Assembly: GCA_029266495.1 (NCBI GenBank)
Contig: JAQSWS010000010.1
Span: 1 to 61,090, forward strand
Length of the DNA stretch: 61,090 nucleotides
From: Rariglobus sp.
GTDB taxonomy: Bacteria > Verrucomicrobiota > Verrucomicrobiia > Opitutales > Opitutaceae
Reading direction: 5' to 3'
Below are positions 1-61,090 of this stretch, piece after piece. Made by a program: the position numbers and the translations under genes. Below the pieces are notes generated by a model. It ran no database searches. It saw only the letters and a list, made by a program, of their open reading frames with translations, and was not told the origin of the DNA. The number at the start of each line of letters is the position of its first letter. The stretch's first letter is position 1.

Positions 1-784
1 AATCCACCACGTCATCCCCCGGGTAGTAGGCTTTGTAGCTGTTCAGGGAGTCGTATTTTCCGAGGTTCTTCCCCATCGCTCCCGGACACCACGCGAAGGC
101 CACCTGGTTGGCTCCGTTTTCCCTGAAAATCCTGTGAATGTGGCGCCAGACTTTTTTGAATTTCACCGCCGTCCAATCGGTCGGGCTGCGTTTGAAAATC
201 TCCGAGAAATAAAACCAGTCGCCGTTCATCTCGTGATTGATGCTGAGCAGATAGGGCTTTCCGAATTCCTTCGAGAGCGCGGCCAGCCGGATAAAGCGCC
301 AGTCTTCCTTCCCGGAGAGAATATCATCGGCTTTCAAGAAGGGACCGCTTGGTTGCCAGTCGCCGGTGTAGAGCTTGAGAAAGGGCACCACGTCCGGCAC
401 GGAGTCGATCACCCGCAGCCGGTGCAGCACCGACTCGAGAGGGAGTTCGATTCCTTTGCTCCAGAGCGGAGTCGAACAGCCGATCATGGAGGGTTTGGCG
501 CCGGCGGCGGCCACATACTTTTGATAACGTTTGTCGAAGCCACCCTGCGTATCGGTGTTGAGCAGGACGCCATGATAAATCCGGTTCTTCAACTCGAGCG
601 GCGCCAGCGAGCGTTGGGGCGGATGTTCGGGCACCTGCTTCAAATGGGCATGCTGCATCAGGCTGACGTTCGGGTCATCTCCGTGGTCGTAGGGTTTGTC
701 GCCTTCCAAGACCTGGGCGGAAACGATGGGTGAAAACAACATGAGGCCGGCAAGCGCGGCAACCGTCGGGGTGAAGGGACGCAT
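1..784 (-). CDS. Secreted glycoside hydrolase family 26-like protein (3' end outside window)
   Basis: Reading the complement from ATG at 784 gives 261 codons with no stop, so the C-terminus lies beyond position 1. Residues 1-23 form a typical signal peptide (hydrophobic core, then FSPIVSA before the likely cleavage site). The body matches the GH26 beta-mannanase fold: INHEMNGDWFYF around residues 182-194, with E185 as the probable acid/base, followed by an arginine/histidine-rich helix (VWRHIHRIF), then FAWCPG and YYPGDD. Family members hydrolyse beta-mannans or related beta-glycans outside the cell. The second catalytic glutamate would lie in the missing part, so exact specificity cannot be judged. 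It is divergent from the radical SAM gene at 939. Confidence 0.8.
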   Translation of the reverse strand, partial: MRPFTPTVAALAGLMLFSPIVSAQVLEGDKPYDHGDDPNVSLMQHAHLKQVPEHPPQRSLAPLELKNRIYHGVLLNTDTQGGFDKRYQKYVAAAGAKPSMIGCSTPLWSKGIELPLESVLHRLRVIDSVPDVVPFLKLYTGDWQPSGPFLKADDILSGKEDWRFIRLAALSKEFGKPYLLSINHEMNGDWFYFSEIFKRSPTDWTAVKFKKVWRHIHRIFRENGANQVAFAWCPGAMGKNLGKYDSLNSYKAYYPGDDVVD

Positions 785-938
785 GCGGATGGTTATGCGG
801 TCTTCTGTTGGCGGGGCAATCGGGACGAGGTTTCCCGACGTTTGACAGTCACGTGGACCGATCCCGTCCACCGGTGCGCAACGTGTCGATTTCACGCCGC
901 CTTCACACGGGCTTCATACAGGCATCGTAGGCTGCGGC

Positions 939-2342
939 ATGAAAATCAAACTGCTCCTGCCTGCCTTGACCGAGGCGACGTCACCATTTTTCAGGCCGAT
1001 CAAGTATTCGCTTTTTCCGCCTCTCGGGCTGGCGATGCTGGCCGGTTACCTCGCCCCGGATGACGAAGCGGACTTGCAGGATGAACATGTCGAAAAGCTT
1101 CGTCTCGACGATCGGCCCGATCTCGTGGTGATCCAGGTTTACATCACGTCTGCGCGACGCGCCTACGAAATCGCCGACCGTTATCGTGCCGCCGGGGTCC
1201 ATGTGGCGTTGGGCGGTTTGCATGTGACCTCGCTCCCGGACGAGGCCGCGGCGCATGCCGATTCGATTTTTCTGGGGCCGGGGGAAGATATCTGGCCGCA
1301 GTTTTTGAAGGATTTCCGGAGTGGTCGTCCGAAGCCGCGCTACGTTTCCACCGTCCGTTCCCTGGTGGGAATGCCGGTGGTGCGGCGTGATTTGATCAAG
1401 CGACATCTCTACCTCGTGCCCAATTCGATCGTGGTGTCGCGCGGTTGTCCGCACACCTGTGATTTTTGTTACAAGGAGGCGTTCTTCGAGGGCGGCAGGT
1501 CCTTCTATACCCAGACGGTGGACGCCGCGCTGGCGGAGATCGCGCGGCTGCCGGGGCGGCATCTTTATTTTCTCGACGATCACCTGTTCGGCAACCGGCG
1601 TTTTGCCGAGGGGCTTTTCGACGGCATGAAGGGGATGGGGCGGCTGTGGCAGGCGGCCGGCACGGTGCAGTCGGTGCTGGCCCCGGGGTTGCTCGAAAAA
1701 GCCGTCGCGGCGGGACTGCGAAGTTTGTTCGTGGGCTTCGAGACGCTGAGTCCGGCGAATCTGCGCGAGCAGGGGAAGTCCCAAAACCTCGGGCGCGATT
1801 ACGGCGCGGCGATCCGCCGGTTGCATGATCTCGGCGTAATGATCAACGGGAGTTTCGTCTTTGGGATGGACGGGGACGATGCGACGGTGTTCGACCGCAC
1901 GGTTGACTGGGCGGTGGAGCAGGGGATCGAGACGGCGACCTTCCACATCCTCACTCCATATCCGGGCACGGCCCTCTATAAACGCATGGCTGCCGCGGGC
2001 CGGTTGCTGCACTCGGACTGGGACCGTTACGACACGCGCCAGGTGGTGTTTCGTCCGGCGCAGCTTGCACCAGAGGCGCTGGAGGCGGGCTATTGGCGGG
2101 CCTACGATCGATTTTATTCGTGGCGGGCGATTGCGCGCGGCGCCGCAACAAAGCGGAACCTGGCGGCGGGGCTGCGGCATTTTGCCTACGCGGCGGGTTG
2201 GAAAAAATTCGAGCCATTGTGGGACGTGGTCATCCGCACCCGGCGCGTAATGCACCTGCGTCCGGTGCTCGAACGCGTGCTCGCGGGCCTCCCGGAAAAA
2301 CGCGAGACCGGCACGGCGCTGCAGCCGGCCGGTGCGGTGTGA
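939..2342 (+). CDS. B12-binding-domain radical SAM protein
   Basis: A 467-residue protein with an N-terminal cobalamin-binding-like Rossmann half (residues about 1-130, MKIKLLLPALTE through a GGLHVTSLPDEA segment) and a radical SAM barrel carrying the cluster motif CPHTCDFC at C170, C174 and C177. A conserved LYFLDDHLFGNRRFA segment and FVGFETLSP follow, as in B12-dependent radical SAM enzymes of the methyltransferase/hopanoid/lipid-modifying type. The substrate is unknown. The canonical B12-ligating DxHxxG is not evident in the N-terminal part, so cobalamin dependence is uncertain. The next gene starts 60 bases downstream on the same strand and may be co-transcribed. Confidence 0.8.
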   Translation: MKIKLLLPALTEATSPFFRPIKYSLFPPLGLAMLAGYLAPDDEADLQDEHVEKLRLDDRPDLVVIQVYITSARRAYEIADRYRAAGVHVALGGLHVTSLPDEAAAHADSIFLGPGEDIWPQFLKDFRSGRPKPRYVSTVRSLVGMPVVRRDLIKRHLYLVPNSIVVSRGCPHTCDFCYKEAFFEGGRSFYTQTVDAALAEIARLPGRHLYFLDDHLFGNRRFAEGLFDGMKGMGRLWQAAGTVQSVLAPGLLEKAVAAGLRSLFVGFETLSPANLREQGKSQNLGRDYGAAIRRLHDLGVMINGSFVFGMDGDDATVFDRTVDWAVEQGIETATFHILTPYPGTALYKRMAAAGRLLHSDWDRYDTRQVVFRPAQLAPEALEAGYWRAYDRFYSWRAIARGAATKRNLAAGLRHFAYAAGWKKFEPLWDVVIRTRRVMHLRPVLERVLAGLPEKRETGTALQPAGAV

Positions 2343-2401
2343 TGCGGGTAACCTCCCGCGGGACTCGATCCTCGACACGTTCCGGTTCCGGAGGCATCCC
2401 A

Positions 2402-4774
2402 ATGACAAGCGTCATGAGACTACCCTGCATCGCGTTGGTCTTGGTTTGCCTGTTCACCGGTGCACATGCGTCCACGGTGGAATTATATCAAAAGGCCGTA
2501 AGCCTGTGTTCCGCCAAGAACGATGAGGCCGCCTTGCCGGTGTTTCTCGAGGCCGCCGAGGCCGCCAGAAACGAAGGAAAGGCCAGCTATCTTTTTTCGG
2601 CTTACTACCAGGCCAGTTTCACTGCGCACCGCCTGTCGAAAAACATGGAGTCGATGCGTTACGCCGGGGAGGCGCTTCTCGTCGCCGAGCAAAACCGGTC
2701 CGGCGACTGGACCCGGCGCAGGACGAATCTTATCAACGAAATCGAGTTGATCGGGCTTCTTGAACGCGGGCACGGCAGACTGGCGCAAATCGGAGCAGCC
2801 TGGAATCAACATCGACGGGCGGTCTCACGGTATCGGGAGGTGTTTGGTTTGCCGGCGGACGACCGGCGGCTGGAGCCCGGCGATGTTGCCCGGATGACCG
2901 TGGACGCCCGTCCACTCGGCTGGCGGTTGATTGAGCGCGAAGCTCACTATCTGCACGAAACCGGACAGACAACGCAGGCGAAGTCCCTGCTTCGTTCAGC
3001 GATTGCGGCTGCTGAGAGCGACCTGGACGCACGGGTTCACCGGCAATCGTTTTACCCTGTGAAAATGGTGGGTTCGCTTGCCTCGATGGAAGGGTTCACC
3101 GGTTACGATCAGCTCTCGCTCGACCTGTTGCAAAAGGAGAAGGAGCTCTGTAAATCCTGGGCGGACCGGAGCCACTTGCAGCGCATTGAAATGAATTGGC
3201 TGATCAACTTCGCGGATCTCCAGGGCGCGAACGATGAAATCGTCAAGCGGGCCGATGCGGTGCTCGCCGAGGCCACTGCCGCAGGTTCCATCAATGTTGC
3301 CGCATTCAAGCGGATGCACACCCACATTGCCGCCCGTCATCTCAGTCACGAACAACGTGTCGCCCGGCTTCTCGCGGCCGCCGATGAAAGCCGGCGCATG
3401 GAGAACGAAGAGGAACACTTCTTTTCGTCGAGAGACGTTCTATTCGAACAGGCGGCCAGGAACAGGCCCGGTCTGGACGGTGAATTTCACGCCTTTCTGA
3501 ATCAAACACGCCTTCAGGGAAACCTTCGCGCAGAGCCGCGTATTTACCGTCGTTATGGCGATTGGTTGCGTCTTCAGGGACGTTACGCCGATGCGATCCG
3601 CACTTACCGGCAAGCCTTGCAACTCACGTTGCGTTTTGAATGGCACCCGCTGGTGCCTCAACTCTACGCGAAACTCGGTGCGACCTACCTGGCGGACGGA
3701 CAGGATGAACAAGCCCGGGCGATGTGGGCGGAGGTCGCCCGTTACGCCGTGCTGCATCCGGACATCCCGGCTGTTACGATTCTCTCAGCCCGTCATATCC
3801 AGCTCCATGCGCTGTTGAGGGCAGGTCTTCTGGCCGAGGCCGCTTTGTTCGCGCAGGAGTGGTATCGTTATGGCGTGGCTCAGCAGGTGCCCTCCCGCTC
3901 GCTCGCTCCATTCGAACCTGCCGTGGTCAAGGCGTATAAGCCCGGGACAAACCCCGCCGCCGGGGCGGCGTCAAAGCACGTTCTTCTTCACCCGACGATC
4001 ATCACAACCGTGGCATTGCCGGAGCAGGACGCAGTGACCGCGGTCTATCTTCTCAATCCTGACTCGAAGCCCGCCAGTGGCACGCTTGCCATGCGGGGCC
4101 CCGGCCCCCGGGTGCTCGATGGCGGCAAGGATCAACTCGGGATATCATTTTCCGTGGCCGGCCCGGAAAAATCCTTGGCCCTGCCCCTGTCGCTGGGCGG
4201 CGGTGACTTCGTAAAAATTCAGCTGGTCATGCCGCCCGGCCGTCTGCCTGCGCCGGAGGCACCCGCGACGATTCACCTCGTCTGGACGGACGATGCCACC
4301 GGCCAGACTCGAACCATGTTGTGGCACTACAGCCAGGGCGGGACTGCCGTTAACGCCTCGGTGCTGGAGGCCGCGCAAGTCGGCTTCAATCCCTTCATCG
4401 GACTGCCGGTCCAGCACAGCGTTCATATTCCCGAGGCAGGCGAAACGCCGGTGGCGTTCCGGGTTCGGGCCAGCAGCCCCTTGCGTATTGAATATTTGGA
4501 TTCAACCACCGGCCGCCTCCTGGCGGTCGATAACAATGGCAACGGCGACTTTACGGAAAGCGGGGATTTCTGGACGCCGGTGCGGGGTGAAAAACCCGGG
4601 ATTTCCTCGCCTGCACTCACGGCCGGAAAAGAGACGTCCACCGCCACCATTGAGGTCTGGTATTTTCCGAACGAAACCACGGGAGGGGACCGGGAGATCG
4701 AACTGAGCGTCGAGCTTCATCAGCCCGCCGGCTGGCAGCAGCAAGCCATCGACCGGCTGACATTCGCGAAGTAA
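2402..4774 (+). CDS. Secreted helical-repeat (TPR-like) protein of unknown function
   Basis: I do not recognise a named family. The reading frame is open much further upstream, but ATG at 2402 is preceded by GGAGG at about 2390 and opens a clear signal peptide (MRLPCIALVLVCLFTGAHAS), giving 790 residues. Residues about 25-520 are alpha-helical with TPR-like periodicity, for example YRRYGDWLRLQGRYADAIRTY followed by LGATYLADGQDEQARAMW. The last 250 residues are beta-rich, with a YLDSTTGRLLAVDNNGNGDFTESGDFW stretch resembling a calcium-loop or thrombospondin-type segment. Such proteins are usually periplasmic or surface scaffolds. It ends 15 bases before the convergent gene at 4789. Confidence 0.65.
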   Translation: MTSVMRLPCIALVLVCLFTGAHASTVELYQKAVSLCSAKNDEAALPVFLEAAEAARNEGKASYLFSAYYQASFTAHRLSKNMESMRYAGEALLVAEQNRSGDWTRRRTNLINEIELIGLLERGHGRLAQIGAAWNQHRRAVSRYREVFGLPADDRRLEPGDVARMTVDARPLGWRLIEREAHYLHETGQTTQAKSLLRSAIAAAESDLDARVHRQSFYPVKMVGSLASMEGFTGYDQLSLDLLQKEKELCKSWADRSHLQRIEMNWLINFADLQGANDEIVKRADAVLAEATAAGSINVAAFKRMHTHIAARHLSHEQRVARLLAAADESRRMENEEEHFFSSRDVLFEQAARNRPGLDGEFHAFLNQTRLQGNLRAEPRIYRRYGDWLRLQGRYADAIRTYRQALQLTLRFEWHPLVPQLYAKLGATYLADGQDEQARAMWAEVARYAVLHPDIPAVTILSARHIQLHALLRAGLLAEAALFAQEWYRYGVAQQVPSRSLAPFEPAVVKAYKPGTNPAAGAASKHVLLHPTIITTVALPEQDAVTAVYLLNPDSKPASGTLAMRGPGPRVLDGGKDQLGISFSVAGPEKSLALPLSLGGGDFVKIQLVMPPGRLPAPEAPATIHLVWTDDATGQTRTMLWHYSQGGTAVNASVLEAAQVGFNPFIGLPVQHSVHIPEAGETPVAFRVRASSPLRIEYLDSTTGRLLAVDNNGNGDFTESGDFWTPVRGEKPGISSPALTAGKETSTATIEVWYFPNETTGGDREIELSVELHQPAGWQQQAIDRLTFAK

Positions 4775-4788
4775 CGCGGTCTGCGGCG

Positions 4789-6027
4789 CTATGCTTTTGC
4801 CGGCACCGCAGGCCGGCGAAGGGCGGCGGTGGCCTCCGGGAACGTGGTGGTTTGCTGTGGCTGCGCCCGATTGTGGGCATGGGCTTCGCCGGCTTCGGCA
4901 ACCATCAGCTTGTAGATGTCGGGAATCGCGGTGATGTCCGCGGGAACCGTGTCACGGTTGGCCATGAGCGCGGCGTAGCTGTGCGGGGCGTCGGGATGAT
5001 AGCCATGCATCGCGCGGATCGGCCGTTCGCCCATGTGACTGGGCACGATCAGGACGCCTTCCGAGACGAGGAAAATGAGTTCGCCGAAGTAACGATCCGG
5101 GAAAAGTGTGCCGAGGTTCTCCAGTTCCTCGTCGGTCATGATTTTTCCCTGTGGCACGTTTTTCAGGTAATCGACGATTTTCTGGCGGGCGTTTTCGTTA
5201 AAGAACCAGAAGCGAGCCATGGTTGAGTCGTAGACGACGGCGTAATCGTTTCCGGGCTTCAGATTGAGCGACAGGATGCGGCTGCGCAGGTCCAGCCGCC
5301 GGTCACAATTGGCCATGCCGTGATCGCTAAAAATGTAGAGGCGCACGTCCGTGTAGTGCCCGCGGGAGATGGCCATAAGGCGGTTCAGATCCTTTTCGTA
5401 GGCACGTAGCTTCAGGAAGATCTCAGGCGACTGGTTGCCGACACGGTGCAGGAGACCGTCGAGGTCGGGCCAGTAGAGGAAGGCGAAGTCGATTTTTTCC
5501 GCGGCGATGTCCTGCAGCAACGCTTCGAGGTTCCCTTGTTCGCCCCGCGCGGGCTCGCTCACATGATAAGGGATCCCGTGCTCGGTGAGGTGGTCGAAGA
5601 TGTTTGTCCCGCAGTTCATGCCGCCGGGCTGAAGCGGACTTTTTTTCTCGGAGAAATCATACTGGTTGATGTCCCGGAACGGCATGTTGTAGAGATCGAA
5701 GTAGCCGCGGAATTTCAGTCTCATCTTTACATACTTGGACAGCCACCGGCGGACGCGCCGCCGGCCGGTGAGCGCAGACGGGAGCCAGCGCAGCCAGCGG
5801 AGCGGGCGAAAAGGGGAGTGCTTGGGATCATGGACGAAGTAACACCAGTTGCGGTGCTCCACGGGCATCCGCCCCGAGAGGATCGACGGAATGCACGCCG
5901 AGCTGTAACCGAAGACGGATCGAAGGCGGCGGCGATAGGGTGCGAGGCCGGTGACGAAAGGATCATCTTTGATGATCTCCCAGCCGCAGGCGTCGACGAA
6001 CACAAACAGGGGAAGGATCGATTTCAT
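4789..6027 (-). CDS. Alkaline phosphatase superfamily (type I phosphodiesterase-like) hydrolase
   Basis: A 412-residue protein starting at ATG 6027, whose start overlaps the stop of the upstream PP2C regulator in an ATGA arrangement; the frame is open further upstream but this start fits coupling. The fold is recognisable from the N-terminal metal-binding strand (PLFVFVDACGWEII), the nucleophile loop FGYSSACIPSILSGRMP, and the second metal site IFSDHGMANCDRRLD. Superfamily members cleave phosphate mono- or diesters or transfer phospho-head groups. There is no signal peptide, so it is probably cytoplasmic. Last gene of the exopolysaccharide operon; it may act on a lipid- or nucleotide-linked intermediate or serve signalling, which is inference. 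Confidence 0.75.
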   Translation of the reverse strand: MKSILPLFVFVDACGWEIIKDDPFVTGLAPYRRRLRSVFGYSSACIPSILSGRMPVEHRNWCYFVHDPKHSPFRPLRWLRWLPSALTGRRRVRRWLSKYVKMRLKFRGYFDLYNMPFRDINQYDFSEKKSPLQPGGMNCGTNIFDHLTEHGIPYHVSEPARGEQGNLEALLQDIAAEKIDFAFLYWPDLDGLLHRVGNQSPEIFLKLRAYEKDLNRLMAISRGHYTDVRLYIFSDHGMANCDRRLDLRSRILSLNLKPGNDYAVVYDSTMARFWFFNENARQKIVDYLKNVPQGKIMTDEELENLGTLFPDRYFGELIFLVSEGVLIVPSHMGERPIRAMHGYHPDAPHSYAALMANRDTVPADITAIPDIYKLMVAEAGEAHAHNRAQPQQTTTFPEATAALRRPAVPAKA

Positions 6028-7925
6028 TTTGTAAGGGGGCTGACGGTTTCGTTGTGCGTGACGGACGGGCTCTCGGTGGAGCTGTGCCAGCCCGCGAGCG
6101 AAGGATGCTGCGGGTGCGCGACACTCGTCGGGCATTTGTCAGCCAGGATGAGAAACGTCTGGTCATCGCGCAGCGGGGTGCCTTCGCGGAAACGATCCAG
6201 CTCCGAGGCGAGTCCTTCGCACAACTGCTCGGCGGCGCACGGGAACCGGACCCGCTCGCGGAGCCATTCGCCGAGGCGGTTTCGACCAAACATCTCGCCT
6301 GCGGGATTGAAGGCCTCCGTGAGTCCGTCGGTATAAATCATCAGGCAGGCGGGGTCGGGGAGGGTGGCACATTCCTGGTCGTAGATCGGATCGGGCTGGA
6401 TTCCCAGGGGCGTGCCCGTGGGGCCGAGCGTGCGGACGGGATTTCCGTCGCCCGAGACCAGCAGGACCGGGCAGTGACCGGCGCTGGCGGCGACAACGTG
6501 CCTCCACTGAAGATCGATGCAGACGAGCTGGATCGTAATGAACATGTCGACCGCGGAGAGCTCCTCGTAAAGCAGGGCATTAAGCCGCATGAGCAGATCG
6601 GCCGGCTGATGGTGGTGCGGGGCCATGGCACGGATGAGCGCGCGTGTGATCGTGGCAAACATCGCGGCGGGCACGCCTTTGCCCATGACATCGGCGACGA
6701 CGAGGAGCAGCGAATGGTCGCCGAGCGGCATGGCGTCGTAAAAGTCACCGGCCACCTGCCGGGCGCTTTCCCAGCGTCCGGCCAGGCTGAAGTTGCCGAG
6801 CTGGGGCAGCGAACGGGGGAACGACGCCTTTTGGATGCTGCGGGCGATTTCCAACTCGCGGGTGATGAGACGGGCGCCGATCTGTTCTTCCTGGTGCCGC
6901 AGGTTGACGATCTGGATCGCAAGAAATTCGGCGAAGGTGCGGATCACCTCGGCCTGCAATTCGGAGAACGGCCCGGCGTTTTCCCGCCGGCCCACCGCAA
7001 GGGTGCCGACGAGGGTTTCGCCAAAGAGGACGGGATGCACGAGGCCTCCCGCCCTGGGGCCGGCGGCGCGCAGGGGCTCGGACGGAAGCCGGGCGTGCCG
7101 GGCCGTATAGGGGACGGCGGTGCGCGTGGCCGCGGCGGCAAGTTCGGCCGAGGCCGGCGACGGGTTGGTGGTTCCGAGCCGCAGGGGTTCACCCATCAGT
7201 TCAGGATCCGAGGCGGCAAAGACCGTGAGTTGCAGATCCCGGGGGGGGATCAGACGCAGGACGAACCAGTCCGTCGAGGTCAGATGGAGCAGATCGCCGA
7301 GCAGGCGCTGGGCGAAACCTTCGAGGTCGCCCGCGCGGCCCAGTTCCGTGCCGCAGCGGAAAATCGCCGCAAGGCTTTCGGAGCGGAAGCAGAGTTCGCG
7401 GGCCATCGCACCGATGGTGCGCTTGAAGTCCTCCAACTGGCGGCGAAGGTCGTCGGGGGACTCCGACGAGGGCTGATTCGACGGGCGATGCAGGTGATGG
7501 GACCGGCGTTTCCACATGACCAGCGTATTGTGGTTTTCACTACGCAGGTAGCGCACGCCGTCCATCATGGAGTGGATGATGAAGATGCCGCGCCCCCGTT
7601 CGCTGTCGGGCGGCGGCACGGACGGGTTCTTGGGGAAGTCGAAGCCCTGGGTGTGGTCCGTCACCCGTAGTTCCACCTGCGAGGAGGTGCAGACGGCCTC
7701 GGCGACGATCGGTTCGTTGCGGAAGCGTTCGTCGGCATACTGGACCGCGTTGTTGCAGGCCTCGGCCAGGCACAGCTCACACGCAAAGAGCTCCGCCTCG
7801 TCGAGGAGATGCTCGGCCAGGAAGGCGCGCAAGGCACGGCTGGCCGCGCGGGATTCCGCCGGGTTGCACCCGAACGCGATCCGATGCGCAGCCCCGCCGT
7901 CGGTGTGAATGGTGGGGGCGTCCAT
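6024..7925 (-). CDS. Fused HATPase (RsbW-like)-GAF-PP2C (SpoIIE) partner-switching regulator
   Basis: A 633-residue protein. Residues about 12-145 are an anti-sigma-type histidine-kinase-like ATPase with N-box ELCLAEACNNAVQYA and a glycine lid ERGRGIFIIHSMMDG. Residues about 180-330 resemble a GAF domain. Residues about 370-600 are a SpoIIE-type PP2C phosphatase, with metal-site stretches AGDFYDAMPLGD, VVADVMGKGVPAAM, YTDGLTEAFN and a final RDDQTFLIL. In partner switching the ATPase phosphorylates a STAS protein and the PP2C removes the phosphate; here both activities sit on one chain, with the STAS protein encoded 7 bases upstream. That pairing makes the STAS protein the likely substrate. 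It is translationally coupled to the downstream hydrolase. Confidence 0.88.
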   Translation of the reverse strand: MDAPTIHTDGGAAHRIAFGCNPAESRAASRALRAFLAEHLLDEAELFACELCLAEACNNAVQYADERFRNEPIVAEAVCTSSQVELRVTDHTQGFDFPKNPSVPPPDSERGRGIFIIHSMMDGVRYLRSENHNTLVMWKRRSHHLHRPSNQPSSESPDDLRRQLEDFKRTIGAMARELCFRSESLAAIFRCGTELGRAGDLEGFAQRLLGDLLHLTSTDWFVLRLIPPRDLQLTVFAASDPELMGEPLRLGTTNPSPASAELAAAATRTAVPYTARHARLPSEPLRAAGPRAGGLVHPVLFGETLVGTLAVGRRENAGPFSELQAEVIRTFAEFLAIQIVNLRHQEEQIGARLITRELEIARSIQKASFPRSLPQLGNFSLAGRWESARQVAGDFYDAMPLGDHSLLLVVADVMGKGVPAAMFATITRALIRAMAPHHHQPADLLMRLNALLYEELSAVDMFITIQLVCIDLQWRHVVAASAGHCPVLLVSGDGNPVRTLGPTGTPLGIQPDPIYDQECATLPDPACLMIYTDGLTEAFNPAGEMFGRNRLGEWLRERVRFPCAAEQLCEGLASELDRFREGTPLRDDQTFLILADKCPTSVAHPQHPSLAGWHSSTESPSVTHNETVSPLTK

Positions 7926-7932
7926 GCAGAGG

Positions 7933-8238
7933 TCAGTCCCTTGTGATTTCGAAGAACTGATGCATCTGGGTCAGTTCGAGCAGTTGTTGAACCTGGGGGG
8001 CGGGATTCAGCAGGCGGAGTTTTACGCCGTTGCCGCTCCCGGTGTTTTTGTAGAGGGAAAAGAGTGCGCCCAGGCCCGAGCTGTCGACGAAGAGCGTTTG
8101 TGAGAGATCGATGTCGAGCGTGTTCATGGAGGGCGGAATCGCCGCCTGAACTTCGTCGCGAAACGATGTCGAATTCACCGCGCTCAGCTCGGGGATGTGG
8201 CTGATGCTCATGCGTTGGCCGTCTTGTTTGATTTTCAT
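7933..8238 (-). CDS. STAS-domain anti-anti-sigma-type protein
   Basis: A 101-residue single STAS domain. The phosphorylatable serine lies in FVDSSGLGALFSLYKN, the usual DSSG position of SpoIIAA/RsbV proteins. It is expected to cycle between phosphorylated and free states under the fused kinase/phosphatase encoded next to it, and to control a partner when unphosphorylated. No sigma-factor gene is present nearby, so the output may be an enzyme of the exopolysaccharide operon or an unlinked sigma factor; this is inference. Separated by 30 bases from the upstream nucleotidyltransferase-like gene. Confidence 0.88.
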   Translation of the reverse strand: MKIKQDGQRMSISHIPELSAVNSTSFRDEVQAAIPPSMNTLDIDLSQTLFVDSSGLGALFSLYKNTGSGNGVKLRLLNPAPQVQQLLELTQMHQFFEITRD

Positions 8239-8268
8239 GGGTTGAAAACGGGGCGGCGGGGAGCCGGG

Positions 8269-9114
8269 TCATTCCTGCTGGCTGGGGATCAATTCGCGGA
8301 GGGACATAAGCGGGCTTCTGACCCAGCTTCGTGCTCGTGGCGGAGGCTGCCGCACCCCGAGGGAACACAGGAGGAACTCATCCGGCACATCCAGGCAGGA
8401 GCGGTTTTTCCAGTTGATGAGAAGGTTGCCGGAGGCGAGCGATTGATCGATCAGGGTCAGCTCGCCGACAAACGTCTCCGGGCCGACGACGCTTCGCGTG
8501 ATGTGCGCCCCGCATTCGATGAAGGCGCGATCCTCAAGGATTGCACCGGGGCCGATCACTGCGTCGGGACCGACGAACACGTTGTCGCCGATCCAGCAGG
8601 GAGCGTTCAGTTGCGCGGCCGGGGAAATGCGCGAATGCAGGCCGACAAAAATCCCGGGACTGATCTCCCGGCGCCCGATGCGGTCGGGGGTGCATGCCTG
8701 CGGAATCCACGCCTGAAGCGCATGGAACCAGGCTTCGTAGCTGTCAAAAAGTGGAAAACCAGAGAGGCCCGGCAGATGATCCATGAGCACGACGTCATCC
8801 GGGGCCGGTGGTGTGGCGGGGGAGACCGGGTGACCATCGCGATGAGCGCGGATTTCCACGGGATCCGACTCGTTGACCTCGGCAATGACCTCGACGCGCA
8901 TACCCCAACGGGAGCCGTCGCCGACCAGCGCGCGCACTTGTTCCGCCCGGTCGATGGCAATGATCCGCACCTCGTGATCTCCGCGGAGAACGAGGTATTC
9001 CAGCCAGTATTCAACGAGACATTTGCCCAGGATTGGAACGAGGACCAGCGGGCATGCCTTCGCGAGACGGGCGACGGCCGGGCGGTGCGCAGGACAGATC
9101 AGCAGGGTTTTCAT
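8269..9114 (-). CDS. Nucleotidyltransferase-like protein with left-handed beta-helix domain
   Basis: A 281-residue protein starting at ATG 9114, which shares its A with the TAA stop of the sugar transferase (TAATG). The N-terminal half resembles sugar-nucleotide pyrophosphorylases (LVLVPILGKCLVEYWLEYL), but the GGxGTRL nucleotide-binding signature is absent, so catalytic activity is doubtful. Residues about 165-225 show hexapeptide repeats (ISPAAQLNAPCWIGDNVFVG, then PDAVIGPGAILEDRAFIECG) typical of a left-handed beta-helix. It could be a degenerate sugar-1-phosphate nucleotidyltransferase or a structural/regulatory protein of polysaccharide synthesis. Confidence 0.68.
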   Translation of the reverse strand: MKTLLICPAHRPAVARLAKACPLVLVPILGKCLVEYWLEYLVLRGDHEVRIIAIDRAEQVRALVGDGSRWGMRVEVIAEVNESDPVEIRAHRDGHPVSPATPPAPDDVVLMDHLPGLSGFPLFDSYEAWFHALQAWIPQACTPDRIGRREISPGIFVGLHSRISPAAQLNAPCWIGDNVFVGPDAVIGPGAILEDRAFIECGAHITRSVVGPETFVGELTLIDQSLASGNLLINWKNRSCLDVPDEFLLCSLGVRQPPPRARSWVRSPLMSLRELIPSQQE

Positions 9115-9851
9115 TAGTAGGCTCCTGTCCCCCGCATGACGGCGGGAATGGTTTTGCAGAGAATTTTGAGGTCCTCCCACAGGTTGCGGCTTTCGATGTA
9201 GCGAACATCGAGTTGAACCTGTCCGGAGAAATCGATTTCGGCGCGGCCGCTGATCTGCCAGATGCAGGTGATGCCCGGTTTGACGGACAGGCGGCGACGG
9301 TCGGCCAGCGAGTAGCGGGCGACTTCCCGAGGAAGAGGGGGGCGGGGGCCGACCAGCGACATGTCGCCGCGCAGCACGTTGTAAAACTGGGGCAGCTCAT
9401 CGAAGGAGAACTTGCGCAGCCAGCGGCCCACGCGCGTGATTCGCGGGTCGTTTTTGATCTTAAAGGTGACGCCGGTTTCGTGCTGGTTGTTCGCGAGCAC
9501 CTCCTTCAGGCGCGCCTCGGCGTTCGGGTGCATCGAGCGGAACTTGAACATCTGAAACTCACGGCCAAAGCGTCCCACCCGGGTCTGGGGGAAGATCACC
9601 GGACTGCCGTCTTCGAGTTTGATGAGGAGACTGATGAGAAGGAAGAGCGGACCGAGCAGGATGAGCGCGACAAGGCTCAAGACGACGTCGAGTGCGCGCT
9701 TGGCCATGTGGGAGCCGTTGACGACATAGCTCCAGAGCATGCGCTTGAGACGCAGGTAGCATTGCAGCCGCCAGCGGCCGCGCCGGGTTTCGAACGAGGC
9801 GAAGTGTTCCAGCAAACGGGGATCGGGTGAGACGCTAGTTGGAGTATTCAT
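9114..9851 (-). CDS. Polyprenyl-phosphate sugar (phospho)transferase
   Basis: A 245-residue bacterial sugar transferase (WcaJ/PglC C-terminal type) that links the first sugar phosphate to undecaprenyl phosphate at the inner membrane. The membrane helix DVVLSLVALILLGPLFLLIS lies near residue 60 and is followed by FKFRSMHPNAEARL, then SFDELPQFYNVLRGDMSLVG, PRPP and KPGITCIWQISGR, all hallmarks of the family. The large N-terminal membrane domain of WcaJ is missing; instead there is a roughly 50-residue soluble extension. The start at 9851 overlaps the end of the kinase gene by 17 bases. Confidence 0.92.
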   Translation of the reverse strand: MNTPTSVSPDPRLLEHFASFETRRGRWRLQCYLRLKRMLWSYVVNGSHMAKRALDVVLSLVALILLGPLFLLISLLIKLEDGSPVIFPQTRVGRFGREFQMFKFRSMHPNAEARLKEVLANNQHETGVTFKIKNDPRITRVGRWLRKFSFDELPQFYNVLRGDMSLVGPRPPLPREVARYSLADRRRLSVKPGITCIWQISGRAEIDFSGQVQLDVRYIESRNLWEDLKILCKTIPAVMRGTGAY

Positions 9852-10545
9852 CGGATTTCATCAGCAGGAAAAGGTTGGCCAGGAAGGTCTCCTGCACCCA
9901 GCAGGGCGACAGGGAGCCGGCTTCGAGCAGCTGCCAGAGCCGGCTGGCAAGTTGTGCGATATCCTCCTCTTTGAACGGCTGTGTGAGAATCAGGTCGGCC
10001 CATCGTTTTTGCGGTTCCACGTAGCGCTCGTGCAAAGGGGCGAGCATTTGAAACTGGCGTTCGACTGCGTCCGCCGTGCGTCCCCTCTCGGCGACATCCC
10101 GGACGCGGCGGCGGCTCAGCCGGAGGGACGCGGGGCAGTCCAGGTAGATCTTGAGGGCGAAGAGTCCGCGCGTGGATCTGGGCCAGAGCAACCAGAGCCC
10201 CTCCACGAGCACGAGGGGCCTGGGCTGCAACTCATCGCGGACGGGCAACTGGCTGTGGGTGCTGAAGTCATATCGCGGCACCCGGGTGGCCTGGCCCAGG
10301 CGACAGTCGTTCAAGACCTGCTTCGCGCAGCTCCAGTCGATGGCGCGGGGAATGTCGAAGTTCACCCGTGCGCGACGGGCGGGCGCGAGGTGGGAACGAT
10401 CACGATAAAAATCATCGAGCGACAGCCGGCAGGCGTGCTCGCCGAGAAGCTTGCACAGGCGTCCCGCCATCCATCCCTTGCCGGCCCCGGTGCCGCCGAC
10501 AATGGCGATCATCTGACTCGTGGTCGTGGGTGACGTCGTGGTCAT
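9835..10545 (-). CDS. P-loop kinase of the uridine kinase / phosphoribulokinase type
   Basis: A 236-residue protein beginning at ATG 10545 (MTTTSPTTTSQMIAIVGGTG), which overlaps the glycosyltransferase stop in ATGA. Walker A is GGTGAGKG near residue 20, followed by LSLDDFYRD, the substrate-contact motif of uridine kinase-like enzymes, then FDIPRAIDW and VLVEGLWLLW. The family phosphorylates nucleosides or small sugars. Its position inside an exopolysaccharide operon suggests supply of a phosphorylated precursor or a UTP-linked role, which is inference; the substrate cannot be read from sequence. Confidence 0.75.
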   Translation of the reverse strand: MTTTSPTTTSQMIAIVGGTGAGKGWMAGRLCKLLGEHACRLSLDDFYRDRSHLAPARRARVNFDIPRAIDWSCAKQVLNDCRLGQATRVPRYDFSTHSQLPVRDELQPRPLVLVEGLWLLWPRSTRGLFALKIYLDCPASLRLSRRRVRDVAERGRTADAVERQFQMLAPLHERYVEPQKRWADLILTQPFKEEDIAQLASRLWQLLEAGSLSPCWVQETFLANLFLLMKSDEYSN

Positions 10546-11747
10546 GGATGAACCGTTTCGGCAAGGGAGGCGGAGGTCACCCGCGTGAACATCTCCTCCA
10601 GTCCCCGGATATAGTTTTCGAAGTTGAAACGTTGGTCGACCCACTGGCGCCCGCGCGCGCCCATTTCACGGGCGAGGGCCTTGTCCTTCAGGAAAATCTC
10701 CACGCACGCGGCATACCTCGCGCAGTCCATCCACGGCGCGAGGTAGCCGGTGACTCCATCAATCAACCATTCACGGATGCCGCCGGCGTCGAACGCGACC
10801 ACCGGCAGCCCATGGCGCATCGCTTCCAAACCGACCGCGCCAAAGGGTTCGGGCCAGACGGAGCTCATCACGGCCAGGCTCGCGTCGCGATAGAAGCCGG
10901 CGACTTTCTCCTGAGAGACAAAGCCGGCGAATTTTACGCGGTCGGCGAGTCCAAGCGTGCGGCTCAAGCGTTCGCAATAGGCGCGGTGGTTGCCGTCGCC
11001 GAGGATCACGCATTCGAAGGGAACGGTCACCAGGGCGAGTGCTTCGAGGAGGATGTCCACGCCTTTGCCGCGGACAATCTGGCCGGCATAGACGATGCGA
11101 TTGCGAGCGTCGAAGGAGCTTGGCTCCTTTTTATCCGCGACCATTGGCACGGGTGCGTGGGTTTCAATCTGTGCGGGCAGGAAACCGTTCCGAAGCAGTT
11201 CGTCGCGCATGTAGTCGGTCGCCACAATCATGCGTGCGAAGCGGCGGTTGAGTTCAATTTCCCGACGTTTGTCGAGGTAGCCGACCCAGCGGAGCGGAAA
11301 CCGGGAATGCGGATCGCGCGCAAGCGAAGCGCCGCAGGGGAAAATGCAAAATGGAGAGGCCGCGCGCGTGCAAATCTGGCGGCTGAAATAGTGATATTTA
11401 TAGCCGCGCATGCAGTAGAGGTCGTGGTCATGGACCATGCGCGCGACCGGGACACCGCAGGTCGAGAGAGCCTCGATCACGTCGAGGTCGGACATCTTGT
11501 GGACAAAAATGGCTTCCGGTGAAAACGCCTCGATGGCGCTGCGAAGAAGGGCGACCGGATCACTGGAGGTGAATTCGAGGCGTCGTTGAAAGGTGTCGCG
11601 CCACGCCTGCTCGTCCTTGCCGGTGCACGGGCCGTGGACGAGGGAGATGTTATGTCCGCGACGCTGCAGTTCGGTCGCGGTGAGCAACACGTTGACTTCC
11701 GCTCCTGCGAGGGCGCCAAACCGGTCGTGAACGAAAAGCAGTCGCAT
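10542..11747 (-). CDS. Family 4-type glycosyltransferase
   Basis: A 401-residue GT-B enzyme. The N-terminal domain begins MRLLFVHDRFGALAGAEVNV, with the glycine-rich acceptor loop; the C-terminal domain has RIVYAGQIVRGKGVDILLEA and the nucleotide-sugar motif PEPFGAVGLEAMRHGLPVVA (an EX7E arrangement). It transfers a sugar from a nucleotide donor to a growing glycan on the cytoplasmic face. It is the first gene of the minus-strand operon ending at 4789; all following starts are overlapping or closely spaced. The acceptor is unknown. Confidence 0.9.
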   Translation of the reverse strand: MRLLFVHDRFGALAGAEVNVLLTATELQRRGHNISLVHGPCTGKDEQAWRDTFQRRLEFTSSDPVALLRSAIEAFSPEAIFVHKMSDLDVIEALSTCGVPVARMVHDHDLYCMRGYKYHYFSRQICTRAASPFCIFPCGASLARDPHSRFPLRWVGYLDKRREIELNRRFARMIVATDYMRDELLRNGFLPAQIETHAPVPMVADKKEPSSFDARNRIVYAGQIVRGKGVDILLEALALVTVPFECVILGDGNHRAYCERLSRTLGLADRVKFAGFVSQEKVAGFYRDASLAVMSSVWPEPFGAVGLEAMRHGLPVVAFDAGGIREWLIDGVTGYLAPWMDCARYAACVEIFLKDKALAREMGARGRQWVDQRFNFENYIRGLEEMFTRVTSASLAETVHP

Positions 11748-11908
11748 GATGATATTCTTTCGGATTGGGCGGAGGGCGGTGTGTCGGTGACGTTACGAAT
11801 ATAACAAAAACCGGGCCCAAGTTTAGTAGGTGAAGACCGTATTAGCCCCCCGGGTGGGCCCTAGTGCGTCCGGTCTGAGTATACGCACGGGGATTGGTGG
11901 ACCGTCCG

Positions 11909-14569
11909 TTACCTTCCGGTGACCGGGAAATTGCCGGTGGCGAATACCCGGCGCCCGTCCGGCCACTGCGCCTCGGCTTCCACCCACTGATCGCCGGAGC
12001 TGCGGGGCTTGAAGGTGAATTCGCCGCCGAAAACGGGTTCCTGATCGCGCGTCTCCCAAATGATGTGCGCGGTGTTCGGATCAAGATCCGGATGGCCGGA
12101 CACGTTAAGACGGGCGGTGACGGGTTTGCCCGCGTCGGCTTTGTCCGGCAGGCCGGAGATGGTCGCGGTCGCGGTCTTCCACGACTGTCCGCGCAACGGC
12201 GTCTGTGCCATCAACCAGGCGAGGACGCCGAGCGCGCGCGCCTGGTTCACGATCACAAACTCCGTGGACAGATTAAAGCTGTCCCCCCAGCGATCGTAGA
12301 TCGGATAGGGGGCTTGTTTGTCTCCATCAGGGGGAAAGCACAGCGCGCCGAGTTCCTGCTTGTAGGGATCCAGCCAGCCGAAACCGGCCTGGATGCTGCC
12401 GATGGGAATACCGGACGGTGGCAGGACGTTGTGATCGTTGAGGGCATAGTGGTGGACGATCTCGCGCTGGCGCTGCCAGCCCAGTCCGGTGAGATAGGAC
12501 TGGTTGACCGGATTGGTGCCCGCCTCGTAATTCAGGTTCGTGAGAAGGGCCGCGAAAAAATCCGCGCGCGGGTCCTTCATTTTAGGGTAATCGAGCTGGC
12601 AGGCGGTCGCCAGGTCGAAGCCGCCGTCGAGCGGGAAAAACCAGCCGGCGCCGAGCATGCGTTTGGTGGCTTCGGGGAGGTAAACGCCGTAGGCGCTTTG
12701 CTGGGATGCGCTCAACCAGTCGTCGGCGCACGCGATGATTTCATTTTCGCAACGCGCGAGCAGCAGCGGCTCGACCTGCTTTTCCGTGAGCCGTCCGGAA
12801 CGGACGGAAAACGCATAGCTGCGAATCGCGCGGCCGTTGCTCTCGCAGAGCCGCCACCAACCCCAGCGGCGGGTTTCGGAATCGGAGGGGTCCAGCCAGG
12901 CGCGAACCTCCGTGTGATATTTGGCCTCCCCGGTGGCGGCGAACAGTTCGCACGCGGCCCACACGAGTTCGTCGTTATGCCCGAACTCATCGCCATAATG
13001 GGTGAGCTTTTGGTAGGCGCCGTCCTTGCCGTGGCGCTTGATGGCGACGGCAAGAAAGTCCCAGCCCTTCCGCGCGGCCCGGAGATAACGCGCGGCGTCC
13101 TCCGGAAACTGCCGCTTGAAACGCGGTGACGACGCGCATTGCGCGAGCGCGGCGACGGCGGCGGCGGTCACCGCGGTGTTTTTGGGCCAGACGACCTGCG
13201 GGTCGCCTTTGTCGGGCAGGACGTCGCCCTCGTAACGGCGGTCCTTTGGATAAACCAGGAAGTAAAATCCGCCGTCGTCGTCCTGCATTTTGATGAGAAA
13301 GTCCGCCTCCCATTTCGCCTCCTGCAAGAGATCGCTTTTGCCATCGCCGCTTTCGGGAAGGCCGAGGTTGTCGAGTTCGCCAGCCCCTGGAAACGAATCG
13401 GCGGCAAAGACCAGGTGATGGATCAACCCCGCGCTGTTGATCGTGTATTTGCTGTAATCTCCCGCGTCATGATGGCCGCCGGAGACATCGATTTTTCCCC
13501 GTTTGACGTAAGGGTAGAGACTGGTGTCGATGCTGATCAACGGAGGCGCGGACTGGGCCGGGTTGGCGATGCCTTTGTTGGCGGACTGGAGAAACTCGGC
13601 GGTCGCTTCGAAGCCGAGCGTCGGCACCTCGGCAGGCGCGGTGTGACAACTGCCATGCACGTGGCGGGTGAACGGGAGGCTGTTGTCCGTCCCGCAACGC
13701 TGGTGATACAATCCGAGCGCATAGGTGCGCGCGAAGGCGGCGGGCACGCCTTCGTTGATGAGGAAGCGGTGCGACGCGCCGAGGCCCGGCACGACTAGAT
13801 AGTATTCCCCCGGGGTTTTGAACGTGCTGAAATCGGCGGCGAGCACACGTTGATACCAGGGAAACGGGAAGCCCTGGTCGGCGCGGGGCACGAGTTTTCC
13901 GCGGTGGACGACTTCGTGGGAGCGCGCATCGACAAGTTGGAACCCGGCTTCGACCGGCACCTCCAATTCCCCCATGGTCCCCAGATAGAATCCCACCATG
14001 GCGGTCTTGCGCCACCCCGGGACGTAGCCCGTTTGATTGACGTGAATGGCAGGACTGAAGCGCAACGGATCGGCCTTCACCGTGAGGGGGCTCGAGGTTG
14101 GAAAATGCGGGGAAGGGATCACCACGGTGACGTCCTGGTTTTCCTTCACCGGCTCCGCGAGTTGGAGATAGAGAAAATTACCGGCTCGTAAATCCCGATG
14201 CCGGAGGGGGGCGTAGACCGGACGGCGCTTGAAACCAGTGGCGCTCACGGCGACCGGTTTTCCCGCCACCGTCACCACGGGAAGATTTTTCTCACGACCC
14301 GACTGGATCGCATTAAAAAGTTCCAAGCCGGCTGCCGTAAGAGAGCTGGATGATTCCGGACCTCCGGTGATCCAGGTCACCTCGATCACCCGGGGCGAAA
14401 GCACCCGCACCGCGTGGCCGCCGGGCGCGGGCAGGGCGAGCGACGGGTAATCGGCCGGCGGGGAAGGAGCCGCCACGGGCTTGTTTCCGGTGATCAAAAA
14501 AACAAAGGCGGTCGCGAGCGCGGCAACGGACATCCCGGGCAGGGCGCGATTCGAGAGCATAAAAACCAT
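11909..14569 (-). CDS. Secreted glycoside hydrolase family 9 (endoglucanase/cellulase-like)
   Basis: The frame is open far upstream, but ATG 14569 precedes a signal sequence (MSVAALATAFVFLITGNKPV), giving 886 residues. Residues about 170-280 look like the N-terminal immunoglobulin-like domain of GH9 enzymes (HVNQTGYVPGWRKTAM and FKTPGEYYLVVPG). The catalytic (alpha/alpha)6 domain has GGHHDAGDYSKY with D368 and D371, then YLTGLGWQRQREIVHHYALN and the acid region NLSTEF with E770. A C-terminal beta domain (AGKPVTARLNVSGHPDLDP) completes the protein. The family hydrolyses cellulose or mixed beta-glucans. It sits alone, 165 bases from the divergent stressosome operon. Confidence 0.9.
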   Translation of the reverse strand: MVFMLSNRALPGMSVAALATAFVFLITGNKPVAAPSPPADYPSLALPAPGGHAVRVLSPRVIEVTWITGGPESSSSLTAAGLELFNAIQSGREKNLPVVTVAGKPVAVSATGFKRRPVYAPLRHRDLRAGNFLYLQLAEPVKENQDVTVVIPSPHFPTSSPLTVKADPLRFSPAIHVNQTGYVPGWRKTAMVGFYLGTMGELEVPVEAGFQLVDARSHEVVHRGKLVPRADQGFPFPWYQRVLAADFSTFKTPGEYYLVVPGLGASHRFLINEGVPAAFARTYALGLYHQRCGTDNSLPFTRHVHGSCHTAPAEVPTLGFEATAEFLQSANKGIANPAQSAPPLISIDTSLYPYVKRGKIDVSGGHHDAGDYSKYTINSAGLIHHLVFAADSFPGAGELDNLGLPESGDGKSDLLQEAKWEADFLIKMQDDDGGFYFLVYPKDRRYEGDVLPDKGDPQVVWPKNTAVTAAAVAALAQCASSPRFKRQFPEDAARYLRAARKGWDFLAVAIKRHGKDGAYQKLTHYGDEFGHNDELVWAACELFAATGEAKYHTEVRAWLDPSDSETRRWGWWRLCESNGRAIRSYAFSVRSGRLTEKQVEPLLLARCENEIIACADDWLSASQQSAYGVYLPEATKRMLGAGWFFPLDGGFDLATACQLDYPKMKDPRADFFAALLTNLNYEAGTNPVNQSYLTGLGWQRQREIVHHYALNDHNVLPPSGIPIGSIQAGFGWLDPYKQELGALCFPPDGDKQAPYPIYDRWGDSFNLSTEFVIVNQARALGVLAWLMAQTPLRGQSWKTATATISGLPDKADAGKPVTARLNVSGHPDLDPNTAHIIWETRDQEPVFGGEFTFKPRSSGDQWVEAEAQWPDGRRVFATGNFPVTGR

Positions 14570-14734
14570 TCCGACATTGGACGTCTTTACGGCGGGAGAC
14601 CGTATGGGGTGTGCACCTGCTTGGGCACCGGCAACACACCTATGAAAATCAAAATAAAGAACCCGCCGGGCAGAACCACCATGTCCGGGCTGTGTCTGTG
14701 CGCCCTTCGACCCGCGATCCCACGCTTCCACTCT

Positions 14735-15658
14735 ATGAAAAAGAAGGCCGAACCGAAGATTCACGGCACGCAGCTGCTGTCGAGGCCCATGGCACATTAC
14801 AACGACCCGCTTCTGCGCGAGCTGGTGTCTCATTTGAGGGAACTCCGCACGCAGTTGCGCGAGGAGTGGGCGCGCCGCATCACCAATTCCCAGCTGCTCA
14901 CCGCGATGACCAAGGAGGAAATTTTCTCCGAGGCCACGTCGGTGTATGACAATTATGTCGAGGTGCTCGAGACCGGCAGCGTGGAGGCACTGCAGGCCTA
15001 CGCGCGAAATCTTTCCGAGCGCATCATCCCGCGCGGGGTCGAAACCCACGAGGTCGTTGGCATCGTGCTTTTGTTGCGCGACGTGCTTGCCCGCTCGCTC
15101 TTCAAAAAATACCAGGCGGATTTCGAGTTGTTGAACCGCGTGCTCGATGTCTACGAGCCGGCGGCGAATCGCATCGCGAACACGGTGGCGGTGAGCTTCG
15201 TGCAGGAACGCGAACGCGTCATCCGCCAGCAGCAGGAGGCGATCCGCGAGCTGTCCACCCCGGTGTTGCAGGTGCGCGAACGCCTGCTGATCCTGCCGAT
15301 CATCGGCGTGCTCGACGCGCAGCGCGCGCGCCAGTTGACGGAACAATTGCTGCGAGGCATCCGGGCGAACCGCGCGAAGGTGGTGGTGGTGGATATCACC
15401 GGTGTGCCCACGATCGATCAAACGGTCGCCAATCACCTGGTGAAAACCGTGGAGGCATCCCGCCTGATGGGCGCGAGCGTGATCATCACCGGGCTTTCGG
15501 CCGAGATCGCGCAGACGCTCGTGACGATCGGCGTGGATCTCAGCAAGATGAACGCGGTCGGCGATCTCCAGGGAGGCATCGAAGAGGCCGAGCGTCTTCT
15601 TGGCTACAAAGTCATCATCGCCTCCGAACCGGTTTCCACCTCGGAGCCGTCCTCTTAA
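14735..15658 (+). CDS. RsbR-like stressosome scaffold/sensor (RsbRD type)
   Basis: A 307-residue protein from ATG 14735; in-frame ATGs at 14642 and 14789 are alternatives and none has a strong ribosome site. Residues about 25-165 form an RsbRD-type helical N-terminal domain (ERIIPRGVETHEVVGIVLLL). Residues about 180-290 are a STAS domain close to RsbR, with both threonines equivalent to the known phosphosites: T222 in VVDITGVPTID and T261 in EIAQTLVTIGVDLS. RsbR proteins co-assemble with RsbS into a large cytoplasmic complex that holds RsbT. The stop is 4 bases before the rsbS-like start. Confidence 0.9.
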   Translation: MKKKAEPKIHGTQLLSRPMAHYNDPLLRELVSHLRELRTQLREEWARRITNSQLLTAMTKEEIFSEATSVYDNYVEVLETGSVEALQAYARNLSERIIPRGVETHEVVGIVLLLRDVLARSLFKKYQADFELLNRVLDVYEPAANRIANTVAVSFVQERERVIRQQQEAIRELSTPVLQVRERLLILPIIGVLDAQRARQLTEQLLRGIRANRAKVVVVDITGVPTIDQTVANHLVKTVEASRLMGASVIITGLSAEIAQTLVTIGVDLSKMNAVGDLQGGIEEAERLLGYKVIIASEPVSTSEPSS

Positions 15659-15662
15659 AACC

Positions 15663-16040
15663 ATGCTCCAGGTCCCTATCCTGAAGCAGGGCGGCTATTT
15701 GATCGCCAGCATTCAGTCGGTGCTTTCGGACGCCGACCTGCTGCAGTTGCGCGACAATCTGGCCGAACGCGTCGGGCGGTTCCGTTCACGCGGCGTGATC
15801 ATCGACGTGACCGTGCTGGACGTGATCGATTCGTTCGCGACCCGCATGTTGCGCGCCATCGCGCACATGTTGAAATTGCGCGGCGCGGAGACCGTGATCG
15901 TGGGCATTCAGCCCGACGTGGCTTTTGCGATGGTCCAGCTCGGCCTGACCCTTGAGGGGGTGGGCACCGCCCTGGATTTGGAAGAAGGACTTGCCTACCT
16001 GAACACGAGAACGAAGCAGCTTCCCGGTCATGGAAAATGA
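15663..16040 (+). CDS. rsbS: RsbS-like STAS protein (stressosome core)
   Basis: A 125-residue single STAS domain beginning MLQVPILKQGGYLIASIQSV, a signature start of RsbS. The phosphorylation serine lies in DVIDSFATR at S57, matching S59 of Bacillus subtilis RsbS. The middle part (GAETVIVGIQPDVAFAMVQL) is also RsbS-like. RsbS forms the stressosome core and sequesters the kinase RsbT until phosphorylated by it. It overlaps the rsbT-like gene by 11 bases, pointing to coupled translation and fixed stoichiometry. Confidence 0.93.
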   Translation: MLQVPILKQGGYLIASIQSVLSDADLLQLRDNLAERVGRFRSRGVIIDVTVLDVIDSFATRMLRAIAHMLKLRGAETVIVGIQPDVAFAMVQLGLTLEGVGTALDLEEGLAYLNTRTKQLPGHGK

Positions 16041-16431
16041 AACGCTGACAGAAATCCGCTCCGCCGTGGACATCGTGACCGCCCGCCAGCGGGGGCGGGC
16101 GCTTGCGCTCGACCTGGGGTTCAGCGGAGGCGACGTCACGTTGATTGCCGCGGCCATCTCCGAGGTCGCCCGCAACATCGTTGATCACGCCAAGCAGGGG
16201 CAGATCGTCATGCACCGGATCCATGGCAAGGGCGATCCCGGTATTCAGATTATAGCGACAGATGAAGGCCCCGGGATTTCCGACGTCGCTCAGGCCATGC
16301 AATATGGCTATTCCACCCGCAAGGGGCTCGGAGTGGGCCTGCCCGGCGCCAAGTGGCTGATGGACGAGTTCGACATCATTTCGCACGTGGGCAAGGGCAC
16401 GACGGTGACCATGAAAAAATGGCTGCGTTGA
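16030..16431 (+). CDS. rsbT: RsbT-like serine/threonine kinase (stressosome switch protein)
   Basis: A 133-residue GHKL ATPase. The N-box is ISEVARNIVDHAKQGQI and the ATP lid DEGPGISDVAQAMQYGYSTR followed by KGLGVGLPGAKWLMDEF, nearly motif-for-motif RsbT. In Bacillus, RsbT phosphorylates RsbR and RsbS, leaves the stressosome and activates the RsbU phosphatase by binding its N-terminal domain. No RsbU phosphatase follows here; instead an RsbU-N-like domain heads the histidine kinase at 17074. The stop overlaps the start of the next gene (TGATG). Confidence 0.93.
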   Translation: MENETLTEIRSAVDIVTARQRGRALALDLGFSGGDVTLIAAAISEVARNIVDHAKQGQIVMHRIHGKGDPGIQIIATDEGPGISDVAQAMQYGYSTRKGLGVGLPGAKWLMDEFDIISHVGKGTTVTMKKWLR

Positions 16432-17069
16432 TGAACCCCGTTCCGTCCATTGACCGTCCGCGCCTGGAGTGGGACGTCGCCTGCCGGATATCTCCCGGTG
16501 AAGAAATCTCGGGGGATCTCCATCTGGTGAAGGCATTTCCCGGAGGGGCGCTGGCGGCGGTGGTGGACGGGCTCGGTCACGGAGGCGAGGCGACGCTTGC
16601 CGCTCGGGCCGCGATCGACGTTTTGACCGCGCACACGGACGAACCGGTCATCCGCCTGGTGGAGCGCTGCCATGCCGCCCTGAAACCCACGCGCGGCGCA
16701 GTCATGACGGTTGTGTCGTTCGATTTCGCCTCGAATCACGCGTCGGCGCTCGGAATCGGAAACGTTGAAACCGTCCTGATCCGGGCGAACCGCACGGTCG
16801 TTCCTCTGCGCGAACTTGTCTTGTTGCGAGGAGGAATCGTGGGAGACCAGCTGCCTGCGCTCCACGCGAGCGACTTCGCCGTGGAGCCGGGTGATGTGCT
16901 GGTCTTTGCGACTGACGGAATCCGCGAGGGTTTTTGGGAGCAGCTCAATGTGGTCGATTCGATCCGGCAGCTGGTGAACCGGATCCTTGCGCAACACTTC
17001 CGCGGGAACGACGATGCACTGGTCCTCGCGGTTCGTTATCTCGGTGAATCCGGCGCGAAGGAGGGATGA
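16431..17069 (+). CDS. RsbX-like PP2C phosphatase
   Basis: A 212-residue minimal PP2C/SpoIIE-type phosphatase. Metal-site stretches are GEEISGDLHLV, AVVDGLGHGGEA and VFATDGIREGF, ending with NDDALVLAVRYLG. In Bacillus RsbX dephosphorylates RsbR and RsbS to reset the stressosome; gene order immediately after rsbT supports the same role here. ATG 16431 overlaps the rsbT-like stop; an in-frame ATG at 16419 would add four residues. Downstream, GGAGGG at about 17060 serves the histidine kinase gene. Confidence 0.88.
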   Translation: MNPVPSIDRPRLEWDVACRISPGEEISGDLHLVKAFPGGALAAVVDGLGHGGEATLAARAAIDVLTAHTDEPVIRLVERCHAALKPTRGAVMTVVSFDFASNHASALGIGNVETVLIRANRTVVPLRELVLLRGGIVGDQLPALHASDFAVEPGDVLVFATDGIREGFWEQLNVVDSIRQLVNRILAQHFRGNDDALVLAVRYLGESGAKEG

Positions 17070-17073
17070 TTCC

Positions 17074-19035
17074 ATGGCACGAGCATCGACCAGCATGGAA
17101 TTCAAATACCGAAAGGCACTCCGGGACTACCTGGCGAGCGCGGGCGAGGCGCATTTGCAGCGGGCCTACGAGTTGGGATGCAGGGCGCTCAACGGCGATC
17201 TCGGTATTCTGGACATGTCACGGCTCCATCAGGAGGCGCTTGCCAGTCTTCCTCCCGTTTCGACGGATGGCGACCCCGCGGGGGCGGCGCTGGCCCGCGA
17301 CAAGGCGGTGGAGACTTTTTTCCTCGAGGCGCTTTCGCCATTCGAGGCGGCGCATCGGGGATCCCGTGATGCGTTCAAGCGGTTGAAGCAGCTCAATGAA
17401 ACCTCGGAACGTCGCAACCGCGAGCTTGCGGCGATCAATGCATTGTTGAAGCAGGAGATTGCCGGACGGGAAAAGACCCAGGAGCAGCTCGCCAAGCGGG
17501 AGCGACAGCTGGCCGAGGCGCAACGACTCGCCTGCCTGGGCAGCTTCGAATGGGACCTCGACACGGATACGCTTCACTGGTCGGACGAACTTTACCGCAT
17601 CTACGGGCTCGAGCCTCAGTCGAGAAAGGCATCGCTTGGAAGTTACCTTGTGCGTGTTCACCCGGACGACCGGCTACGTGCACGGCGGAGCATCCAGTCG
17701 GCCGTCCGCAACCGTGAACCGTATTCCCTGGTCGAGCGCATTGTGCGTTCCGACGGGGAGGTCCGCACGCTGCACTCGCGCGGCGAGGTGATTTCCGCCG
17801 GCGACGGCGGCGAGGGCTCGTTGCGCCTGGTCGGATTCTGCCAGGACATCACCGATCGCCGGCAGGCGGAGGAGATGTGGAAGCGTTACGAAACGATCGT
17901 GAATACCGCGCGTGATTTTCTGACGCTGGTGGACCGGCGCTATCGTCACGAGGCGGTCAACGACGCCTACTGCCTCGCGCATGGCATGCCTCGCGAGAAG
18001 ATCATCGGGCGCGCCATCGCCGAGCTCTGGGGCCGGACGCCTTTCTGCGCGATCATGAAGCGCCACCTTGACCAGTGCTTCTCCGGACGGGACGTCCATT
18101 ACCAGTGCTGGTTTGAGTTCGGAGATCTCGGACGCCGCTACTACGACATCAATCATTACCCTTATCTTCACAATGGGGCGGTTACGCATGCGATCGTCGT
18201 GACGCGCGACATCACCGAGCAAAAACAGGCGCAGGATGCCTTGCAGGAAAGCAAGGAGCACTACGTTCAGTTGTTCCGCGAGGCGCAGGAGATGGAGGAG
18301 AACCTGCGCCAGCTTTCCCACAAGGTCGTGACCGCGCAGGAGGAGGAGCGGAAACATATCAGCCGCGAACTCCACGACGAAATCGGGCAGACGCTCACGG
18401 CCGTCAATGTCAGCATTGCGATGCTTCGGAAGGAGGCCGGTGCCGATGGACGATTGAACGCGAAAGTGGACGCCGCGCAGAAGCTGCTCGCGCAAAGCCT
18501 GGAGACCGTTCACCGGTTCGCGCGCGAACTGCGCCCGGAGATGCTCGACCATCTCGGGCCGTATGCCGCGCTGAGATCCTACGTGAAATCCTTCAGCGAG
18601 CGCACGGGCATCAAGGCGGTGCTGCAGCCGAACGTGTCGCTTGATGGCATCGACGGGCAACAGGCGATCGTGTTGTTCCGTGTTGCGCAGGAAAGCCTCA
18701 CGAATGTGTTCAAGCACGCCCGTGCCACGGAAGTGGAGATCCGTTTCCCCCGCATCACCGGAGGCCTTTGCATGGAGATCGCGGACAACGGGCGGTCCTT
18801 TCGCGTCGACGATCAGCTCGCCGGAAAAGGCCGGCGGCGACTCGGTCTGCTCGGAATGCAGGAACGGGTGCGGCTCGTGAACGGCACCTTTTCGATTGAG
18901 TCCACCCGCGGGCGGGGAACCACCGTTCGCGTGCAGATACCCATTCGATCCGGCCAGAAAATCAACGGGGAAAAACGAACGCGGGACCCGATCCCGGCGC
19001 GCGTCCCGACAACCAAGAAAACCAAGCTATTATGA
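17074..19035 (+). CDS. Histidine kinase with RsbU-like N-terminal domain, PAS repeats and HisKA_3 core
   Basis: A 653-residue soluble kinase with no membrane segment. Residues about 8-110 (DYLASAGEAHLQRAYELG, then ALSPFEAAHRGSRDAFKRL) match the four-helix RsbT-binding domain of RsbU. A coiled coil follows at about 110-160. Two PAS domains (about 165-280, with FCQDITDRR at the end, and about 285-395, ending VVTRDITEQKQA) precede a HisKA_3 dimer with phospho-acceptor H434 in SRELHDEIGQ, and an ATPase with N-box ESLTNVFKHA and G-box GLLGMQERVRLVNG. Start 17074 follows GGAGGG by 8 bases. It overlaps the response regulator in ATGA. Probably activated by released RsbT; that is inference. Confidence 0.87.
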   Translation: MARASTSMEFKYRKALRDYLASAGEAHLQRAYELGCRALNGDLGILDMSRLHQEALASLPPVSTDGDPAGAALARDKAVETFFLEALSPFEAAHRGSRDAFKRLKQLNETSERRNRELAAINALLKQEIAGREKTQEQLAKRERQLAEAQRLACLGSFEWDLDTDTLHWSDELYRIYGLEPQSRKASLGSYLVRVHPDDRLRARRSIQSAVRNREPYSLVERIVRSDGEVRTLHSRGEVISAGDGGEGSLRLVGFCQDITDRRQAEEMWKRYETIVNTARDFLTLVDRRYRHEAVNDAYCLAHGMPREKIIGRAIAELWGRTPFCAIMKRHLDQCFSGRDVHYQCWFEFGDLGRRYYDINHYPYLHNGAVTHAIVVTRDITEQKQAQDALQESKEHYVQLFREAQEMEENLRQLSHKVVTAQEEERKHISRELHDEIGQTLTAVNVSIAMLRKEAGADGRLNAKVDAAQKLLAQSLETVHRFARELRPEMLDHLGPYAALRSYVKSFSERTGIKAVLQPNVSLDGIDGQQAIVLFRVAQESLTNVFKHARATEVEIRFPRITGGLCMEIADNGRSFRVDDQLAGKGRRRLGLLGMQERVRLVNGTFSIESTRGRGTTVRVQIPIRSGQKINGEKRTRDPIPARVPTTKKTKLL

Positions 19036-19703
19036 AAAAAATAAACGTGCTCCTTGCGGATGATCACACGGTCGTGCGGCAGGGTCTGCGCTCCCTGCTG
19101 ATGGTGGAAAGCGACATCGAGGTGGTGGGCGAGGCCGACAACGGACGCCAGACGGTGCAACTGGCCCGGCAGTTGAATCCCGACGTGGTGATCATGGACA
19201 TTGCCATGCCGCGCCTCAACGGCCTCGAGGCAACGCGCCAGATCATCAAGGAAGGACTTACGGCCAAGGTGCTGATCCTGTCGTCGTATAGTGACGACGA
19301 GTTTGTCGATCAGCTGACGGAGGCGGGGGCGATTGGCTACCTGATCAAGCAGACGGCGGCCAACGATCTCATCCGGGCGATCCGGGAGGCCTATCTGGGC
19401 AACGCTTTTTTCAGCCCTTCGATCTCGAAGCGGTTGCTGGAGCATTACCGTGAATCCTACATGAAAGGAAAGGCCCCTCAAAAAAGCGCCGCGCCGCTCA
19501 CCTCACGTGAGTTCGAAGTGATCCAGCTGGTGGCGGAGGGAAAGGTGAACAAGCAAATCGCCGCCGAACTCTGTCTCAGCGTGAAAACGGTGGAGAAACA
19601 CCGGCAGCAGGTGATGAACAAGCTGAACATCCACGACGTGGCCGGACTGACCCGTTATGCGATCGCGCGGGGCATCATCGAAAGCACGCCGAAGCTGGTA
19701 TGA
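19032..19703 (+). CDS. NarL/FixJ-type response regulator
   Basis: A 223-residue regulator. The receiver (1-120) has the acidic pair D10/D11, phospho-acceptor D56 in VVIMDIAMPRLNG, and the lysine of YLIKQTA. A LuxR-type helix-turn-helix fills the C-terminus (TSREFEVIQLVAEGKVNKQI, then AAELCLSVKTVEKHR). It is the natural partner of the HisKA_3 kinase whose stop it overlaps by four bases, and the transcriptional output of the stressosome-like operon. Targets are unknown; the nearby GH9 gene and exopolysaccharide operon are candidates by proximity only. Confidence 0.93.
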   Translation: MKKINVLLADDHTVVRQGLRSLLMVESDIEVVGEADNGRQTVQLARQLNPDVVIMDIAMPRLNGLEATRQIIKEGLTAKVLILSSYSDDEFVDQLTEAGAIGYLIKQTAANDLIRAIREAYLGNAFFSPSISKRLLEHYRESYMKGKAPQKSAAPLTSREFEVIQLVAEGKVNKQIAAELCLSVKTVEKHRQQVMNKLNIHDVAGLTRYAIARGIIESTPKLV

Positions 19704-19733
19704 AGACACGCGCGGTTTGAAGCGCGGGGACCA

Positions 19734-19761
19734 CCACGCCGGCTTCGATCTGCCGGCGTGG
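19734..19761. terminator. Hairpin between convergent genes
   Basis: A perfect 10-base inverted repeat (CCACGCCGGC / GCCGGCGTGG) with an 8-base loop lies between the response regulator and the convergent PDC protein gene. There is no T tract, so it may be a weak or factor-assisted bidirectional terminator, or an mRNA 3'-end stabiliser. Confidence 0.55.
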
Positions 19762-19779
19762 CACCTGCGGCCGTTCCAC

Positions 19780-20322
19780 TCAGTTGAGCTGAGCCACGGG
19801 GATGCCGACGACAAGCGAACCGATCGGCTTTTGTTCCAAGCCAAGCACGGGCACCGAGACCTGGACGGCTCGAAGACCCGAGGACTCGTCCTGCTCGATT
19901 CTTCCCTGCCAGAGCTTGCCCGCCATGACGTCACTGTGCTTGGCGTAACCGGCGTGACTCCAGTGGGAGGGTTTGTCGAGGAACGCCACCTTGAATCCCC
20001 GGGCGTCGGAAAGAAATGCTTCGCCCACCCAGCTGGCGCGTTTCGATTTTAAAAACAGTCCGGCGGGATTCTGGGTGAAACTGACAATGAGCGGGGAGGT
20101 CGCCGGCAGGTCCTTCCAGTTCGCCTGGTTGATCGTGAGATGCTCCCTGGGTGACTGGCCGTTGTGGGAGATCACGGCTTGAATGATCACCGGATCGGCG
20201 GCCCACGTTTTGATCTCTGCGACATGGACATCAATTTTGGCCTGCATGGCCGGGGTGATGGTTTCGGCGACCAGCGGACAAGCGAATACGAACAAAGGGG
20301 CAAGCAGATGGAGGGGTTTCAT
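19780..20322 (-). CDS. Secreted PDC/Cache-type sensor domain protein
   Basis: A 180-residue protein from ATG 20322, with signal peptide MKPLHLLAPLFVFACPLVAE and no further membrane helix, so probably free in the periplasm. The mature part has PDC (extracellular PAS-like) features: a long first helix (AKIDVHVAEIKTWAADPVII), then FLKSKRASWVGEAFLSDARG, KHSDVMAGKLWQGRI and SVPVLGLEQKPIGSLVVGI. PDC domains usually bind small ligands in chemoreceptors and kinases; stand-alone secreted versions are less well understood. Convergent with the response regulator. A role in feeding an external signal to the neighbouring system is speculative. Confidence 0.7.
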   Translation of the reverse strand: MKPLHLLAPLFVFACPLVAETITPAMQAKIDVHVAEIKTWAADPVIIQAVISHNGQSPREHLTINQANWKDLPATSPLIVSFTQNPAGLFLKSKRASWVGEAFLSDARGFKVAFLDKPSHWSHAGYAKHSDVMAGKLWQGRIEQDESSGLRAVQVSVPVLGLEQKPIGSLVVGIPVAQLN

Positions 20323-20496
20323 GAAGGGGTGGGGGTTGACCAAGCCGGGAGTGGGGGAATGGCGGCGTCTGTTGGTGTAATTGTTCGGCCCATTTGTCGA
20401 GACGTGTGATCGATCCGGCGATGTTGAGCCCCCTTGCCGCCCGCATGGAAATAAACAGCTTGGCCGGGGGACGGGGCGCCGGCAGGTTCGGCTTCG

Positions 20497-21237
20497 ATGA
20501 CCACCGGATCTTCTGCTTCCCCGCCCCGGGATCTGACGGCGATCAACCGCGATTTTTATGACGCGCTGTGGACGGAGACCTATGTCGAGCGACCGGAGCG
20601 CTTCAATACCTGGCCCCTGGTTGCAGGGTTGCTGCCGGGGGCGCCGGTCCGGTTGGAGATCGGGCCCGGGTTGCGCCCGCGGCTGCCGGTGGCCGGCACG
20701 CATTTTATCGATTTGAGCGGACCGGCGGTGGAGCAGTTGAACGCGCGTGAAGGACGGGCGGTGGTGGGGGAGATCACGGCCCTGCCATTTGCCGGCGGAC
20801 AATTTGATCTGGTGGCGGCATTCGATGTGATCGAGCACGTCGAGGATGACCGGCAGGTGTTTGGCGAACTCGCGAGGGTGCTGAAAAAAGGAGGCGTGCT
20901 CTTGTGCTCGGTGCCTCTGCACGCGGCGCATTGGACGACCTTTGATGCCTGTGTGGGACATGCGCGTCGTTATGATCCCACCGCCTTGCAGGCTCTGCTT
21001 GCCGACCATGGTTTCGTCATTGAGCAAAGCGCGGTGTTCGGCATGCAGCCCAACAACTCCAGGCTCCTGGATCTCGGCGTGCGAATGCTCACTGAGCGCC
21101 GCCGGCAGGCGCTGCGATGGTATAACTGGGTCTTTATGCCGCTCGGCATGATATTCCAGAAGAAGTTGAAGTTTGTGCCGGGGCTGATGGACACCGACCG
21201 TGTGCACGAAGTCGCCTTGGTATGCCGCCGCGGATAG
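20497..21237 (+). CDS. Class I SAM-dependent methyltransferase
   Basis: A 246-residue Rossmann methyltransferase. Motif I is VRLEIGPGLRPRLP, followed by the acidic end of strand 2 (THFIDLSGPAV) and motif post-I/IV ALPFAGGQFDLVAAFDVIEH, then LARVLKKGGVLLCSVPLHAA. This is the Methyltransf_11/UbiE-like type acting on small molecules or lipids. The C-terminal YNWVFMPLGMIFQKKLKF segment is hydrophobic and could touch a membrane. It stands between a divergent PDC gene and the YkgJ-like gene; the substrate is unknown. Confidence 0.85.
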   Translation: MTTGSSASPPRDLTAINRDFYDALWTETYVERPERFNTWPLVAGLLPGAPVRLEIGPGLRPRLPVAGTHFIDLSGPAVEQLNAREGRAVVGEITALPFAGGQFDLVAAFDVIEHVEDDRQVFGELARVLKKGGVLLCSVPLHAAHWTTFDACVGHARRYDPTALQALLADHGFVIEQSAVFGMQPNNSRLLDLGVRMLTERRRQALRWYNWVFMPLGMIFQKKLKFVPGLMDTDRVHEVALVCRRG

Positions 21238-21308
21238 TCCCGGCGCATCCGGAAGGTGCTCGACGGGCCTTGTGATATTTTACGTTCCCGGGTTTATTCG
21301 GCGGTTTT

Positions 21309-22055
21309 ATGTGCGCCGCATTTTCACCGGAAGAAGATATCCTGTTCGAAAAGACCGGTGCGACGGTGCTGAAGCGGTTGAGGAAAACACGTAATCCGGC
21401 GGATCTCCTTTCGGTCCTCAGGAGCGCGCACAAGGACTTTGAGCGTGCCTTCGCATCGGCTCCCTCCCCGGCCAGGGAGGCGGTCGCCTGCCAGGCGGGT
21501 TGCGACGCGTGCTGCCATGTGCCGGTGGGCGTTCAAGCCCACGAAGTGTTCATTGCGGCGCAGCATGTGCAAACGCACTTTTCGCCGGTCGAACTCGACG
21601 AATTGATCGCGCGAGCCGCGGCGCATCGGGATGCTTTTGACGGACGCTCCAACCCCGAGCGAACCGCACTGAAAAAACCCTGCGTGCTGCTGCGCGAGGG
21701 AAATTGTTCGATCTATGAGGCGCGTCCCGAAGCGTGTCGCTCGCATCACAGCAACAACGCCGCCGCATGTCGCACCAACCTGCAGCTCGAACGCGAAGAC
21801 ATCGATGTCTACATCCCCGGGTTGCGGGGCCGGATGTTTGCGGTGATGCTGGCGATCGACCAAGCTGTGGTGGAGGCGGGGTTTGACGGACGGGCTTATG
21901 ATTTCGGCTCGGCGTTACATGAGGCTCTCACCGACAGCCTGTGTGCCGTGCGCTGGATCCAGCGTCAGCCCGCCTTTCCTGATTCCTGCCGCGAGGCTTC
22001 GGAGGACGACGACGGCGACTCCGGGCTGATGCAGGCGGAAGGGTATTTTCAGTAA
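21309..22055 (+). CDS. YkgJ-like cysteine-cluster protein
   Basis: A 248-residue protein of the YkgJ / zinc- or iron-chelating family. Cysteines cluster in ACQAGCDACCHVPVGV and in KKPCVLLREGNCSIYEARPE followed by ACRSHH, then AACR. The family is thought to coordinate Fe-S or zinc, but function is not established. The C-terminal 100 residues (MFAVMLAIDQAVVEAGFDGR) are helical and match longer members. It ends 17 bases from the convergent BamE-like gene. Confidence 0.83.
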   Translation: MCAAFSPEEDILFEKTGATVLKRLRKTRNPADLLSVLRSAHKDFERAFASAPSPAREAVACQAGCDACCHVPVGVQAHEVFIAAQHVQTHFSPVELDELIARAAAHRDAFDGRSNPERTALKKPCVLLREGNCSIYEARPEACRSHHSNNAAACRTNLQLEREDIDVYIPGLRGRMFAVMLAIDQAVVEAGFDGRAYDFGSALHEALTDSLCAVRWIQRQPAFPDSCREASEDDDGDSGLMQAEGYFQ

Positions 22056-22072
22056 TGCGCAGTGCCCGGCGA

Positions 22073-22918
22073 TCAGGTGAACAGCACCCGTGAGAGAGCT
22101 ACGCTAAGAAATACCCACACGACCATCGACATCAGCTTTGAGGCCATCGCCACGCCGGCTGCGCGCTGCCAGGTGCACGCGTGCGTTGCTTTCAATAAAA
22201 CGAAGAGCAGCACGCCATACGAGACCGCGTCATCCAAACGAAACAATTGATCGGTCTGCCACAGTGCGTAGGCGGTTCCGCGCACCAGCGCACCGGCCGC
22301 CGCCCCGGCAAACGCGGGCAAAAACATCTGGCCCCAGTCGGCATGCACGTCGGCCCAGGCGAAGGCGAGCTTGAGGATCACCATGCCGACCCCGACTTGC
22401 ACCACCAATGCGATCGCCAGCTCCACCCAGAAATGTAACGGCACGCTGGTAATCCCGGCGTCCTCCGCGTCGTCGTTGGTGCGCTGGGTGTCGTGGGCCT
22501 GCATCATCTGCTCCACCGCGGTCTCGATCTGCCGCTGATGTTCCGCGTTGGACTTGGTCATCTCGGCTTCGGCCGCGGCGTTCTCTTTCGCCGACTTTGC
22601 CTCCGCCGCTGCCTCTACCTCGCGCTCCGTGCGGGCCTGGGCCTCGGTTTTGGCCGCATCAGCCGCCGCGAGTTCCTGCGCAGTCGGTGGATCGTCCGCA
22701 TGACGCACGCGGCTCAGGCGAACGACCTTGCCGCCCTCGAATTCCACCCGGCCGCGGTTCGGGTAGGTGAGGACGGTGACATCGCCTTTGCTCATCGATG
22801 AAACCGGTGCGCCGAGCGCCGCTTCGACTTCCGGAAGGGACATGCCCTCCCGGATGCCTGCGGCGATGCCGGCGGTCGCACCCAAGAGGATCCCCAAGCA
22901 GACCAGGAACGTTTTCAT
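22073..22918 (-). CDS. Composite BamE-like / coiled-coil / membrane protein
   Basis: A 281-residue protein from ATG 22918. A signal or anchor segment (MKTFLVCLGILLGATAGIAA) leads into a small BamE/SmpA-like domain, residues about 22-70 (GMSLPEVEAALGAPVSSMS, then GRVEFEGGKVVRLS). Next is an alanine/glutamate-rich coiled coil at about 80-145 (AKTEAQARTEREVEAAAEAK), and the last 120 residues contain three or four hydrophobic helices (WVELAIALVVQVGVGMVILK and later MVVWVFLSVALSRVLF). I know no named family with this order. Two regions would have to sit on opposite or the same membrane sides; topology cannot be fixed from sequence. Confidence 0.6.
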   Translation of the reverse strand: MKTFLVCLGILLGATAGIAAGIREGMSLPEVEAALGAPVSSMSKGDVTVLTYPNRGRVEFEGGKVVRLSRVRHADDPPTAQELAAADAAKTEAQARTEREVEAAAEAKSAKENAAAEAEMTKSNAEHQRQIETAVEQMMQAHDTQRTNDDAEDAGITSVPLHFWVELAIALVVQVGVGMVILKLAFAWADVHADWGQMFLPAFAGAAAGALVRGTAYALWQTDQLFRLDDAVSYGVLLFVLLKATHACTWQRAAGVAMASKLMSMVVWVFLSVALSRVLFT

Positions 22919-22996
22919 GAGTCTTTCGGATGGTGCCAAACAGTTGCGGCGGCAATTGCAAACGCAGTGTGGACGGCTTCATGCGCGAGGTTCGGA

Positions 22997-23902
22997 TCAA
23001 CCGCGCGAGCGCGGAGACGCAATCACGGTGGTGACCGGTCGTGCCGGGGGCATGATCAACGGCACGACGGAGCCAGTAACGATGAGCAGGCCGCCGACGA
23101 GATCGGACCATCCGAGCGCCTCGCCGAAGAAAAGCAGGCCGCCGGTGGCAATGCCGAGGGGCACGAGGGTTTGAATGAGTGCTCCCTCGGCAACCGCGAG
23201 ATGGCGGTAGGCGCTGGTCATCGCCAGTTGTCCCGCGCCTGCGCAGAGTCCGGCGGCGAGCAGTCCGGCGCAGGCAGCGGGTCCGGGCAGCACGGGGTGG
23301 GCGATGAGAAGTGGCGCGCAGAGGAGCAGCCCGTAGACGCACTGTGCGGCAAAGATGGTCGCGGTGTGGATGCCCTCCTGATGGAGCTGCCGGATGGTGA
23401 CGACGATCCAGGCGGAGCCGAGGGCGGCGGCAATGGCGATGCCATCATAAATTCCCACACGGAGGGTGCCGAAAATCGCGCCGGTGAGCAGGCCGAGCCC
23501 GGCCAAGGCGGCGATCGCACCGAAGGCGATGGGCCGGCGGAATGGCTCGCCGAGGAGGCACACGGCGAGGAGGCCGGAGAGAATGACGTAAGTGTTGTTG
23601 AGGAAGACGGCACGCCCGGCTCCGAGATGAACGACGGTCAGGTAGAAGGCGTAGGTGGTCGCGCCGCCGATCAGTCCGCGCAGGATGAGCCGGGGCTTTG
23701 TGGCGAGCGCCTTCAGGTCGAGCGTGCGGCGGTAGAGCACGACGCACAGTGCGAGGCCGGTGGCAAAACGCAGCGCGGAGATGATCCCGACATCGGCGCC
23801 CCCGCGACCGAGGGCACGGATGATGAGCACGTTTGCGATGAAGCAGGCGGCGGCGAGCAGCATGAGGCGGCGACCGGAGCGGAGGGAGACGTGTGAGGAC
23901 AT
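22997..23902 (-). CDS. EamA/DMT-family transporter
   Basis: A 301-residue polytopic protein with about ten hydrophobic helices in two EamA halves, the first beginning LMLLAAACFIANVLIIRAL and the second around AALAGLGLLTGAIFG to GGLLIVTGSVVPLIM. Such transporters export or import metabolites such as amino acids. ATG 23902 is chosen; a TTG at 23935 in frame would lie inside the terminator just upstream and is unlikely. No typical ribosome site is visible before 23902. Confidence 0.85.
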   Translation of the reverse strand: MSSHVSLRSGRRLMLLAAACFIANVLIIRALGRGGADVGIISALRFATGLALCVVLYRRTLDLKALATKPRLILRGLIGGATTYAFYLTVVHLGAGRAVFLNNTYVILSGLLAVCLLGEPFRRPIAFGAIAALAGLGLLTGAIFGTLRVGIYDGIAIAAALGSAWIVVTIRQLHQEGIHTATIFAAQCVYGLLLCAPLLIAHPVLPGPAACAGLLAAGLCAGAGQLAMTSAYRHLAVAEGALIQTLVPLGIATGGLLFFGEALGWSDLVGGLLIVTGSVVPLIMPPARPVTTVIASPRSRG

Positions 23903-23933
23903 TGGCGGAGGCGATGCGCCCGTCCGGTGCGAC

Positions 23934-23961
23934 AAAAAAACCGCACCGGTGAAGGGTGCGG
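23934..23961 (-). terminator. Rho-independent terminator
   Basis: On the minus strand the stem CCGCACC / GGTGCGG with a 7-base loop is followed by seven T residues (A tract at 23934-23940 on the plus strand). It ends any minus-strand transcript entering from 24230 and insulates the EamA gene. Confidence 0.8.
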
Positions 23962-23988
23962 TTGGATCGGTTTGTCTGAATCGTCAGT

Positions 23989-24078
23989 TCAGCACGCCAG
24001 ATTGGCCAACGCACACCCGGGCTCGCGCCAAATGCGGCGAGCAACGAGGACGGCGAGGGCTTTGACGTGAAGAGACAT
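23989..24078 (-). CDS. Possible 29-residue small ORF
   Basis: An ATG at 24078 opens 29 codons (MSLHVKALAVLVARRIWREP, then GCALANLAC and stop). It lies in a 268-base interval bounded on both sides by minus-strand terminators, so it could be expressed as a short independent transcript. No ribosome-binding site precedes it, and the same frame is open up to 24225, which weakens the case. The peptide is basic with a hydrophobic first third and two cysteines. It may equally be noise inside a non-coding RNA. The rest of the interval 23962-24230 holds nothing else I can recognise. Confidence 0.3.
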   Translation of the reverse strand: MSLHVKALAVLVARRIWREPGCALANLAC

Positions 24079-24230
24079 GCGAAGAGCGGTATCAATGAGG
24101 TGCACGCAAATACCAGGCAAGCGGGAAGTCGGGATTGCCTGGAGGGGTTGCCTGACGGAGAGGGAATCTCCACCGCACCCGACGCGGCGGGATGTCGCGT
24201 CTACTTTGGTGTCAGCTGGTGTCATGGCAC

Positions 24231-24261
24231 AAAAAAGCCGCAGCGGTGAGGCTGCGGCTTT
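24231..24261 (-). terminator. Rho-independent terminator of pnp
   Basis: A perfect 10-base stem (AAAGCCGCAG / CTGCGGCTTT on the plus strand) with an 8-base loop and a six-A tract, which reads as a T tract on the minus strand, sits 40 bases after the pnp stop. Confidence 0.85.
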
Positions 24262-24301
24262 CGGCTGTCGTTTAGAACAGGCGCCCGGGAGGCGTCTGTT
24301 T

Positions 24302-26506
24302 TTAGGCGACGGGAGCTTCGGGGGCCGGGGCGGACTGGCCTTCGAGTTCCTTGAGGGCGGCTTTGCGGGAGAGACGGACCTTGCCGCTCTTTTCGTCGAT
24401 GCCGATGCACTTCACCGTGATGGAATCGCCCATCTTGACGACGTCTTCGGTGCGGCGCACGCGGAAGTCGGCGAGTTCGCTGATATGGCAGAGGCCTTCC
24501 TTGCCGGGGAGGCACTCGACGAATGCGCCGAACTCCTTCACGCCCGTGACACGGCCGGTGTAGATCTTGCCGTTTTCGATCGGGGGACCGCCGGCGCCGC
24601 CGCCGCCACCGGAACCGCCGCCGCAGAGGCTGTCGATTTCCTTGATCGCGCGGTTGGAGGCCTCGGCGTTGTTGGAATAGATGAAGACCTTGCCCGAGTC
24701 GTCGTCGGAGATGTCGATCTGTGCGCCGGTCGTCTCGACGATGCGGCGGATGGTCTTGCCACCGGGCCCGATGAGCAGGCCGATCTTTTCGGGATCGATC
24801 TGGATCGTCTGGATGCGGGGCGCATAGGTGCTGAGGTCCTTGCGGGGAGCAGGGATTGAGCTCAGCATGTTTTTGAGGATCTCGACGCGGGCTTCGCGGG
24901 CCTGGTGGATGGCGACCTTGGCGATCTCGAAAGGCAGGCCGTTGATCTTGAGGTCGAGCTGGAAGCCGGTGATGCCCTTGGTGGTGCCGGCGAGCTTGAA
25001 GTCCATGTCGCCGAAATGGTCTTCCTCACCGATGATGTCGGTGATGGTGGTCCACTTGGTGATCGCGCCGCTGGCGTCGATCTCGGTCATGAGACCGCAC
25101 GAGATGCCGGCGACGGGGGCGATGATGGGCACGCCGGCGTCCATGAGGGACAAGCAGCCGCCGCAGATCGAGGCCATCGAAGTCGAGCCGTTGGAGGCCA
25201 TGATCTCGGAGACCACGCGGATGGAGTAGGGGAACACGTCCTCGGGCGGGAGCACGGGGACGAGGGAACGCTCGGCGAGGGCACCGTGGCCGACTTCGCG
25301 GCGACCCGGGGAGCCGAAGCGACCGGTTTCGCCGACGGAGAAGGGCGGGAAGTTGTAGTGGAGGATGAAGCTCTTGGACTTTACGCCGCCGGTGAGGGCG
25401 TCGAGGTCCTGGGCGTCCTTGGTCGGCCCAAGGGTCGTGAGGACGATGCTCTGGGTGTCGCCACGCTTGAAGGAGGCGGAACCGTGGACGCGGGGGAGGA
25501 TGCCGACCTCGGAGTGGAGGGGGCGAAGGCTCTTGGCATCGCGACCGTCGGCGCGGACACCACGCTCGAGAACGGTTTTGCGGTAGGCCTTGTATTGGAG
25601 GTCTTCGAAGACGACGTTGAGGTCGACATCGGTGAACTTGCCTTCGCCGAGCTCGGCGATGAGGGCCTTTTTGGCCTCTTCCTTGAGGGCCTTCACGTTG
25701 GCACCGCGGACGGCTTTCTCGAAGCCAAAGATGGCTGCGGAAACGCGCTCGGCGGGGACGATGCGCTCGATGATGGCACGGGCCTCGGGGGTGGCGCCGA
25801 CGAGGGCGAAGGTGGCCTTGGGCTTGCCGACAAGCGTCACCAGTTCGCGGATACCGCGGATGATGGGCTGGATGGCGTTGTGCGCGAAGGCGAGGGCCTC
25901 GATGAAGCGGTCTTCGGGGATCTGGTCGGCGGAGCCCTCGATCATGAGCATGTCCTTCTCGTTACCCACGTAGATGAGATCGAGGGAGGACTGGAACATC
26001 TGCTCGATGTTCGGATTCGCGACGAACACGCCGTCGATCTCGGCGACGCGCACGGCGGCGATCGGTCCGTTCCACGGAATGTCGGAGATGGCGAGGGCGG
26101 CGGAGGCGCCGTTGACCATGGGGATGTCGGCCTCGTTCAACTGGTCGGCGGACATGAGCTGGCCGATGATCTGGACCTCATTGAGGAAACCCTCGGGGAA
26201 GAGGGGGCGGCAGGGACGGTCGCAGAGGCGGGAGGTGAGGATTTCCTTCTCGGAAGGACGGCCTTCGCGTTTGAAATAACCGCCGGGGAAGCGGCCGGCG
26301 GCGGCGTATTTTTCGCGGTAATCGACGGTGAGGGGGAAGAAGTCCTGGCCGGGCTTCATGCTGGCGGCGACGCAAGCGGTGACGAAGACGTTGGTCTCAC
26401 CGACGGCGACGTTGACCGCGCCATTGGCGAGGGCGGCGTAGGTGCCGGTGGAGAAGGTGATCCCGAGTTCGGGGATCGTGACGGAGTGTTTCTGCTTCAG
26501 GGACAT
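24302..26506 (-). CDS. pnp: Polyribonucleotide nucleotidyltransferase (PNPase)
   Basis: A 734-residue PNPase, the phosphorolytic 3'-5' exoribonuclease and degradosome component. Two RNase PH-like cores (first with [20 protein letters not shown], second with [20 protein letters not shown]), an alpha-helical linker between them, a KH domain ([20 protein letters not shown]) and an S1 domain ([20 protein letters not shown]) are all present and in order. ATG 26506 ([15 protein letters not shown]) is chosen over the longer open frame, which lacks family similarity. A glycine-rich stretch ([13 protein letters not shown]) joins KH and S1. Follows rpsO, the common bacterial order, with a strong terminator in between. 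Confidence 0.96.
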
Positions 26507-26796
26507 GATGTATTTCGGTTTTCGGATACGGTTGCGCGTCGCGGATAGAAGAGCACGGCCTGCGACACGCGGCAGGGGAGGCTCAGGGGTTACGACGACA
26601 GGCCTGCCGGAATGGCGGGCGGGGGCCGCGCACATCGGTGCACGGGTGTCGTCGGAAAGGGATTTGAAATCTGAACGGGTGACCCGTCTCGCAATCCTCG
26701 TCTTGGACGAGAGATTTCTGGTTGGCGTTGGGCGGAAGGCGCTACCCAAAAACAATCAGAAATGTCCCGCGCTAGTCTCGAGTGTCAGTAAAGACA
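26507..26796. other. Intergenic leader upstream of pnp
   Basis: This stretch between the rpsO terminator and pnp has no credible gene. It would contain the pnp promoter and 5' untranslated region on the minus strand. A short inverted repeat ACGGGT / ACCCGT is visible around 26678-26691. PNPase genes are often autoregulated through a leader hairpin cleaved by RNase III, but I cannot point to a clear equivalent. Confidence 0.4.
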
Positions 26797-26825
26797 ACGG
26801 GCGACCCCCGGTTGGGGTCGCCCGT
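26797..26825 (-). terminator. Terminator after rpsO
   Basis: A perfect 12-base stem (ACGGGCGACCCC / GGGGTCGCCCGT) with a 5-base loop lies 17 bases beyond the rpsO stop; the minus-strand tail reads TTGTCTTTAC. It should separate most rpsO transcription from pnp. Confidence 0.85.
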
Positions 26826-26841
26826 GTTGCTAAGGGGGCTT

Positions 26842-27105
26842 TTACTTGCGGAGGCTGAGCTTCTGGAGGAGCTCGTTATACTTCGGCAGGTTGTGGCGCT
26901 TGAGGTAGTCCAGCAGCTTGCGGCGGCGGGAGGCCATCTGGAGGAGGCCACGGCGGCTGTGGAAATCCTTGCGGTGCGTGCGAAGGTGCTCGGTCAAGTG
27001 ATTGATGCGAGCGGTCAGCAGCGCGACCTGGACTTCGGAGGAACCGGTGTCCTTGTCGTGGATTTTGTATTCGGAGATGATTTCGGGTTTGGCGATCGTT
27101 GACAT
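26842..27105 (-). CDS. rpsO: 30S ribosomal protein S15
   Basis: An 87-residue S15 of standard length. Family segments include [40 protein letters not shown] and LLDYLKRH. It binds the central domain of 16S rRNA as a primary assembly protein. The gene is preceded by a long, hairpin-rich region that may be an autoregulatory leader, and is followed by a strong terminator and pnp. Confidence 0.97.
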
Positions 27106-27300
27106 GGTTTGATTTTAACTGGGTTACACGACTGTAGGGGACCATTTGCAGGCCCCGTGCCACCCGCTCCCGTCGTGGCGAAAACCACGGCGTTTGCCGG
27201 CGTCACCGTTCTAATCCGGCGGAGTGCCGGACCAGTCATGGTGGAGCCCCGTAACCGACGGGACTTCACTAACGCAAGGGTCCAAGTTCCAGAATCAGGG
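27106..27300 (-). promoter_or_regulatory. Hairpin-rich 5' leader of rpsO (candidate S15 autoregulatory RNA)
   Basis: The minus-strand RNA upstream of rpsO can form several stems: 27248-27262 (CCCGT/ACGGG), 27215-27231 (TCCGGC/GCCGGA), 27174-27189 (CGTGG/CCACG), 27127-27132 with 27172-27177 (CACGAC/GTCGTG), enclosing 27137-27143 with 27151-27156 (GGGGCC pairing the GGTCCCC side). The third and fourth share bases 27174-27177 and exclude each other. S15 is known to repress its own mRNA through different RNA structures in different phyla; that this leader does so is inference. Confidence 0.45.
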
Positions 27301-27451
27301 GGAGGGGAGCAAGCGAAAATTTTCGGGCTCCGAAATGAAAATCGTTATCGTTCTCCTGTTCCGTTCGAAGCTGAAAATGCAGACCCCGTTGGTCCGATCG
27401 AAACCGAATAGGAGCCGGAGAAGAACAACCGGGGATCAAACGGGCCGGATG

Positions 27452-27476
27452 ATTTGTCACTTATTAGGTGACAAAT
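27452..27476. repeat. 25-base perfect palindrome between DUF721 gene and rpsO
   Basis: ATTTGTCAC and GTGACAAAT flank a 7-base AT-rich centre. It lies 42 bases after the DUF721 stop and far upstream of rpsO. It could be a transcription-factor operator for the rpsO promoter or a terminator hairpin without a T tract. The remaining stretch 27301-27451 shows nothing recognisable. Confidence 0.5.
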
Positions 27477-27517
27477 TGGGATTGGCGCGGGCTTTGAGTT
27501 CGTGACGGGAAGAGACG

Positions 27518-27904
27518 TCAGCCGGCGCGGATGTTGAGTTCGCGGACGTGGGTGCAGCCGGGGAGCTTGCGGATGCGGTCCACGATCGTCTGGCGGTGGA
27601 TGAAGAGTTCGTTGCGGACGACCGCATGACCGGCGAGGACGGTCAGGCGCCCGCGGGGATCGATCTGGGCGGCATGCGAATAATGTGCATTGGCGGGGCC
27701 GACGAGTTCGGGCCAGTTGTCGCGAATGAGTTGCTCGGGGGAGTCGCGGCCGATCTGGAACTTGACCATGAGTTCCTCGACGAGGCCGGAGAGCTCCTTG
27801 GTCGGGCGCTTTTTCATGCGCGACGGAGTGGTGTCGGGCACGCGGCGCAACGCGGCGATGAGTTTTTCCGCCTGGAATGAAAACGGTGCGGGATCCTTGG
27901 GCAT
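27518..27904 (-). CDS. DUF721 / DciA-like protein
   Basis: A 128-residue protein of the DUF721 family. The core (NWPELVGPANAHYSHAAQI, then GRLTVLAGHAVVRNELFIHR and IVDRIRKLPGCTHVRELNIR) matches the KH-like fold of DciA, a loader or partner of the replicative helicase in many bacteria lacking DnaC. It is the last gene of a long minus-strand run, 26 bases after the MsbA-type transporter. Helicase function in this organism is an inference from family. Confidence 0.78.
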   Translation of the reverse strand: MPKDPAPFSFQAEKLIAALRRVPDTTPSRMKKRPTKELSGLVEELMVKFQIGRDSPEQLIRDNWPELVGPANAHYSHAAQIDPRGRLTVLAGHAVVRNELFIHRQTIVDRIRKLPGCTHVRELNIRAG

Positions 27905-27930
27905 GGCGCTCGGGCGGCGAAACGGACGGC

Positions 27931-29676
27931 TTAGAAGGCGGCGGCGTTCTGCTGGTCGTAGAGGGCCTTGTAGAGCGGGCTGCGAACGTAGAGATCGGCA
28001 TGGGTGCCCGAATCGACGATGCGACCGCGATCGAAGACGATGATCAACGAGGCGTCGCGAATGGTGCTGAACCGGTGGGCGATCATCAGGACGGTCTTGT
28101 CGACGACGAGTTTTTTGAGCGCCTGCTGGATGGCCGATTCGCTCTCGCTGTCGAGTGCGCTGGTCGCTTCGTCGAGGATGAGCAGGGGGGCGTTGCGCAG
28201 AAAGGCACGGGCGAGGGCGATGCGCTGCCGCTGTCCGCCGGAAAGGGAGGCTCCACGTTCCCCGACGATCGTGTCGTATCCAGCCGGCAACGACATGATG
28301 AAGTCGTGGGCGTTCGCATCGCGGGCGGCCTGTTCGACCTCTTCACGGGTGGCGGTTTCCCGGCCGAGGAGGAGGTTGTTGTAAATCGTGTCGTTGAAGA
28401 GAAACGGATCCTGGGAGACGACCGCGATATTGGCGCGCAGGTCGGCGAGGCGAAGATCCCGGATGTCGATCCCGTCGAGGGTGAGGCGTCCGGACCTGGC
28501 GTCGAAGAAGCGGGGGACAAGGTTCGCAAAGGTGGATTTGCCGGCTCCGCTGGGGCCGACCAGGGCGCAGACGGTGCCGGCGGGGATGGTCGCGGAGACG
28601 CTCTTGAGCGCGGCTTCGTCGTTCTTGTAGGCGAAGGTGACGTTTTCGAAGACGAGGTCGCCGTTGACGCGGCCGATCACGGCCGGGTTCACGGGGTCCG
28701 CGATGGAGACGGGTTCATTGAGGACGTATTCGAGGCGGTCGAGGGCGGCGGCTCCGCGCTTGGTGTCGTTGCTCAGCGCGGCGAGTTTTTTTATCGGCTC
28801 GTAGCAAACATAGAGGGCCATGATGAGCGCAAGAAAGGCCTCCTTCGAGAGGTCGACGCGGTAGGCGTAGACGAAAGTGGCGCTGAGGCCGAAGGCGCTG
28901 ATGATCTCGATGGCGGGCGGAAGGGCCTTGGCGTATTTGACCACCTTCATCTGGTAGGTGAGCAGGAGCCGGGTCGAGACGCTGAAGCGGGCGATCTCGC
29001 GTGCTTCGAGACCGAACGCGCGCACCTCGCGGGTGGCGGCGATGTTTTCGTTGAAGAGGCCGGTCAGCGAGCCCAGCTCGGTCTGCAGCTGCTTCGCCCG
29101 CCGCACGAGTTTCTTTCCCGCAAAGTGGATCGGCAGAACGCAGACCGGCACGCTGAAAAGGCAGACCAGCACGAGGCCGACGCCGCTTTCCCGGTAGGCG
29201 AGGTAGGTGACGTAGACGACGGCGCCAATGAGCGTGGCGGGCTGTTTGACGAGGACGTTGGCCAGGTTGCTGATGGTGGCCTGGAGCTGATTGGTGTCGG
29301 ACATGCCCCGGGAGATGAGATCGCCGGAGGAGTTGCGTTGCAGGAACGCGAGGGGAAGGACCTGGAGTTTGCTGAAGAAGCGGAGGCGCAACTGTTCAAG
29401 AACGCGGGTGCCGCAGTATTGGATCAAATAGGTGTTCAGGTAATCGGAGACGCCCCGGATCGTGAGGACGAAGGGCAGCCATAGTGCGATTTTAAGCACT
29501 TCCCAATTACTCAGGACGGGCGCGCCTTCGGTGAAAACCCGGGGGAAGACGGTCTCCAGCATGTAGGGCATGCCATAGCCGCTGGCGGCGCCGTAGATCA
29601 GTCCGAACATCAGCCCTCCGGCCAGTTGCCAGCGCACGGGCTTGAAGTAGGAGGCGTAAGGAAGGAAGCGACGCAT
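27931..29676 (-). CDS. MsbA-type ABC exporter (membrane + ATPase)
   Basis: A 581-residue half-transporter: six membrane helices in residues 1-310 and an ATPase from about 340 with Walker A GPSGAGKST, signature [20 protein letters not shown] and Walker B LLILDEATSALDSE. This layout is that of MsbA/lipid flippases and other type IV ABC exporters; lipid A-core flipping at the inner membrane is the best guess but other hydrophobic cargo is possible. It follows oppC by 48 bases, with a REP-like palindrome in the gap. Confidence 0.88.
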   Translation of the reverse strand: MRRFLPYASYFKPVRWQLAGGLMFGLIYGAASGYGMPYMLETVFPRVFTEGAPVLSNWEVLKIALWLPFVLTIRGVSDYLNTYLIQYCGTRVLEQLRLRFFSKLQVLPLAFLQRNSSGDLISRGMSDTNQLQATISNLANVLVKQPATLIGAVVYVTYLAYRESGVGLVLVCLFSVPVCVLPIHFAGKKLVRRAKQLQTELGSLTGLFNENIAATREVRAFGLEAREIARFSVSTRLLLTYQMKVVKYAKALPPAIEIISAFGLSATFVYAYRVDLSKEAFLALIMALYVCYEPIKKLAALSNDTKRGAAALDRLEYVLNEPVSIADPVNPAVIGRVNGDLVFENVTFAYKNDEAALKSVSATIPAGTVCALVGPSGAGKSTFANLVPRFFDARSGRLTLDGIDIRDLRLADLRANIAVVSQDPFLFNDTIYNNLLLGRETATREEVEQAARDANAHDFIMSLPAGYDTIVGERGASLSGGQRQRIALARAFLRNAPLLILDEATSALDSESESAIQQALKKLVVDKTVLMIAHRFSTIRDASLIIVFDRGRIVDSGTHADLYVRSPLYKALYDQQNAAAF

Positions 29677-29694
29677 GGAGTATGGGGATCAATC

Positions 29695-29716
29695 AGCGAG
29701 CAAGCTCGCTCCCACA
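29695..29716 (-). repeat. REP-like palindrome with GTGGG head
   Basis: On the minus strand TGTGGG is followed directly by the perfect stem AGCGAGC / GCTCGCT with a TT loop. This closely resembles the classic Pseudomonas REP sequence and lies between oppC and the MsbA-type gene. See also 55019 and 56565. Confidence 0.6.
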
Positions 29717-29724
29717 GGCAAGCC

Positions 29725-30633
29725 TCAATCTTTGGCGGCCCGGACGTCGAGTGCGTCCCGCAGGCCGTCACCGAGGAAATTCAGCGAGAACAATGTCAGT
29801 GAAAAAATCGTGCCGGGGAAGATGAGCAGCCAGGGATACTCCTCCATGCGCTCGGCTCCGTCTTTAATGAGCACGCCCCACGAACTCATGGGAGGTTGCA
29901 CGCCGAGGCCCAAGAAACTGAGAAACGCCTCCAATAGCATCACGCCGGGGATGGTGAGCGTGGTGTAAACGATGATCGGTCCGAGGATGTTGGGGATCAT
30001 GTGACGGAAGATGATCCGCGGCGTGCCGAGGCCGAGGGAGCGGGCGGCCTCGATGAATTCCATGCGTTTGATGGCCATGATCTGGCTGCGAACGATACGT
30101 GCCATCGTCAGCCATTCGACCGCGCCGATGGCGACGAAGAGCAGGACGATGTTCCGTCCAAAGAACACCATCAGGAGGATCACGAAGATCGTGAAAGGCA
30201 GCGCGTAGAGGATATCGACGATGCGCATCATCGCGCGGTCCAGCTTACCGCCAAAGAAGCCGGCGATCGCGCCGTAGATGACGCCGATGGTGAGCGCGAC
30301 AAAGGTCGCGACGAGGCCGACCATGAGCGAGATGCGTCCGCCGAAGAGCAGGCGGGTGAGCAAGTCGCGCCCGAGTTGATCGGTGCCGAGCCAATGGGCG
30401 GAGGAGGGCGGAGAAAAGGTGTTGTCGAGATTGGTTTGCTCGTAGCCGTAGGGACTGAACCAAGGGCCGGCGATGCAGAGCAGCGACAGGGCGATCAGCA
30501 CGACCCCGCCGAAGACCGCAAGATGGTTGCGGCGAAGGCGGTGCCAGGCGTCGCGCCACGGTGAGACACCGCGCTCGAGTTGCGCGGGGGTGAGGCCGGC
30601 GGACGGGAGTTTGTCAGGAGAAGGGGAGATCAT
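29725..30633 (-). CDS. oppC: Oligopeptide ABC transporter permease, OppC type
   Basis: A 302-residue permease from ATG 30633, 11 bases after the oppB stop. Six helices and an N-terminal cytoplasmic segment typical of OppC/DppC, with RNHLAVFGGVVLIALSLLCI, then YGYEQTNLDNTFSPPSSAHW, LGTDQLGRDLLTRLLFGGRI, and the EAA loop EAARSLGLGTPRIIFRHMIPN. Pairs with OppB to form the pore of a dipeptide/oligopeptide importer. The ATPase genes oppD/oppF are not in the window. Confidence 0.9.
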   Translation of the reverse strand: MISPSPDKLPSAGLTPAQLERGVSPWRDAWHRLRRNHLAVFGGVVLIALSLLCIAGPWFSPYGYEQTNLDNTFSPPSSAHWLGTDQLGRDLLTRLLFGGRISLMVGLVATFVALTIGVIYGAIAGFFGGKLDRAMMRIVDILYALPFTIFVILLMVFFGRNIVLLFVAIGAVEWLTMARIVRSQIMAIKRMEFIEAARSLGLGTPRIIFRHMIPNILGPIIVYTTLTIPGVMLLEAFLSFLGLGVQPPMSSWGVLIKDGAERMEEYPWLLIFPGTIFSLTLFSLNFLGDGLRDALDVRAAKD

Positions 30634-30644
30634 GGCGGCGCGGC

Positions 30645-31565
30645 TTACTCGAACTTGAGCTTGGGGTTGAGCCACACCTGGACCACATCTACGACGAGGT
30701 TGAGGGCGATAATGAGGACCGCGTAGAGGATCACCGTGCCGAGGACGAGGGTATAGTCGCGGTTGAAGGCGCTGTTGACGAATTCACGACCGAGGCCGGG
30801 GATCTGGAAGATGGTCTCGATCACGAAGGAACCGGTAAGAATGCCGGCGATGGCGGGCCCAAGGTAGGAGACGACCGGTAGCAGACCACCGCGCAGGGCG
30901 TGTTTTAAAATGATGCGCGCTTCCGAGGCCCCTTTGGCGCGGGCGGTGCGGATATAGTCGAGGTTGAGCACCTCGAGCATGCCGCCGCGGGTGAGGCGGG
31001 CGATGCCGGCGGCGTAGACGATGCCAAGGGTGAGCGACGGGAGGATGCGATCCTGCCAGTCATACCAGCCCGACGCGCTGAACCAGCCGAGGTGGATGGC
31101 GAAGACGAGCACGAGCAGCGGGCCGAGCACGAAGGTGGGCACGCAGATGCCGATCATGGCGAACGACGAGGCGGCGTAGTCGGTCTTCGTGTTGCGCTTG
31201 ACGGCGGCGATGACGCCGGCGGTGAGTCCGAGCACCAAGGCAATGAGCAGGGAAAGACCGCCGAGCTGGAGGGAGGCGGGGAGTTTGTCGGCGATGATCT
31301 CGTTGACGGTGCGGCTGGCGTATTTGGTCGAGCGACCGAGGTCGCCATGAAGGACGATCGCCTTCAGGTAGTTGGTGTATTGCTGGTGGAGGGGGAGGTT
31401 GAGGCCGTAGTAGGCCTCGAGATTGGCGCGGATCTCGGGGGTGGTTGCTTTTTCGCTGTCAAAGGGGCCGCCGGGGACGAAGCGCACCATGAAGAAGGTG
31501 GCCGTGACGATGATGAAGAGGACGGGAATCGTCTCCAGAAGACGTCGGGCGATAAAGCGAAACAT
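30645..31565 (-). CDS. oppB: Oligopeptide ABC transporter permease, OppB type
   Basis: A 306-residue permease: MFRFIARRLLETIPVLFIIV at the start, VPGGPFDSEKATTPEIRANL, GDLGRSTKYASRTVNEII, and the EAA loop RTARAKGASEARIILKHAL are all OppB hallmarks. It sits 30 bases after the first OppA-type gene and 11 before oppC, so the three are certainly one transport unit. Confidence 0.92.
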   Translation of the reverse strand: MFRFIARRLLETIPVLFIIVTATFFMVRFVPGGPFDSEKATTPEIRANLEAYYGLNLPLHQQYTNYLKAIVLHGDLGRSTKYASRTVNEIIADKLPASLQLGGLSLLIALVLGLTAGVIAAVKRNTKTDYAASSFAMIGICVPTFVLGPLLVLVFAIHLGWFSASGWYDWQDRILPSLTLGIVYAAGIARLTRGGMLEVLNLDYIRTARAKGASEARIILKHALRGGLLPVVSYLGPAIAGILTGSFVIETIFQIPGLGREFVNSAFNRDYTLVLGTVILYAVLIIALNLVVDVVQVWLNPKLKFE

Positions 31566-31595
31566 GGTGGTGGGTGAGGGGACCGTATGCGGATG

Positions 31596-33230
31596 TCAGG
31601 GCGCGAGGTCGATCCACTTCCATCCACGCAGGTCGAGCGGGTTGGGCACCCAGTTTTTCACGCGGGGACTGATAGCGTAAACGCGGGTATAAAAATAGAT
31701 CGGCATGATGGGGGTCTCGCGGGCGAGGATGGCCTCCAGTTGCTGGTAGGCCTCCATGCGCGCGGTTTCGTTGGGCGTGGAGAGGGCGCCGCCCAGGATG
31801 CGGTCATAATCGGTGTTGGAAAAGCCGGTCTGGTTGTTGCCATCGCCGGTTCTCCAGATCGAGAGGAAGGTGTGCGGGTCGTCGTAGTCGGCGCCCCAGC
31901 CGGCGCGGGCAATCTGATAATTGCCGGTGAGACAGGTATCTTGGAATACCTTCCATTCCTCGTTTTTGATGGTGATGTTGATGCCCAGGTTGACGCGCCA
32001 CATTTGCTGGATGGCCTCAGCGATGGCACGGTGGCCGTCGCTAGTGTTGTAGAGGAGTTCGGCAGTGGGGAAATTTTTCCCGTCGGGGTAGCCGGCTTCG
32101 GCGAGCAGGCGGCGAGCTTCGGCGATGCGAGCGGGTTGGTCGGGCAGGCCTGCGTCGAGAGTGGTGCGGGCGGCGAACCTGGCGGAGGGCGGGGTGATGT
32201 TGTAGGCGGGCTGCTGGCCGGCGCGGGTCACGTTTTTGACGATGGCTTCGCGGTCGATGGCGAGGGCCAGGGCGCGGCGCACGCGGACATCGTTGAAAGG
32301 TGGGCGGGTGACGTTGAAGCGATAGAAGTAGGTGCTGAGAAGAATCTCCTGCCGGTAAACATCGGGGTGTTCACGGCGGTAAACCTCGATTTTTGAGAGC
32401 GGTAAACCGTAGGCGTAGTCGAGCTTGCCGGTGCGGAACATACGCTCTTCGGTCTCCTGGTTTTCGATGGCGTGGAGCTCGATCTGGTCGAGTTTCACGT
32501 TGTCACGGTCCCAGTAGGTGGGCGAGCGGCGGACGACAATGCGCTGGTTCGGCCTCCATTCGGTGAGGACAAACGGGCCGTTGCCGACGAGATGTCCAGG
32601 GCGGGTCCACGGGGTGCCTTTGCGGTGGATGCCTCCGAACTTGGCGAGCGTGGGCAGGTGGACGGGGAACCAGGCATTGTGCTTGATGGCTTCAAGCAGG
32701 AACGGGGCGGGATCGGTGAGGCTGAGTTGAAGATTGCGATCGTCGAGAGCGTGGACGCCGACTTGGGAGAAATCGGTGAGTTTCCCGGTGTTGTAGTCCT
32801 GGGCTCCCTTGAGCGGGTAGAGCATGCTGGCGTATTCGGCGGCGAAGGACGGGTTCAGGATGCGCTCGAAGGAGCCGACGAAATCGCGGGCGGTGACGGG
32901 CTCGCCGTTGGACCACTTGGCGTCGGAGCGCAGACGGAACGTGTAGGTGCGCCCATCGGGGGAAATCTCCCAGCTTTCGGCTACGCCGGGGGCAATGCCC
33001 TGGCCGTCCGCGGCATCGGTGACGAGCCCCTCGAAAAGGGTGGATTGGATCTTGTGCTCGGGAACGCCGGCCGTGGCCTGAGGATCGAGATCTTGGGGCT
33101 CGGCACCGTTGCCAACGCGAAGGATTTTCTCGCCGTTATTGGATGAAGCCCCGGATTTTTTGGAACAGCCTGTGGTTACAAGACCGAACGCGGTGACCAG
33201 TGCGAGGAGGCCGAAAAGGGGACGAATCAT
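31596..33230 (-). CDS. oppA: Peptide-binding lipoprotein, OppA type (copy 1)
   Basis: A 544-residue extracytoplasmic solute-binding protein of family 5. The lipobox lies at the end of MIRPLFGLLALVTAFGLVTT-GCSKK, so it should be lipid-anchored. Family segments include AEPQDLDPQATAGVPEHKIQ, SLFEGLV-type FEGLVTDAADG, TYTFRLRSDAKWSNGEPVTA and GNGPFVLTEWRPNQRIVVRR. It delivers peptides to OppB/OppC encoded just downstream. A second, related binding protein is encoded immediately upstream. Confidence 0.93.
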   Translation of the reverse strand: MIRPLFGLLALVTAFGLVTTGCSKKSGASSNNGEKILRVGNGAEPQDLDPQATAGVPEHKIQSTLFEGLVTDAADGQGIAPGVAESWEISPDGRTYTFRLRSDAKWSNGEPVTARDFVGSFERILNPSFAAEYASMLYPLKGAQDYNTGKLTDFSQVGVHALDDRNLQLSLTDPAPFLLEAIKHNAWFPVHLPTLAKFGGIHRKGTPWTRPGHLVGNGPFVLTEWRPNQRIVVRRSPTYWDRDNVKLDQIELHAIENQETEERMFRTGKLDYAYGLPLSKIEVYRREHPDVYRQEILLSTYFYRFNVTRPPFNDVRVRRALALAIDREAIVKNVTRAGQQPAYNITPPSARFAARTTLDAGLPDQPARIAEARRLLAEAGYPDGKNFPTAELLYNTSDGHRAIAEAIQQMWRVNLGINITIKNEEWKVFQDTCLTGNYQIARAGWGADYDDPHTFLSIWRTGDGNNQTGFSNTDYDRILGGALSTPNETARMEAYQQLEAILARETPIMPIYFYTRVYAISPRVKNWVPNPLDLRGWKWIDLAP

Positions 33231-33313
33231 GGTGAAGTGATAACCGGGTTATACTATGACGAAGATCAAAAATGTCAGTCCGGGCGGGTGGATTGTTCCG
33301 GGTAAACTCCGGT

Positions 33314-34936
33314 CTATTTCGGATCGAGCCAGACGTGCTTGTAGGGGTGGTGGTCGAGGAGGGTGGGATGCCAACCCTGGACGGAGGGGTTTTTCAGGAA
33401 GACGTGGGTATAGGTGTAGATCGGGATGAAGGGGGCGTCGGCTACGAGCAGAGCCTCGGCTTGCTGGAAGAGGGCGTTGCGTGCGGCGGTGTCGGCGGTG
33501 CGGGCGGCCTGGAAGAGCAGCTGATCGTAGGCGGCGTTGCTCCAGCCGCTGTGGTTGTTGCCGCTGCCGGAGGTCCACAGGTTGAGAAAGGTGGCGGGGT
33601 CGTTGTAGTCGCCGATCCAGGACGAGCGCAGGATTTGGAAATCGCGGGCGCGGCGGGCGGCGAGGACGCTTTTGCCCTCCATGTTGTTGAGGCGGATCTC
33701 GATGCCGAGTTCCTTGCGCCAGGTGGCCTGGATTTCCTCCGCGATGATGCGGTGGTTCTCGGAGGTGTTGAGAAGGATGTCGATGACGGGCGTCCCCTTG
33801 CCCTCGGGGTAGCCGGCTTCGGCGAGCAGGCGGCGGGCGTCGTCGAAATTGCTGTCGAGGCGGGCGGTGGGCGTATAGCCGGCCGTGCCGGGCGGAGTGA
33901 AGGCATGGGCGGGCAACTGGCCGGCGCGCAGGATTTTTTCGGTGATGCCGGCGCGATCGACGGCGAGTGCCAGGGCCCGGCGGACCCTGGCTTCGTTGAT
34001 GAAGGGCCGGGTGATGTTAAACGTGTAGTAATAGGTTCCCAAATACGGGTCGATGCGGAGCAAGTCCGGGTGGTCGCGGCGGTAGGCGTCGACCTTGGCG
34101 ACCGGGAGCGCCTCGGTGAGATGGAGCTGACCGGAGCGGAAGGCGCGTTCCTCGGCGTTCAGATCTTCGATGGGATGGAACCGAATGCCGTTCAGGCGGA
34201 CACTGGCGGCATCCCAGTAAACGGGGGATTTGGTGACGTCGATGTGCTGGCCGGTGCGCCATTCCTTGAGGTTGAAAGGGCCGTTGCCAACGAAGGTCTC
34301 GACGCGGGTCCAGCGATTGCCGCGCTGATAAGGGGAGCCGGCTTTTTCGAGGGTGGGAAGATGCACGGGCCACCACGCCCAGTGTTGAAGCAGCGAGAGA
34401 AAATAGGATGCGGGGTGCTCCAGGGTGATACGGACGGTGTGCGCGTCGGGTGCGGAGAAACCGACCTGGGTGAAGTCGGTGAGCTGGCCCTTGTGGAACC
34501 CCTCGGCATTTTGAACGATGTAGAGGAGGTAGGCGTTGTCGGCGGCAAGGGAAGGGGTGAGCACGCGTTGCCAGGAGGCGAGGAAGTCGCGGGCGGTGAC
34601 CGGATCGCCGTTGGACCATTTGGCGTTCGAACGGAGGTGGAACGTGTAGGTGAGGCCGTCGGGGGAAATATCCCAGCGTTCGGCGACTCCGGGGACGGGG
34701 GCGAGCGTCTTGGGATCCTCGGCGACCAAGCCTTCAAAGAGGGCGGAGAGGACCGTGTAGTCGTTGGCGGTGGTGGCGATGTGCGGGTCGAGATCGGCGA
34801 CCTCGGGGCCCATGCCGCGGTGGAGGATTTGATCACGATTGCCGCGTTCGACGGCGGTCTCGCGTTTGAGGCAGCCGGCGACGGCCAGAAGACAGAAGAC
34901 GGAGGACAGCAGGAGGCGGACGATGGGCGGACGCAT
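33314..34936 (-). CDS. Peptide-binding lipoprotein, OppA type (copy 2)
   Basis: A 540-residue family 5 solute-binding protein from ATG 34936, with lipobox LLAVAGC after a hydrophobic leader. It shares order and motifs with the copy at 31596 (ALFEGLVAEDPKTLAPVPGV, YTFHLRSNAKWSNGDPVTAR, GNGPFNLKEWRTGQHIDVTK) yet differs throughout, so the pair is an old duplication. Two binding proteins for one permease could widen the peptide range. It starts 7 bases after the ispF stop, placing a transporter gene in the same run as isoprenoid genes. Confidence 0.9.
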   Translation of the reverse strand: MRPPIVRLLLSSVFCLLAVAGCLKRETAVERGNRDQILHRGMGPEVADLDPHIATTANDYTVLSALFEGLVAEDPKTLAPVPGVAERWDISPDGLTYTFHLRSNAKWSNGDPVTARDFLASWQRVLTPSLAADNAYLLYIVQNAEGFHKGQLTDFTQVGFSAPDAHTVRITLEHPASYFLSLLQHWAWWPVHLPTLEKAGSPYQRGNRWTRVETFVGNGPFNLKEWRTGQHIDVTKSPVYWDAASVRLNGIRFHPIEDLNAEERAFRSGQLHLTEALPVAKVDAYRRDHPDLLRIDPYLGTYYYTFNITRPFINEARVRRALALAVDRAGITEKILRAGQLPAHAFTPPGTAGYTPTARLDSNFDDARRLLAEAGYPEGKGTPVIDILLNTSENHRIIAEEIQATWRKELGIEIRLNNMEGKSVLAARRARDFQILRSSWIGDYNDPATFLNLWTSGSGNNHSGWSNAAYDQLLFQAARTADTAARNALFQQAEALLVADAPFIPIYTYTHVFLKNPSVQGWHPTLLDHHPYKHVWLDPK

Positions 34937-34943
34937 GGGAAAA

Positions 34944-35423
34944 TCAGGCACGCTCGATGAGCGCGACGGCGTGGGCGGCGATGGCGAGGCCTTGGCCGAT
35001 TTGATCGATGCCTTCGTTGGTCGTGGCCTTGAGACCGATCTGCGACGCATCGAGCCCGGTCGAGCGGGCGAGGGCGGACTTCATCTCGGCGAGGCGCGGG
35101 TAAATTTTCGGTTTCTCGGCGACGAGGGAGGCGTCGATGTTTACGATGAGCCAGCCGCGCGCGGAGAGTTCGGCGGTCACGCGCTGGAGCAGGATTTGAG
35201 AATCGATGTTTTTGAACACCGGGTCGGTGTTCGGGAAAAAATGACCGATGTCGGGCAGCGCGGCGGCGCCGAGGAGGGCATCGCAAATCGCGTGGGTGAG
35301 GCAGTCGGCATCGGAGTGACCGTCGAGGCCGTAGTCAGTGTCGAAGCGCACGCCGCCGAGAACGAGCGGGCGACCGGTGACGATGCGGTGGATGTCGTAA
35401 CCGTGGCCGATGCGGAGATTCAT
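34944..35423 (-). CDS. ispF: 2-C-methyl-D-erythritol 2,4-cyclodiphosphate synthase
   Basis: A 159-residue enzyme of normal length. Zinc ligands and motif appear in MNLRIGHGYDIHRI (D10, H12), then GLDGHSDADCLTHAICDALL and GAAALPDIGHFFPNTDP; the C-terminus has GLKATTNEGIDQIGQG. It forms MEcPP in the MEP route to isopentenyl diphosphate. The gene begins 3 bases after ispD, as in many bacteria where the two are adjacent or fused. Confidence 0.96.
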   Translation of the reverse strand: MNLRIGHGYDIHRIVTGRPLVLGGVRFDTDYGLDGHSDADCLTHAICDALLGAAALPDIGHFFPNTDPVFKNIDSQILLQRVTAELSARGWLIVNIDASLVAEKPKIYPRLAEMKSALARSTGLDASQIGLKATTNEGIDQIGQGLAIAAHAVALIERA

Positions 35424-35426
35424 CGC

Positions 35427-36104
35427 TCAGGACTGCTGGAAGAGCAGGTATTCGAACCACGCGATGTCGGCGGGCGTGGTGAGCTTGGGATTGGCGTGGG
35501 GATTTTCGAGGAGGGCGACGGGGTGCTTCAGGAGTTCCACGGCGGCGGCATCGTCGGTGATGCGGAGTTTCTTTTTGGCGACTTTGGCGTAGGCGGAGAC
35601 GATGAGGTCCCGGGCGAACACTTGAGGTGTTTCCATGGCCCAGAGTTTGTCGCGGTTGAGGGATTTCAAGTGTCCGTCGTTGCGATGTTCTTTAATGGTG
35701 TCGGTCACGCGATGGGCGAGCACGACGGCGTCTTCGCGAAGGACGATCTTGTGGAGGGCGATGAGCTGGTCGACGCGCACGAAGGGGCGGGCGCAGTCAT
35801 GGATGAACACCTTGCCGATGTCGGGCGGAAGGGCGGCGAGGGCGGCGGCGACGGAGTCCTGGCGTTCGGCGCCGCCGGGAACAAAGAGAGCGGGAGTCGG
35901 CGCGTAGGCGGACAGTTCAAGCATCTGCTTCTGGTCGCGATAAACGATGACGTAGAAATCGGCGACGCCGCTCTCGGCAAAGGCGGTGGCGGAGTGAACG
36001 AAGAGCGGGCGTCCGCCCAAGGGGGCGAGGATCTTGTCCTCGACGGTTCCGTTCATGCGATGGCCGCTGCCTGCGGCGAGAAGGATGGCGGCGGTGCGTG
36101 GCAT
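35427..36104 (-). CDS. ispD: 2-C-methyl-D-erythritol 4-phosphate cytidylyltransferase
   Basis: A 225-residue cytidylyltransferase. The nucleotide-binding N-terminus is AAILLAAGSGHRMNGTVEDK, with PGGAERQDSVAAALAALPP and VFIHDCARPFVR, then AHRVTDTIKE and LWAMETPQVFARDLIVSAY. It activates MEP with CTP, the step two before IspF. It lies 47 bases after pyrF and directly upstream of ispF on the minus strand. Confidence 0.95.
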   Translation of the reverse strand: MPRTAAILLAAGSGHRMNGTVEDKILAPLGGRPLFVHSATAFAESGVADFYVIVYRDQKQMLELSAYAPTPALFVPGGAERQDSVAAALAALPPDIGKVFIHDCARPFVRVDQLIALHKIVLREDAVVLAHRVTDTIKEHRNDGHLKSLNRDKLWAMETPQVFARDLIVSAYAKVAKKKLRITDDAAAVELLKHPVALLENPHANPKLTTPADIAWFEYLLFQQS

Positions 36105-36151
36105 GGTGACGGAGGAGTTGAAGGTTGAGGGATGGGAGTTGAGAGACCGGA

Positions 36152-36850
36152 TCAGGAGGAGGCGAGGTCGGCGAGGATGGCGCGGGTGGCGGCGACGGGG
36201 TCCCTGGCCTTGAGGATCGGGCGGCCGACAACGATGTAACTGGAGCCGGCGCGCGCGGCGTCGGCGGGTGTCATGATGCGTTTCTGGTCGTCGCCGCCGG
36301 CTTCGCCGGCGGGGCGGATGCCGGGGGTGACGAGTTGCACGCCGGCGGGGAGTTGAGCGCGCAGCAGGGCGACTTCGAGCGGGGAGCAGACGAGGCCGGT
36401 GAGGCCGGCGTCGGAAGCGAGTTTGCCGAGACGGGAGACCTGGGCTTCGGGAGAGACGGGGACGCCGAGTTCGGAGAGGCCGGTGGCGTCCATCGAGGTG
36501 AGCACGGTGACGCCGAGGAGGAGCAGGTCGGGTTTGGTGGCGAGCTGGGCTTTGCGGGCGTAGCTCATCATCTCGCGGCCGCCGGAGGTGTGGAGCGTCA
36601 GCATGCCGATGGGCAGCGGGGCGAGGGACTCGACGGCCTTGGCGACGGTGTTGGGAATGTCGTGGAGTTTGAGATCGAGGAAGATGTTGAAGCCCTCGTC
36701 GGCGACCGCCTTCACGTAGTCGGGCCCATAGGCGGTGAACATCTGGAGTCCGATTTTTACCCAGCGCAGTTCGCCGCGCAACTGGCGGAGGAGGGGCGCG
36801 GCTTCTTCACGGGTGGGAACGTCGAGGGCGAGGATGAGATCGCAAGGCAT
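36152..36850 (-). CDS. pyrF: Orotidine 5'-phosphate decarboxylase
   Basis: A 232-residue TIM-barrel enzyme from ATG 36850 (MPCDLILALDVPTREEA). The catalytic signature DLKLHDIPNT has K61 between D59 and D64; GVTVLTSMD, GLVCSPLEV, VTPGIRPAG and SYIVVGRPI are further family motifs. It makes UMP in pyrimidine synthesis. An in-frame GTG at 36874 would add eight residues but falls in the repeat-containing intergenic region. First gene of the minus-strand run to 27518. Confidence 0.95.
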   Translation of the reverse strand: MPCDLILALDVPTREEAAPLLRQLRGELRWVKIGLQMFTAYGPDYVKAVADEGFNIFLDLKLHDIPNTVAKAVESLAPLPIGMLTLHTSGGREMMSYARKAQLATKPDLLLLGVTVLTSMDATGLSELGVPVSPEAQVSRLGKLASDAGLTGLVCSPLEVALLRAQLPAGVQLVTPGIRPAGEAGGDDQKRIMTPADAARAGSSYIVVGRPILKARDPVAATRAILADLASS

Positions 36851-36868
36851 GGGTTTAGGAACCCTAAT

Positions 36869-36937
36869 GGACACTAAGAGACACTAATTAAAAACATCAA
36901 AAATCGGGCTGGCTGATCAGACGCGGATGTAGTGTCC
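36869..36937. repeat. Direct and inverted GGACACTA repeats in the pyrF/ispE divergent region
   Basis: GGACACTA at 36869 is followed by a second ACACTAA at 36881, and the inverted copy TAGTGTCC occupies 36930-36937 immediately before the ispE ATG. The pieces could be an operator controlling the divergent promoters, remnants of a dispersed intergenic repeat, or chance. Confidence 0.4.
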
Positions 36938-37840
36938 ATGGAGCCACCCGCTTTTGTGAATTCGATCGTTGCCCACAGTCCCGCCAAATTAAACGTGTTT
37001 CTCGCCATCACGGGGCGGAGGACGGACGGCTTTCATGACCTCGTCTCGGTGGTGACGCCGGTGGAGTTCGGCGACACGTTGACGGTGGAATTGAGCGACG
37101 AGGGATTTTCGCTGGTTTGCGATGATCTGGCACTGGAGATCGACGAGACCAATCTCGTATTGCGGGCGGCGCGGGCGTTTGCCGGGGCGACGGGGTGGAA
37201 GGGCGGGGCCCGTTTCTCTCTCGAGAAACGCATCCCGGTGGGCGCCGGACTGGGCGGAGGGAGCAGCAATGCGACAACGGCGTTGCGGGCGCTCAATCAA
37301 CTGGCAGGCGCGCCTCTCGGCGCGCTTGAGCTGGCGCGAGTGGCCGCACAGCTGGGGTCGGACTGCGTTCTCTTTTTGCAGCGCGGTCCGATTGTCATGC
37401 GCGGACGCGGCGAACACGTGCAGGCTCTGACGCCGGAGGCTGCCGGCCGGTTGAGGGGACGACGGGTGTTAATGTTCAAGCCGACGTTCGGCGTCAGCAC
37501 GGCATGGGCCTACCGCCAGATGGCGGCCGGTGCGCCTTCGAGCTACGTGGCTGCGGCGAAGGCGGAGGCGCGCCTCGCGGCCTGGTTGAACCGGGCCGAT
37601 GCTCCCGCCGAAGAGCTGCTCTTTAATAATATGGAGGCACCGGCTTTTGCTAAGTATATCGCACTACCCGTGCTTCTAGCGTGTTTGAGGGATGAGTTCG
37701 GGCTTTCGTCCCGGATGAGCGGAAGTGGCAGCGCATGCTTTGCATTTTTGCCGGACGGTGCTCCGGTGGATGCGATTTCGAAGCGGATTCGTGAACTCTG
37801 GGGGGGCGGGGCATTTGTGATGGAAACACGGCTGGCGTGA
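36938..37840 (+). CDS. ispE: 4-diphosphocytidyl-2-C-methyl-D-erythritol kinase
   Basis: A 300-residue GHMP kinase. The first motif is HSPAKLNVFLAITGRRTDGF; the ATP-binding glycine loop is PVGAGLGGGSSNATTALRAL; the third motif is SSRMSGSGSACFAFL. It phosphorylates CDP-ME between IspD and IspF in the MEP pathway. ATG 36938 is preferred to a GTG two codons earlier. Divergent from pyrF-ispD-ispF, so three MEP steps are encoded within 3 kb. Confidence 0.95.
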   Translation: MEPPAFVNSIVAHSPAKLNVFLAITGRRTDGFHDLVSVVTPVEFGDTLTVELSDEGFSLVCDDLALEIDETNLVLRAARAFAGATGWKGGARFSLEKRIPVGAGLGGGSSNATTALRALNQLAGAPLGALELARVAAQLGSDCVLFLQRGPIVMRGRGEHVQALTPEAAGRLRGRRVLMFKPTFGVSTAWAYRQMAAGAPSSYVAAAKAEARLAAWLNRADAPAEELLFNNMEAPAFAKYIALPVLLACLRDEFGLSSRMSGSGSACFAFLPDGAPVDAISKRIRELWGGGAFVMETRLA

Positions 37841-37951
37841 GTTGTGCGCAAAAACCGGGCTTCGATTAACAAAAGCGAGTTGACCCTGCGCGAAGCGAGG
37901 CCGTTATCGTCTGGCGTCCCGAGTCCAACCCCGGCCAAACGGACACATTGA

Positions 37952-39721
37952 ATGCCCACGGACAAGCGCGGTAAATCCGAGATCCTGGTGCAAGGCATCG
38001 CCGCCTCGCACGGCATCGCGTATGGCCAGGCGTTTTTGTATATCCAGAGCGACGTGGAGGTGCCCGCCTACCAAGTCGAGCCCGACAAGAATTCCGAGGA
38101 GATCGCGCGTTTCGAGCAGGCGATCCTGGTGACCCGCCAGCAGATTCAGAAGATCATGTCGGAGGTGGATAAAAATCTCGGCTCGGAAGAGGCCCGGATT
38201 TTTGATGCGCACTTGCTGGTGCTCGAGGACCAGGCGCTGATTTCGGAGACGATTCGCGAGTTCGAGGCGAGCGGGAAAAACGTCGAGACCTGCTTCAACA
38301 AAGTTTCCCAGCGTTACATCAAAGCCTTCTCCGAGATTGACGACGAATACCTGCGCGAGCGCTCCGGCGATATTCGCGATGTGGCGCAGCGCGTGTTGCA
38401 GAACCTTCTCGGTCACTCCAGTCAGAGCCTCAGCCAGCTCGTGGAGAAACGCGTGGTTGTCGCCAACGACATCTCTCCGTCGGACGCGGCGGGCATCGAC
38501 AGTTCCCAGGCGCTTGCGATCGTCACCGACTCCGGCAGCAAGACCAGCCATGCGGTGATCGTGGCGCGTTCGATGAAGGTGCCCGCCGTGGTCGGCGTGC
38601 GCGACCTGACGCGGCAGGTGCAACCCGGCGACTGGATTTTGGTGGATGGCTACGAAGGCGTGGTGATCCTCAATCCATCGCAGCAAACGCTTTTCCGCTA
38701 CGGACAGATTCAGCTTCAGAAAAAAGGATTTGAGCAGCGCCTGATGGAGGCCAACCGCCGCCCGGCGGTCACGCTCGACGGAGTCACCGTCACGTTGCGC
38801 GCCAACATCGAAAAGGCCGACGAAACCGCGCTGGTGAAGGAATACCTGGCGGAAGGCGTGGGTCTTTTCCGCACGGAGTTTCTCTATCTGAATGCCGGCG
38901 AGATTCCCAGTGAGCAGGCTCAATACCTCGCTTACAAAGAGGTGGCCGAGGCTCTTGCCCCGGCGTCGGTGGTCATCCGCACGCTCGACTTGGGCGGCGA
39001 CAAGCCCATGGCGGGTCACGCGCATCTGTTCCCGAGGGAAGACAACCCGTTCCTCGGTTATCGTGCGATCCGCTTTTGCCTGGATAACCCGGCTATTTTC
39101 AAAGACCAGCTGCGGGCGATTCTGCGGGCGAGCGCCCACGGTGAAATCCAGCTGATGTATCCGATGATCAGCGGTCGCGAAGAGCTGGCGCGCGCCAATG
39201 CGGTCCTCGCGGAGTGCAAAGAGGAGCTCAAGGCGCGGAAGATCGCGTTCAATCCAAAGCTCCAGGTGGGCACGATGATTGAGATTCCCAGTGCGGCGGT
39301 CACCGCGGACCTGCTGGCGAAGGATTGCGATTTTTTCAGCATCGGCACCAACGATCTCATCCAATACCTGCTGGCGGTCGACCGGGTGAACGATCGCATC
39401 GCGCATCTTTACGAGCCGACGCATCCGGCGGTGCTTCGCATGCTCAAGTTCGTGATCGATTCGGCGCACAGGCAAAAGATCAAGGTCAGCGTGTGCGGCG
39501 AGATGGCGGGCGATGCGATTTACGCCCCGCTTCTGCTGGGCCTGGGGGCGGATGAATTGAGCATGACGCCGCCGTTGATTCCCGCCGTAAAATATCTGGT
39601 GCGATCGATGAAGCTCAGTGATGCGCAAGCGCTCGCCGAAAAGGCGCTGGCGCTGACATCGGCGAAGGAAATTCTGGCGCTGTGCGACGAGTTCAGTCGC
39701 ATGCGGGTGAAGTTGACGTGA
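37952..39721 (+). CDS. ptsI: Phosphoenolpyruvate-protein phosphotransferase (Enzyme I)
   Basis: A 589-residue Enzyme I of normal length. The N-terminal HPr-binding/phosphohistidine domain has the active histidine H200 in GSKTSHAVIVARSMKVPAVV; the C-terminal PEP-binding barrel has EGVGLFRTEFLYLNAGEIPS, RTLDLGGDKPM, and VCGEMAGD with the catalytic cysteine. It passes phosphate from PEP to HPr. No HPr or sugar-specific EII gene is nearby, so it may serve a regulatory PTS, a suggestion only. Confidence 0.94.
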   Translation: MPTDKRGKSEILVQGIAASHGIAYGQAFLYIQSDVEVPAYQVEPDKNSEEIARFEQAILVTRQQIQKIMSEVDKNLGSEEARIFDAHLLVLEDQALISETIREFEASGKNVETCFNKVSQRYIKAFSEIDDEYLRERSGDIRDVAQRVLQNLLGHSSQSLSQLVEKRVVVANDISPSDAAGIDSSQALAIVTDSGSKTSHAVIVARSMKVPAVVGVRDLTRQVQPGDWILVDGYEGVVILNPSQQTLFRYGQIQLQKKGFEQRLMEANRRPAVTLDGVTVTLRANIEKADETALVKEYLAEGVGLFRTEFLYLNAGEIPSEQAQYLAYKEVAEALAPASVVIRTLDLGGDKPMAGHAHLFPREDNPFLGYRAIRFCLDNPAIFKDQLRAILRASAHGEIQLMYPMISGREELARANAVLAECKEELKARKIAFNPKLQVGTMIEIPSAAVTADLLAKDCDFFSIGTNDLIQYLLAVDRVNDRIAHLYEPTHPAVLRMLKFVIDSAHRQKIKVSVCGEMAGDAIYAPLLLGLGADELSMTPPLIPAVKYLVRSMKLSDAQALAEKALALTSAKEILALCDEFSRMRVKLT

Positions 39722-39807
39722 GGGCGGAGGTAGGCCGCGGATGACGGCTGGGCTTCAGGGAGCTATGAATCGCTCGCGTGCGCCAATCGCCCTTAAACGG
39801 GCATTGC

Positions 39808-40698
39808 TCACTTTGCGCGGCTCAACATCGACTCGGCGAGCCAGAGCAGAAAAGCCGTGTCGCCGGGGAGCGCGTTGAACGCGGAGAGGGCGGCATCGGT
39901 TTGCTCTTTTGCCATGCGACGGGCGGCGTCGATGCCGTGGAGGCTTGCGTAGGTGGTTTTGCCGGAGCGGGCATCTTTGCCGGCGGTCTTGCCGAGGGTC
40001 TTGCTGTCGGCGGTGGCGTCGAGCACGTCGTCAACGATCTGGAAGGCAAGACCGAGGTGGCGACCGGCGGCCCGAAGGTGGGCGAGGGTGGAGTCGTCCG
40101 CACCGCCGATCCTTCCGCCCATGACGAGCGAGGCTTCGAGCATCGCGGCGGTTTTGTTGAGATGAATGAAATCGAGTTCGGCGGCGGTGGCGTCGGTTTT
40201 TTTCTCGGCGAGAAGGTCCTGCATCTGGCCGCCGATCAGCCGGGCGGAGCCGGCGGCATCGGCGAGTTCGCGCACGAGTGCGGTCGCGAGGAGCGGATCG
40301 GCGCCATAGTGGGTGGAGAGGATCAGGAAGGCATGGGTGAGCAATCCATCGCCGGCGAGGAGGGCGGTGGCTTCGTCGAATTGCCTGTGCGCGGTGGGAC
40401 GGCCGCGGCGCAGGTCGTCGTTGTCCATGCAGGGCAGGTCGTCGTGGACGAGTGAATAGGTGTGAACGCACTCGATGGCCACGGCGGCGGGCAGGGCGGG
40501 GGCGTGCGGGCGGAAAAGGGCGGCCGCGGAAAGCGTGAGGACGGGGCGCAGGCGCTTGCCCCCGGCCTGCACGGAGTAGCGCATGGCCTCGTGGATGCGG
40601 ACAGGCCCGGGCTGCGTTCCGGCGTAAGCGGGGACGAGTTGGTCCAGGGCGGTTTCGACCTCGGAGACGAAGGCGTTTAATTTGGTTGTGAAGTCCAT
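39808..40698 (-). CDS. ispA: Short-chain polyprenyl diphosphate synthase (farnesyl/geranylgeranyl type)
   Basis: A 296-residue trans-prenyltransferase from ATG 40698. The first aspartate-rich motif is SLVHDDLPCMDNDDLRRGRP and the second QIVDDVLDATADSKTLGKTA; AGGKRLRPVLTL binds diphosphate. The residues CVHTYSLVHDD upstream of the first motif fit farnesyl/geranylgeranyl synthases, but chain length cannot be set reliably. It uses the products of the neighbouring MEP genes. Divergent from the DUF4013-like gene by 40 bases. Confidence 0.9.
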   Translation of the reverse strand: MDFTTKLNAFVSEVETALDQLVPAYAGTQPGPVRIHEAMRYSVQAGGKRLRPVLTLSAAALFRPHAPALPAAVAIECVHTYSLVHDDLPCMDNDDLRRGRPTAHRQFDEATALLAGDGLLTHAFLILSTHYGADPLLATALVRELADAAGSARLIGGQMQDLLAEKKTDATAAELDFIHLNKTAAMLEASLVMGGRIGGADDSTLAHLRAAGRHLGLAFQIVDDVLDATADSKTLGKTAGKDARSGKTTYASLHGIDAARRMAKEQTDAALSAFNALPGDTAFLLWLAESMLSRAK

Positions 40699-40738
40699 CG
40701 GCGCACACCTACCTTTTCGGCAAAAATCGCCCGCCGCA

Positions 40739-41347
40739 ATGCCTTCCCTTGAACAAGTTTGCAAACGCCTCTTTTCCGACTCCTCCTGGTTCCTTAAAGC
40801 GATCGTTGGCGCCCTGTTGCTCATCGTGCCGGTGGCCCACTTTCTGGCCTTCGGTTATCTCTACGCCCTGATCGAGCAGGCGAGGCGTGGCGAAGTGCTT
40901 GAGTTTCCCGAATGGGGGGATTGGCGCCGGTTGTTTGTGACTGGAACCGCGGCATTTGTGATTTTTTTGGTTCTGGGCGTCGTGCCGGTTTTGGTCGCTT
41001 GGGCGCTCGTCTGGCCCTTGCAATTCCTCTTTAACTACGGGGCGTTTATCTACCTGCCGGTGGTGCCGGCGGTGATGCTGGCGGGGCCGCTGACCGTGGC
41101 AGGGATCTATCAGTATCAGAAGCAGGAGGAGTTCCGGGACGCGTTTCGCGTGCCGGTGCTGGCCGCGATGCTGCGGTCGACCAAATCCTATTTTTGGGTG
41201 CCGACCTTTGCGCTGATCGGTTTTTTGGTGGCGGGATATCCGCTGATGACGTTCACCGTCTTCGTAGGTCTGGCGGTCAGCTGGACTTATTACACCGTGT
41301 CGTTCCGCTTTGTTGAAGAATCTCGCAAAAGCGCGCTGCGTCGCTGA
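40739..41347 (+). CDS. DUF4013-like membrane protein
   Basis: A 202-residue integral membrane protein from ATG 40739 with about five hydrophobic helices (AIVGALLLIVPVAHFLAFGY, AAFVIFLVLGVVPVLVAWAL, LIGFLVAGYPLMTFTVFVGL). An EFPEWGDWRRLFVTG segment in the first loop is the characteristic of DUF4013 proteins. Function is unknown for the family. It is followed by two further genes of unknown function on the same strand. Confidence 0.7.
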   Translation: MPSLEQVCKRLFSDSSWFLKAIVGALLLIVPVAHFLAFGYLYALIEQARRGEVLEFPEWGDWRRLFVTGTAAFVIFLVLGVVPVLVAWALVWPLQFLFNYGAFIYLPVVPAVMLAGPLTVAGIYQYQKQEEFRDAFRVPVLAAMLRSTKSYFWVPTFALIGFLVAGYPLMTFTVFVGLAVSWTYYTVSFRFVEESRKSALRR

Positions 41348-41406
41348 GCCTTTGCGACGTGTCCCGTGGCGGTGCCATCTGGCCTGCGTAATTTCCCCAT
41401 CCTCAC

Positions 41407-42069
41407 ATGGTCTACAATAAAAAGATTGAGCGTGCTTCGAGCGGTCCTGGTATTTTCGCCATCATTTTCGGGGCGCTTTTGAGCCTTGTTCTCGGTGTGG
41501 TGCTGGCGATGGCTTACCTGGTGGCAAAGCCGGTGGAGGTGGTGAAAGAGCTGCCGAAGGAGCCGGTCAAGGGCGTGGTGTATTACATCGAAGGCTCGTC
41601 CAACAGCAGCAAAGCCCGTCAGTGGTCCCGCAAGCGGCAGATGCTGGTGGGGACCGAGCCGGCGGAACTCGTTTTTGTGGAGGACGAATTGAACGCCTGG
41701 ATCGGGAGCGTCATGACCCAGGGAGGGCCCGAGGCAAAATCCGGTGCCGCGGCGATTGTGCCGAACGTGAGAATTTACAACGGGACTTTGCAGGTGGGTT
41801 TTTCGGCGATGTATGAGTATCTGGACACGAAGTGGACCACGGCCCTCCAGACCAGCGGACGTTTTGTGAACACTCCCGAGGGTCCGCGATTCTCGGCTGA
41901 TGAGGCTTTTTTCGGGTCGCTGCCGATTCACCGTCTGCCCGGTTATGACAGTTTTATGATTCAGGAAATCATCCTGGGTAAGGAGATCCCGGAGGAAATC
42001 CGCAGGGCGTGGAACCGCGTCACGGAAGCGACCATTGATCAAAACTCCCTGCGTCTCGTGCTCAAGTGA
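41407..42069 (+). CDS. Single-pass membrane-anchored protein of unknown function
   Basis: A 220-residue protein with a short basic N-terminus, one membrane helix (GIFAIIFGALLSLVLGVVLA, then MAYLVA) and an extracytoplasmic rest. The soluble part is mixed alpha/beta (NSSKARQWSRKRQML, VEDELNAWIGSVM, RIYNGTLQVGFSAMYEYL). I do not recognise a family. Its stop overlaps the GTG start of the next gene by three bases, suggesting co-translation and joint function. Confidence 0.6.
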   Translation: MVYNKKIERASSGPGIFAIIFGALLSLVLGVVLAMAYLVAKPVEVVKELPKEPVKGVVYYIEGSSNSSKARQWSRKRQMLVGTEPAELVFVEDELNAWIGSVMTQGGPEAKSGAAAIVPNVRIYNGTLQVGFSAMYEYLDTKWTTALQTSGRFVNTPEGPRFSADEAFFGSLPIHRLPGYDSFMIQEIILGKEIPEEIRRAWNRVTEATIDQNSLRLVLK

Positions 42070-43253
42070 CACGTGCGCTTTATAGATGGGTGACTTGGCC
42101 GGCGTTGGTTGTGCTGGCCCTTTCATGCGCTCGGGCCGAGCAGACACCGGCGGTTACAACCGCATCGAGCCCCGAGCCAGCACCGCGGGTGTTTTATACC
42201 AAGAAGGGCCAATTTGAGATCATCGTGCGTGACGTTGCCGATGCGCAGCCGGCGCTGGCTCTTGGGCGGACGGTGTGGGACGCCCTGGCCCGGCCGCTGG
42301 GTCTGCCGGCGAACGGGTTTCCCCAGCCGGTGACCGTGCGGCTGGTGCCGGCGGATCAATGGACCGAGCCGTCGCTGTTCACCGTGACCCTTGAGCCGCC
42401 GGGGTGGGTGAGCGTGCGGGTAAGGTGGTCCAGCGATGTCGATCCGGTGATCGTGCGGAGGGCGTTTGTCCAGGGATTGATCCTGCGGCAGGCCGCAGCC
42501 TGGCACGGTGTCGGGCCGAAGCTCACGGTGCCCCTGTGGCTGGAGCATGCGTGCACGGCGTTGAGCCTGGTGAGGGAGCGGCCGGCCATGCTGGACGCTT
42601 ATCAGCAGGAGTCGGCGTCGATCCCGTCGCCGCCACCCCTGCGCGCGCTGCTGTTATGGGAACGCGGGGCGGTGGAGTCGCGTGGTTGGGAGCTGGCGTC
42701 GCTCTGGTTGTTGTTGCAACTGCAGGCCGAGGCGACGGACGCATCCTGGTGGGGCGGTTGGGTGCGCGGAGTGGTCGGAGGGGCCTCGCCCGCGGATACG
42801 CTGCCACAATCTTATAAAGGGTTGTGGACGGATGGATCGACGATGGAGCTGTGGTGGCAGGTGGGGTTTCATCATCAGCGGAGGGTGCGCACGCTTCCGG
42901 TCATGACGCTGGATGCCTCGCGTGCCTGGCTGGCCGACCGCAGCCGGTGGCTGGCCGGACGCGAAGGGCGTGAGGTCGTGCTGTCGCTTGAAGAGCTGCA
43001 ACGGTTGAGGCAGGAGCCTTGGGTGCGCGAAGAGCTGGCCGCGCGCTTAAGCCAGACGCAGTCCATTCTGGGGGTGATTCATCCGTTTTATGCGAACGCG
43101 GCGATCTCGATCGGCCGGCTTTATGAGGCGGCGCTGAAAGGAAACGAAAAACAATTCCAGCTGGCGCGCGCCGATTTTGAACGGGATGCGATCGACGGAC
43201 GGGAGCTTGAGGACACGGTGAACGCGATCCTCAACACGGCGCCGCGGAGGTAG
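42066..43253 (+). CDS. Secreted protein of unknown function, peptidase-MA-like in outline
   Basis: A 395-residue protein beginning at GTG 42066, overlapping the previous stop (GTGA). A signal peptide (WPALVVLALSCARAE) is clear; a cysteine near its end could make it a lipoprotein but the lipobox is poor. The body recalls gluzincin-like proteins of the peptidase MA type (FVQGLILRQAAAWHG, then VPLWLEHACTALSLV), but the zinc-binding HExxH is absent, so it would be inactive or unrelated. The C-terminus is helical. Probably a partner of the membrane-anchored protein just upstream. Confidence 0.5.
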   Translation: MTRALYRWVTWPALVVLALSCARAEQTPAVTTASSPEPAPRVFYTKKGQFEIIVRDVADAQPALALGRTVWDALARPLGLPANGFPQPVTVRLVPADQWTEPSLFTVTLEPPGWVSVRVRWSSDVDPVIVRRAFVQGLILRQAAAWHGVGPKLTVPLWLEHACTALSLVRERPAMLDAYQQESASIPSPPPLRALLLWERGAVESRGWELASLWLLLQLQAEATDASWWGGWVRGVVGGASPADTLPQSYKGLWTDGSTMELWWQVGFHHQRRVRTLPVMTLDASRAWLADRSRWLAGREGREVVLSLEELQRLRQEPWVREELAARLSQTQSILGVIHPFYANAAISIGRLYEAALKGNEKQFQLARADFERDAIDGRELEDTVNAILNTAPRR

Positions 43254-43266
43254 CGGGAGCGGGGAA

Positions 43267-43289
43267 ACGCGGCAGGCAGGATGCCGCGT
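43267..43289. terminator. Hairpin between convergent genes
   Basis: A perfect 8-base stem (ACGCGGCA / TGCCGCGT) with a 7-base loop between the gene ending at 43253 and the convergent DRTGG gene ending at 43306. No T tract, so termination efficiency is uncertain. Confidence 0.5.
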
Positions 43290-43305
43290 CTGCGTTGCGA
43301 GGCGC

Positions 43306-44478
43306 TCAGACCTTGGCCAGCAGGTTCTTCAAATCGACGTGGCTGGTGATCAGATTTTTGATGATCGGGATCTTGTCGGTATCCTGGGGCTGGGTCTTCA
43401 CGGTCATGCGATTGATCGTGGAGGTGACCGTGTAGCTTTCGCCCTTGGCGGCGATGACCGGGATGTCGGTCTGGGCGAGGAGTTCGGCGAGCTTGGGGTG
43501 CGGCTGGATGTCATTCGTGAGAATGAGGCCGGAAATGGTGCTGCCGCCGGAAAGCCGGGCGCTGGAGACGGCGGCGAGGATGATGTCGTCGCGATCGCCG
43601 GGGGTGATGATCAGGGTGCCGGGCGTGAGGTAATCGACGATGCCTTTCGCGGTCATTGCGCCGACGATGACGCGGAGGACGCGTTGCTTGGCGCCGCCTT
43701 TGCGGCCGTTGAGCCACTGGCCGTCGATGTCCTCGGCGATTTGCGTGAGGTTGGGTGCGGAGAGCATTTTCTCGACGGGCAGGACGCCGAGGAGCGGCAC
43801 GCCGAGGCGCTGGAGGCCGAGGCCGCCGTATTCGCGGACGACGTCGATCTTGTCGGGTTCGACCTTGTTGAGGATGGCGCCGATCACCTCGACGCCGGCT
43901 TTGTCGAAGAGGGCCTTGTTGAGCGCGATCTCATCGACGGGGCGGCCGATGCCGCCGGTGCACACGAGGATGACGGGCGCCTTGAGCAGCTTGGCCACGC
44001 TGGCGTTGGAAAGATCGAAGACGGAGCCGACGCCGGCATGGCCGGTGCCTTCAATGAGGGTGAAATCCTTTTCCCAGGAAACGCGGTCGAAGGCGCGGCA
44101 GATTTTGTCCTTCAACTCGGGAAGGAGCTGGCCGGGGTTTTTGAGATAACGACGCGTGAAGGTGGCGTCGATCGTGACCGGGCTCATGCTCTGGATCGGC
44201 ACGCGCACGTCGTAAATCGTGTCGAGGAGGAAGGAGTCTTCGTCGACCTGGGTGCCCTGCACATCAACGAAGCGCTGACCGACGGGCTTGATGAAACCGA
44301 CGCGCGGATAAATCGATTGAAGGGCGGCGAAGAGGCCAAGGCAGGTGGTGGTCTTGCCGTCGTTCATGCGCGTCGCGGCGACGAACACGCGTTTCGTTTC
44401 CCGATTGGTCGGGCCGGGCAGCAAGGGCAGGGGCGGCTGGAGGAAGGGGTTTTGCGAAACGGAATCGGGCGAGGGCAT
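43306..44478 (-). CDS. P-loop/DRTGG-domain protein (detached N-terminal part of phosphate acetyltransferase)
   Basis: A 390-residue protein with a dethiobiotin-synthetase-like P-loop domain (VFVAATRMNDGKTTTCLGLF near residue 30; VILVCTGGIGRPVDEIALN) and a DRTGG-type domain after about residue 225 (RVLRVIVGAMTAKGIVDYL, then IITPGDRDDIILAA). In long Pta enzymes these two domains precede the catalytic PTA_PTB domain and influence oligomerisation and regulation. Here the catalytic part is a separate gene 49 bases upstream on the same strand, so the two proteins probably form one complex. Confidence 0.82.
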   Translation of the reverse strand: MPSPDSVSQNPFLQPPLPLLPGPTNRETKRVFVAATRMNDGKTTTCLGLFAALQSIYPRVGFIKPVGQRFVDVQGTQVDEDSFLLDTIYDVRVPIQSMSPVTIDATFTRRYLKNPGQLLPELKDKICRAFDRVSWEKDFTLIEGTGHAGVGSVFDLSNASVAKLLKAPVILVCTGGIGRPVDEIALNKALFDKAGVEVIGAILNKVEPDKIDVVREYGGLGLQRLGVPLLGVLPVEKMLSAPNLTQIAEDIDGQWLNGRKGGAKQRVLRVIVGAMTAKGIVDYLTPGTLIITPGDRDDIILAAVSSARLSGGSTISGLILTNDIQPHPKLAELLAQTDIPVIAAKGESYTVTSTINRMTVKTQPQDTDKIPIIKNLITSHVDLKNLLAKV

Positions 44479-44527
44479 GATGATGCGTTAAGGAAGGGAG
44501 AAGCGCGCAGCAGTCGGGAGAAGAGGC

Positions 44528-45559
44528 TCAGGCGGAGCCGAAGAGCAGGCGCCGGTCGATCGCCTGGCAGCCGACGATGGCGGCGGCGCCGAAGACGTCG
44601 TGGGCGCTGGCACCGCGGCTGATTTCGGCGGCGGGCTTGGTGAGGCCGGTGAGGATCTGACCGTAGGCATTGGCGCCGGCGAGGTGGTGAACGAGTTTGA
44701 AGGCAATGTTGCCCGAGTTGAGGTCGGGGAACACGAGGACGTTGGCCTTGCCGGCGACGGAGCTGGTGACGCCTTTCATGTCGGCGACGACCGTGTCGAG
44801 CGCGGCGTCGACCTGGAGTTCGCCGTCGATCTCAAGGTCGAGGAAGGAGGCGCGGGCCTTGGCGCGGGCGAGTTCGGTCGCCTGGCGGACCTTGACGAGC
44901 GAGGGATGATTGGACGCGCTTTTGGAGGCGTAGCTGAGCATGGCGACGCGGGGTGTTTCGCCGGTGAGGTGGCGGGCGATCATCGCGGTGGAGATGGCGA
45001 TATCGCTGAGCTGCTCGGCGGTGGGCTCCGGGATGACGCCGCAGTCCGCGAGGAAGAGGGAGCCGTCGCTGCCCACTTTTTTCTCGTCGAAATCGAGGAC
45101 GATGAGCGACGAGGCGGTCTGGACATGCTCGAAGCGCGGGACGATCTGGAAAATCGGGCGGAGTCCGCTGGCGGCGCTCGCAGTGGCACCGGAGATGAGC
45201 GCATCGGCCTGGCCGGTGACGAGCATCATGGTGGCGTAGTAGCTCGTGTTTTTGAGCGCTTCGCGGGCTTCGGTGCTGCGCAGGCCCTTGATGCGGCGGA
45301 TCTGCTCGAGTTGGACGGCGAGGGCTTCGAAGTCTTCGCTGCGCTCGGGTTCGATGATGCGCATCCCCTGGAGATTGACGTCCAGCTTGGCGGCGGCGGC
45401 CTTGATGGTGGCGCGGTCGCCGAGGAGAATGGGCACGCCCATGCGGCGGGTCACCCATTGGCGGGCGGCCTGGAGAATGCGGGGATCGCCGCCTTCAGGG
45501 AAAACGATGCGCTTGGGGTGGCGCTGGAGTTTTTCAACGAGCTTAGGAACGATGGGCAT
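44528..45559 (-). CDS. pta: Phosphate acetyltransferase, catalytic domain
   Basis: A 343-residue PTA_PTB-domain protein from ATG 45559, the usual length of stand-alone Pta. Recognisable stretches are RIVFPEGGDPRILQAARQWV, GQADALISGATASAASGLRP, IVLDFDEKKVGSDGSLFLAD, LSYASKSASNHPSLVK, and VFPDLNSGNIAFKLVHHLAG. It interconverts acetyl-CoA and acetyl phosphate. No ackA lies in the window. The following gene supplies the regulatory domains found fused to Pta elsewhere. Confidence 0.92.
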   Translation of the reverse strand: MPIVPKLVEKLQRHPKRIVFPEGGDPRILQAARQWVTRRMGVPILLGDRATIKAAAAKLDVNLQGMRIIEPERSEDFEALAVQLEQIRRIKGLRSTEAREALKNTSYYATMMLVTGQADALISGATASAASGLRPIFQIVPRFEHVQTASSLIVLDFDEKKVGSDGSLFLADCGVIPEPTAEQLSDIAISTAMIARHLTGETPRVAMLSYASKSASNHPSLVKVRQATELARAKARASFLDLEIDGELQVDAALDTVVADMKGVTSSVAGKANVLVFPDLNSGNIAFKLVHHLAGANAYGQILTGLTKPAAEISRGASAHDVFGAAAIVGCQAIDRRLLFGSA

Positions 45560-45658
45560 AGGGGATTGGCGAAATTGTCGTTCCAACTTAGCAGCGTCAA
45601 TGCCGGTTCCGGGTAAAGAACTTGCTAACCCGGAGGCCCCCTCAGAAAAACGGCGCGC

Positions 45659-47248
45659 GTGTCCAAGAACCTGAAACACATCGGCATCGTGGCGTCGGCG
45701 ACTTTGTTGTCGCGCGTGCTCGGGCTGGGGCGCGACATCCTGACGACGGCGGTGTTCGGCGCGAGTGCGCTCAATTCCGCGTTTGTGACGGCGTTTACGC
45801 TGCCGAATTTATTCAGGCGCCTGCTGGGCGAGGGCGCGCTGACGGCGGCGCTGGTGCCGACGCTGCACGAGGAGATGGCACGCACGCGTCGCGAAGGGGC
45901 GTTTGTATTGGTGAGCCAGGTGGCGAGCTGGCTGCTGGTTGTAACCGTGTCGGTGGTGCTCGTTTCCATGCTCGCCTTGAGCCAGGCGGCGAGGCTGGCG
46001 GAGTCGGCGGTGGCGTGGGGCGTTTCGGAAAGCACGGCGCAACGCTGGATCCAGGGTGCCGACCTGGCGGTAGTGCTTTTTCCTTACATGATTTTTGTGT
46101 GTCTCGCGGCGGCGTTCAGCGCGACGCTGCAGACGTTGAACCGGTTTCTGGAACCCGCGCTGTCGCCGATCTGGCTGAACGTGTCGATGATCACGCTGCT
46201 GGCGGGGGCGGCGTATCTTGGTTGGGCCGACGGACGCGAGGAGGCGATGCGGTGGCTGTGCGCGGGCGTATTGCTCGGCGGTTTTTTGCAGATGGCGGTG
46301 CCGGCGGCGGCATTGATGCGCGAAGGCTGGCGTCCGCGCTTCGATTTGGGGGCGGGCGACGCCTTGCGGGGCATCGTGCGGTTGATGGTGCCGACGCTGT
46401 TCGGGTCGGCGATTTATCTGGTGAACATGGCGGTGTCGCGACTGGTGGGTCTTTCGCTGAACGATGCGGCCGCCTCGGTGCTGAACCTGGCGACGCGGTT
46501 GATGGAACTGCCGATCGGGGTGTTTGCGGTGGCGGTCTCGACGGTGGTGTTTCCGCTGATCGCGAAGTATGCGTCGCAGGGGGATCACACGAATCTGGTC
46601 GCATCCTACCGGAAGGGCATGCGGCTCATCCTTGTCATCAACACGCCGGCGGCGGTGGGTCTGGCGGTGTTGGCCGAGCCGATCATCCGGCTGCTGTTTC
46701 AGCGCGGGGCGTTCACGGCGGAGGACACGCGGTTGATGATCCCGATTCTGGCGGTGTTTGCGCTGGGGCTGCCGTTTTTTTCCTTTGTGAACCTGGTGTT
46801 GCGGGCGTTCTACGCGCAGAAAGACACGTCGACGCCGGTGCGCGCGGCATTCCTGAGTTTTCTGATCAATCTGGGATTGAGCCTGGTGTTGATGGGGCCG
46901 CTGTCGACGGTGGGCCTGGCGATTGCGAGCAATGTGGCGGTCGTGGTGCAGGCGTGGTATCTGCAGGTGCATCTTGCCCGCAAGCAACCGGCGATGGCGT
47001 TCCATCATCTGGCGTGGGACACCGCCAAAGTCGTGCTGGCAAGCCTGGCGATGGGGGCGGTGGTGTCGGCGGGCTGGTGGTGCCGGGGACTGGCGCGGGA
47101 GGGCAAATTTATCGATGTTGTGGCACTTGCGCTGCTGATTGGCGGCGGTGTGGTGCTTTATGCGGGGCTGGCGTGGGTATTCAAAATTGAAGGACGCGAG
47201 GACATCGTCGCATTGCTGCGCCGGCGTCTGAACGCACGGGCAAAATGA
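45659..47248 (+). CDS. murJ: Lipid II flippase MurJ
   Basis: A 529-residue MOP-superfamily flippase with about 14 helices, starting at GTG 45659. Family stretches: SRVLGLGRDILTTAVFGASA, AFTLPNLFRRLLGEGALTAA, and later PIIRLLFQRGAFTAEDTRLM and LRAFYAQKDTSTPVRAAF. It moves lipid II across the inner membrane for peptidoglycan synthesis. No strong ribosome site is close to the GTG. The stop overlaps the SBF transporter start in ATGA, an unusual partner for murJ. Confidence 0.94.
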   Translation: MSKNLKHIGIVASATLLSRVLGLGRDILTTAVFGASALNSAFVTAFTLPNLFRRLLGEGALTAALVPTLHEEMARTRREGAFVLVSQVASWLLVVTVSVVLVSMLALSQAARLAESAVAWGVSESTAQRWIQGADLAVVLFPYMIFVCLAAAFSATLQTLNRFLEPALSPIWLNVSMITLLAGAAYLGWADGREEAMRWLCAGVLLGGFLQMAVPAAALMREGWRPRFDLGAGDALRGIVRLMVPTLFGSAIYLVNMAVSRLVGLSLNDAAASVLNLATRLMELPIGVFAVAVSTVVFPLIAKYASQGDHTNLVASYRKGMRLILVINTPAAVGLAVLAEPIIRLLFQRGAFTAEDTRLMIPILAVFALGLPFFSFVNLVLRAFYAQKDTSTPVRAAFLSFLINLGLSLVLMGPLSTVGLAIASNVAVVVQAWYLQVHLARKQPAMAFHHLAWDTAKVVLASLAMGAVVSAGWWCRGLAREGKFIDVVALALLIGGGVVLYAGLAWVFKIEGREDIVALLRRRLNARAK

Positions 47249-48228
47249 AACTGAAGTTCGACTGGTTTCTGGCGGGGATGGTGGTGGCGGTGGGGCTGGC
47301 CTGGGCATTTCCGGAGGCGGGTGCACCGGGCGGCTGGCTGCATCCGGAGCTGGTCAACAAGTGCGGGGTCGCGTTGATTTTTTTTCTGAACGGCCTGTCG
47401 CTTTCATTCGCTGCGATGAAGACGGGGGCGCTGCGCTGGCCGGTGCATGTAGTGGTGCAGACGACGACCTTTGTGGTTTTTCCGCTGGCGGGGCTCGTGT
47501 TGATGATGATTCCGGGACGATGGCTCGCGCCGGAACTGGCTATCGGGTTCTTTTATTTGTGCGCGGTGCCCTCGACGGTGTCTTCGTCGGTGGTGATGAC
47601 GGCGGCGGCGCGTGGCAACGTGCCGGTGGCGGTGTTCAATGCGACGCTGTCGAGTGTGATCGGGATTTTCGCGACTCCGCTGCTGGTCGGCTGGCGGTTG
47701 CAGGCGGGAGGCGCCGGGATGCCGCTGGGCGGGGTGATCCTCGATCTGGTGTTGTGGCTGTTGCTGCCGCTGGTGCTCGGCCAGTTGGCGCGCCCATGGC
47801 TGACGGAATGGGCTTGGAAAAACAAGGCGCTGATCAACCGCGTCGATCGCGGCACGATCCTGTTCATCATCTATACGTCGTTTTGCGATTCGATCATGCG
47901 GGGCATCTGGTCGGGCAAAGGCGAGGCGGTGATCATCGGCGCGCTGGGTTCGCTGGGTCTCTTTTGCGTGATTTTTTATTTCACGACCGCGGTGTCCAGG
48001 GCGGCGGGATTCAATGCCGGGGACCGGATCGCGGCGATTTTTTGCGGTTCGAAAAAGTCCATCGCGTCGGGGGTGCCGATGGCGCAGTTGATTTTTGCAG
48101 GTGATCCGCGTTTGGGGCTGATCCTGCTGCCATTGATGCTCTATCATCCCTTGCAGTTGATCATCTGCGGTGTGCTGGCGGGGCGCTGGGGGCGGCGCTT
48201 GGGGGACGATTCCCGAGAGACGGCTTGA
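47245..48228 (+). CDS. SBF-like (bile acid:sodium symporter fold) transporter
   Basis: A 327-residue polytopic protein with about ten helices, of the SBF/YfeH-like type. Family segments: CGVALIFFLNGLSLSFAAMK, PLAGLVLMMIPGRWLAPELA, FFYLCAVPSTVSSSVVMTAA, FNATLSSVIGIFATPLLVGW and FCGSKKSIASGVPMAQLIF. These transport organic anions with sodium or protons; substrate unknown. Translation is coupled to murJ by a four-base overlap. Confidence 0.88.
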   Translation: MKLKFDWFLAGMVVAVGLAWAFPEAGAPGGWLHPELVNKCGVALIFFLNGLSLSFAAMKTGALRWPVHVVVQTTTFVVFPLAGLVLMMIPGRWLAPELAIGFFYLCAVPSTVSSSVVMTAAARGNVPVAVFNATLSSVIGIFATPLLVGWRLQAGGAGMPLGGVILDLVLWLLLPLVLGQLARPWLTEWAWKNKALINRVDRGTILFIIYTSFCDSIMRGIWSGKGEAVIIGALGSLGLFCVIFYFTTAVSRAAGFNAGDRIAAIFCGSKKSIASGVPMAQLIFAGDPRLGLILLPLMLYHPLQLIICGVLAGRWGRRLGDDSRETA

Positions 48229-48258
48229 TCTTGGCCCGTGCGTAAGCAAGTTGCACGC

Positions 48259-48873
48259 ATGGGCAGAACCAGTGATGCCAGCGAACGTTTGATGACCGCC
48301 GCCCTCGACCTGATGTGGGAGGAGAGCTACGGCGCGGTCACGATCGACGACATCTGCCAGCGGGCGAAGGTCAAAAAGGGCAGCTTTTACTACTTCTACG
48401 AATCGAAGTCGGACCTCGCGGTGGCCGCGCTGGAACGCAGTGCGCAGGCGCAGCAGGTAATCTGGGACGAGCAATTCTCACCGTCCAAACCGCCGCTGGA
48501 CCGCATTCGAGCGCGTTGCGATTACACCTATGCGAAGCAAGCCGACATCAAGGCTCGCACGGGCAAGGTCCTGGGATGCCCGTTGTGTGCGGTCGGTTCC
48601 GAGATCTGCAACCAGGACGAGCGTATCCGTTCCAAAATACAACAGATCCTGGCGCGCAACACGAAGTATTGGGAGTCGGCCATCCGTGACGCGCAGGCGC
48701 TGGGATTGATCGGGCCGGGCGACCCGGCGGCCAAGGCCCGCTGCGTGCTGGCGTATTACGAGGGAATGATTACGCAGGCCCGCATTCATAACGACGCGGA
48801 AATCCTGCGAGGTCTCGGCGATCAGGTGCTGGCCCATCTTCATGCGAAGCGTCCCGAGGCGCAGCCAGCCTGA
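48259..48873 (+). CDS. TetR/AcrR-family regulator
   Basis: A 204-residue repressor-type protein from ATG 48259; a GTG at 48238 in frame would add seven residues. The N-terminal helix-turn-helix is clear (TAALDLMWEESYGAVTIDDI, then CQRAKVKKGSFYYFYESKSD). The ligand domain has two conserved-looking cysteines in VLGCPLCAVGSEICNQ, as in TetR members controlling reductases. It is followed by an old yellow enzyme gene on the same strand, 63 bases away, a common target pairing, so self and oye control is likely. Confidence 0.9.
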   Translation: MGRTSDASERLMTAALDLMWEESYGAVTIDDICQRAKVKKGSFYYFYESKSDLAVAALERSAQAQQVIWDEQFSPSKPPLDRIRARCDYTYAKQADIKARTGKVLGCPLCAVGSEICNQDERIRSKIQQILARNTKYWESAIRDAQALGLIGPGDPAAKARCVLAYYEGMITQARIHNDAEILRGLGDQVLAHLHAKRPEAQPA

Positions 48874-48936
48874 CCGGGCCTTTTTTTTGGGGAAAATCGG
48901 CGGGCGGTCCTTGTTGGGGCGGAATCTTGAATTAGC

Positions 48937-50007
48937 ATGGGAGCCATGTCCCTGCTTCACACTCCATTGCGCGCGGGCGCGTTTCATCTTCCCAATCGTA
49001 TCGTCATGGCTCCGCTCACGCGCTGCCGTGCGGGTGCCGGTCGCGTGCCGACCGCGCTGATGGCGGAGTATTACCGCCAGCGGGCCGCGGCGGGATTGAT
49101 CCTGTCGGAGGCCACGGCGGTTGATCCGATGGGAGTGGGTTATCCGGACACGCCTGGCATTTGGTCGCGTGAGCAAGTCGAGGGATGGAAGCGGGTCACC
49201 CGGGCCGTGCATGAGTCCGGAGGCCGGATTGTGCTGCAGCTTTGGCATGTCGGACGGATCTCGCATCCCATTTATTTGAACGGGGCCCTGCCGGTTGCGC
49301 CGAGCGCGATCGCGGCCTCGGGGCATGTGAGTTTGGTGCGCCCGCAACAACCCTACCCCGTGCCGCGTGCGTTGGAGCGCGCGGAGATTGCGGGCGTGAT
49401 CGAGGCTTACCGACGTGGCGCCCGGAACGCGCAGGAGGCCGGTTTCGATGGCGTGGAATTGCATGGGGCGAACGGTTATTTGCTCGATCAGTTTTTGCAG
49501 GATGGCACGAACCGGCGCACGGATGATTACGGCGGTCCGGTGGAAAATCGCGCGCGACTGATGCTCGAGGCCGTGGATGCGGCGGTGGGCGTCTGGGGGG
49601 CGGAGCGGGTCGGTCTGCACCTTGCGCCACGGGGCGACAGTCACGACATGAAGGATTCCGACCCCGCGGCGACCTTTGGTTACGTTGCCCGCGAGGCGGG
49701 ACGGCGCGGACTGGCTTTTCTATGTGTGCGCGAAGGTCTGGTGGAGCCCCGGTTGGGGCCGACGCTGAAGAAGGCGTTTGGCGGGGTCTACATCGCCAAC
49801 CAAGGGTTCACGGCGGAGAGCGCGGAAGCGGAGCTGGCCGGAGGTCACGCCGATGCGGTGGCGTGGGGAAAGCTTTTTATCGCCAATCCCGACCTGCCGG
49901 AGCGTTTCCGCCTGGGTGCGACCTTAAATGAGCCGGAGAGCGGAACGTTTTATGGAGGATCGGAGGCGGGCTACACGGACTATCCGGCACTGGCTGGCGC
50001 CAGTTGA
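48937..50007 (+). CDS. Old yellow enzyme-family flavin oxidoreductase (NemA-like alkene reductase)
   Basis: A 356-residue FMN-dependent TIM-barrel reductase. Motifs: RIVMAPLTRCRA for the flavin site, VLQLWHVGRISHP, the substrate-binding pair in GVELHGANGYLLDQFLQDGT, NRRTDDYGGPVENRARLMLE, and the C-terminal FYGGSEAGYTDYP. Family members reduce activated alkenes and nitro compounds with NADPH and are commonly induced by electrophile-sensing TetR repressors, such as the gene just upstream. A second ATG at 48946 is an alternative start. Confidence 0.93.
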   Translation: MGAMSLLHTPLRAGAFHLPNRIVMAPLTRCRAGAGRVPTALMAEYYRQRAAAGLILSEATAVDPMGVGYPDTPGIWSREQVEGWKRVTRAVHESGGRIVLQLWHVGRISHPIYLNGALPVAPSAIAASGHVSLVRPQQPYPVPRALERAEIAGVIEAYRRGARNAQEAGFDGVELHGANGYLLDQFLQDGTNRRTDDYGGPVENRARLMLEAVDAAVGVWGAERVGLHLAPRGDSHDMKDSDPAATFGYVAREAGRRGLAFLCVREGLVEPRLGPTLKKAFGGVYIANQGFTAESAEAELAGGHADAVAWGKLFIANPDLPERFRLGATLNEPESGTFYGGSEAGYTDYPALAGAS

Positions 50008-50027
50008 GGCTGATCCGTCGGACGTGA

Positions 50028-50594
50028 CTATGCGAAGACGGCGGCGCGTTCGGCATCCGTGAGTTCGCGCCATGAGCCTGGCGCGAGGGTGCCGAGCGCG
50101 AGGGAACCGATGCGGGCGCGCATGAGGCGCAGCGTCGGATGGCCGACGGCCGCGGTCATGCGCCGGACCTGCCGGTTTTTGCCCTCGATCAGTTCGATGG
50201 AGAGCCAGGAGTCGGTCACGGTTTTTCTAAAACGAATCGGAGGATCGCGAGGGGGCAGGGAAGGCGGTGGGTCGAGACGGCGTGCCTGGGCGGGCAGTGT
50301 TTTGTAACCGCCGATCGTCACGCCTTGGGCGAGTTGCGCGAGCGCGTGATCGGAAGGGAGGCCTTCGACCTGCACCCAGTATTCACGGCGGTGGGCGTAT
50401 TTGGGATCGAGCAGGCGGGAATTGAGCCCGGGCTCATCGCCGAGAAGGAGCAGCCCCTCGGAATCGGCATCCAGCCGGCCGAGTGCATAGACATTCTTGG
50501 GAAGGCGAAAATCCGCGAGGGTGCGCCAGGCGGAACCCGGTTCGGGCGTGAACTGGGAAAGCACCCCATAAGGCTTGTGAAACGCAAGAAACAC
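50028..50594 (-). CDS. 23S rRNA pseudouridine synthase, RluE type
   Basis: A 188-residue RsuA-family enzyme without the N-terminal S4 domain, as in RluE. The catalytic aspartate is D42 in YALGRLDADSEGLLLLGDE; further motifs are FHKPYGVLSQFTPE, YWVQVEGLPSD and IEGKNRQVRRMTAAVGHPTL. RluE modifies one uridine of 23S rRNA in Escherichia coli. Divergent from the MDR oxidoreductase by 92 bases. Confidence 0.9.
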   Translation of the reverse strand: MFLAFHKPYGVLSQFTPEPGSAWRTLADFRLPKNVYALGRLDADSEGLLLLGDEPGLNSRLLDPKYAHRREYWVQVEGLPSDHALAQLAQGVTIGGYKTLPAQARRLDPPPSLPPRDPPIRFRKTVTDSWLSIELIEGKNRQVRRMTAAVGHPTLRLMRARIGSLALGTLAPGSWRELTDAERAAVFA

Positions 50595-50686
50595 GTGGCG
50601 AACTAAACATAAAGACGGCGCCGCGAAAGGGCGGAATTTGAGGAATTTTTTGGCGTCTCCACAATTTTGAGTTAGGCTTTTGCTCT

Positions 50687-51685
50687 ATGCGAGCCGTTCA
50701 ACTCACCGCCCTGAATGTTCTTTCAATCGCCGATCTTCCCGCTCCCGAACCGCTCATCGGTGAAGCGCGTGTGCGACTCAAGGCTGCGGCGCTCAACCAT
50801 CGCGACGTGTGGATCAAGCTCGGGCAATACGCGGGCTTGAAATATCCTGCGCAGCCGGGCTCGGACGGCGCCGGGGTTGTCGAGAGCGTGGGCGCCGGGG
50901 TCGAGCCGGCATGGGTGGGAAGCGAAGTGATCATCAACCCGTCGTTCGGCTGGGGGGCGCGCGAAGAGGTGCAGGGATCGGACTTCTCCATTCTTGGGCT
51001 GCCGCGCGAGGGAACGCTGGCGGAGGTGATCACCGTCCCGGTTGTCCAACTCGCCGCCAAGCCGACGCATCTGACCTGGACGGAGGCGGCGGCCTTGCCC
51101 TTGGCGGGGTTGACGGCCTACCGGGCGGTGTTCACCCGGGCGGGGCTGCGCGTCGGCGAAAAGATTCTGATCAGTGGAATCGGGGGCGGGGTGGCGCTGT
51201 TCGCGATGCAGTTCGCAGTCGCGCAGGGAGCGCAGGTGTATGTGACCTCGGGCAGCGATGAAAAAATAGCGAGGGCGATCGAACTCGGGGCGACGGGAGG
51301 TTTTAATTATACTCATCCAGGCTGGGCCAAAACCGTGGCTCACGGACATGCCGAGCGGCTTTTCGACGTGATTGTGGACAGCGCGGGAGGCGACGGATTC
51401 GAGTCGCTTGTCGATCTGGCCGCGCCGGGCGGCCGCATTGTGTTCTTTGGGGCGACGAAGGGAAATCCCCCTGTGCTGCCGATGCGGAAAATTTTCTGGC
51501 GGCAACTTTCACTGCTTGGCACCACCATGGGCAGCCCGGCGGACTGGGACGCGATGATGGGATTCATCGATCAGCACCGGATCACGCCCGTTGTGAGCGA
51601 TGTTTTCCCGCTGGAGCGCGCGACCGAGGCATTCGATCTGATGGAGCAAGGCGGCCAGTTCGGGAAGATTGTGATCACGTTCTGA
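50687..51685 (+). CDS. Zinc-free MDR-family (quinone oxidoreductase-like) dehydrogenase
   Basis: A 332-residue medium-chain reductase. The N-terminal GroES-like domain has ALNHRDVWIKLGQYAGLKYP and GSDGAGVVESVGAGV; the Rossmann domain has EAAALPLAGLTAYRAVF and ILISGIGGGVALFAMQFA. The structural-zinc cysteine quartet and the catalytic cysteine are both missing, so it resembles NADPH:quinone oxidoreductases more than zinc alcohol dehydrogenases. Substrate unknown. Confidence 0.85.
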   Translation: MRAVQLTALNVLSIADLPAPEPLIGEARVRLKAAALNHRDVWIKLGQYAGLKYPAQPGSDGAGVVESVGAGVEPAWVGSEVIINPSFGWGAREEVQGSDFSILGLPREGTLAEVITVPVVQLAAKPTHLTWTEAAALPLAGLTAYRAVFTRAGLRVGEKILISGIGGGVALFAMQFAVAQGAQVYVTSGSDEKIARAIELGATGGFNYTHPGWAKTVAHGHAERLFDVIVDSAGGDGFESLVDLAAPGGRIVFFGATKGNPPVLPMRKIFWRQLSLLGTTMGSPADWDAMMGFIDQHRITPVVSDVFPLERATEAFDLMEQGGQFGKIVITF

Positions 51686-51815
51686 CTACCCCGGGCGTCG
51701 ATGCCATGTTTTCAGCCTGACTGGCAAAAAAAAGGGTGGACGGGAGAGCACGCATCGACGTGTCTTAAAAATCTGCCGGTTTTTACCGTTGGATTTACCC
51801 GACCTCACCTGATCC

Positions 51816-52763
51816 ATGGCATTCCCTATTTCCCGACAGAAGGCTTTGCGCGAATGGAAGCTCTACTTCCTGATCGTGCCCTCGCTATTGCTCGTCTGCA
51901 CCTTCTCCTATTTTCCGGCGGCGAGCGCGATTTATCACAGCTTTTTCGATTGGGCGGGTGGAGAGACGAAGCAGTTGATCGGCCTCGATAATTTCAAGCG
52001 GGCTTTCGGCGATGACGTTCTGTGGGGCTCGTTCAAGACCGTTTCGATCCTGATCGTGTTTAACCTCTTCAAGATGATCCCGTCCATCATGATGGCGGTG
52101 ATGATTCACCGGGTGAAGAGCGACCGCTGGCAGTATTTTTACCGCGTCATGCTCGTCGTGCCGATGATCGTGCCGAGCCTGGTTACGTTGTTCATCTGGA
52201 AGTTTTTCTTCGACCCCAACATGGGCGTTTTGAACAACATTCTCGATTTCACCGGCATCAAAACGCTGCTCGTGTCGCTTGACCAGGTGTTTGGCTGGGG
52301 CCTGTTTTTTGCCGACGCCCCGATCGGCTGGCTTTCGCAACCAGGCCTGATCCTTCCCTCACTCTTCATCTGGGGATTTCCCTGGATCGGAGCGGTCGGG
52401 GTGCTCATCTATCTCGCCGGTCTCCAGTCGATCGGTCAGGAGATTTACGAGGCGGCCGAACTCGATGGCGTCGGCCCTTTCAAAAAGTTTATCTACATCG
52501 AACTGCCCCTGATTCTCACTCAAGTGAGGCTTTCCCTGGTGCTGTTGGTGATCGGGACGCTGCAGGGCTACGGATTGCAACTTCTGCTCCTCGGCGAAGC
52601 CGGTGGCGCTGGCGGGAAAGGCATGGTTCCCGGCCTGTGGATGTATAACAAGGCGTTCGTTGCCGGCGAATTTGGTTACGCCTGCGCGGTGGGCATGATC
52701 CTTTTCGTTTTCATTCTGATGCTCACTTACCTGAACAATAAATCCGTGAGGGTGGAGAAATAA
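51816..52763 (+). CDS. Carbohydrate ABC transporter permease, MalF/UgpA type
   Basis: A 315-residue inner-membrane permease with six helices. The start (KLYFLIVPSLLLVCTFSYFP), the middle (YFYRVMLVVPMIVPSLVTLF) and the EAA loop EIYEAAELDGVGPFKKFIYI are characteristic of sugar importers of the CUT1 type. It ends one base before the second permease. The 130 bases upstream hold no gene and no substrate-binding protein. Confidence 0.92.
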   Translation: MAFPISRQKALREWKLYFLIVPSLLLVCTFSYFPAASAIYHSFFDWAGGETKQLIGLDNFKRAFGDDVLWGSFKTVSILIVFNLFKMIPSIMMAVMIHRVKSDRWQYFYRVMLVVPMIVPSLVTLFIWKFFFDPNMGVLNNILDFTGIKTLLVSLDQVFGWGLFFADAPIGWLSQPGLILPSLFIWGFPWIGAVGVLIYLAGLQSIGQEIYEAAELDGVGPFKKFIYIELPLILTQVRLSLVLLVIGTLQGYGLQLLLLGEAGGAGGKGMVPGLWMYNKAFVAGEFGYACAVGMILFVFILMLTYLNNKSVRVEK

Positions 52764-52764
52764 C

Positions 52765-53754
52765 ATGAGCACTGCTCCCAAGGATTTTGTCGGTTCCCAC
52801 AAGCAGAAGGACTGGCCCAAGCACCTCATCATCTGCGCATTCATCCTGATTGAGCTGTTCCCGCTCTACATGATGTTCCAAGTGTCCTTCAAGGACAACG
52901 CCAGCTTCCTCCGCAACCCCTGGCTGCCGACTCCGCCTTTCAGCGTGGTTGAGACCCGTCAGGCGGCCGACGGAACCGAAATCGCGAAGACGCGGGTCGC
53001 CGACTGGAGCGAAGCCTTTGGCTCCGCCCGGCCGTCGGACCCCTCGGTCAAGTCGGTGGAGAAGTCGTTCGATCTTTCGGTCTACAAGGTCAAAAATTGG
53101 AATTTCGGCCTCAAGCTCATCGGGCCCTACATTGCCAATACGGTCTTCGTGGCGGTGACCGGCACCTTTTTTACCCTGACGCTGGCCATTCTTGGGGCGT
53201 ATTTTTTCGCCCGTTACAAGATGCCGCTGTCCGGTGTGCTTTGGTCGGCGTTCTTGGTGCTCATGCTGATGCCCGGCGTCGCCAACATCGTGCCGTTGTT
53301 CAGCCTGCTCAAGGAACTCAACCTGCTCAACACCCTGTGGGCGCTGATCATCGTGGGCGTGGCCGGCGGACAGGTGTTCAATATTTTCGTGCTGCGCAAC
53401 TTCATCGAAGATCTTCCGAAGGATCTGTTCGAGGCCGCCGAGATGGACGGCGCGAGTCACCTCGCCCAGATCCGTAACGTGGTCATCCCGATGTCAGGCT
53501 CGATCATCGGCACCCTGGCGATCCTCGCCTTTTTGGGCAAATGGAACGACTTCCTGCTGTCCCTGATCATCCTTCGCGACAAGGAACTGTTCACGCTTGG
53601 CGTGGGATTGATCTATCTCGACGGCGAATACGTGAAGCAGTGGGGCCAGATGATGGCGGCCTACTTCATCGCCTCGATTCCTCTTATTGTCATCTTCCTC
53701 TTCTGCATGCGTCTGTTTGTCCGGGGTCTTTCCGCGGGCGCGGTCAAGGGCTGA
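52765..53754 (+). CDS. Carbohydrate ABC transporter permease, MalG/UgpE type
   Basis: A 329-residue permease with the CUT1 EAA loop DLFEAAEMDGASHLAQIRNV followed by VIPMSGSIIGTLAILAFLGK. After the first helix (residues about 10-30) there is an enlarged external loop at about 45-115 (VVETRQAADGTEIAKTRVAD, then SVEKSFDLSVYKVKNWNFG), longer than in MalG, which may contact the binding protein. Partner of the MalF-type permease directly upstream. Confidence 0.92.
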   Translation: MSTAPKDFVGSHKQKDWPKHLIICAFILIELFPLYMMFQVSFKDNASFLRNPWLPTPPFSVVETRQAADGTEIAKTRVADWSEAFGSARPSDPSVKSVEKSFDLSVYKVKNWNFGLKLIGPYIANTVFVAVTGTFFTLTLAILGAYFFARYKMPLSGVLWSAFLVLMLMPGVANIVPLFSLLKELNLLNTLWALIIVGVAGGQVFNIFVLRNFIEDLPKDLFEAAEMDGASHLAQIRNVVIPMSGSIIGTLAILAFLGKWNDFLLSLIILRDKELFTLGVGLIYLDGEYVKQWGQMMAAYFIASIPLIVIFLFCMRLFVRGLSAGAVKG

Positions 53755-53812
53755 TCCATAACCGGCTTACGACACCTCATCAGTTCCAGTTGCATCTCAT
53801 TTCATAATTCCC

Positions 53813-54943
53813 ATGGCCAAAGTTCTCATCGAAAACCTCGTTAAAATCTATCCCGGCAGCGGTGGCCCGGATGTGAAGGTCGTTCACGGCATCAATCTTG
53901 AGATCAAGGACCGTGAGTTCATGGTGCTGGTCGGCCCTTCCGGTTGCGGTAAATCCACCACGCTCCGCATGGTCGCCGGTCTTGAGGAAATCTCGGGCGG
54001 GACCATCTCCATCGACGGGCGCGTGGTGAACAACGTGCTCCCGAAGGATCGCGACATCGCGATGGTTTTCCAGAACTACGCGCTCTACCCGCACATGACG
54101 GTGTATGACAACATGGCGTTTGGTTTGAAGCTGCGCAAATTTCCGAAGGCAGAGATCGACCAGCGCGTGCGCGAAGCCTCGGCCATGCTCGGCCTCGATC
54201 CTTATCTCGATCGCAAGCCCAAGGCCCTCTCCGGTGGCCAGCGCCAGCGCGTCGCGGTCGGTCGCGCAATCGTTCGCAAACCCAAGGTGTTCCTCTTCGA
54301 CGAACCGCTCTCCAATCTGGATGCCAAGATGCGCGTCACCACGCGCACGGAGATTTCCAAGCTCCATGCCCGCCTCGGTGCGACGATGATCTACGTCACG
54401 CACGACCAGGTCGAAGCGATGACCATGGGTGATCGCATTTGCGTGATGAAAGACGGTTACATCATGCAGGTCGCCGAGCCCCTCACGCTTTACAACCACC
54501 CGGAGAATCTCTTTGTCGCCGGCTTTATCGGCAGCCCTGGCATGAACTTCTTCAGAGGCACGATCAAGCAGGCCGGCACGGTGCTGCAATTCGTCGAGAC
54601 CAACGACAAGGCGACCCCCGTCACGGTCACGCTCGACGCGAGGCTCTCCGCCACGGCCGCCAGCCACGTTGGCAAGCCGGTTGTCTTCGGCATTCGCCCC
54701 GAGGACGTCGAGGACACCCTCACCGTGTCCGCACCCGCCGCCGAACGCACCGTCGAAGTGAAGGTTGAGGTCTCCGAGCCGATGGGATCGGAAACCTATC
54801 TTTACCTGAATTCGGGCGTGACCTCCTTCATCGCCCGTGTGCGGCCGACCGACCGCTTTGAGCCCGACCAGAAGGTCAAGGTCACTTTCAAGCTGGATAA
54901 CGCGCATCTCTTCGACGCAGCGACCGAAAAGGTGCTCAAGTAA
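53813..54943 (+). CDS. Carbohydrate ABC transporter ATPase, MalK/UgpC/MsmX type
   Basis: A 376-residue ATPase. Walker A is GPSGCGKST, the signature [20 protein letters not shown] and Walker [17 protein letters not shown]; the H-loop is [17 protein letters not shown]. The C-terminal TOBE/MalK regulatory region runs from about 240 to the end ([20 protein letters not shown]). It energises the two permeases upstream, and such ATPases are sometimes shared by several sugar transporters. Confidence 0.95.
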
Positions 54944-55018
54944 GAAGCAGCGCTTCGCAGATGGGGGCGCGCGCCACGCCCTGACCGGCCTCGGCAGGGA
55001 ACACTGGCGGAGGAGGCG

Positions 55019-55040
55019 CGCCGCAAGCGACGGCCCTACA
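55019..55040 (-). repeat. REP-like palindrome with GTAGG head
   Basis: On the minus strand TGTAGGGC is followed by CGTCGC / GCGGCG (one wobble) with a TT loop. Same layout as the elements at 29695 and 56565. It lies in the gap between the ATPase gene and the UDP-glucose dehydrogenase gene, just before a terminator. Confidence 0.5.
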
Positions 55041-55056
55041 TACCCGACACGACTCG

Positions 55057-55084
55057 CCCGCCTCACCCGATGAGGCGGGTTTTT
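55057..55084 (+). terminator. Rho-independent terminator after the sugar ABC operon
   Basis: CCCGCCTC / GAGGCGGG with a 7-base loop followed by TTTTT, about 115 bases beyond the ATPase stop. Confidence 0.85.
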
Positions 55085-55150
55085 GCGTCTCCACGTGAAA
55101 TCCTCCTTGGATTCAGGCGTGGCTGCGCACAACGTGGCGGCACTCATTCT

Positions 55151-56509
55151 ATGAAAATTTGCTGCATTGGTGCGGGTTATGTCGGTGGACCAACGATGGC
55201 GGTCATTGCATTGAAGGCTCCGGACATCCAAGTGACGGTCGTTGACATGAACGAGGCGCGCATTGCCGCGTGGAATTCCGATACGCTGCCCATCTACGAA
55301 CCGGGGCTGGACGACGTCGTGAAGCAGGCACGGGGGCGCAATCTGTTTTTCTCCACCGATGTAAAGGGGACGATCGCCGCCGCCGACATCATCTTCGTCT
55401 CCGTCAACACTCCCACCAAGACCTACGGCGTCGGGGCGGGACGGGCGGCGGATTTGCGTTACATCGAGTCGGTTGCCCGGACGATTGCGGAGGTGTCCAC
55501 GACCCCGAAAATCATTGTTGAAAAGTCCACCATCCCGGTGAAGACCGCCGAGACGATCAACCAGATCCTCGCGGCCAACAGCTGCGGAACCAAGTTCCAG
55601 GTGCTGTCGAATCCCGAGTTTCTGGCCGAAGGCACGGCGGTGCCTGATCTATTCAATCCCGATCGCGTCTTGATCGGCGGCGAGCGGACGCCGGAGGGCG
55701 ATGCGGCGGTCGCCACGCTCGTGAGCGTCTATGCCCGCTGGGTGCCCCGCGAGCGCATCATCACGACCAATCTGTGGTCGTCCGAGCTGTCGAAGCTCGT
55801 GGCGAACGCGTTCCTCGCGCAGCGCATCTCCTCGATCAATTCGATCTCCGCCCTCTGCGAGGCGACCGGTGCGGATGTGGACGAGGTGGCCAACGCCATC
55901 GGCAAGGATTCACGCATCGGCCCGAAGTTTTTGAAGTCTTCCGTGGGTTTCGGCGGCTCGTGCTTCCAGAAGGACATCCTTAACCTCGTCTATCTCTGCG
56001 AGAGTTTCGGTCTGCCCGAGGTCGCGGCGTATTGGAATTCCGTCGTGGCGATGAACGACCACCAAAAGCGCCGGTTTTCAGCCAAGATTGTGCGTTCACT
56101 CTTCAACACCGTGGCGGACAAACGCATCGCAGTCCTCGGGTTTGCCTTCAAGAAAGACACCAACGACACGCGCGAATCTGCGGCAATCAACGTCGTGCGC
56201 GACCTGCTTTCCGAACACGCCAACGTGGTGGTGTATGACCCCAAGGTTCCCGCGGACGAAATCCATGCGGACGTGTTGGGCAAGGGACAGAGCTTTCATC
56301 GGTTGAGTGTCGCTTCGAACGCATACGAGGCGGCGGAAGGCGCGCACGCGATCGCGATCGTGACCGAGTGGGACGAGTTCAAGACCCTCGATTACGCGAA
56401 GATTTTCGCGGGAATGCACAAGCCGGCCTTTCTTTTCGACGGACGGAATATCGTGGATCTCGCGAAGCTGCGCGAGATCGGGTTCCGGGCTCACGGGATC
56501 GGACGCTAA
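55151..56509 (+). CDS. ugd: UDP-glucose 6-dehydrogenase (animal-type)
   Basis: A 452-residue enzyme from ATG 55151 ([20 protein letters not shown]). The frame is open 27 codons further but without family similarity. It oxidises UDP-glucose to UDP-glucuronate with two NAD+, a precursor of acidic polysaccharides. The catalytic cysteine is C271 in [20 protein letters not shown]; the NAD-binding loop and the segments [19 protein letters not shown] and [12 protein letters not shown] are closer to the animal UGDH branch than to most bacterial Ugd proteins. UDP-glucuronate might feed the exopolysaccharide operon in this window, but the gene is unlinked to it. Confidence 0.94.
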
Positions 56510-56525
56510 GCGGAGTTCACGCAAG

Positions 56526-56546
56526 CCCCGACTGCTCCGGTCGGGG
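56526..56546 (+). terminator. Terminator hairpin after ugd
   Basis: CCCCGAC / GTCGGGG with a 7-base loop, 16 bases past the ugd stop. The tail is only moderately T-rich, so strength is uncertain. Confidence 0.6.
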
Positions 56547-56564
56547 CATTCGAGGATAAAAGAA

Positions 56565-56588
56565 GCCCGACCCGCGGTCGGGCCTACA
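56565..56588 (-). repeat. REP-like palindrome overlapping the kup stop codon, acting as its terminator
   Basis: On the minus strand TGTAGG is followed by GCCCGACC / GGTCGGGC around a 3-base loop and then TTCTTTTATC, a convincing terminator tail. The TAG of the GTAG head is the kup stop codon (56584-56586). Confidence 0.7.
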
Positions 56589-58488
56589 GCTGCACGGGCA
56601 GGCCGATCTCGATGATCTGCGTGGGCATGATCTGGTAATAATCCTTCACCGGACGTGCGTTGCGGCTAAGGAAGGCGTAGAGCGATTTTTGCCATTCGAA
56701 CATGCGCGCGTTGCCGCCGGTGATGATCATTTCGCGATTGAAATAATACGTGGTGCTCTGCGGGTTGACGGGCACGCCTTGGGCCTTGATGCGATCGATG
56801 AGCTTGGTGACCGAGGGTGACTCCATGTAACCGTAACGGCCGACCGCCCGCCAGATGCCTTCGCCCATGCTTTCGAGGGTCATGCGCTCCTCATCGTCCA
56901 CGGCAGGAACCTCCACGGTGCCAATGGTGAGCAACACCACGGTTTGCTGCAGGCATTTGTTGGCCTTGAGATGGTGGAGCAAGGCGAGGGGAGTGCCCTT
57001 CGGCGTGGCGACCATGAAGACGGCGCTGCCGGATACGCGCACGATGCTTTTGCTCTTGGCCACCGCGGAAAGCTCCAGCTCGGTGATTGCGCCGCCGTAG
57101 ATTTTTTCCTGAATTTCATTACGTCCGCTCTTCCACGTATGCATCACGGCAAGGATCACGACGGCCATGCCCAGGGGCAGCCAGCCACCGTCGGAGATCT
57201 TGTGGAAATTGGACCCGAAGAAAACCAGGTCGAAAACCAGGAATACGACGCAAAGCGAAAGGGCGCCGAGCAACGGCCACTTCCAGTTCAGACGGGTTAC
57301 GCGAAAGAAGGCGTAGGAGGTCACCACCATCGTGCCGGTCACGGCGATGCCGTAGGCCGCGGCGAGGTTCGAACTTGAACCAAATCCGATCACGACGGCG
57401 ATCGAGCCTGCCGCCAGGAAAAAATTCATGAACGGGACATAGATCTGTCCTTCGTATTCGGCATTCGTGTGAAGGATTTTCAGACGGGGGAAGTAGCCGA
57501 GCTGGATCGCCTGCCGCGTCAGCGAAAACGTGCCCGAAATCAACGCCTGGCTCGCGATGATCGCGGCAAAAATCGAAAGGATCACCAAGCCCACGCGCAA
57601 CGGTCCGTCGGGAGCGAGCGCGAAGAAGGGATTGGTCGTATCGAGCGGGTGGGAAATGGCGTAGGCTCCTTGTCCGAAGTAGTTAAGAAGCAGTCCCGGG
57701 AAAACCACGAAATACCAGGCGCGCACGATCGCCGGACGGCCGAAATGTCCCATGTCCGCGTAGAGCGCCTCCGCGCCTGTAATCGTGAGCACAATGCCGC
57801 CGAGCACCGCGGTCGCCTGCGCCGGGTGGGTCCAGAGCAGTTTGAACCCATACATCGGATTCAGGGCGTGAAAAACGGCGAGGGAGTCAAACAGGTGGAT
57901 TGCTCCGAGCGTGCCGAGGACGAGAAACCAGACCAGCATGACGGGACCGAACAGCCGGCCGATCGCGTCGGTGCCCTTGCGTTGCACCAAAAACAGGCCC
58001 GCCAGAATCACCACGGCGGTGGGCACGACATATCGGTCGAAGCCTGGATTGAACGTCACGAATCCCTCGGCGGCGCCCAGCACCGATATCGCCGGAGTGA
58101 TGACGCCGTCACCAAAGAGGAGGGCGGCGCCGGCCAGAATCAGAATAGTGCTGATGCCCAGGCCCCGGCGGATGCCCTGGCCATCGGACCCGTTGCCTTT
58201 GTGCGACAGGGCAAGCAGGGCGAAAATGCCGCCTTCACCGCGGTTGTCGGCGCGCATGACGAACGCGATGTATTTGAAGCACACCTCGAAAACCAGCGCC
58301 CAAAACATCAGCGACAGAATGCCGAGCACGCCCTCGGTCTTGTCCACATCGGGCAGGTAGTGGAGGCACTCCTTCATCGTGTAGAGCGGACTCGTTCCGA
58401 TGTCGCCAAACACAATGCCCAACGCACCCAGGCAGAGGCCGAGCTTCACAGGGGTTTTCACGGACGAGTCAGCAGGAGAGCTGTTCAT
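56584..58488 (-). CDS. kup: KUP-type potassium uptake protein
   Basis: A 634-residue K+/H+ symporter of usual size from ATG 58488. About 12 helices with [43 protein letters not shown] and [20 protein letters not shown] near the N-terminal half, and the soluble C-terminal segment ending [16 protein letters not shown]. Divergent from menB by about 125 bases. Confidence 0.94.
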
Positions 58489-58612
58489 GAACCGCGCATC
58501 TTCGAGCAGCCGGTCACGCAATCCAACCCCATTTTATTGGCCATCGGAAAATGGCTTGCAATCCGCAGGCGCGTTGACGCCGGGATGCGGATGCGCAGCG
58601 TCGGAGCCCACC

Positions 58613-59449
58613 ATGAGCCTACCCGCCTGGAAAGTTGCCAAGACCTACACCGACATTCTTTACCACAAAGCCGACGGCATCGCGAAGATCACGATCAACC
58701 GTCCGGAGAAGCGTAACGCCTTCCGTCCCGAGACGGTGATGGAAATGCACGACGCTCTCATCGACGCCCGCGAAGATCTTTCGGTGGGCGTGGTGCTGCT
58801 CACCGGCGCCGGCCCCCATACCGATGGAAAATACGCCTTCTGCGCCGGCGGGGATCAGAGCGTGCGCGGTCATGCCGGATATGTCGGCGGCGACGGTGTT
58901 CCGCGCCTGAATATCCTCGATGTGCAAAAGCTCATTCGCTCCATGCCCAAGGTCGTGATCGCCCTGATTGCCGGTTATGCGATCGGCGGCGGTCACGTTC
59001 TCCATATCGTATGCGACCTGTCGATCGCGGCGGACAACGCGATCTGCGGCCAGGTCGGACCCAAGATGGGCAGCTTCGACGGCGGCTTCGGCTCCAGTTA
59101 CCTCGCCCGCATCGTCGGGCAGAAGAAAGCGCGGGAAATCTGGTATTTGTGCCGTCAATACACGGCGCAGCAGGCGCTCGACATGGGGCTCGTCAACACG
59201 GTCGTGCCGATCGCCGGCCTCGAGGCCGAGGGCGTGAAATGGGCGCGGGAAATTTTAGGCCACAGTCCGCTGGCGATCCGCTGCCTCAAGAGCGCCTTCA
59301 ATGCCGACGTGGACGGGCAAAGCGGCCTGCAGGAACTCGCCGGCAATGCGACCTTGCTCTATTATATGAGCGAGGAGGCGAAGGAGTTTCACGGAGCCCA
59401 GCGGGAGAAGCGGAAGCCCGATGCCAGGAAGTTCCCCTGGTTGCCATAA
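58613..59449 (+). CDS. menB: 1,4-dihydroxy-2-naphthoyl-CoA synthase
   Basis: A 278-residue crotonase-fold enzyme from ATG 58613 with MenB-specific stretches: [52 protein letters not shown] and [20 protein letters not shown]. It forms the naphthoquinone ring in menaquinone synthesis, implying a menaquinone-using respiratory chain. No other men gene lies in the window. Confidence 0.95.
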
Positions 59450-59477
59450 CCGGGCGGAAGACGACTCCGACTCGTGG

Positions 59478-59530
59478 CCCTGAGCGTGAACTCAGGGATC
59501 GCCGGCGGCCCCGGCTCACGCCTCGGGGCC
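59478..59530. terminator. Pair of hairpins between convergent menB and membrane-protein gene
   Basis: Two inverted repeats in 53 bases: CCCTGAG / CTCAGGG (59478-59497) and GGCCCCG / CGGGGCC (59507-59530). Neither has a T tract; their position between convergent stops supports bidirectional termination. Confidence 0.5.
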
Positions 59531-59543
59531 ACCCGGCCGACCT

Positions 59544-60086
59544 TCAGGCATGGGGCAACTCAGGCGGCAGTGATTGGCGCGCGAGCAGCGCAGCCGTGAC
59601 CTTGGTTTTGCGCGAATGGTAGTAAAGTGCGAGACCGCCCTGGAAGAGAAGGGTGGCGCCGATGACCGTGAGATAGAGGCAAAAGTAAACCGGCTTGATC
59701 ATGGGCTGGAGATTCAGGTCGGAAGCCGACATTCCGGCGCGGGCGAGCGCGTCGTGAATCTTTGGCATAATCTGCGCCATCAGCGCGGCCTCGTCGTAGG
59801 TGAACAGGTTTCCCAGCGAGTAAGCCACGATTATGGCCAGGATAATGAGCTGGGCGCCGATCAGGCCGGACATGCCGGATGGATCGCCGCGCATCAACCG
59901 CATGCGTCCGCGCAATTCGATTACGCCTGCCACGGTGATCACTGCTCCGATGCCCGTGCCGATCCATTCGGCGAACAACAATGAAATCACGGTGCAGAGG
60001 CCGGCAAACAGCGCCATGCTCCAGCCATCGAGCGCCGAGATAAAAAGCATATGACGGAGCGTTTTGGCGTCGGGTGATTCAGGCAT
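59544..60086 (-). CDS. Four-helix inner-membrane protein of unknown function
   Basis: A 180-residue protein from ATG 60086 with four probable membrane helices (ALFAGLCTVISLLFAEWIGT, TGIGAVITVAGVIEL, AQLIILAIIVAYSLGNLF and KPVYFCLYLTVIGATLLFQG) and a short cytoplasmic tail. I do not recognise a family. Divergent from the YqeY-like gene by 139 bases. Confidence 0.6.
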   Translation of the reverse strand: MPESPDAKTLRHMLFISALDGWSMALFAGLCTVISLLFAEWIGTGIGAVITVAGVIELRGRMRLMRGDPSGMSGLIGAQLIILAIIVAYSLGNLFTYDEAALMAQIMPKIHDALARAGMSASDLNLQPMIKPVYFCLYLTVIGATLLFQGGLALYYHSRKTKVTAALLARQSLPPELPHA

Positions 60087-60225
60087 GGCGGGGGTGGATC
60101 GGGAACAGGTTCTGCGCCCTGCACGATTTCGGCAAGATCGCAGCCGGCGTTCCCGGGACCCGCCGCGTTCACGCTGGTTTGCCTGCTCGACACCTGCGGG
60201 GCGCCGTTCACCCTTTTCCGTTACC

Positions 60226-60675
60226 ATGCCTACGATCTACGAAACCCTCCGCGCCGACATCATCACCGCTGTGAAGGCGCGTGACACGCCCCTCGCGACG
60301 ATTCTGCGCACCAATGACGGTGCGATCCAGCGCGCCTCAATGGACCTCAACAAACCCATCGATGACGAACTCGTCGTCGCCACCCTGCGCAAGGCCGTGA
60401 AAAATCTGGCCGCCGCCAACGCCGAGTTTGAGAAAGGCGGACGCACCGATCTGATCGATGCGAACCTTAAGGAAATTGCCATCATCGAGAAATACCTGCC
60501 CGCCGGTCTGGACGCCGCCAGGCTCGACGCCCTCGTCACAGAGGTCATCGCGGCGACAGGCGCCCAGAGTAAAAAGGAAATGGGCAAGGTCATTGGCGCG
60601 CTCAAGCAGCGTCCCGAGGCTCCGCTCATCGATTTCGGCGCGGTCAGCAAGCTCATCCAGGCCAAGCTGCCTTAA
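60226..60675 (+). CDS. GatB/YqeY-domain protein
   Basis: A 149-residue protein of the YqeY family, matching the C-terminal tail domain of the GatB amidotransferase subunit. Segments AVKARDTPLATILRTNDGAI, AEFEKGGRTDLIDANLKEIA and IEKYLPAGL are typical. The family is common next to rpsU or DNA metabolism genes; its role may involve tRNA binding but is not settled. ATG 60226 gives the family's normal length. Confidence 0.92.
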   Translation: MPTIYETLRADIITAVKARDTPLATILRTNDGAIQRASMDLNKPIDDELVVATLRKAVKNLAAANAEFEKGGRTDLIDANLKEIAIIEKYLPAGLDAARLDALVTEVIAATGAQSKKEMGKVIGALKQRPEAPLIDFGAVSKLIQAKLP

Positions 60676-60731
60676 GAGACCGTCAGGCCAGGGGCCGGAG
60701 CTCATTGGGGAGATCCGGCCTCTTAATCCCA

Positions 60732-61090
60732 GTGAGTATATCTCCGGTCATTCTCTGGTTTCGGCAGGATTTGCGTGTGCAGGACAATCACGCGTTACAC
60801 GCTGCGCTTGAGCGTGGCGGGCCGGTCATTCCGGTTTACATTTTCGACAAAGCCAGCGAATGCGAATGGGCGCCCGGTGGGGCTTCCCGCTGGTGGCTCC
60901 ATCATTCGCTCGCCGCGCTGGACTCGTCGTTGCGCGGGCGTGGATCACGATTGATCCTGGCGAAAGGAGACAGCGGCAGGGTGCTGGGCAAACTGATCAC
61001 CGCCACCGGAGCGAAAGCGGTGTATTGGAATCGTCGTTACGAACCCGCGATCGTCGCCCGCGATCAAACCATCGAGAGGGACCTGACGAC
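60732..61090 (+). CDS. Cryptochrome/photolyase-family protein (5' part)
   Basis: A frame from GTG 60732 runs to the window end (119 codons) and reads as the N-terminal antenna domain of DNA photolyase: VILWFRQDLRVQDNHALHAA, GGPVIPVYIFDKAS, ASRWWLHHSLAALDSSL and KAVYWNRRYEP. Photolyases repair UV-induced pyrimidine dimers using light. The FAD-binding part lies outside. The start may differ, since GTG was chosen for fit to family length. Confidence 0.9.
   Translation, partial: MSISPVILWFRQDLRVQDNHALHAALERGGPVIPVYIFDKASECEWAPGGASRWWLHHSLAALDSSLRGRGSRLILAKGDSGRVLGKLITATGAKAVYWNRRYEPAIVARDQTIERDLT

Follow-up and report, generated by a model that had tools for sequence, protein, structure and literature searches.

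Layout of the operon

The window (the whole 61,090-nucleotide stretch analyzed, from Rariglobus sp. contig JAQSWS010000010.1) carries at positions 14735-19703 a single tight plus-strand operon of six genes, in which RsbR-, RsbS-, RsbT- and RsbX-like genes (RSTX) precede those of a histidine kinase (HK) and a NarL-type response regulator (RR), the order and the mostly overlapping arrangement that the initial annotation had described:

14735..15658, + strand: RsbR-like co-antagonist, 307 aa, C-terminal STAS, T222 and T261 (Pfam STAS; phmmer)
15663..16040, + strand: RsbS-like STAS antagonist, 125 aa, S57 (Pfam STAS; residue check)
16030..16431, + strand: RsbT-like switch kinase, 133 aa, R19 and R23 (Pfam HATPase; alignments)
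16431..17069, + strand: RsbX-like SpoIIE/PP2C phosphatase (Pfam SpoIIE, 43.2 bits)
17074..19035, + strand: histidine kinase, 653 aa, with RsbU_N, long helix, PAS, PAS, HisKA_3 (H434) and HATPase_c in this order (Pfam)
19032..19703, + strand: NarL/FixJ-type response regulator, D56 (Pfam Response_reg and GerE)

Neighboring genes overlap by 11 bp (S/T), 1 bp (T/X) and 4 bp (HK/RR) or are separated by 4-bp gaps (R/S and X/HK), and residues 29-293 of the RsbR-like protein match RsbR chains from stressosomes of known structure (phmmer E 7e-34). The residue check found the phospho-acceptors that had been called intact (T222 and T261 of RsbR, S57 of RsbS) in place, along with H434 of the kinase and D56 of the regulator; those of RsbR and RsbS are presumably the equivalents of the B. 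subtilis phosphorylation sites, and the RsbX aspartates at 45, 161 and 193 (numbered from the residue after the start Met) occupy what we take to be the metal-site motif positions. Besides RsbU_N, the Pfam domains of the kinase are PAS_3, PAS_4, HisKA_3 (425-489) and HATPase_c, and the combination of a HisKA_3 with its H and a HATPase, on the one side, and a REC with its D and a GerE HTH, on the other, is that of an orthodox two-component system. The kinase has no transmembrane-like stretch (the strongest 19-residue hydropathy mean is 0.94), in keeping with its earlier description as soluble.

No SpoIIE/PP2C domain was found by Pfam after the RsbU_N, kinase domains being there instead, and neither RsbV/RsbW nor a SigB-type factor is present among the operon’s genes (Pfam). 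The earlier statement that both an RsbU phosphatase and a sigma-B-type factor are missing stands for the latter across the genome, where the SigB/F/G cut-off is passed nowhere (the best of four sub-cut-off matches reaches 136.5 vs 234.35 bits); as to the former, the genome does have six SpoIIE-type phosphatase matches, RsbX among them and one more in the window (6024-7925), none of which carries an RsbU_N according to a profile search of the genome. Neither a terminator in 19600-19900 nor a sigma-70-like promoter in 14500-14800 was found.

The RsbU_N domain of the kinase and its predicted RsbT-contact glutamate

The resemblance of the kinase N-terminus, ahead of PAS-PAS-HisKA_3-HATPase, to RsbU, previously noticed by eye, is borne out by an HMM search, in which RsbU_N (PF08673) matches residues 11-62 with 30.6 bits (cut-off 25.5, E 4e-7) over 52/75 model positions, this being the one RsbU_N match in the whole genome:

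17104..17262, + strand: RsbU_N core of the kinase (Pfam match), containing E25, which corresponds to B. subtilis RsbU E24 (Pfam, alignment, model, fold match 1W53)

A profile built from kinases only retrieved, among PDB sequences, the B. subtilis RsbU N-domain crystals 2J70, 2J6Z, 1W53 and 2J6Y (E 4e-8 to 1e-6); it replaces an earlier profile (A3), whose match on RsbU was dropped as independent support because A3 contains Bacilli RsbU. A single-sequence PDB search with kinase residues 1-115 yielded no RsbU, which was reached by profiles only. The AlphaFold2 model of the N-terminus (pLDDT 95.7) is a helical bundle whose last helix spans 68-160, and its top Foldseek match in the PDB is 1W53 (probability 0.99, TM 0.68 by target, with a weak E of 0.17; no PDB match at E 0.001). 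The agreement of the Pfam HMM, the genome search, the kinase-only profile and the fold match rules out that this is “not a real RsbU_N”, although the domain departs from the consensus at residue 36 (C where R is near-invariant) and in having RGSR vs RGFR or similar in most relatives.

At the RsbU-E24 position, which has been implicated in the binding of RsbT, glutamate is found in 75/75 RsbU_N domains from RsbT-bearing loci, which span many phyla (the domains having been collected with HMMs trained on RsbT-linked kinases), vs 1/22 domains “without RsbT”, which here means no adjacent RsbT, four of those genomes having a weak RsbT-like match elsewhere. The contrast amounts to about two independent losses, and its Fisher p of 5.5e-18 is not taken as evidence strength because the rows are related. 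The single exception keeping the glutamate, G148, is one of those four genomes, while G399, counted as lacking adjacent RsbT, has its own stressosome on a different contig. The E24 column is the only invariant one across 51 aligned rows; other RsbT-contact positions are changed in the kinase (I74 to L, Y28 to Q, I78 to S, and the R91-D92 pair to K-Y). On the RsbT side, R19 is present in 53/53 RsbU_N-linked and 22/22 Bacilli sequences and R23 in 50/53 and 22/22; as each is also common without RsbU_N (19/24), these arginines do not discriminate and were dropped as a test for an RsbU_N link.

The G436 kinase falls within the window kinase’s clade in the tree, has R in place of E at the E24 position, and comes from a genome with no RsbT match; a sister clade without adjacent RsbT (100/93) has lost the glutamate as well. 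G469 and Pedosphaera L072, in which RsbR and RsbS are missing and RsbT is present, retain both RsbU_N and the E, and in these natural losses the glutamate follows RsbT, not RsbR/RsbS. An RsbT search of eight genomes returned no match, the same query having matched in other genome scans.

RsbU_N occurs together with RsbT: it is above the cut-off in 5/120 family genomes, all five within the 11 with RsbT (the RsbU_N and RsbT samples, having the same size and tallies, are taken as the identical 120 genomes), and at the looser E of 1e-3 it is found in 9/120, four of them without RsbT. G122 and G402 keep RSTX, HK, RR and the polysaccharide cluster and have no RsbU_N; RsbU_N is, therefore, not the sole possible route, and RsbT may have another one in these two. 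Their RsbU_N-less kinases group with that of Pedosphaera L072 in the larger tree (96/79), whereas the smaller tree leaves the grouping open. The notion that RsbU_N always means RsbT is ruled out by a verrucomicrobial clade (13 kinase rows) with RsbU_N and no adjacent RsbT, and kinase-regulator pairs related to that of the window also occur without RsbT. Among the named loci (the best 80 of 577 relatives), our own HMM found RsbU_N in 68, the remaining 12 being excluded from the residue count. By Pfam, 40 RsbU_N proteins from these 80 loci comprise 31 histidine kinases, two HD, two SpoIIE, one GGDEF-EAL, one with PAS only, two with no output domain and one off frame; 26 of the 31 kinases pass the Pfam RsbU_N cut-off, three (L074, L084, L096) are below it, and two (L105, L118) are recognized by our own HMM only. 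L125 has a HATPase and no HisKA match.

The divergent polysaccharide cluster and the promoter box

On the opposite strand, and pointing away from the operon, lies a conserved exopolysaccharide-type cluster containing a second partner switch; both this cluster and the promoter box described below went unmentioned in the initial annotation:

4789..6135, - strand: phosphodiesterase-type protein, cluster end (Pfam Phosphodiest; synteny)
6024..7925, - strand: HATPase-GAF-SpoIIE protein of the second partner switch, HATPase and GAF N-terminal (Pfam)
7933..8238, - strand: lone STAS antagonist gene of the second partner switch (Pfam STAS)
8269..9180, - strand: hexapeptide (LbH) sugar-nucleotide-type protein, predicted target (Pfam Hexapep; weak NCBIfam)
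9114..9851, - strand: bacterial sugar transferase, exopolysaccharide type, predicted target (Pfam Bac_transf; TIGR03025 292.2 bits vs cut-off 295.55)
9835..10644, - strand: uridine-kinase/PRK-like protein, predicted target (Pfam; NCBIfam below cut-off)
10542..11747, - strand: GT4 glycosyltransferase, predicted target (Pfam; ortholog survey)
11909..14569, - strand: GH9 glycoside hydrolase with CelD_N, predicted target (Pfam; synteny)
14570..14734, no strand: intergenic region shared by the divergent GH9 (-) and rsbR (+) genes (sequence; GH9 start codon chosen by eye)
14602..14619, + strand: palindromic box, GTATGGGGTGTGCACCTG, predicted operator of the response regulator (EM motif, held-out and control loci)

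A GT4 ortholog (E <= 1e-60) occurs in 13/120 family genomes, including 7/7 with the window’s type of RsbT, and in six of these seven the gene lies beside the regulatory operon on the same contig; in G470, the cluster-bearing contig ends within rsbR.

The box, whose family consensus is about TATGGGGTATNNACCTAC, has no second match in the 61 kb window. The EM motif reached a training log-likelihood ratio of 121.6 vs <= 73.5 in six shuffles and was clearer than the outcome of searching the intergenic regions for k-mers, which was barely over its shuffles. Held-out loci with related kinases gave 11 matches in 7/14 loci, and the matched control loci none (0/9, made up of 0/4 polysaccharide loci without HK-RR and 0/5 other verrucomicrobial RsbT loci), the difference having a p of 3e-4 by hits and 0.014 by loci; this matched control is weaker than the first comparison (1e-10), which was mostly against other phyla, where RsbT loci gave one match in 77 loci (956 kb). 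G469 has no box at score 17. Only about five of the 11 held-out matches lie 5' of the kinase operon, three are just past the regulator gene, and three are elsewhere; given such scattered placement and the several copies per locus in several held-out loci, the box could be a dispersed element.

Proposed wiring and known systems

Homology, fold, residue conservation, synteny and motif conservation taken together incline us, by a modest measure, toward a chain leading from the stressosome via RsbT, the kinase and the regulator to the polysaccharide genes, in which RsbT and the kinase are probably linked directly. An RsbR-RsbS scaffold, the RsbT switch kinase and the RsbX reset phosphatase would make up a stressosome feeding the two-component system; upon stress, going by the Bacillus family, RsbT would phosphorylate RsbR/RsbS and then depart. 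Following the model of PMC12143880, its R19/R23 face would dock around E25 of the kinase, on its dimeric RsbU_N bundle, and order the long helix toward PAS and HisKA_3, so that H434-to-D56 phosphotransfer would go up. The regulator, as conservation of the palindrome suggests, may bind it in the divergent promoter and would thereby control, we propose, the operon that encodes it as well as the neighboring exopolysaccharide-type cluster. Two PAS domains sit between RsbU_N and HisKA_3, which speaks against this mechanism. More tentatively, the locus may be a three-layer exopolysaccharide switch, whereby the stressosome would free RsbT, RsbT would dock on the RsbU_N kinase via a glutamate kept only beside RsbT, and the regulator would act through the conserved palindrome of the promoter that its operon and the polysaccharide genes have in common, the latter having a separate second partner switch; the kinase-regulator-box circuit would also exist without a stressosome, with RsbT, RsbR/S/X and RsbU_N gained and lost separately in evolution.

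RsbT might dock on RsbU_N and yet inhibit the kinase or trigger its phosphatase activity, stress then turning the regulator off: NarX-type HisKA_3 kinases frequently act as phosphatases on their regulator, our results fit either sign of the effect, the two PAS domains could supply the activating input, and there are the related kinase-regulator pairs without RsbT. We nevertheless regard this as unlikely, since the analogous effect of RsbT on RsbU is activation, and a Moorella diguanylate cyclase is reported, in the available part of PMC12143880, to be under the control of RsbT with an RsbU N-domain. Rather improbable is an RsbU_N that only dimerises, with RsbT phosphorylating the kinase or some other partner, as the accessible text of PMC9237108 proposes for RsbU_N-less systems; the phylum’s RsbU_N kinases without adjacent RsbT would fit, as would G122 and G402, but the near-complete loss of the contact glutamate in the former (1/22), and its retention in all domains from RsbT-bearing loci of many phyla, argue otherwise. 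That the stressosome acts mainly via the cluster’s second partner switch (STAS and HATPase-GAF-SpoIIE), with the two-component system as a separate input, is very hard to credit: both systems do share one conserved locus, yet the SpoIIE protein has no RsbU_N, and G122, G402 and G469 have RsbT and no HATPase-SpoIIE match within the cluster stretch examined.

If RsbT indeed activates the kinase by docking, the locus would offer a specific, testable answer, in Verrucomicrobiota, to what Gram-negative stressosomes control, down to the docking residue, DNA box and target cluster; relatives minus RsbT, RsbR/S or RsbU_N provide a natural deletion set separating the dependencies of the parts, and G436 a natural charge reversal of the docking residue.

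With the B. subtilis RsbRST-RsbU-RsbVW-SigB pathway, the window shares the stressosome core, RsbX and RsbU_N as the receiver of RsbT, but its RsbU_N is on a kinase and no SigB-type factor is over the cut-off in the genome. The V. fischeri syp locus, compared by domain names only and from partial sources, likewise has a STAS protein and a kinase/phosphatase-type regulator (SypA/SypE) in a polysaccharide locus, at which, to our knowledge, there is no stressosome. In V. vulnificus RSTX-VvD1-VvD2, according to the available parts of PMC9237108 and PMC10014275, a stressosome is also followed by a two-component system with no SigB, but no RsbU_N was detected on the downstream proteins and the output is thought to be c-di-GMP; tests of a VvRsbT-VvD1 interaction, VvD1 being without RsbU_N, failed (PMC9237108).

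The wiring is not new in kind, published cases existing in other bacteria. Heinz 2022 (PMC9237108) reported proteins that carry RsbU_N and follow RSTX, and Baral 2025 (PMC12143880) proposed that RsbT controls histidine kinases with RsbU_N, as far as the accessible portions of both go, so the earlier suggestion that the direct link would be a distinct output is unsupported, and the initial interpretation as a whole is partly supported. The modules of Heinz 2022 (PMC9237108) resemble the window in having the RSTX order followed directly by an RsbU_N signalling protein, the proposed RsbT target, and in listing two-component outputs among the architectures; they differ in being globin-coupled RsbR modules, with RsbU_N in some alpha/beta/gamma Proteobacteria, and the available part of that paper mentions neither Verrucomicrobiota nor a polysaccharide cluster or an operator. 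Baral 2025 (PMC12143880), as available in part, puts forward the same mechanism, with RsbT binding ordering the linker of the RsbU_N dimer, on an AlphaFold2 model of a gammaproteobacterial NreB kinase, whereas in the window kinase two PAS domains part RsbU_N from HisKA_3; what is added over Baral 2025 is the natural losses and the residue test.

The operon and the RsbU_N domain of its kinase

The window covers the whole of contig G000:C59, from a genome of 4.89 Mb, and the features on which the argument turns are these:

4789-14569 (-), polysaccharide cluster, divergent from the regulatory operon
6024-8238 (-), a second partner-switch pair inside that cluster (STAS; HATPase-GAF-SpoIIE), ~7 kb from the stressosome genes
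14602-14619, palindromic box in the shared promoter
14735-19703 (+), regulatory operon, six genes end to end

According to Pfam and NCBIfam scans, the operon encodes the STAS proteins RsbR and RsbS, an RsbT-type HATPase, an RsbX-type SpoIIE phosphatase (together RSTX), a histidine kinase (HK) and a NarL-type response regulator (RR), and a residue check found the key residues of these proteins all present; the stressosome and two-component gene set claimed by the initial annotation thus stands, and an architecture leading from stressosome to kinase is well supported as real. A mechanism in which RsbT acts on the kinase is plausible. Among the best 80 of 577 named relatives of this RsbT, the nearest carry Verrucomicrobia or Pedosphaera labels (73, 71 and 65% identity), and on that ground we take the source to be a verrucomicrobium.

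The kinase N-terminus had been said to resemble RsbU_N (PF08673), the RsbT-receiving domain of Bacillus subtilis RsbU, and a Pfam scan agrees, the match exceeding the Pfam cut-off; a genome-wide profile search gave no second match elsewhere in the window genome. A single-sequence search of the PDB with this N-terminus did not find RsbU, and a profile of 19 RsbU_N kinases, with no RsbU included, reached it at E 4e-8. The AlphaFold2 model of the region, built from 51 aligned sequences (mean pLDDT 95.7), has helices at 2-22, 25-40, 45-57 and 68-160, and its top Foldseek match in the PDB is 1W53, titled "kinase recruitment domain of the stress phosphatase RsbU", at probability 0.99 and a target-based TM of 0.68; the E-value of this match, 0.17, is weak.

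RsbU_N, RsbT and the contact glutamate

RsbU_N exceeds the cut-off in 5 of 120 family genomes, all five being among the 11 with RsbT (Fisher 2e-6, kinship ignored, and the two 120-genome samples behind the counts assumed to be identical genomes); at E 1e-3 it is seen in nine, four of which (G018, G389, G463 and G465) are without RsbT. A survey of homologous operons, as the initial annotation had suggested, extends the association: our own RsbU_N profile, trained on RsbT-linked kinases, finds such a protein in 68 of 80 named RsbT loci (the best 80 of 577 relatives), mostly on histidine kinases (31 of the 40 proteins given to Pfam), with records labelled Verrucomicrobia, Acidobacteria, Nitrospirae, Chloroflexi, Bacteroidetes, Proteobacteria, Rokubacteria, Ignavibacteria, Kofleriaceae and Eisenbacteria. 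With RsbU_N kinases at RsbT loci across so many phyla, the arrangement is widespread and not peculiar to the window genome.

The available text of PMC12143880 names E24, Y28, I74, I78 and R91 of RsbU, and R19, R23, N24 and D92 of RsbT, as contacts between the two. The E24 position (E25 of the window kinase) is the sole invariant column of a 51-row alignment; it holds glutamate in 75 of 75 domains from 73 RsbT-bearing loci (20 Bacilli and 55 others, window included), and of the 22 domains taken at 14 loci with no RsbT next to them, just one has it. The window departs at the Y28, I78 and R91 positions and at RsbT D92, so much of the RsbT interface has drifted.

Natural losses bear on what this glutamate follows. 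In the larger kinase tree, the window kinase falls within a ten-member clade of verrucomicrobial kinases linked to stressosomes (support 91/87), whose sister clade consists of 13 RsbU_N kinases without adjacent RsbT (100/93), in which the glutamate has disappeared. Genome G436 (locus L186; R at that position) shows another loss, independent of the first; its kinase is nested in the window kinase's own clade in the smaller tree (100/98) and retains a decayed RsbU_N (46.8 bits by our profile, none reported by Pfam), and a search of this genome at E 1e-3 gave no RsbT match. Genome G469 and the Pedosphaera locus L072 keep RsbT, RsbU_N and the glutamate with no RsbR or RsbS next door (RsbS has no match anywhere in the G469 genome; for L072 the absence concerns the locus only). 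The residue, lost with RsbT and kept without RsbR/RsbS, therefore tracks RsbT rather than the other stressosome components. Two genomes, G122 and G402, count against a simple RsbT-RsbU_N story, as they keep RSTX-HK-RR, with RsbS 84-85% identical, and have a kinase without RsbU_N; loss of the domain is suggested by the larger tree, where these kinases sit next to one with RsbU_N (96/79), and the smaller tree leaves their placement open.

Several variants were also observed. Elsewhere in the phylum, in families other than this one, loci that lack an adjacent RsbT (L025, L026, L027, L028, L030, L031, L032 and L033) encode a short RsbU_N protein (~235-320 aa) directly 5' of a complete kinase of the RsbU_N-HisKA_3 type; our own HMM sees a HisKA_3-like stretch in the short protein (also reported by Pfam for L031, with no Pfam match for L028), the L025 protein has Q at the phospho-histidine place, and the short protein looks like a kinase minus its catalytic half. 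Genome G399 has an additional 169-aa ORF (L047:9821-10330, -) just 5' of rsbR, which resembles RsbR residues 25-131 (45%) and is possibly a free-standing sensor domain that lacks STAS. At the further family RST loci L053, L054 and L055, there follows an RsbT-like domain fused to an RsbX-like phosphatase in one protein.

The divergent cluster and the palindromic box

The minus-strand cluster encodes a GH9 hydrolase, a GT4 glycosyltransferase, a uridine-kinase-like protein, an exopolysaccharide-type sugar transferase, a hexapeptide protein, STAS, HATPase-GAF-SpoIIE and a phosphodiesterase. At E 1e-60, 13 of the 120 family genomes have its GT4 gene, among them all seven with the window RsbT type (Fisher 3e-8, kinship ignored), in six of which the cluster, complete or partial, adjoins the regulatory operon on the same contig; in the seventh (G470), the cluster contig stops inside rsbR and another contig starts inside rsbR. 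The cluster is also seen at the named loci L070 (GT4), L072 and L071 (GH9 only). Among the other six of the 13 GT4-bearing genomes, the G436 locus is adjoined by HK-RR only, the clusters of G431, G449, G468 and G412 lack both HK and RR, and the G446 contig is too short for its neighbours to be judged. At polysaccharide loci without a two-component system (L187, L188, L189 and L190), a STAS gene occupies the divergent position beside GT4, followed in the first three by a ~370-390-aa protein (no Pfam match in L187).

A motif search of 11 regions 5' of regulatory operons, including 10 known divergent regions, returned the palindrome with a log-likelihood ratio of 121.6, vs at most 73.5 in six single-base shuffles (kinship ignored). 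At a score of at least 17, the 61 kb window has a single copy, and nine of the 10 other training loci have one or more (10 of their 11 matches fall in the upstream region); the exception is G469. A held-out set of 14 loci whose sister kinases have no RsbT next door gave 11 matches, spread over seven of the loci, vs none in four polysaccharide loci without HK-RR and none in five other verrucomicrobial RsbT loci (against these nine matched loci, p is 3e-4 when hits are counted and 0.014 when loci are); one match was seen in 77 other-phylum RsbT loci (956 kb), on which the much smaller p-value of a first comparison leans. About five of the 11 held-out matches flank the kinase operon on its 5' side (two in L031 and one each in L033, L154 and L155), three are just 3' of the regulator gene (L028, L030 and L032) and three more elsewhere. 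The box thus travels with the kinase-regulator family and not with RsbT or the sugar genes, as would be expected of the regulator's own site, and we infer that it is a putative operator bound by the regulator.

The box is repeated in some RsbU_N-kinase loci without adjacent RsbT (L154:1839-1856, ~120 bp 5' of the kinase gene in G465; L155:1340-1357; L030:1750 and 4944; L031:6972, 7268 and 11888; L033:427 and 5454), which may reflect a wider regulon or a dispersed element.

Relation to known stressosome outputs

Among the matches listed for literature titles on stressosomes in Verrucomicrobia, two-component or polysaccharide control, judged mostly by title, this locus type was absent. The RsbT-to-kinase link, proposed by the initial annotation as a distinct output, is not new, its central idea being already present in the available text of PMC9237108 and PMC12143880: Heinz 2022 (PMC9237108) describes two-component outputs and, in some Proteobacteria, proteins encoded after RSTX that carry RsbU_N, and states there that a VvRsbT-VvD1 interaction could not be demonstrated; Baral 2025 (PMC12143880) proposes that RsbT controls histidine kinases bearing RsbU_N. 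To that idea the present analysis adds a residue test, a set of natural deletions and the prediction of an output, together with its box and target genes. The final helix of the AlphaFold2 model is predicted to continue unbroken toward the first PAS domain, just as the linker model, in the available text of PMC12143880, would expect.
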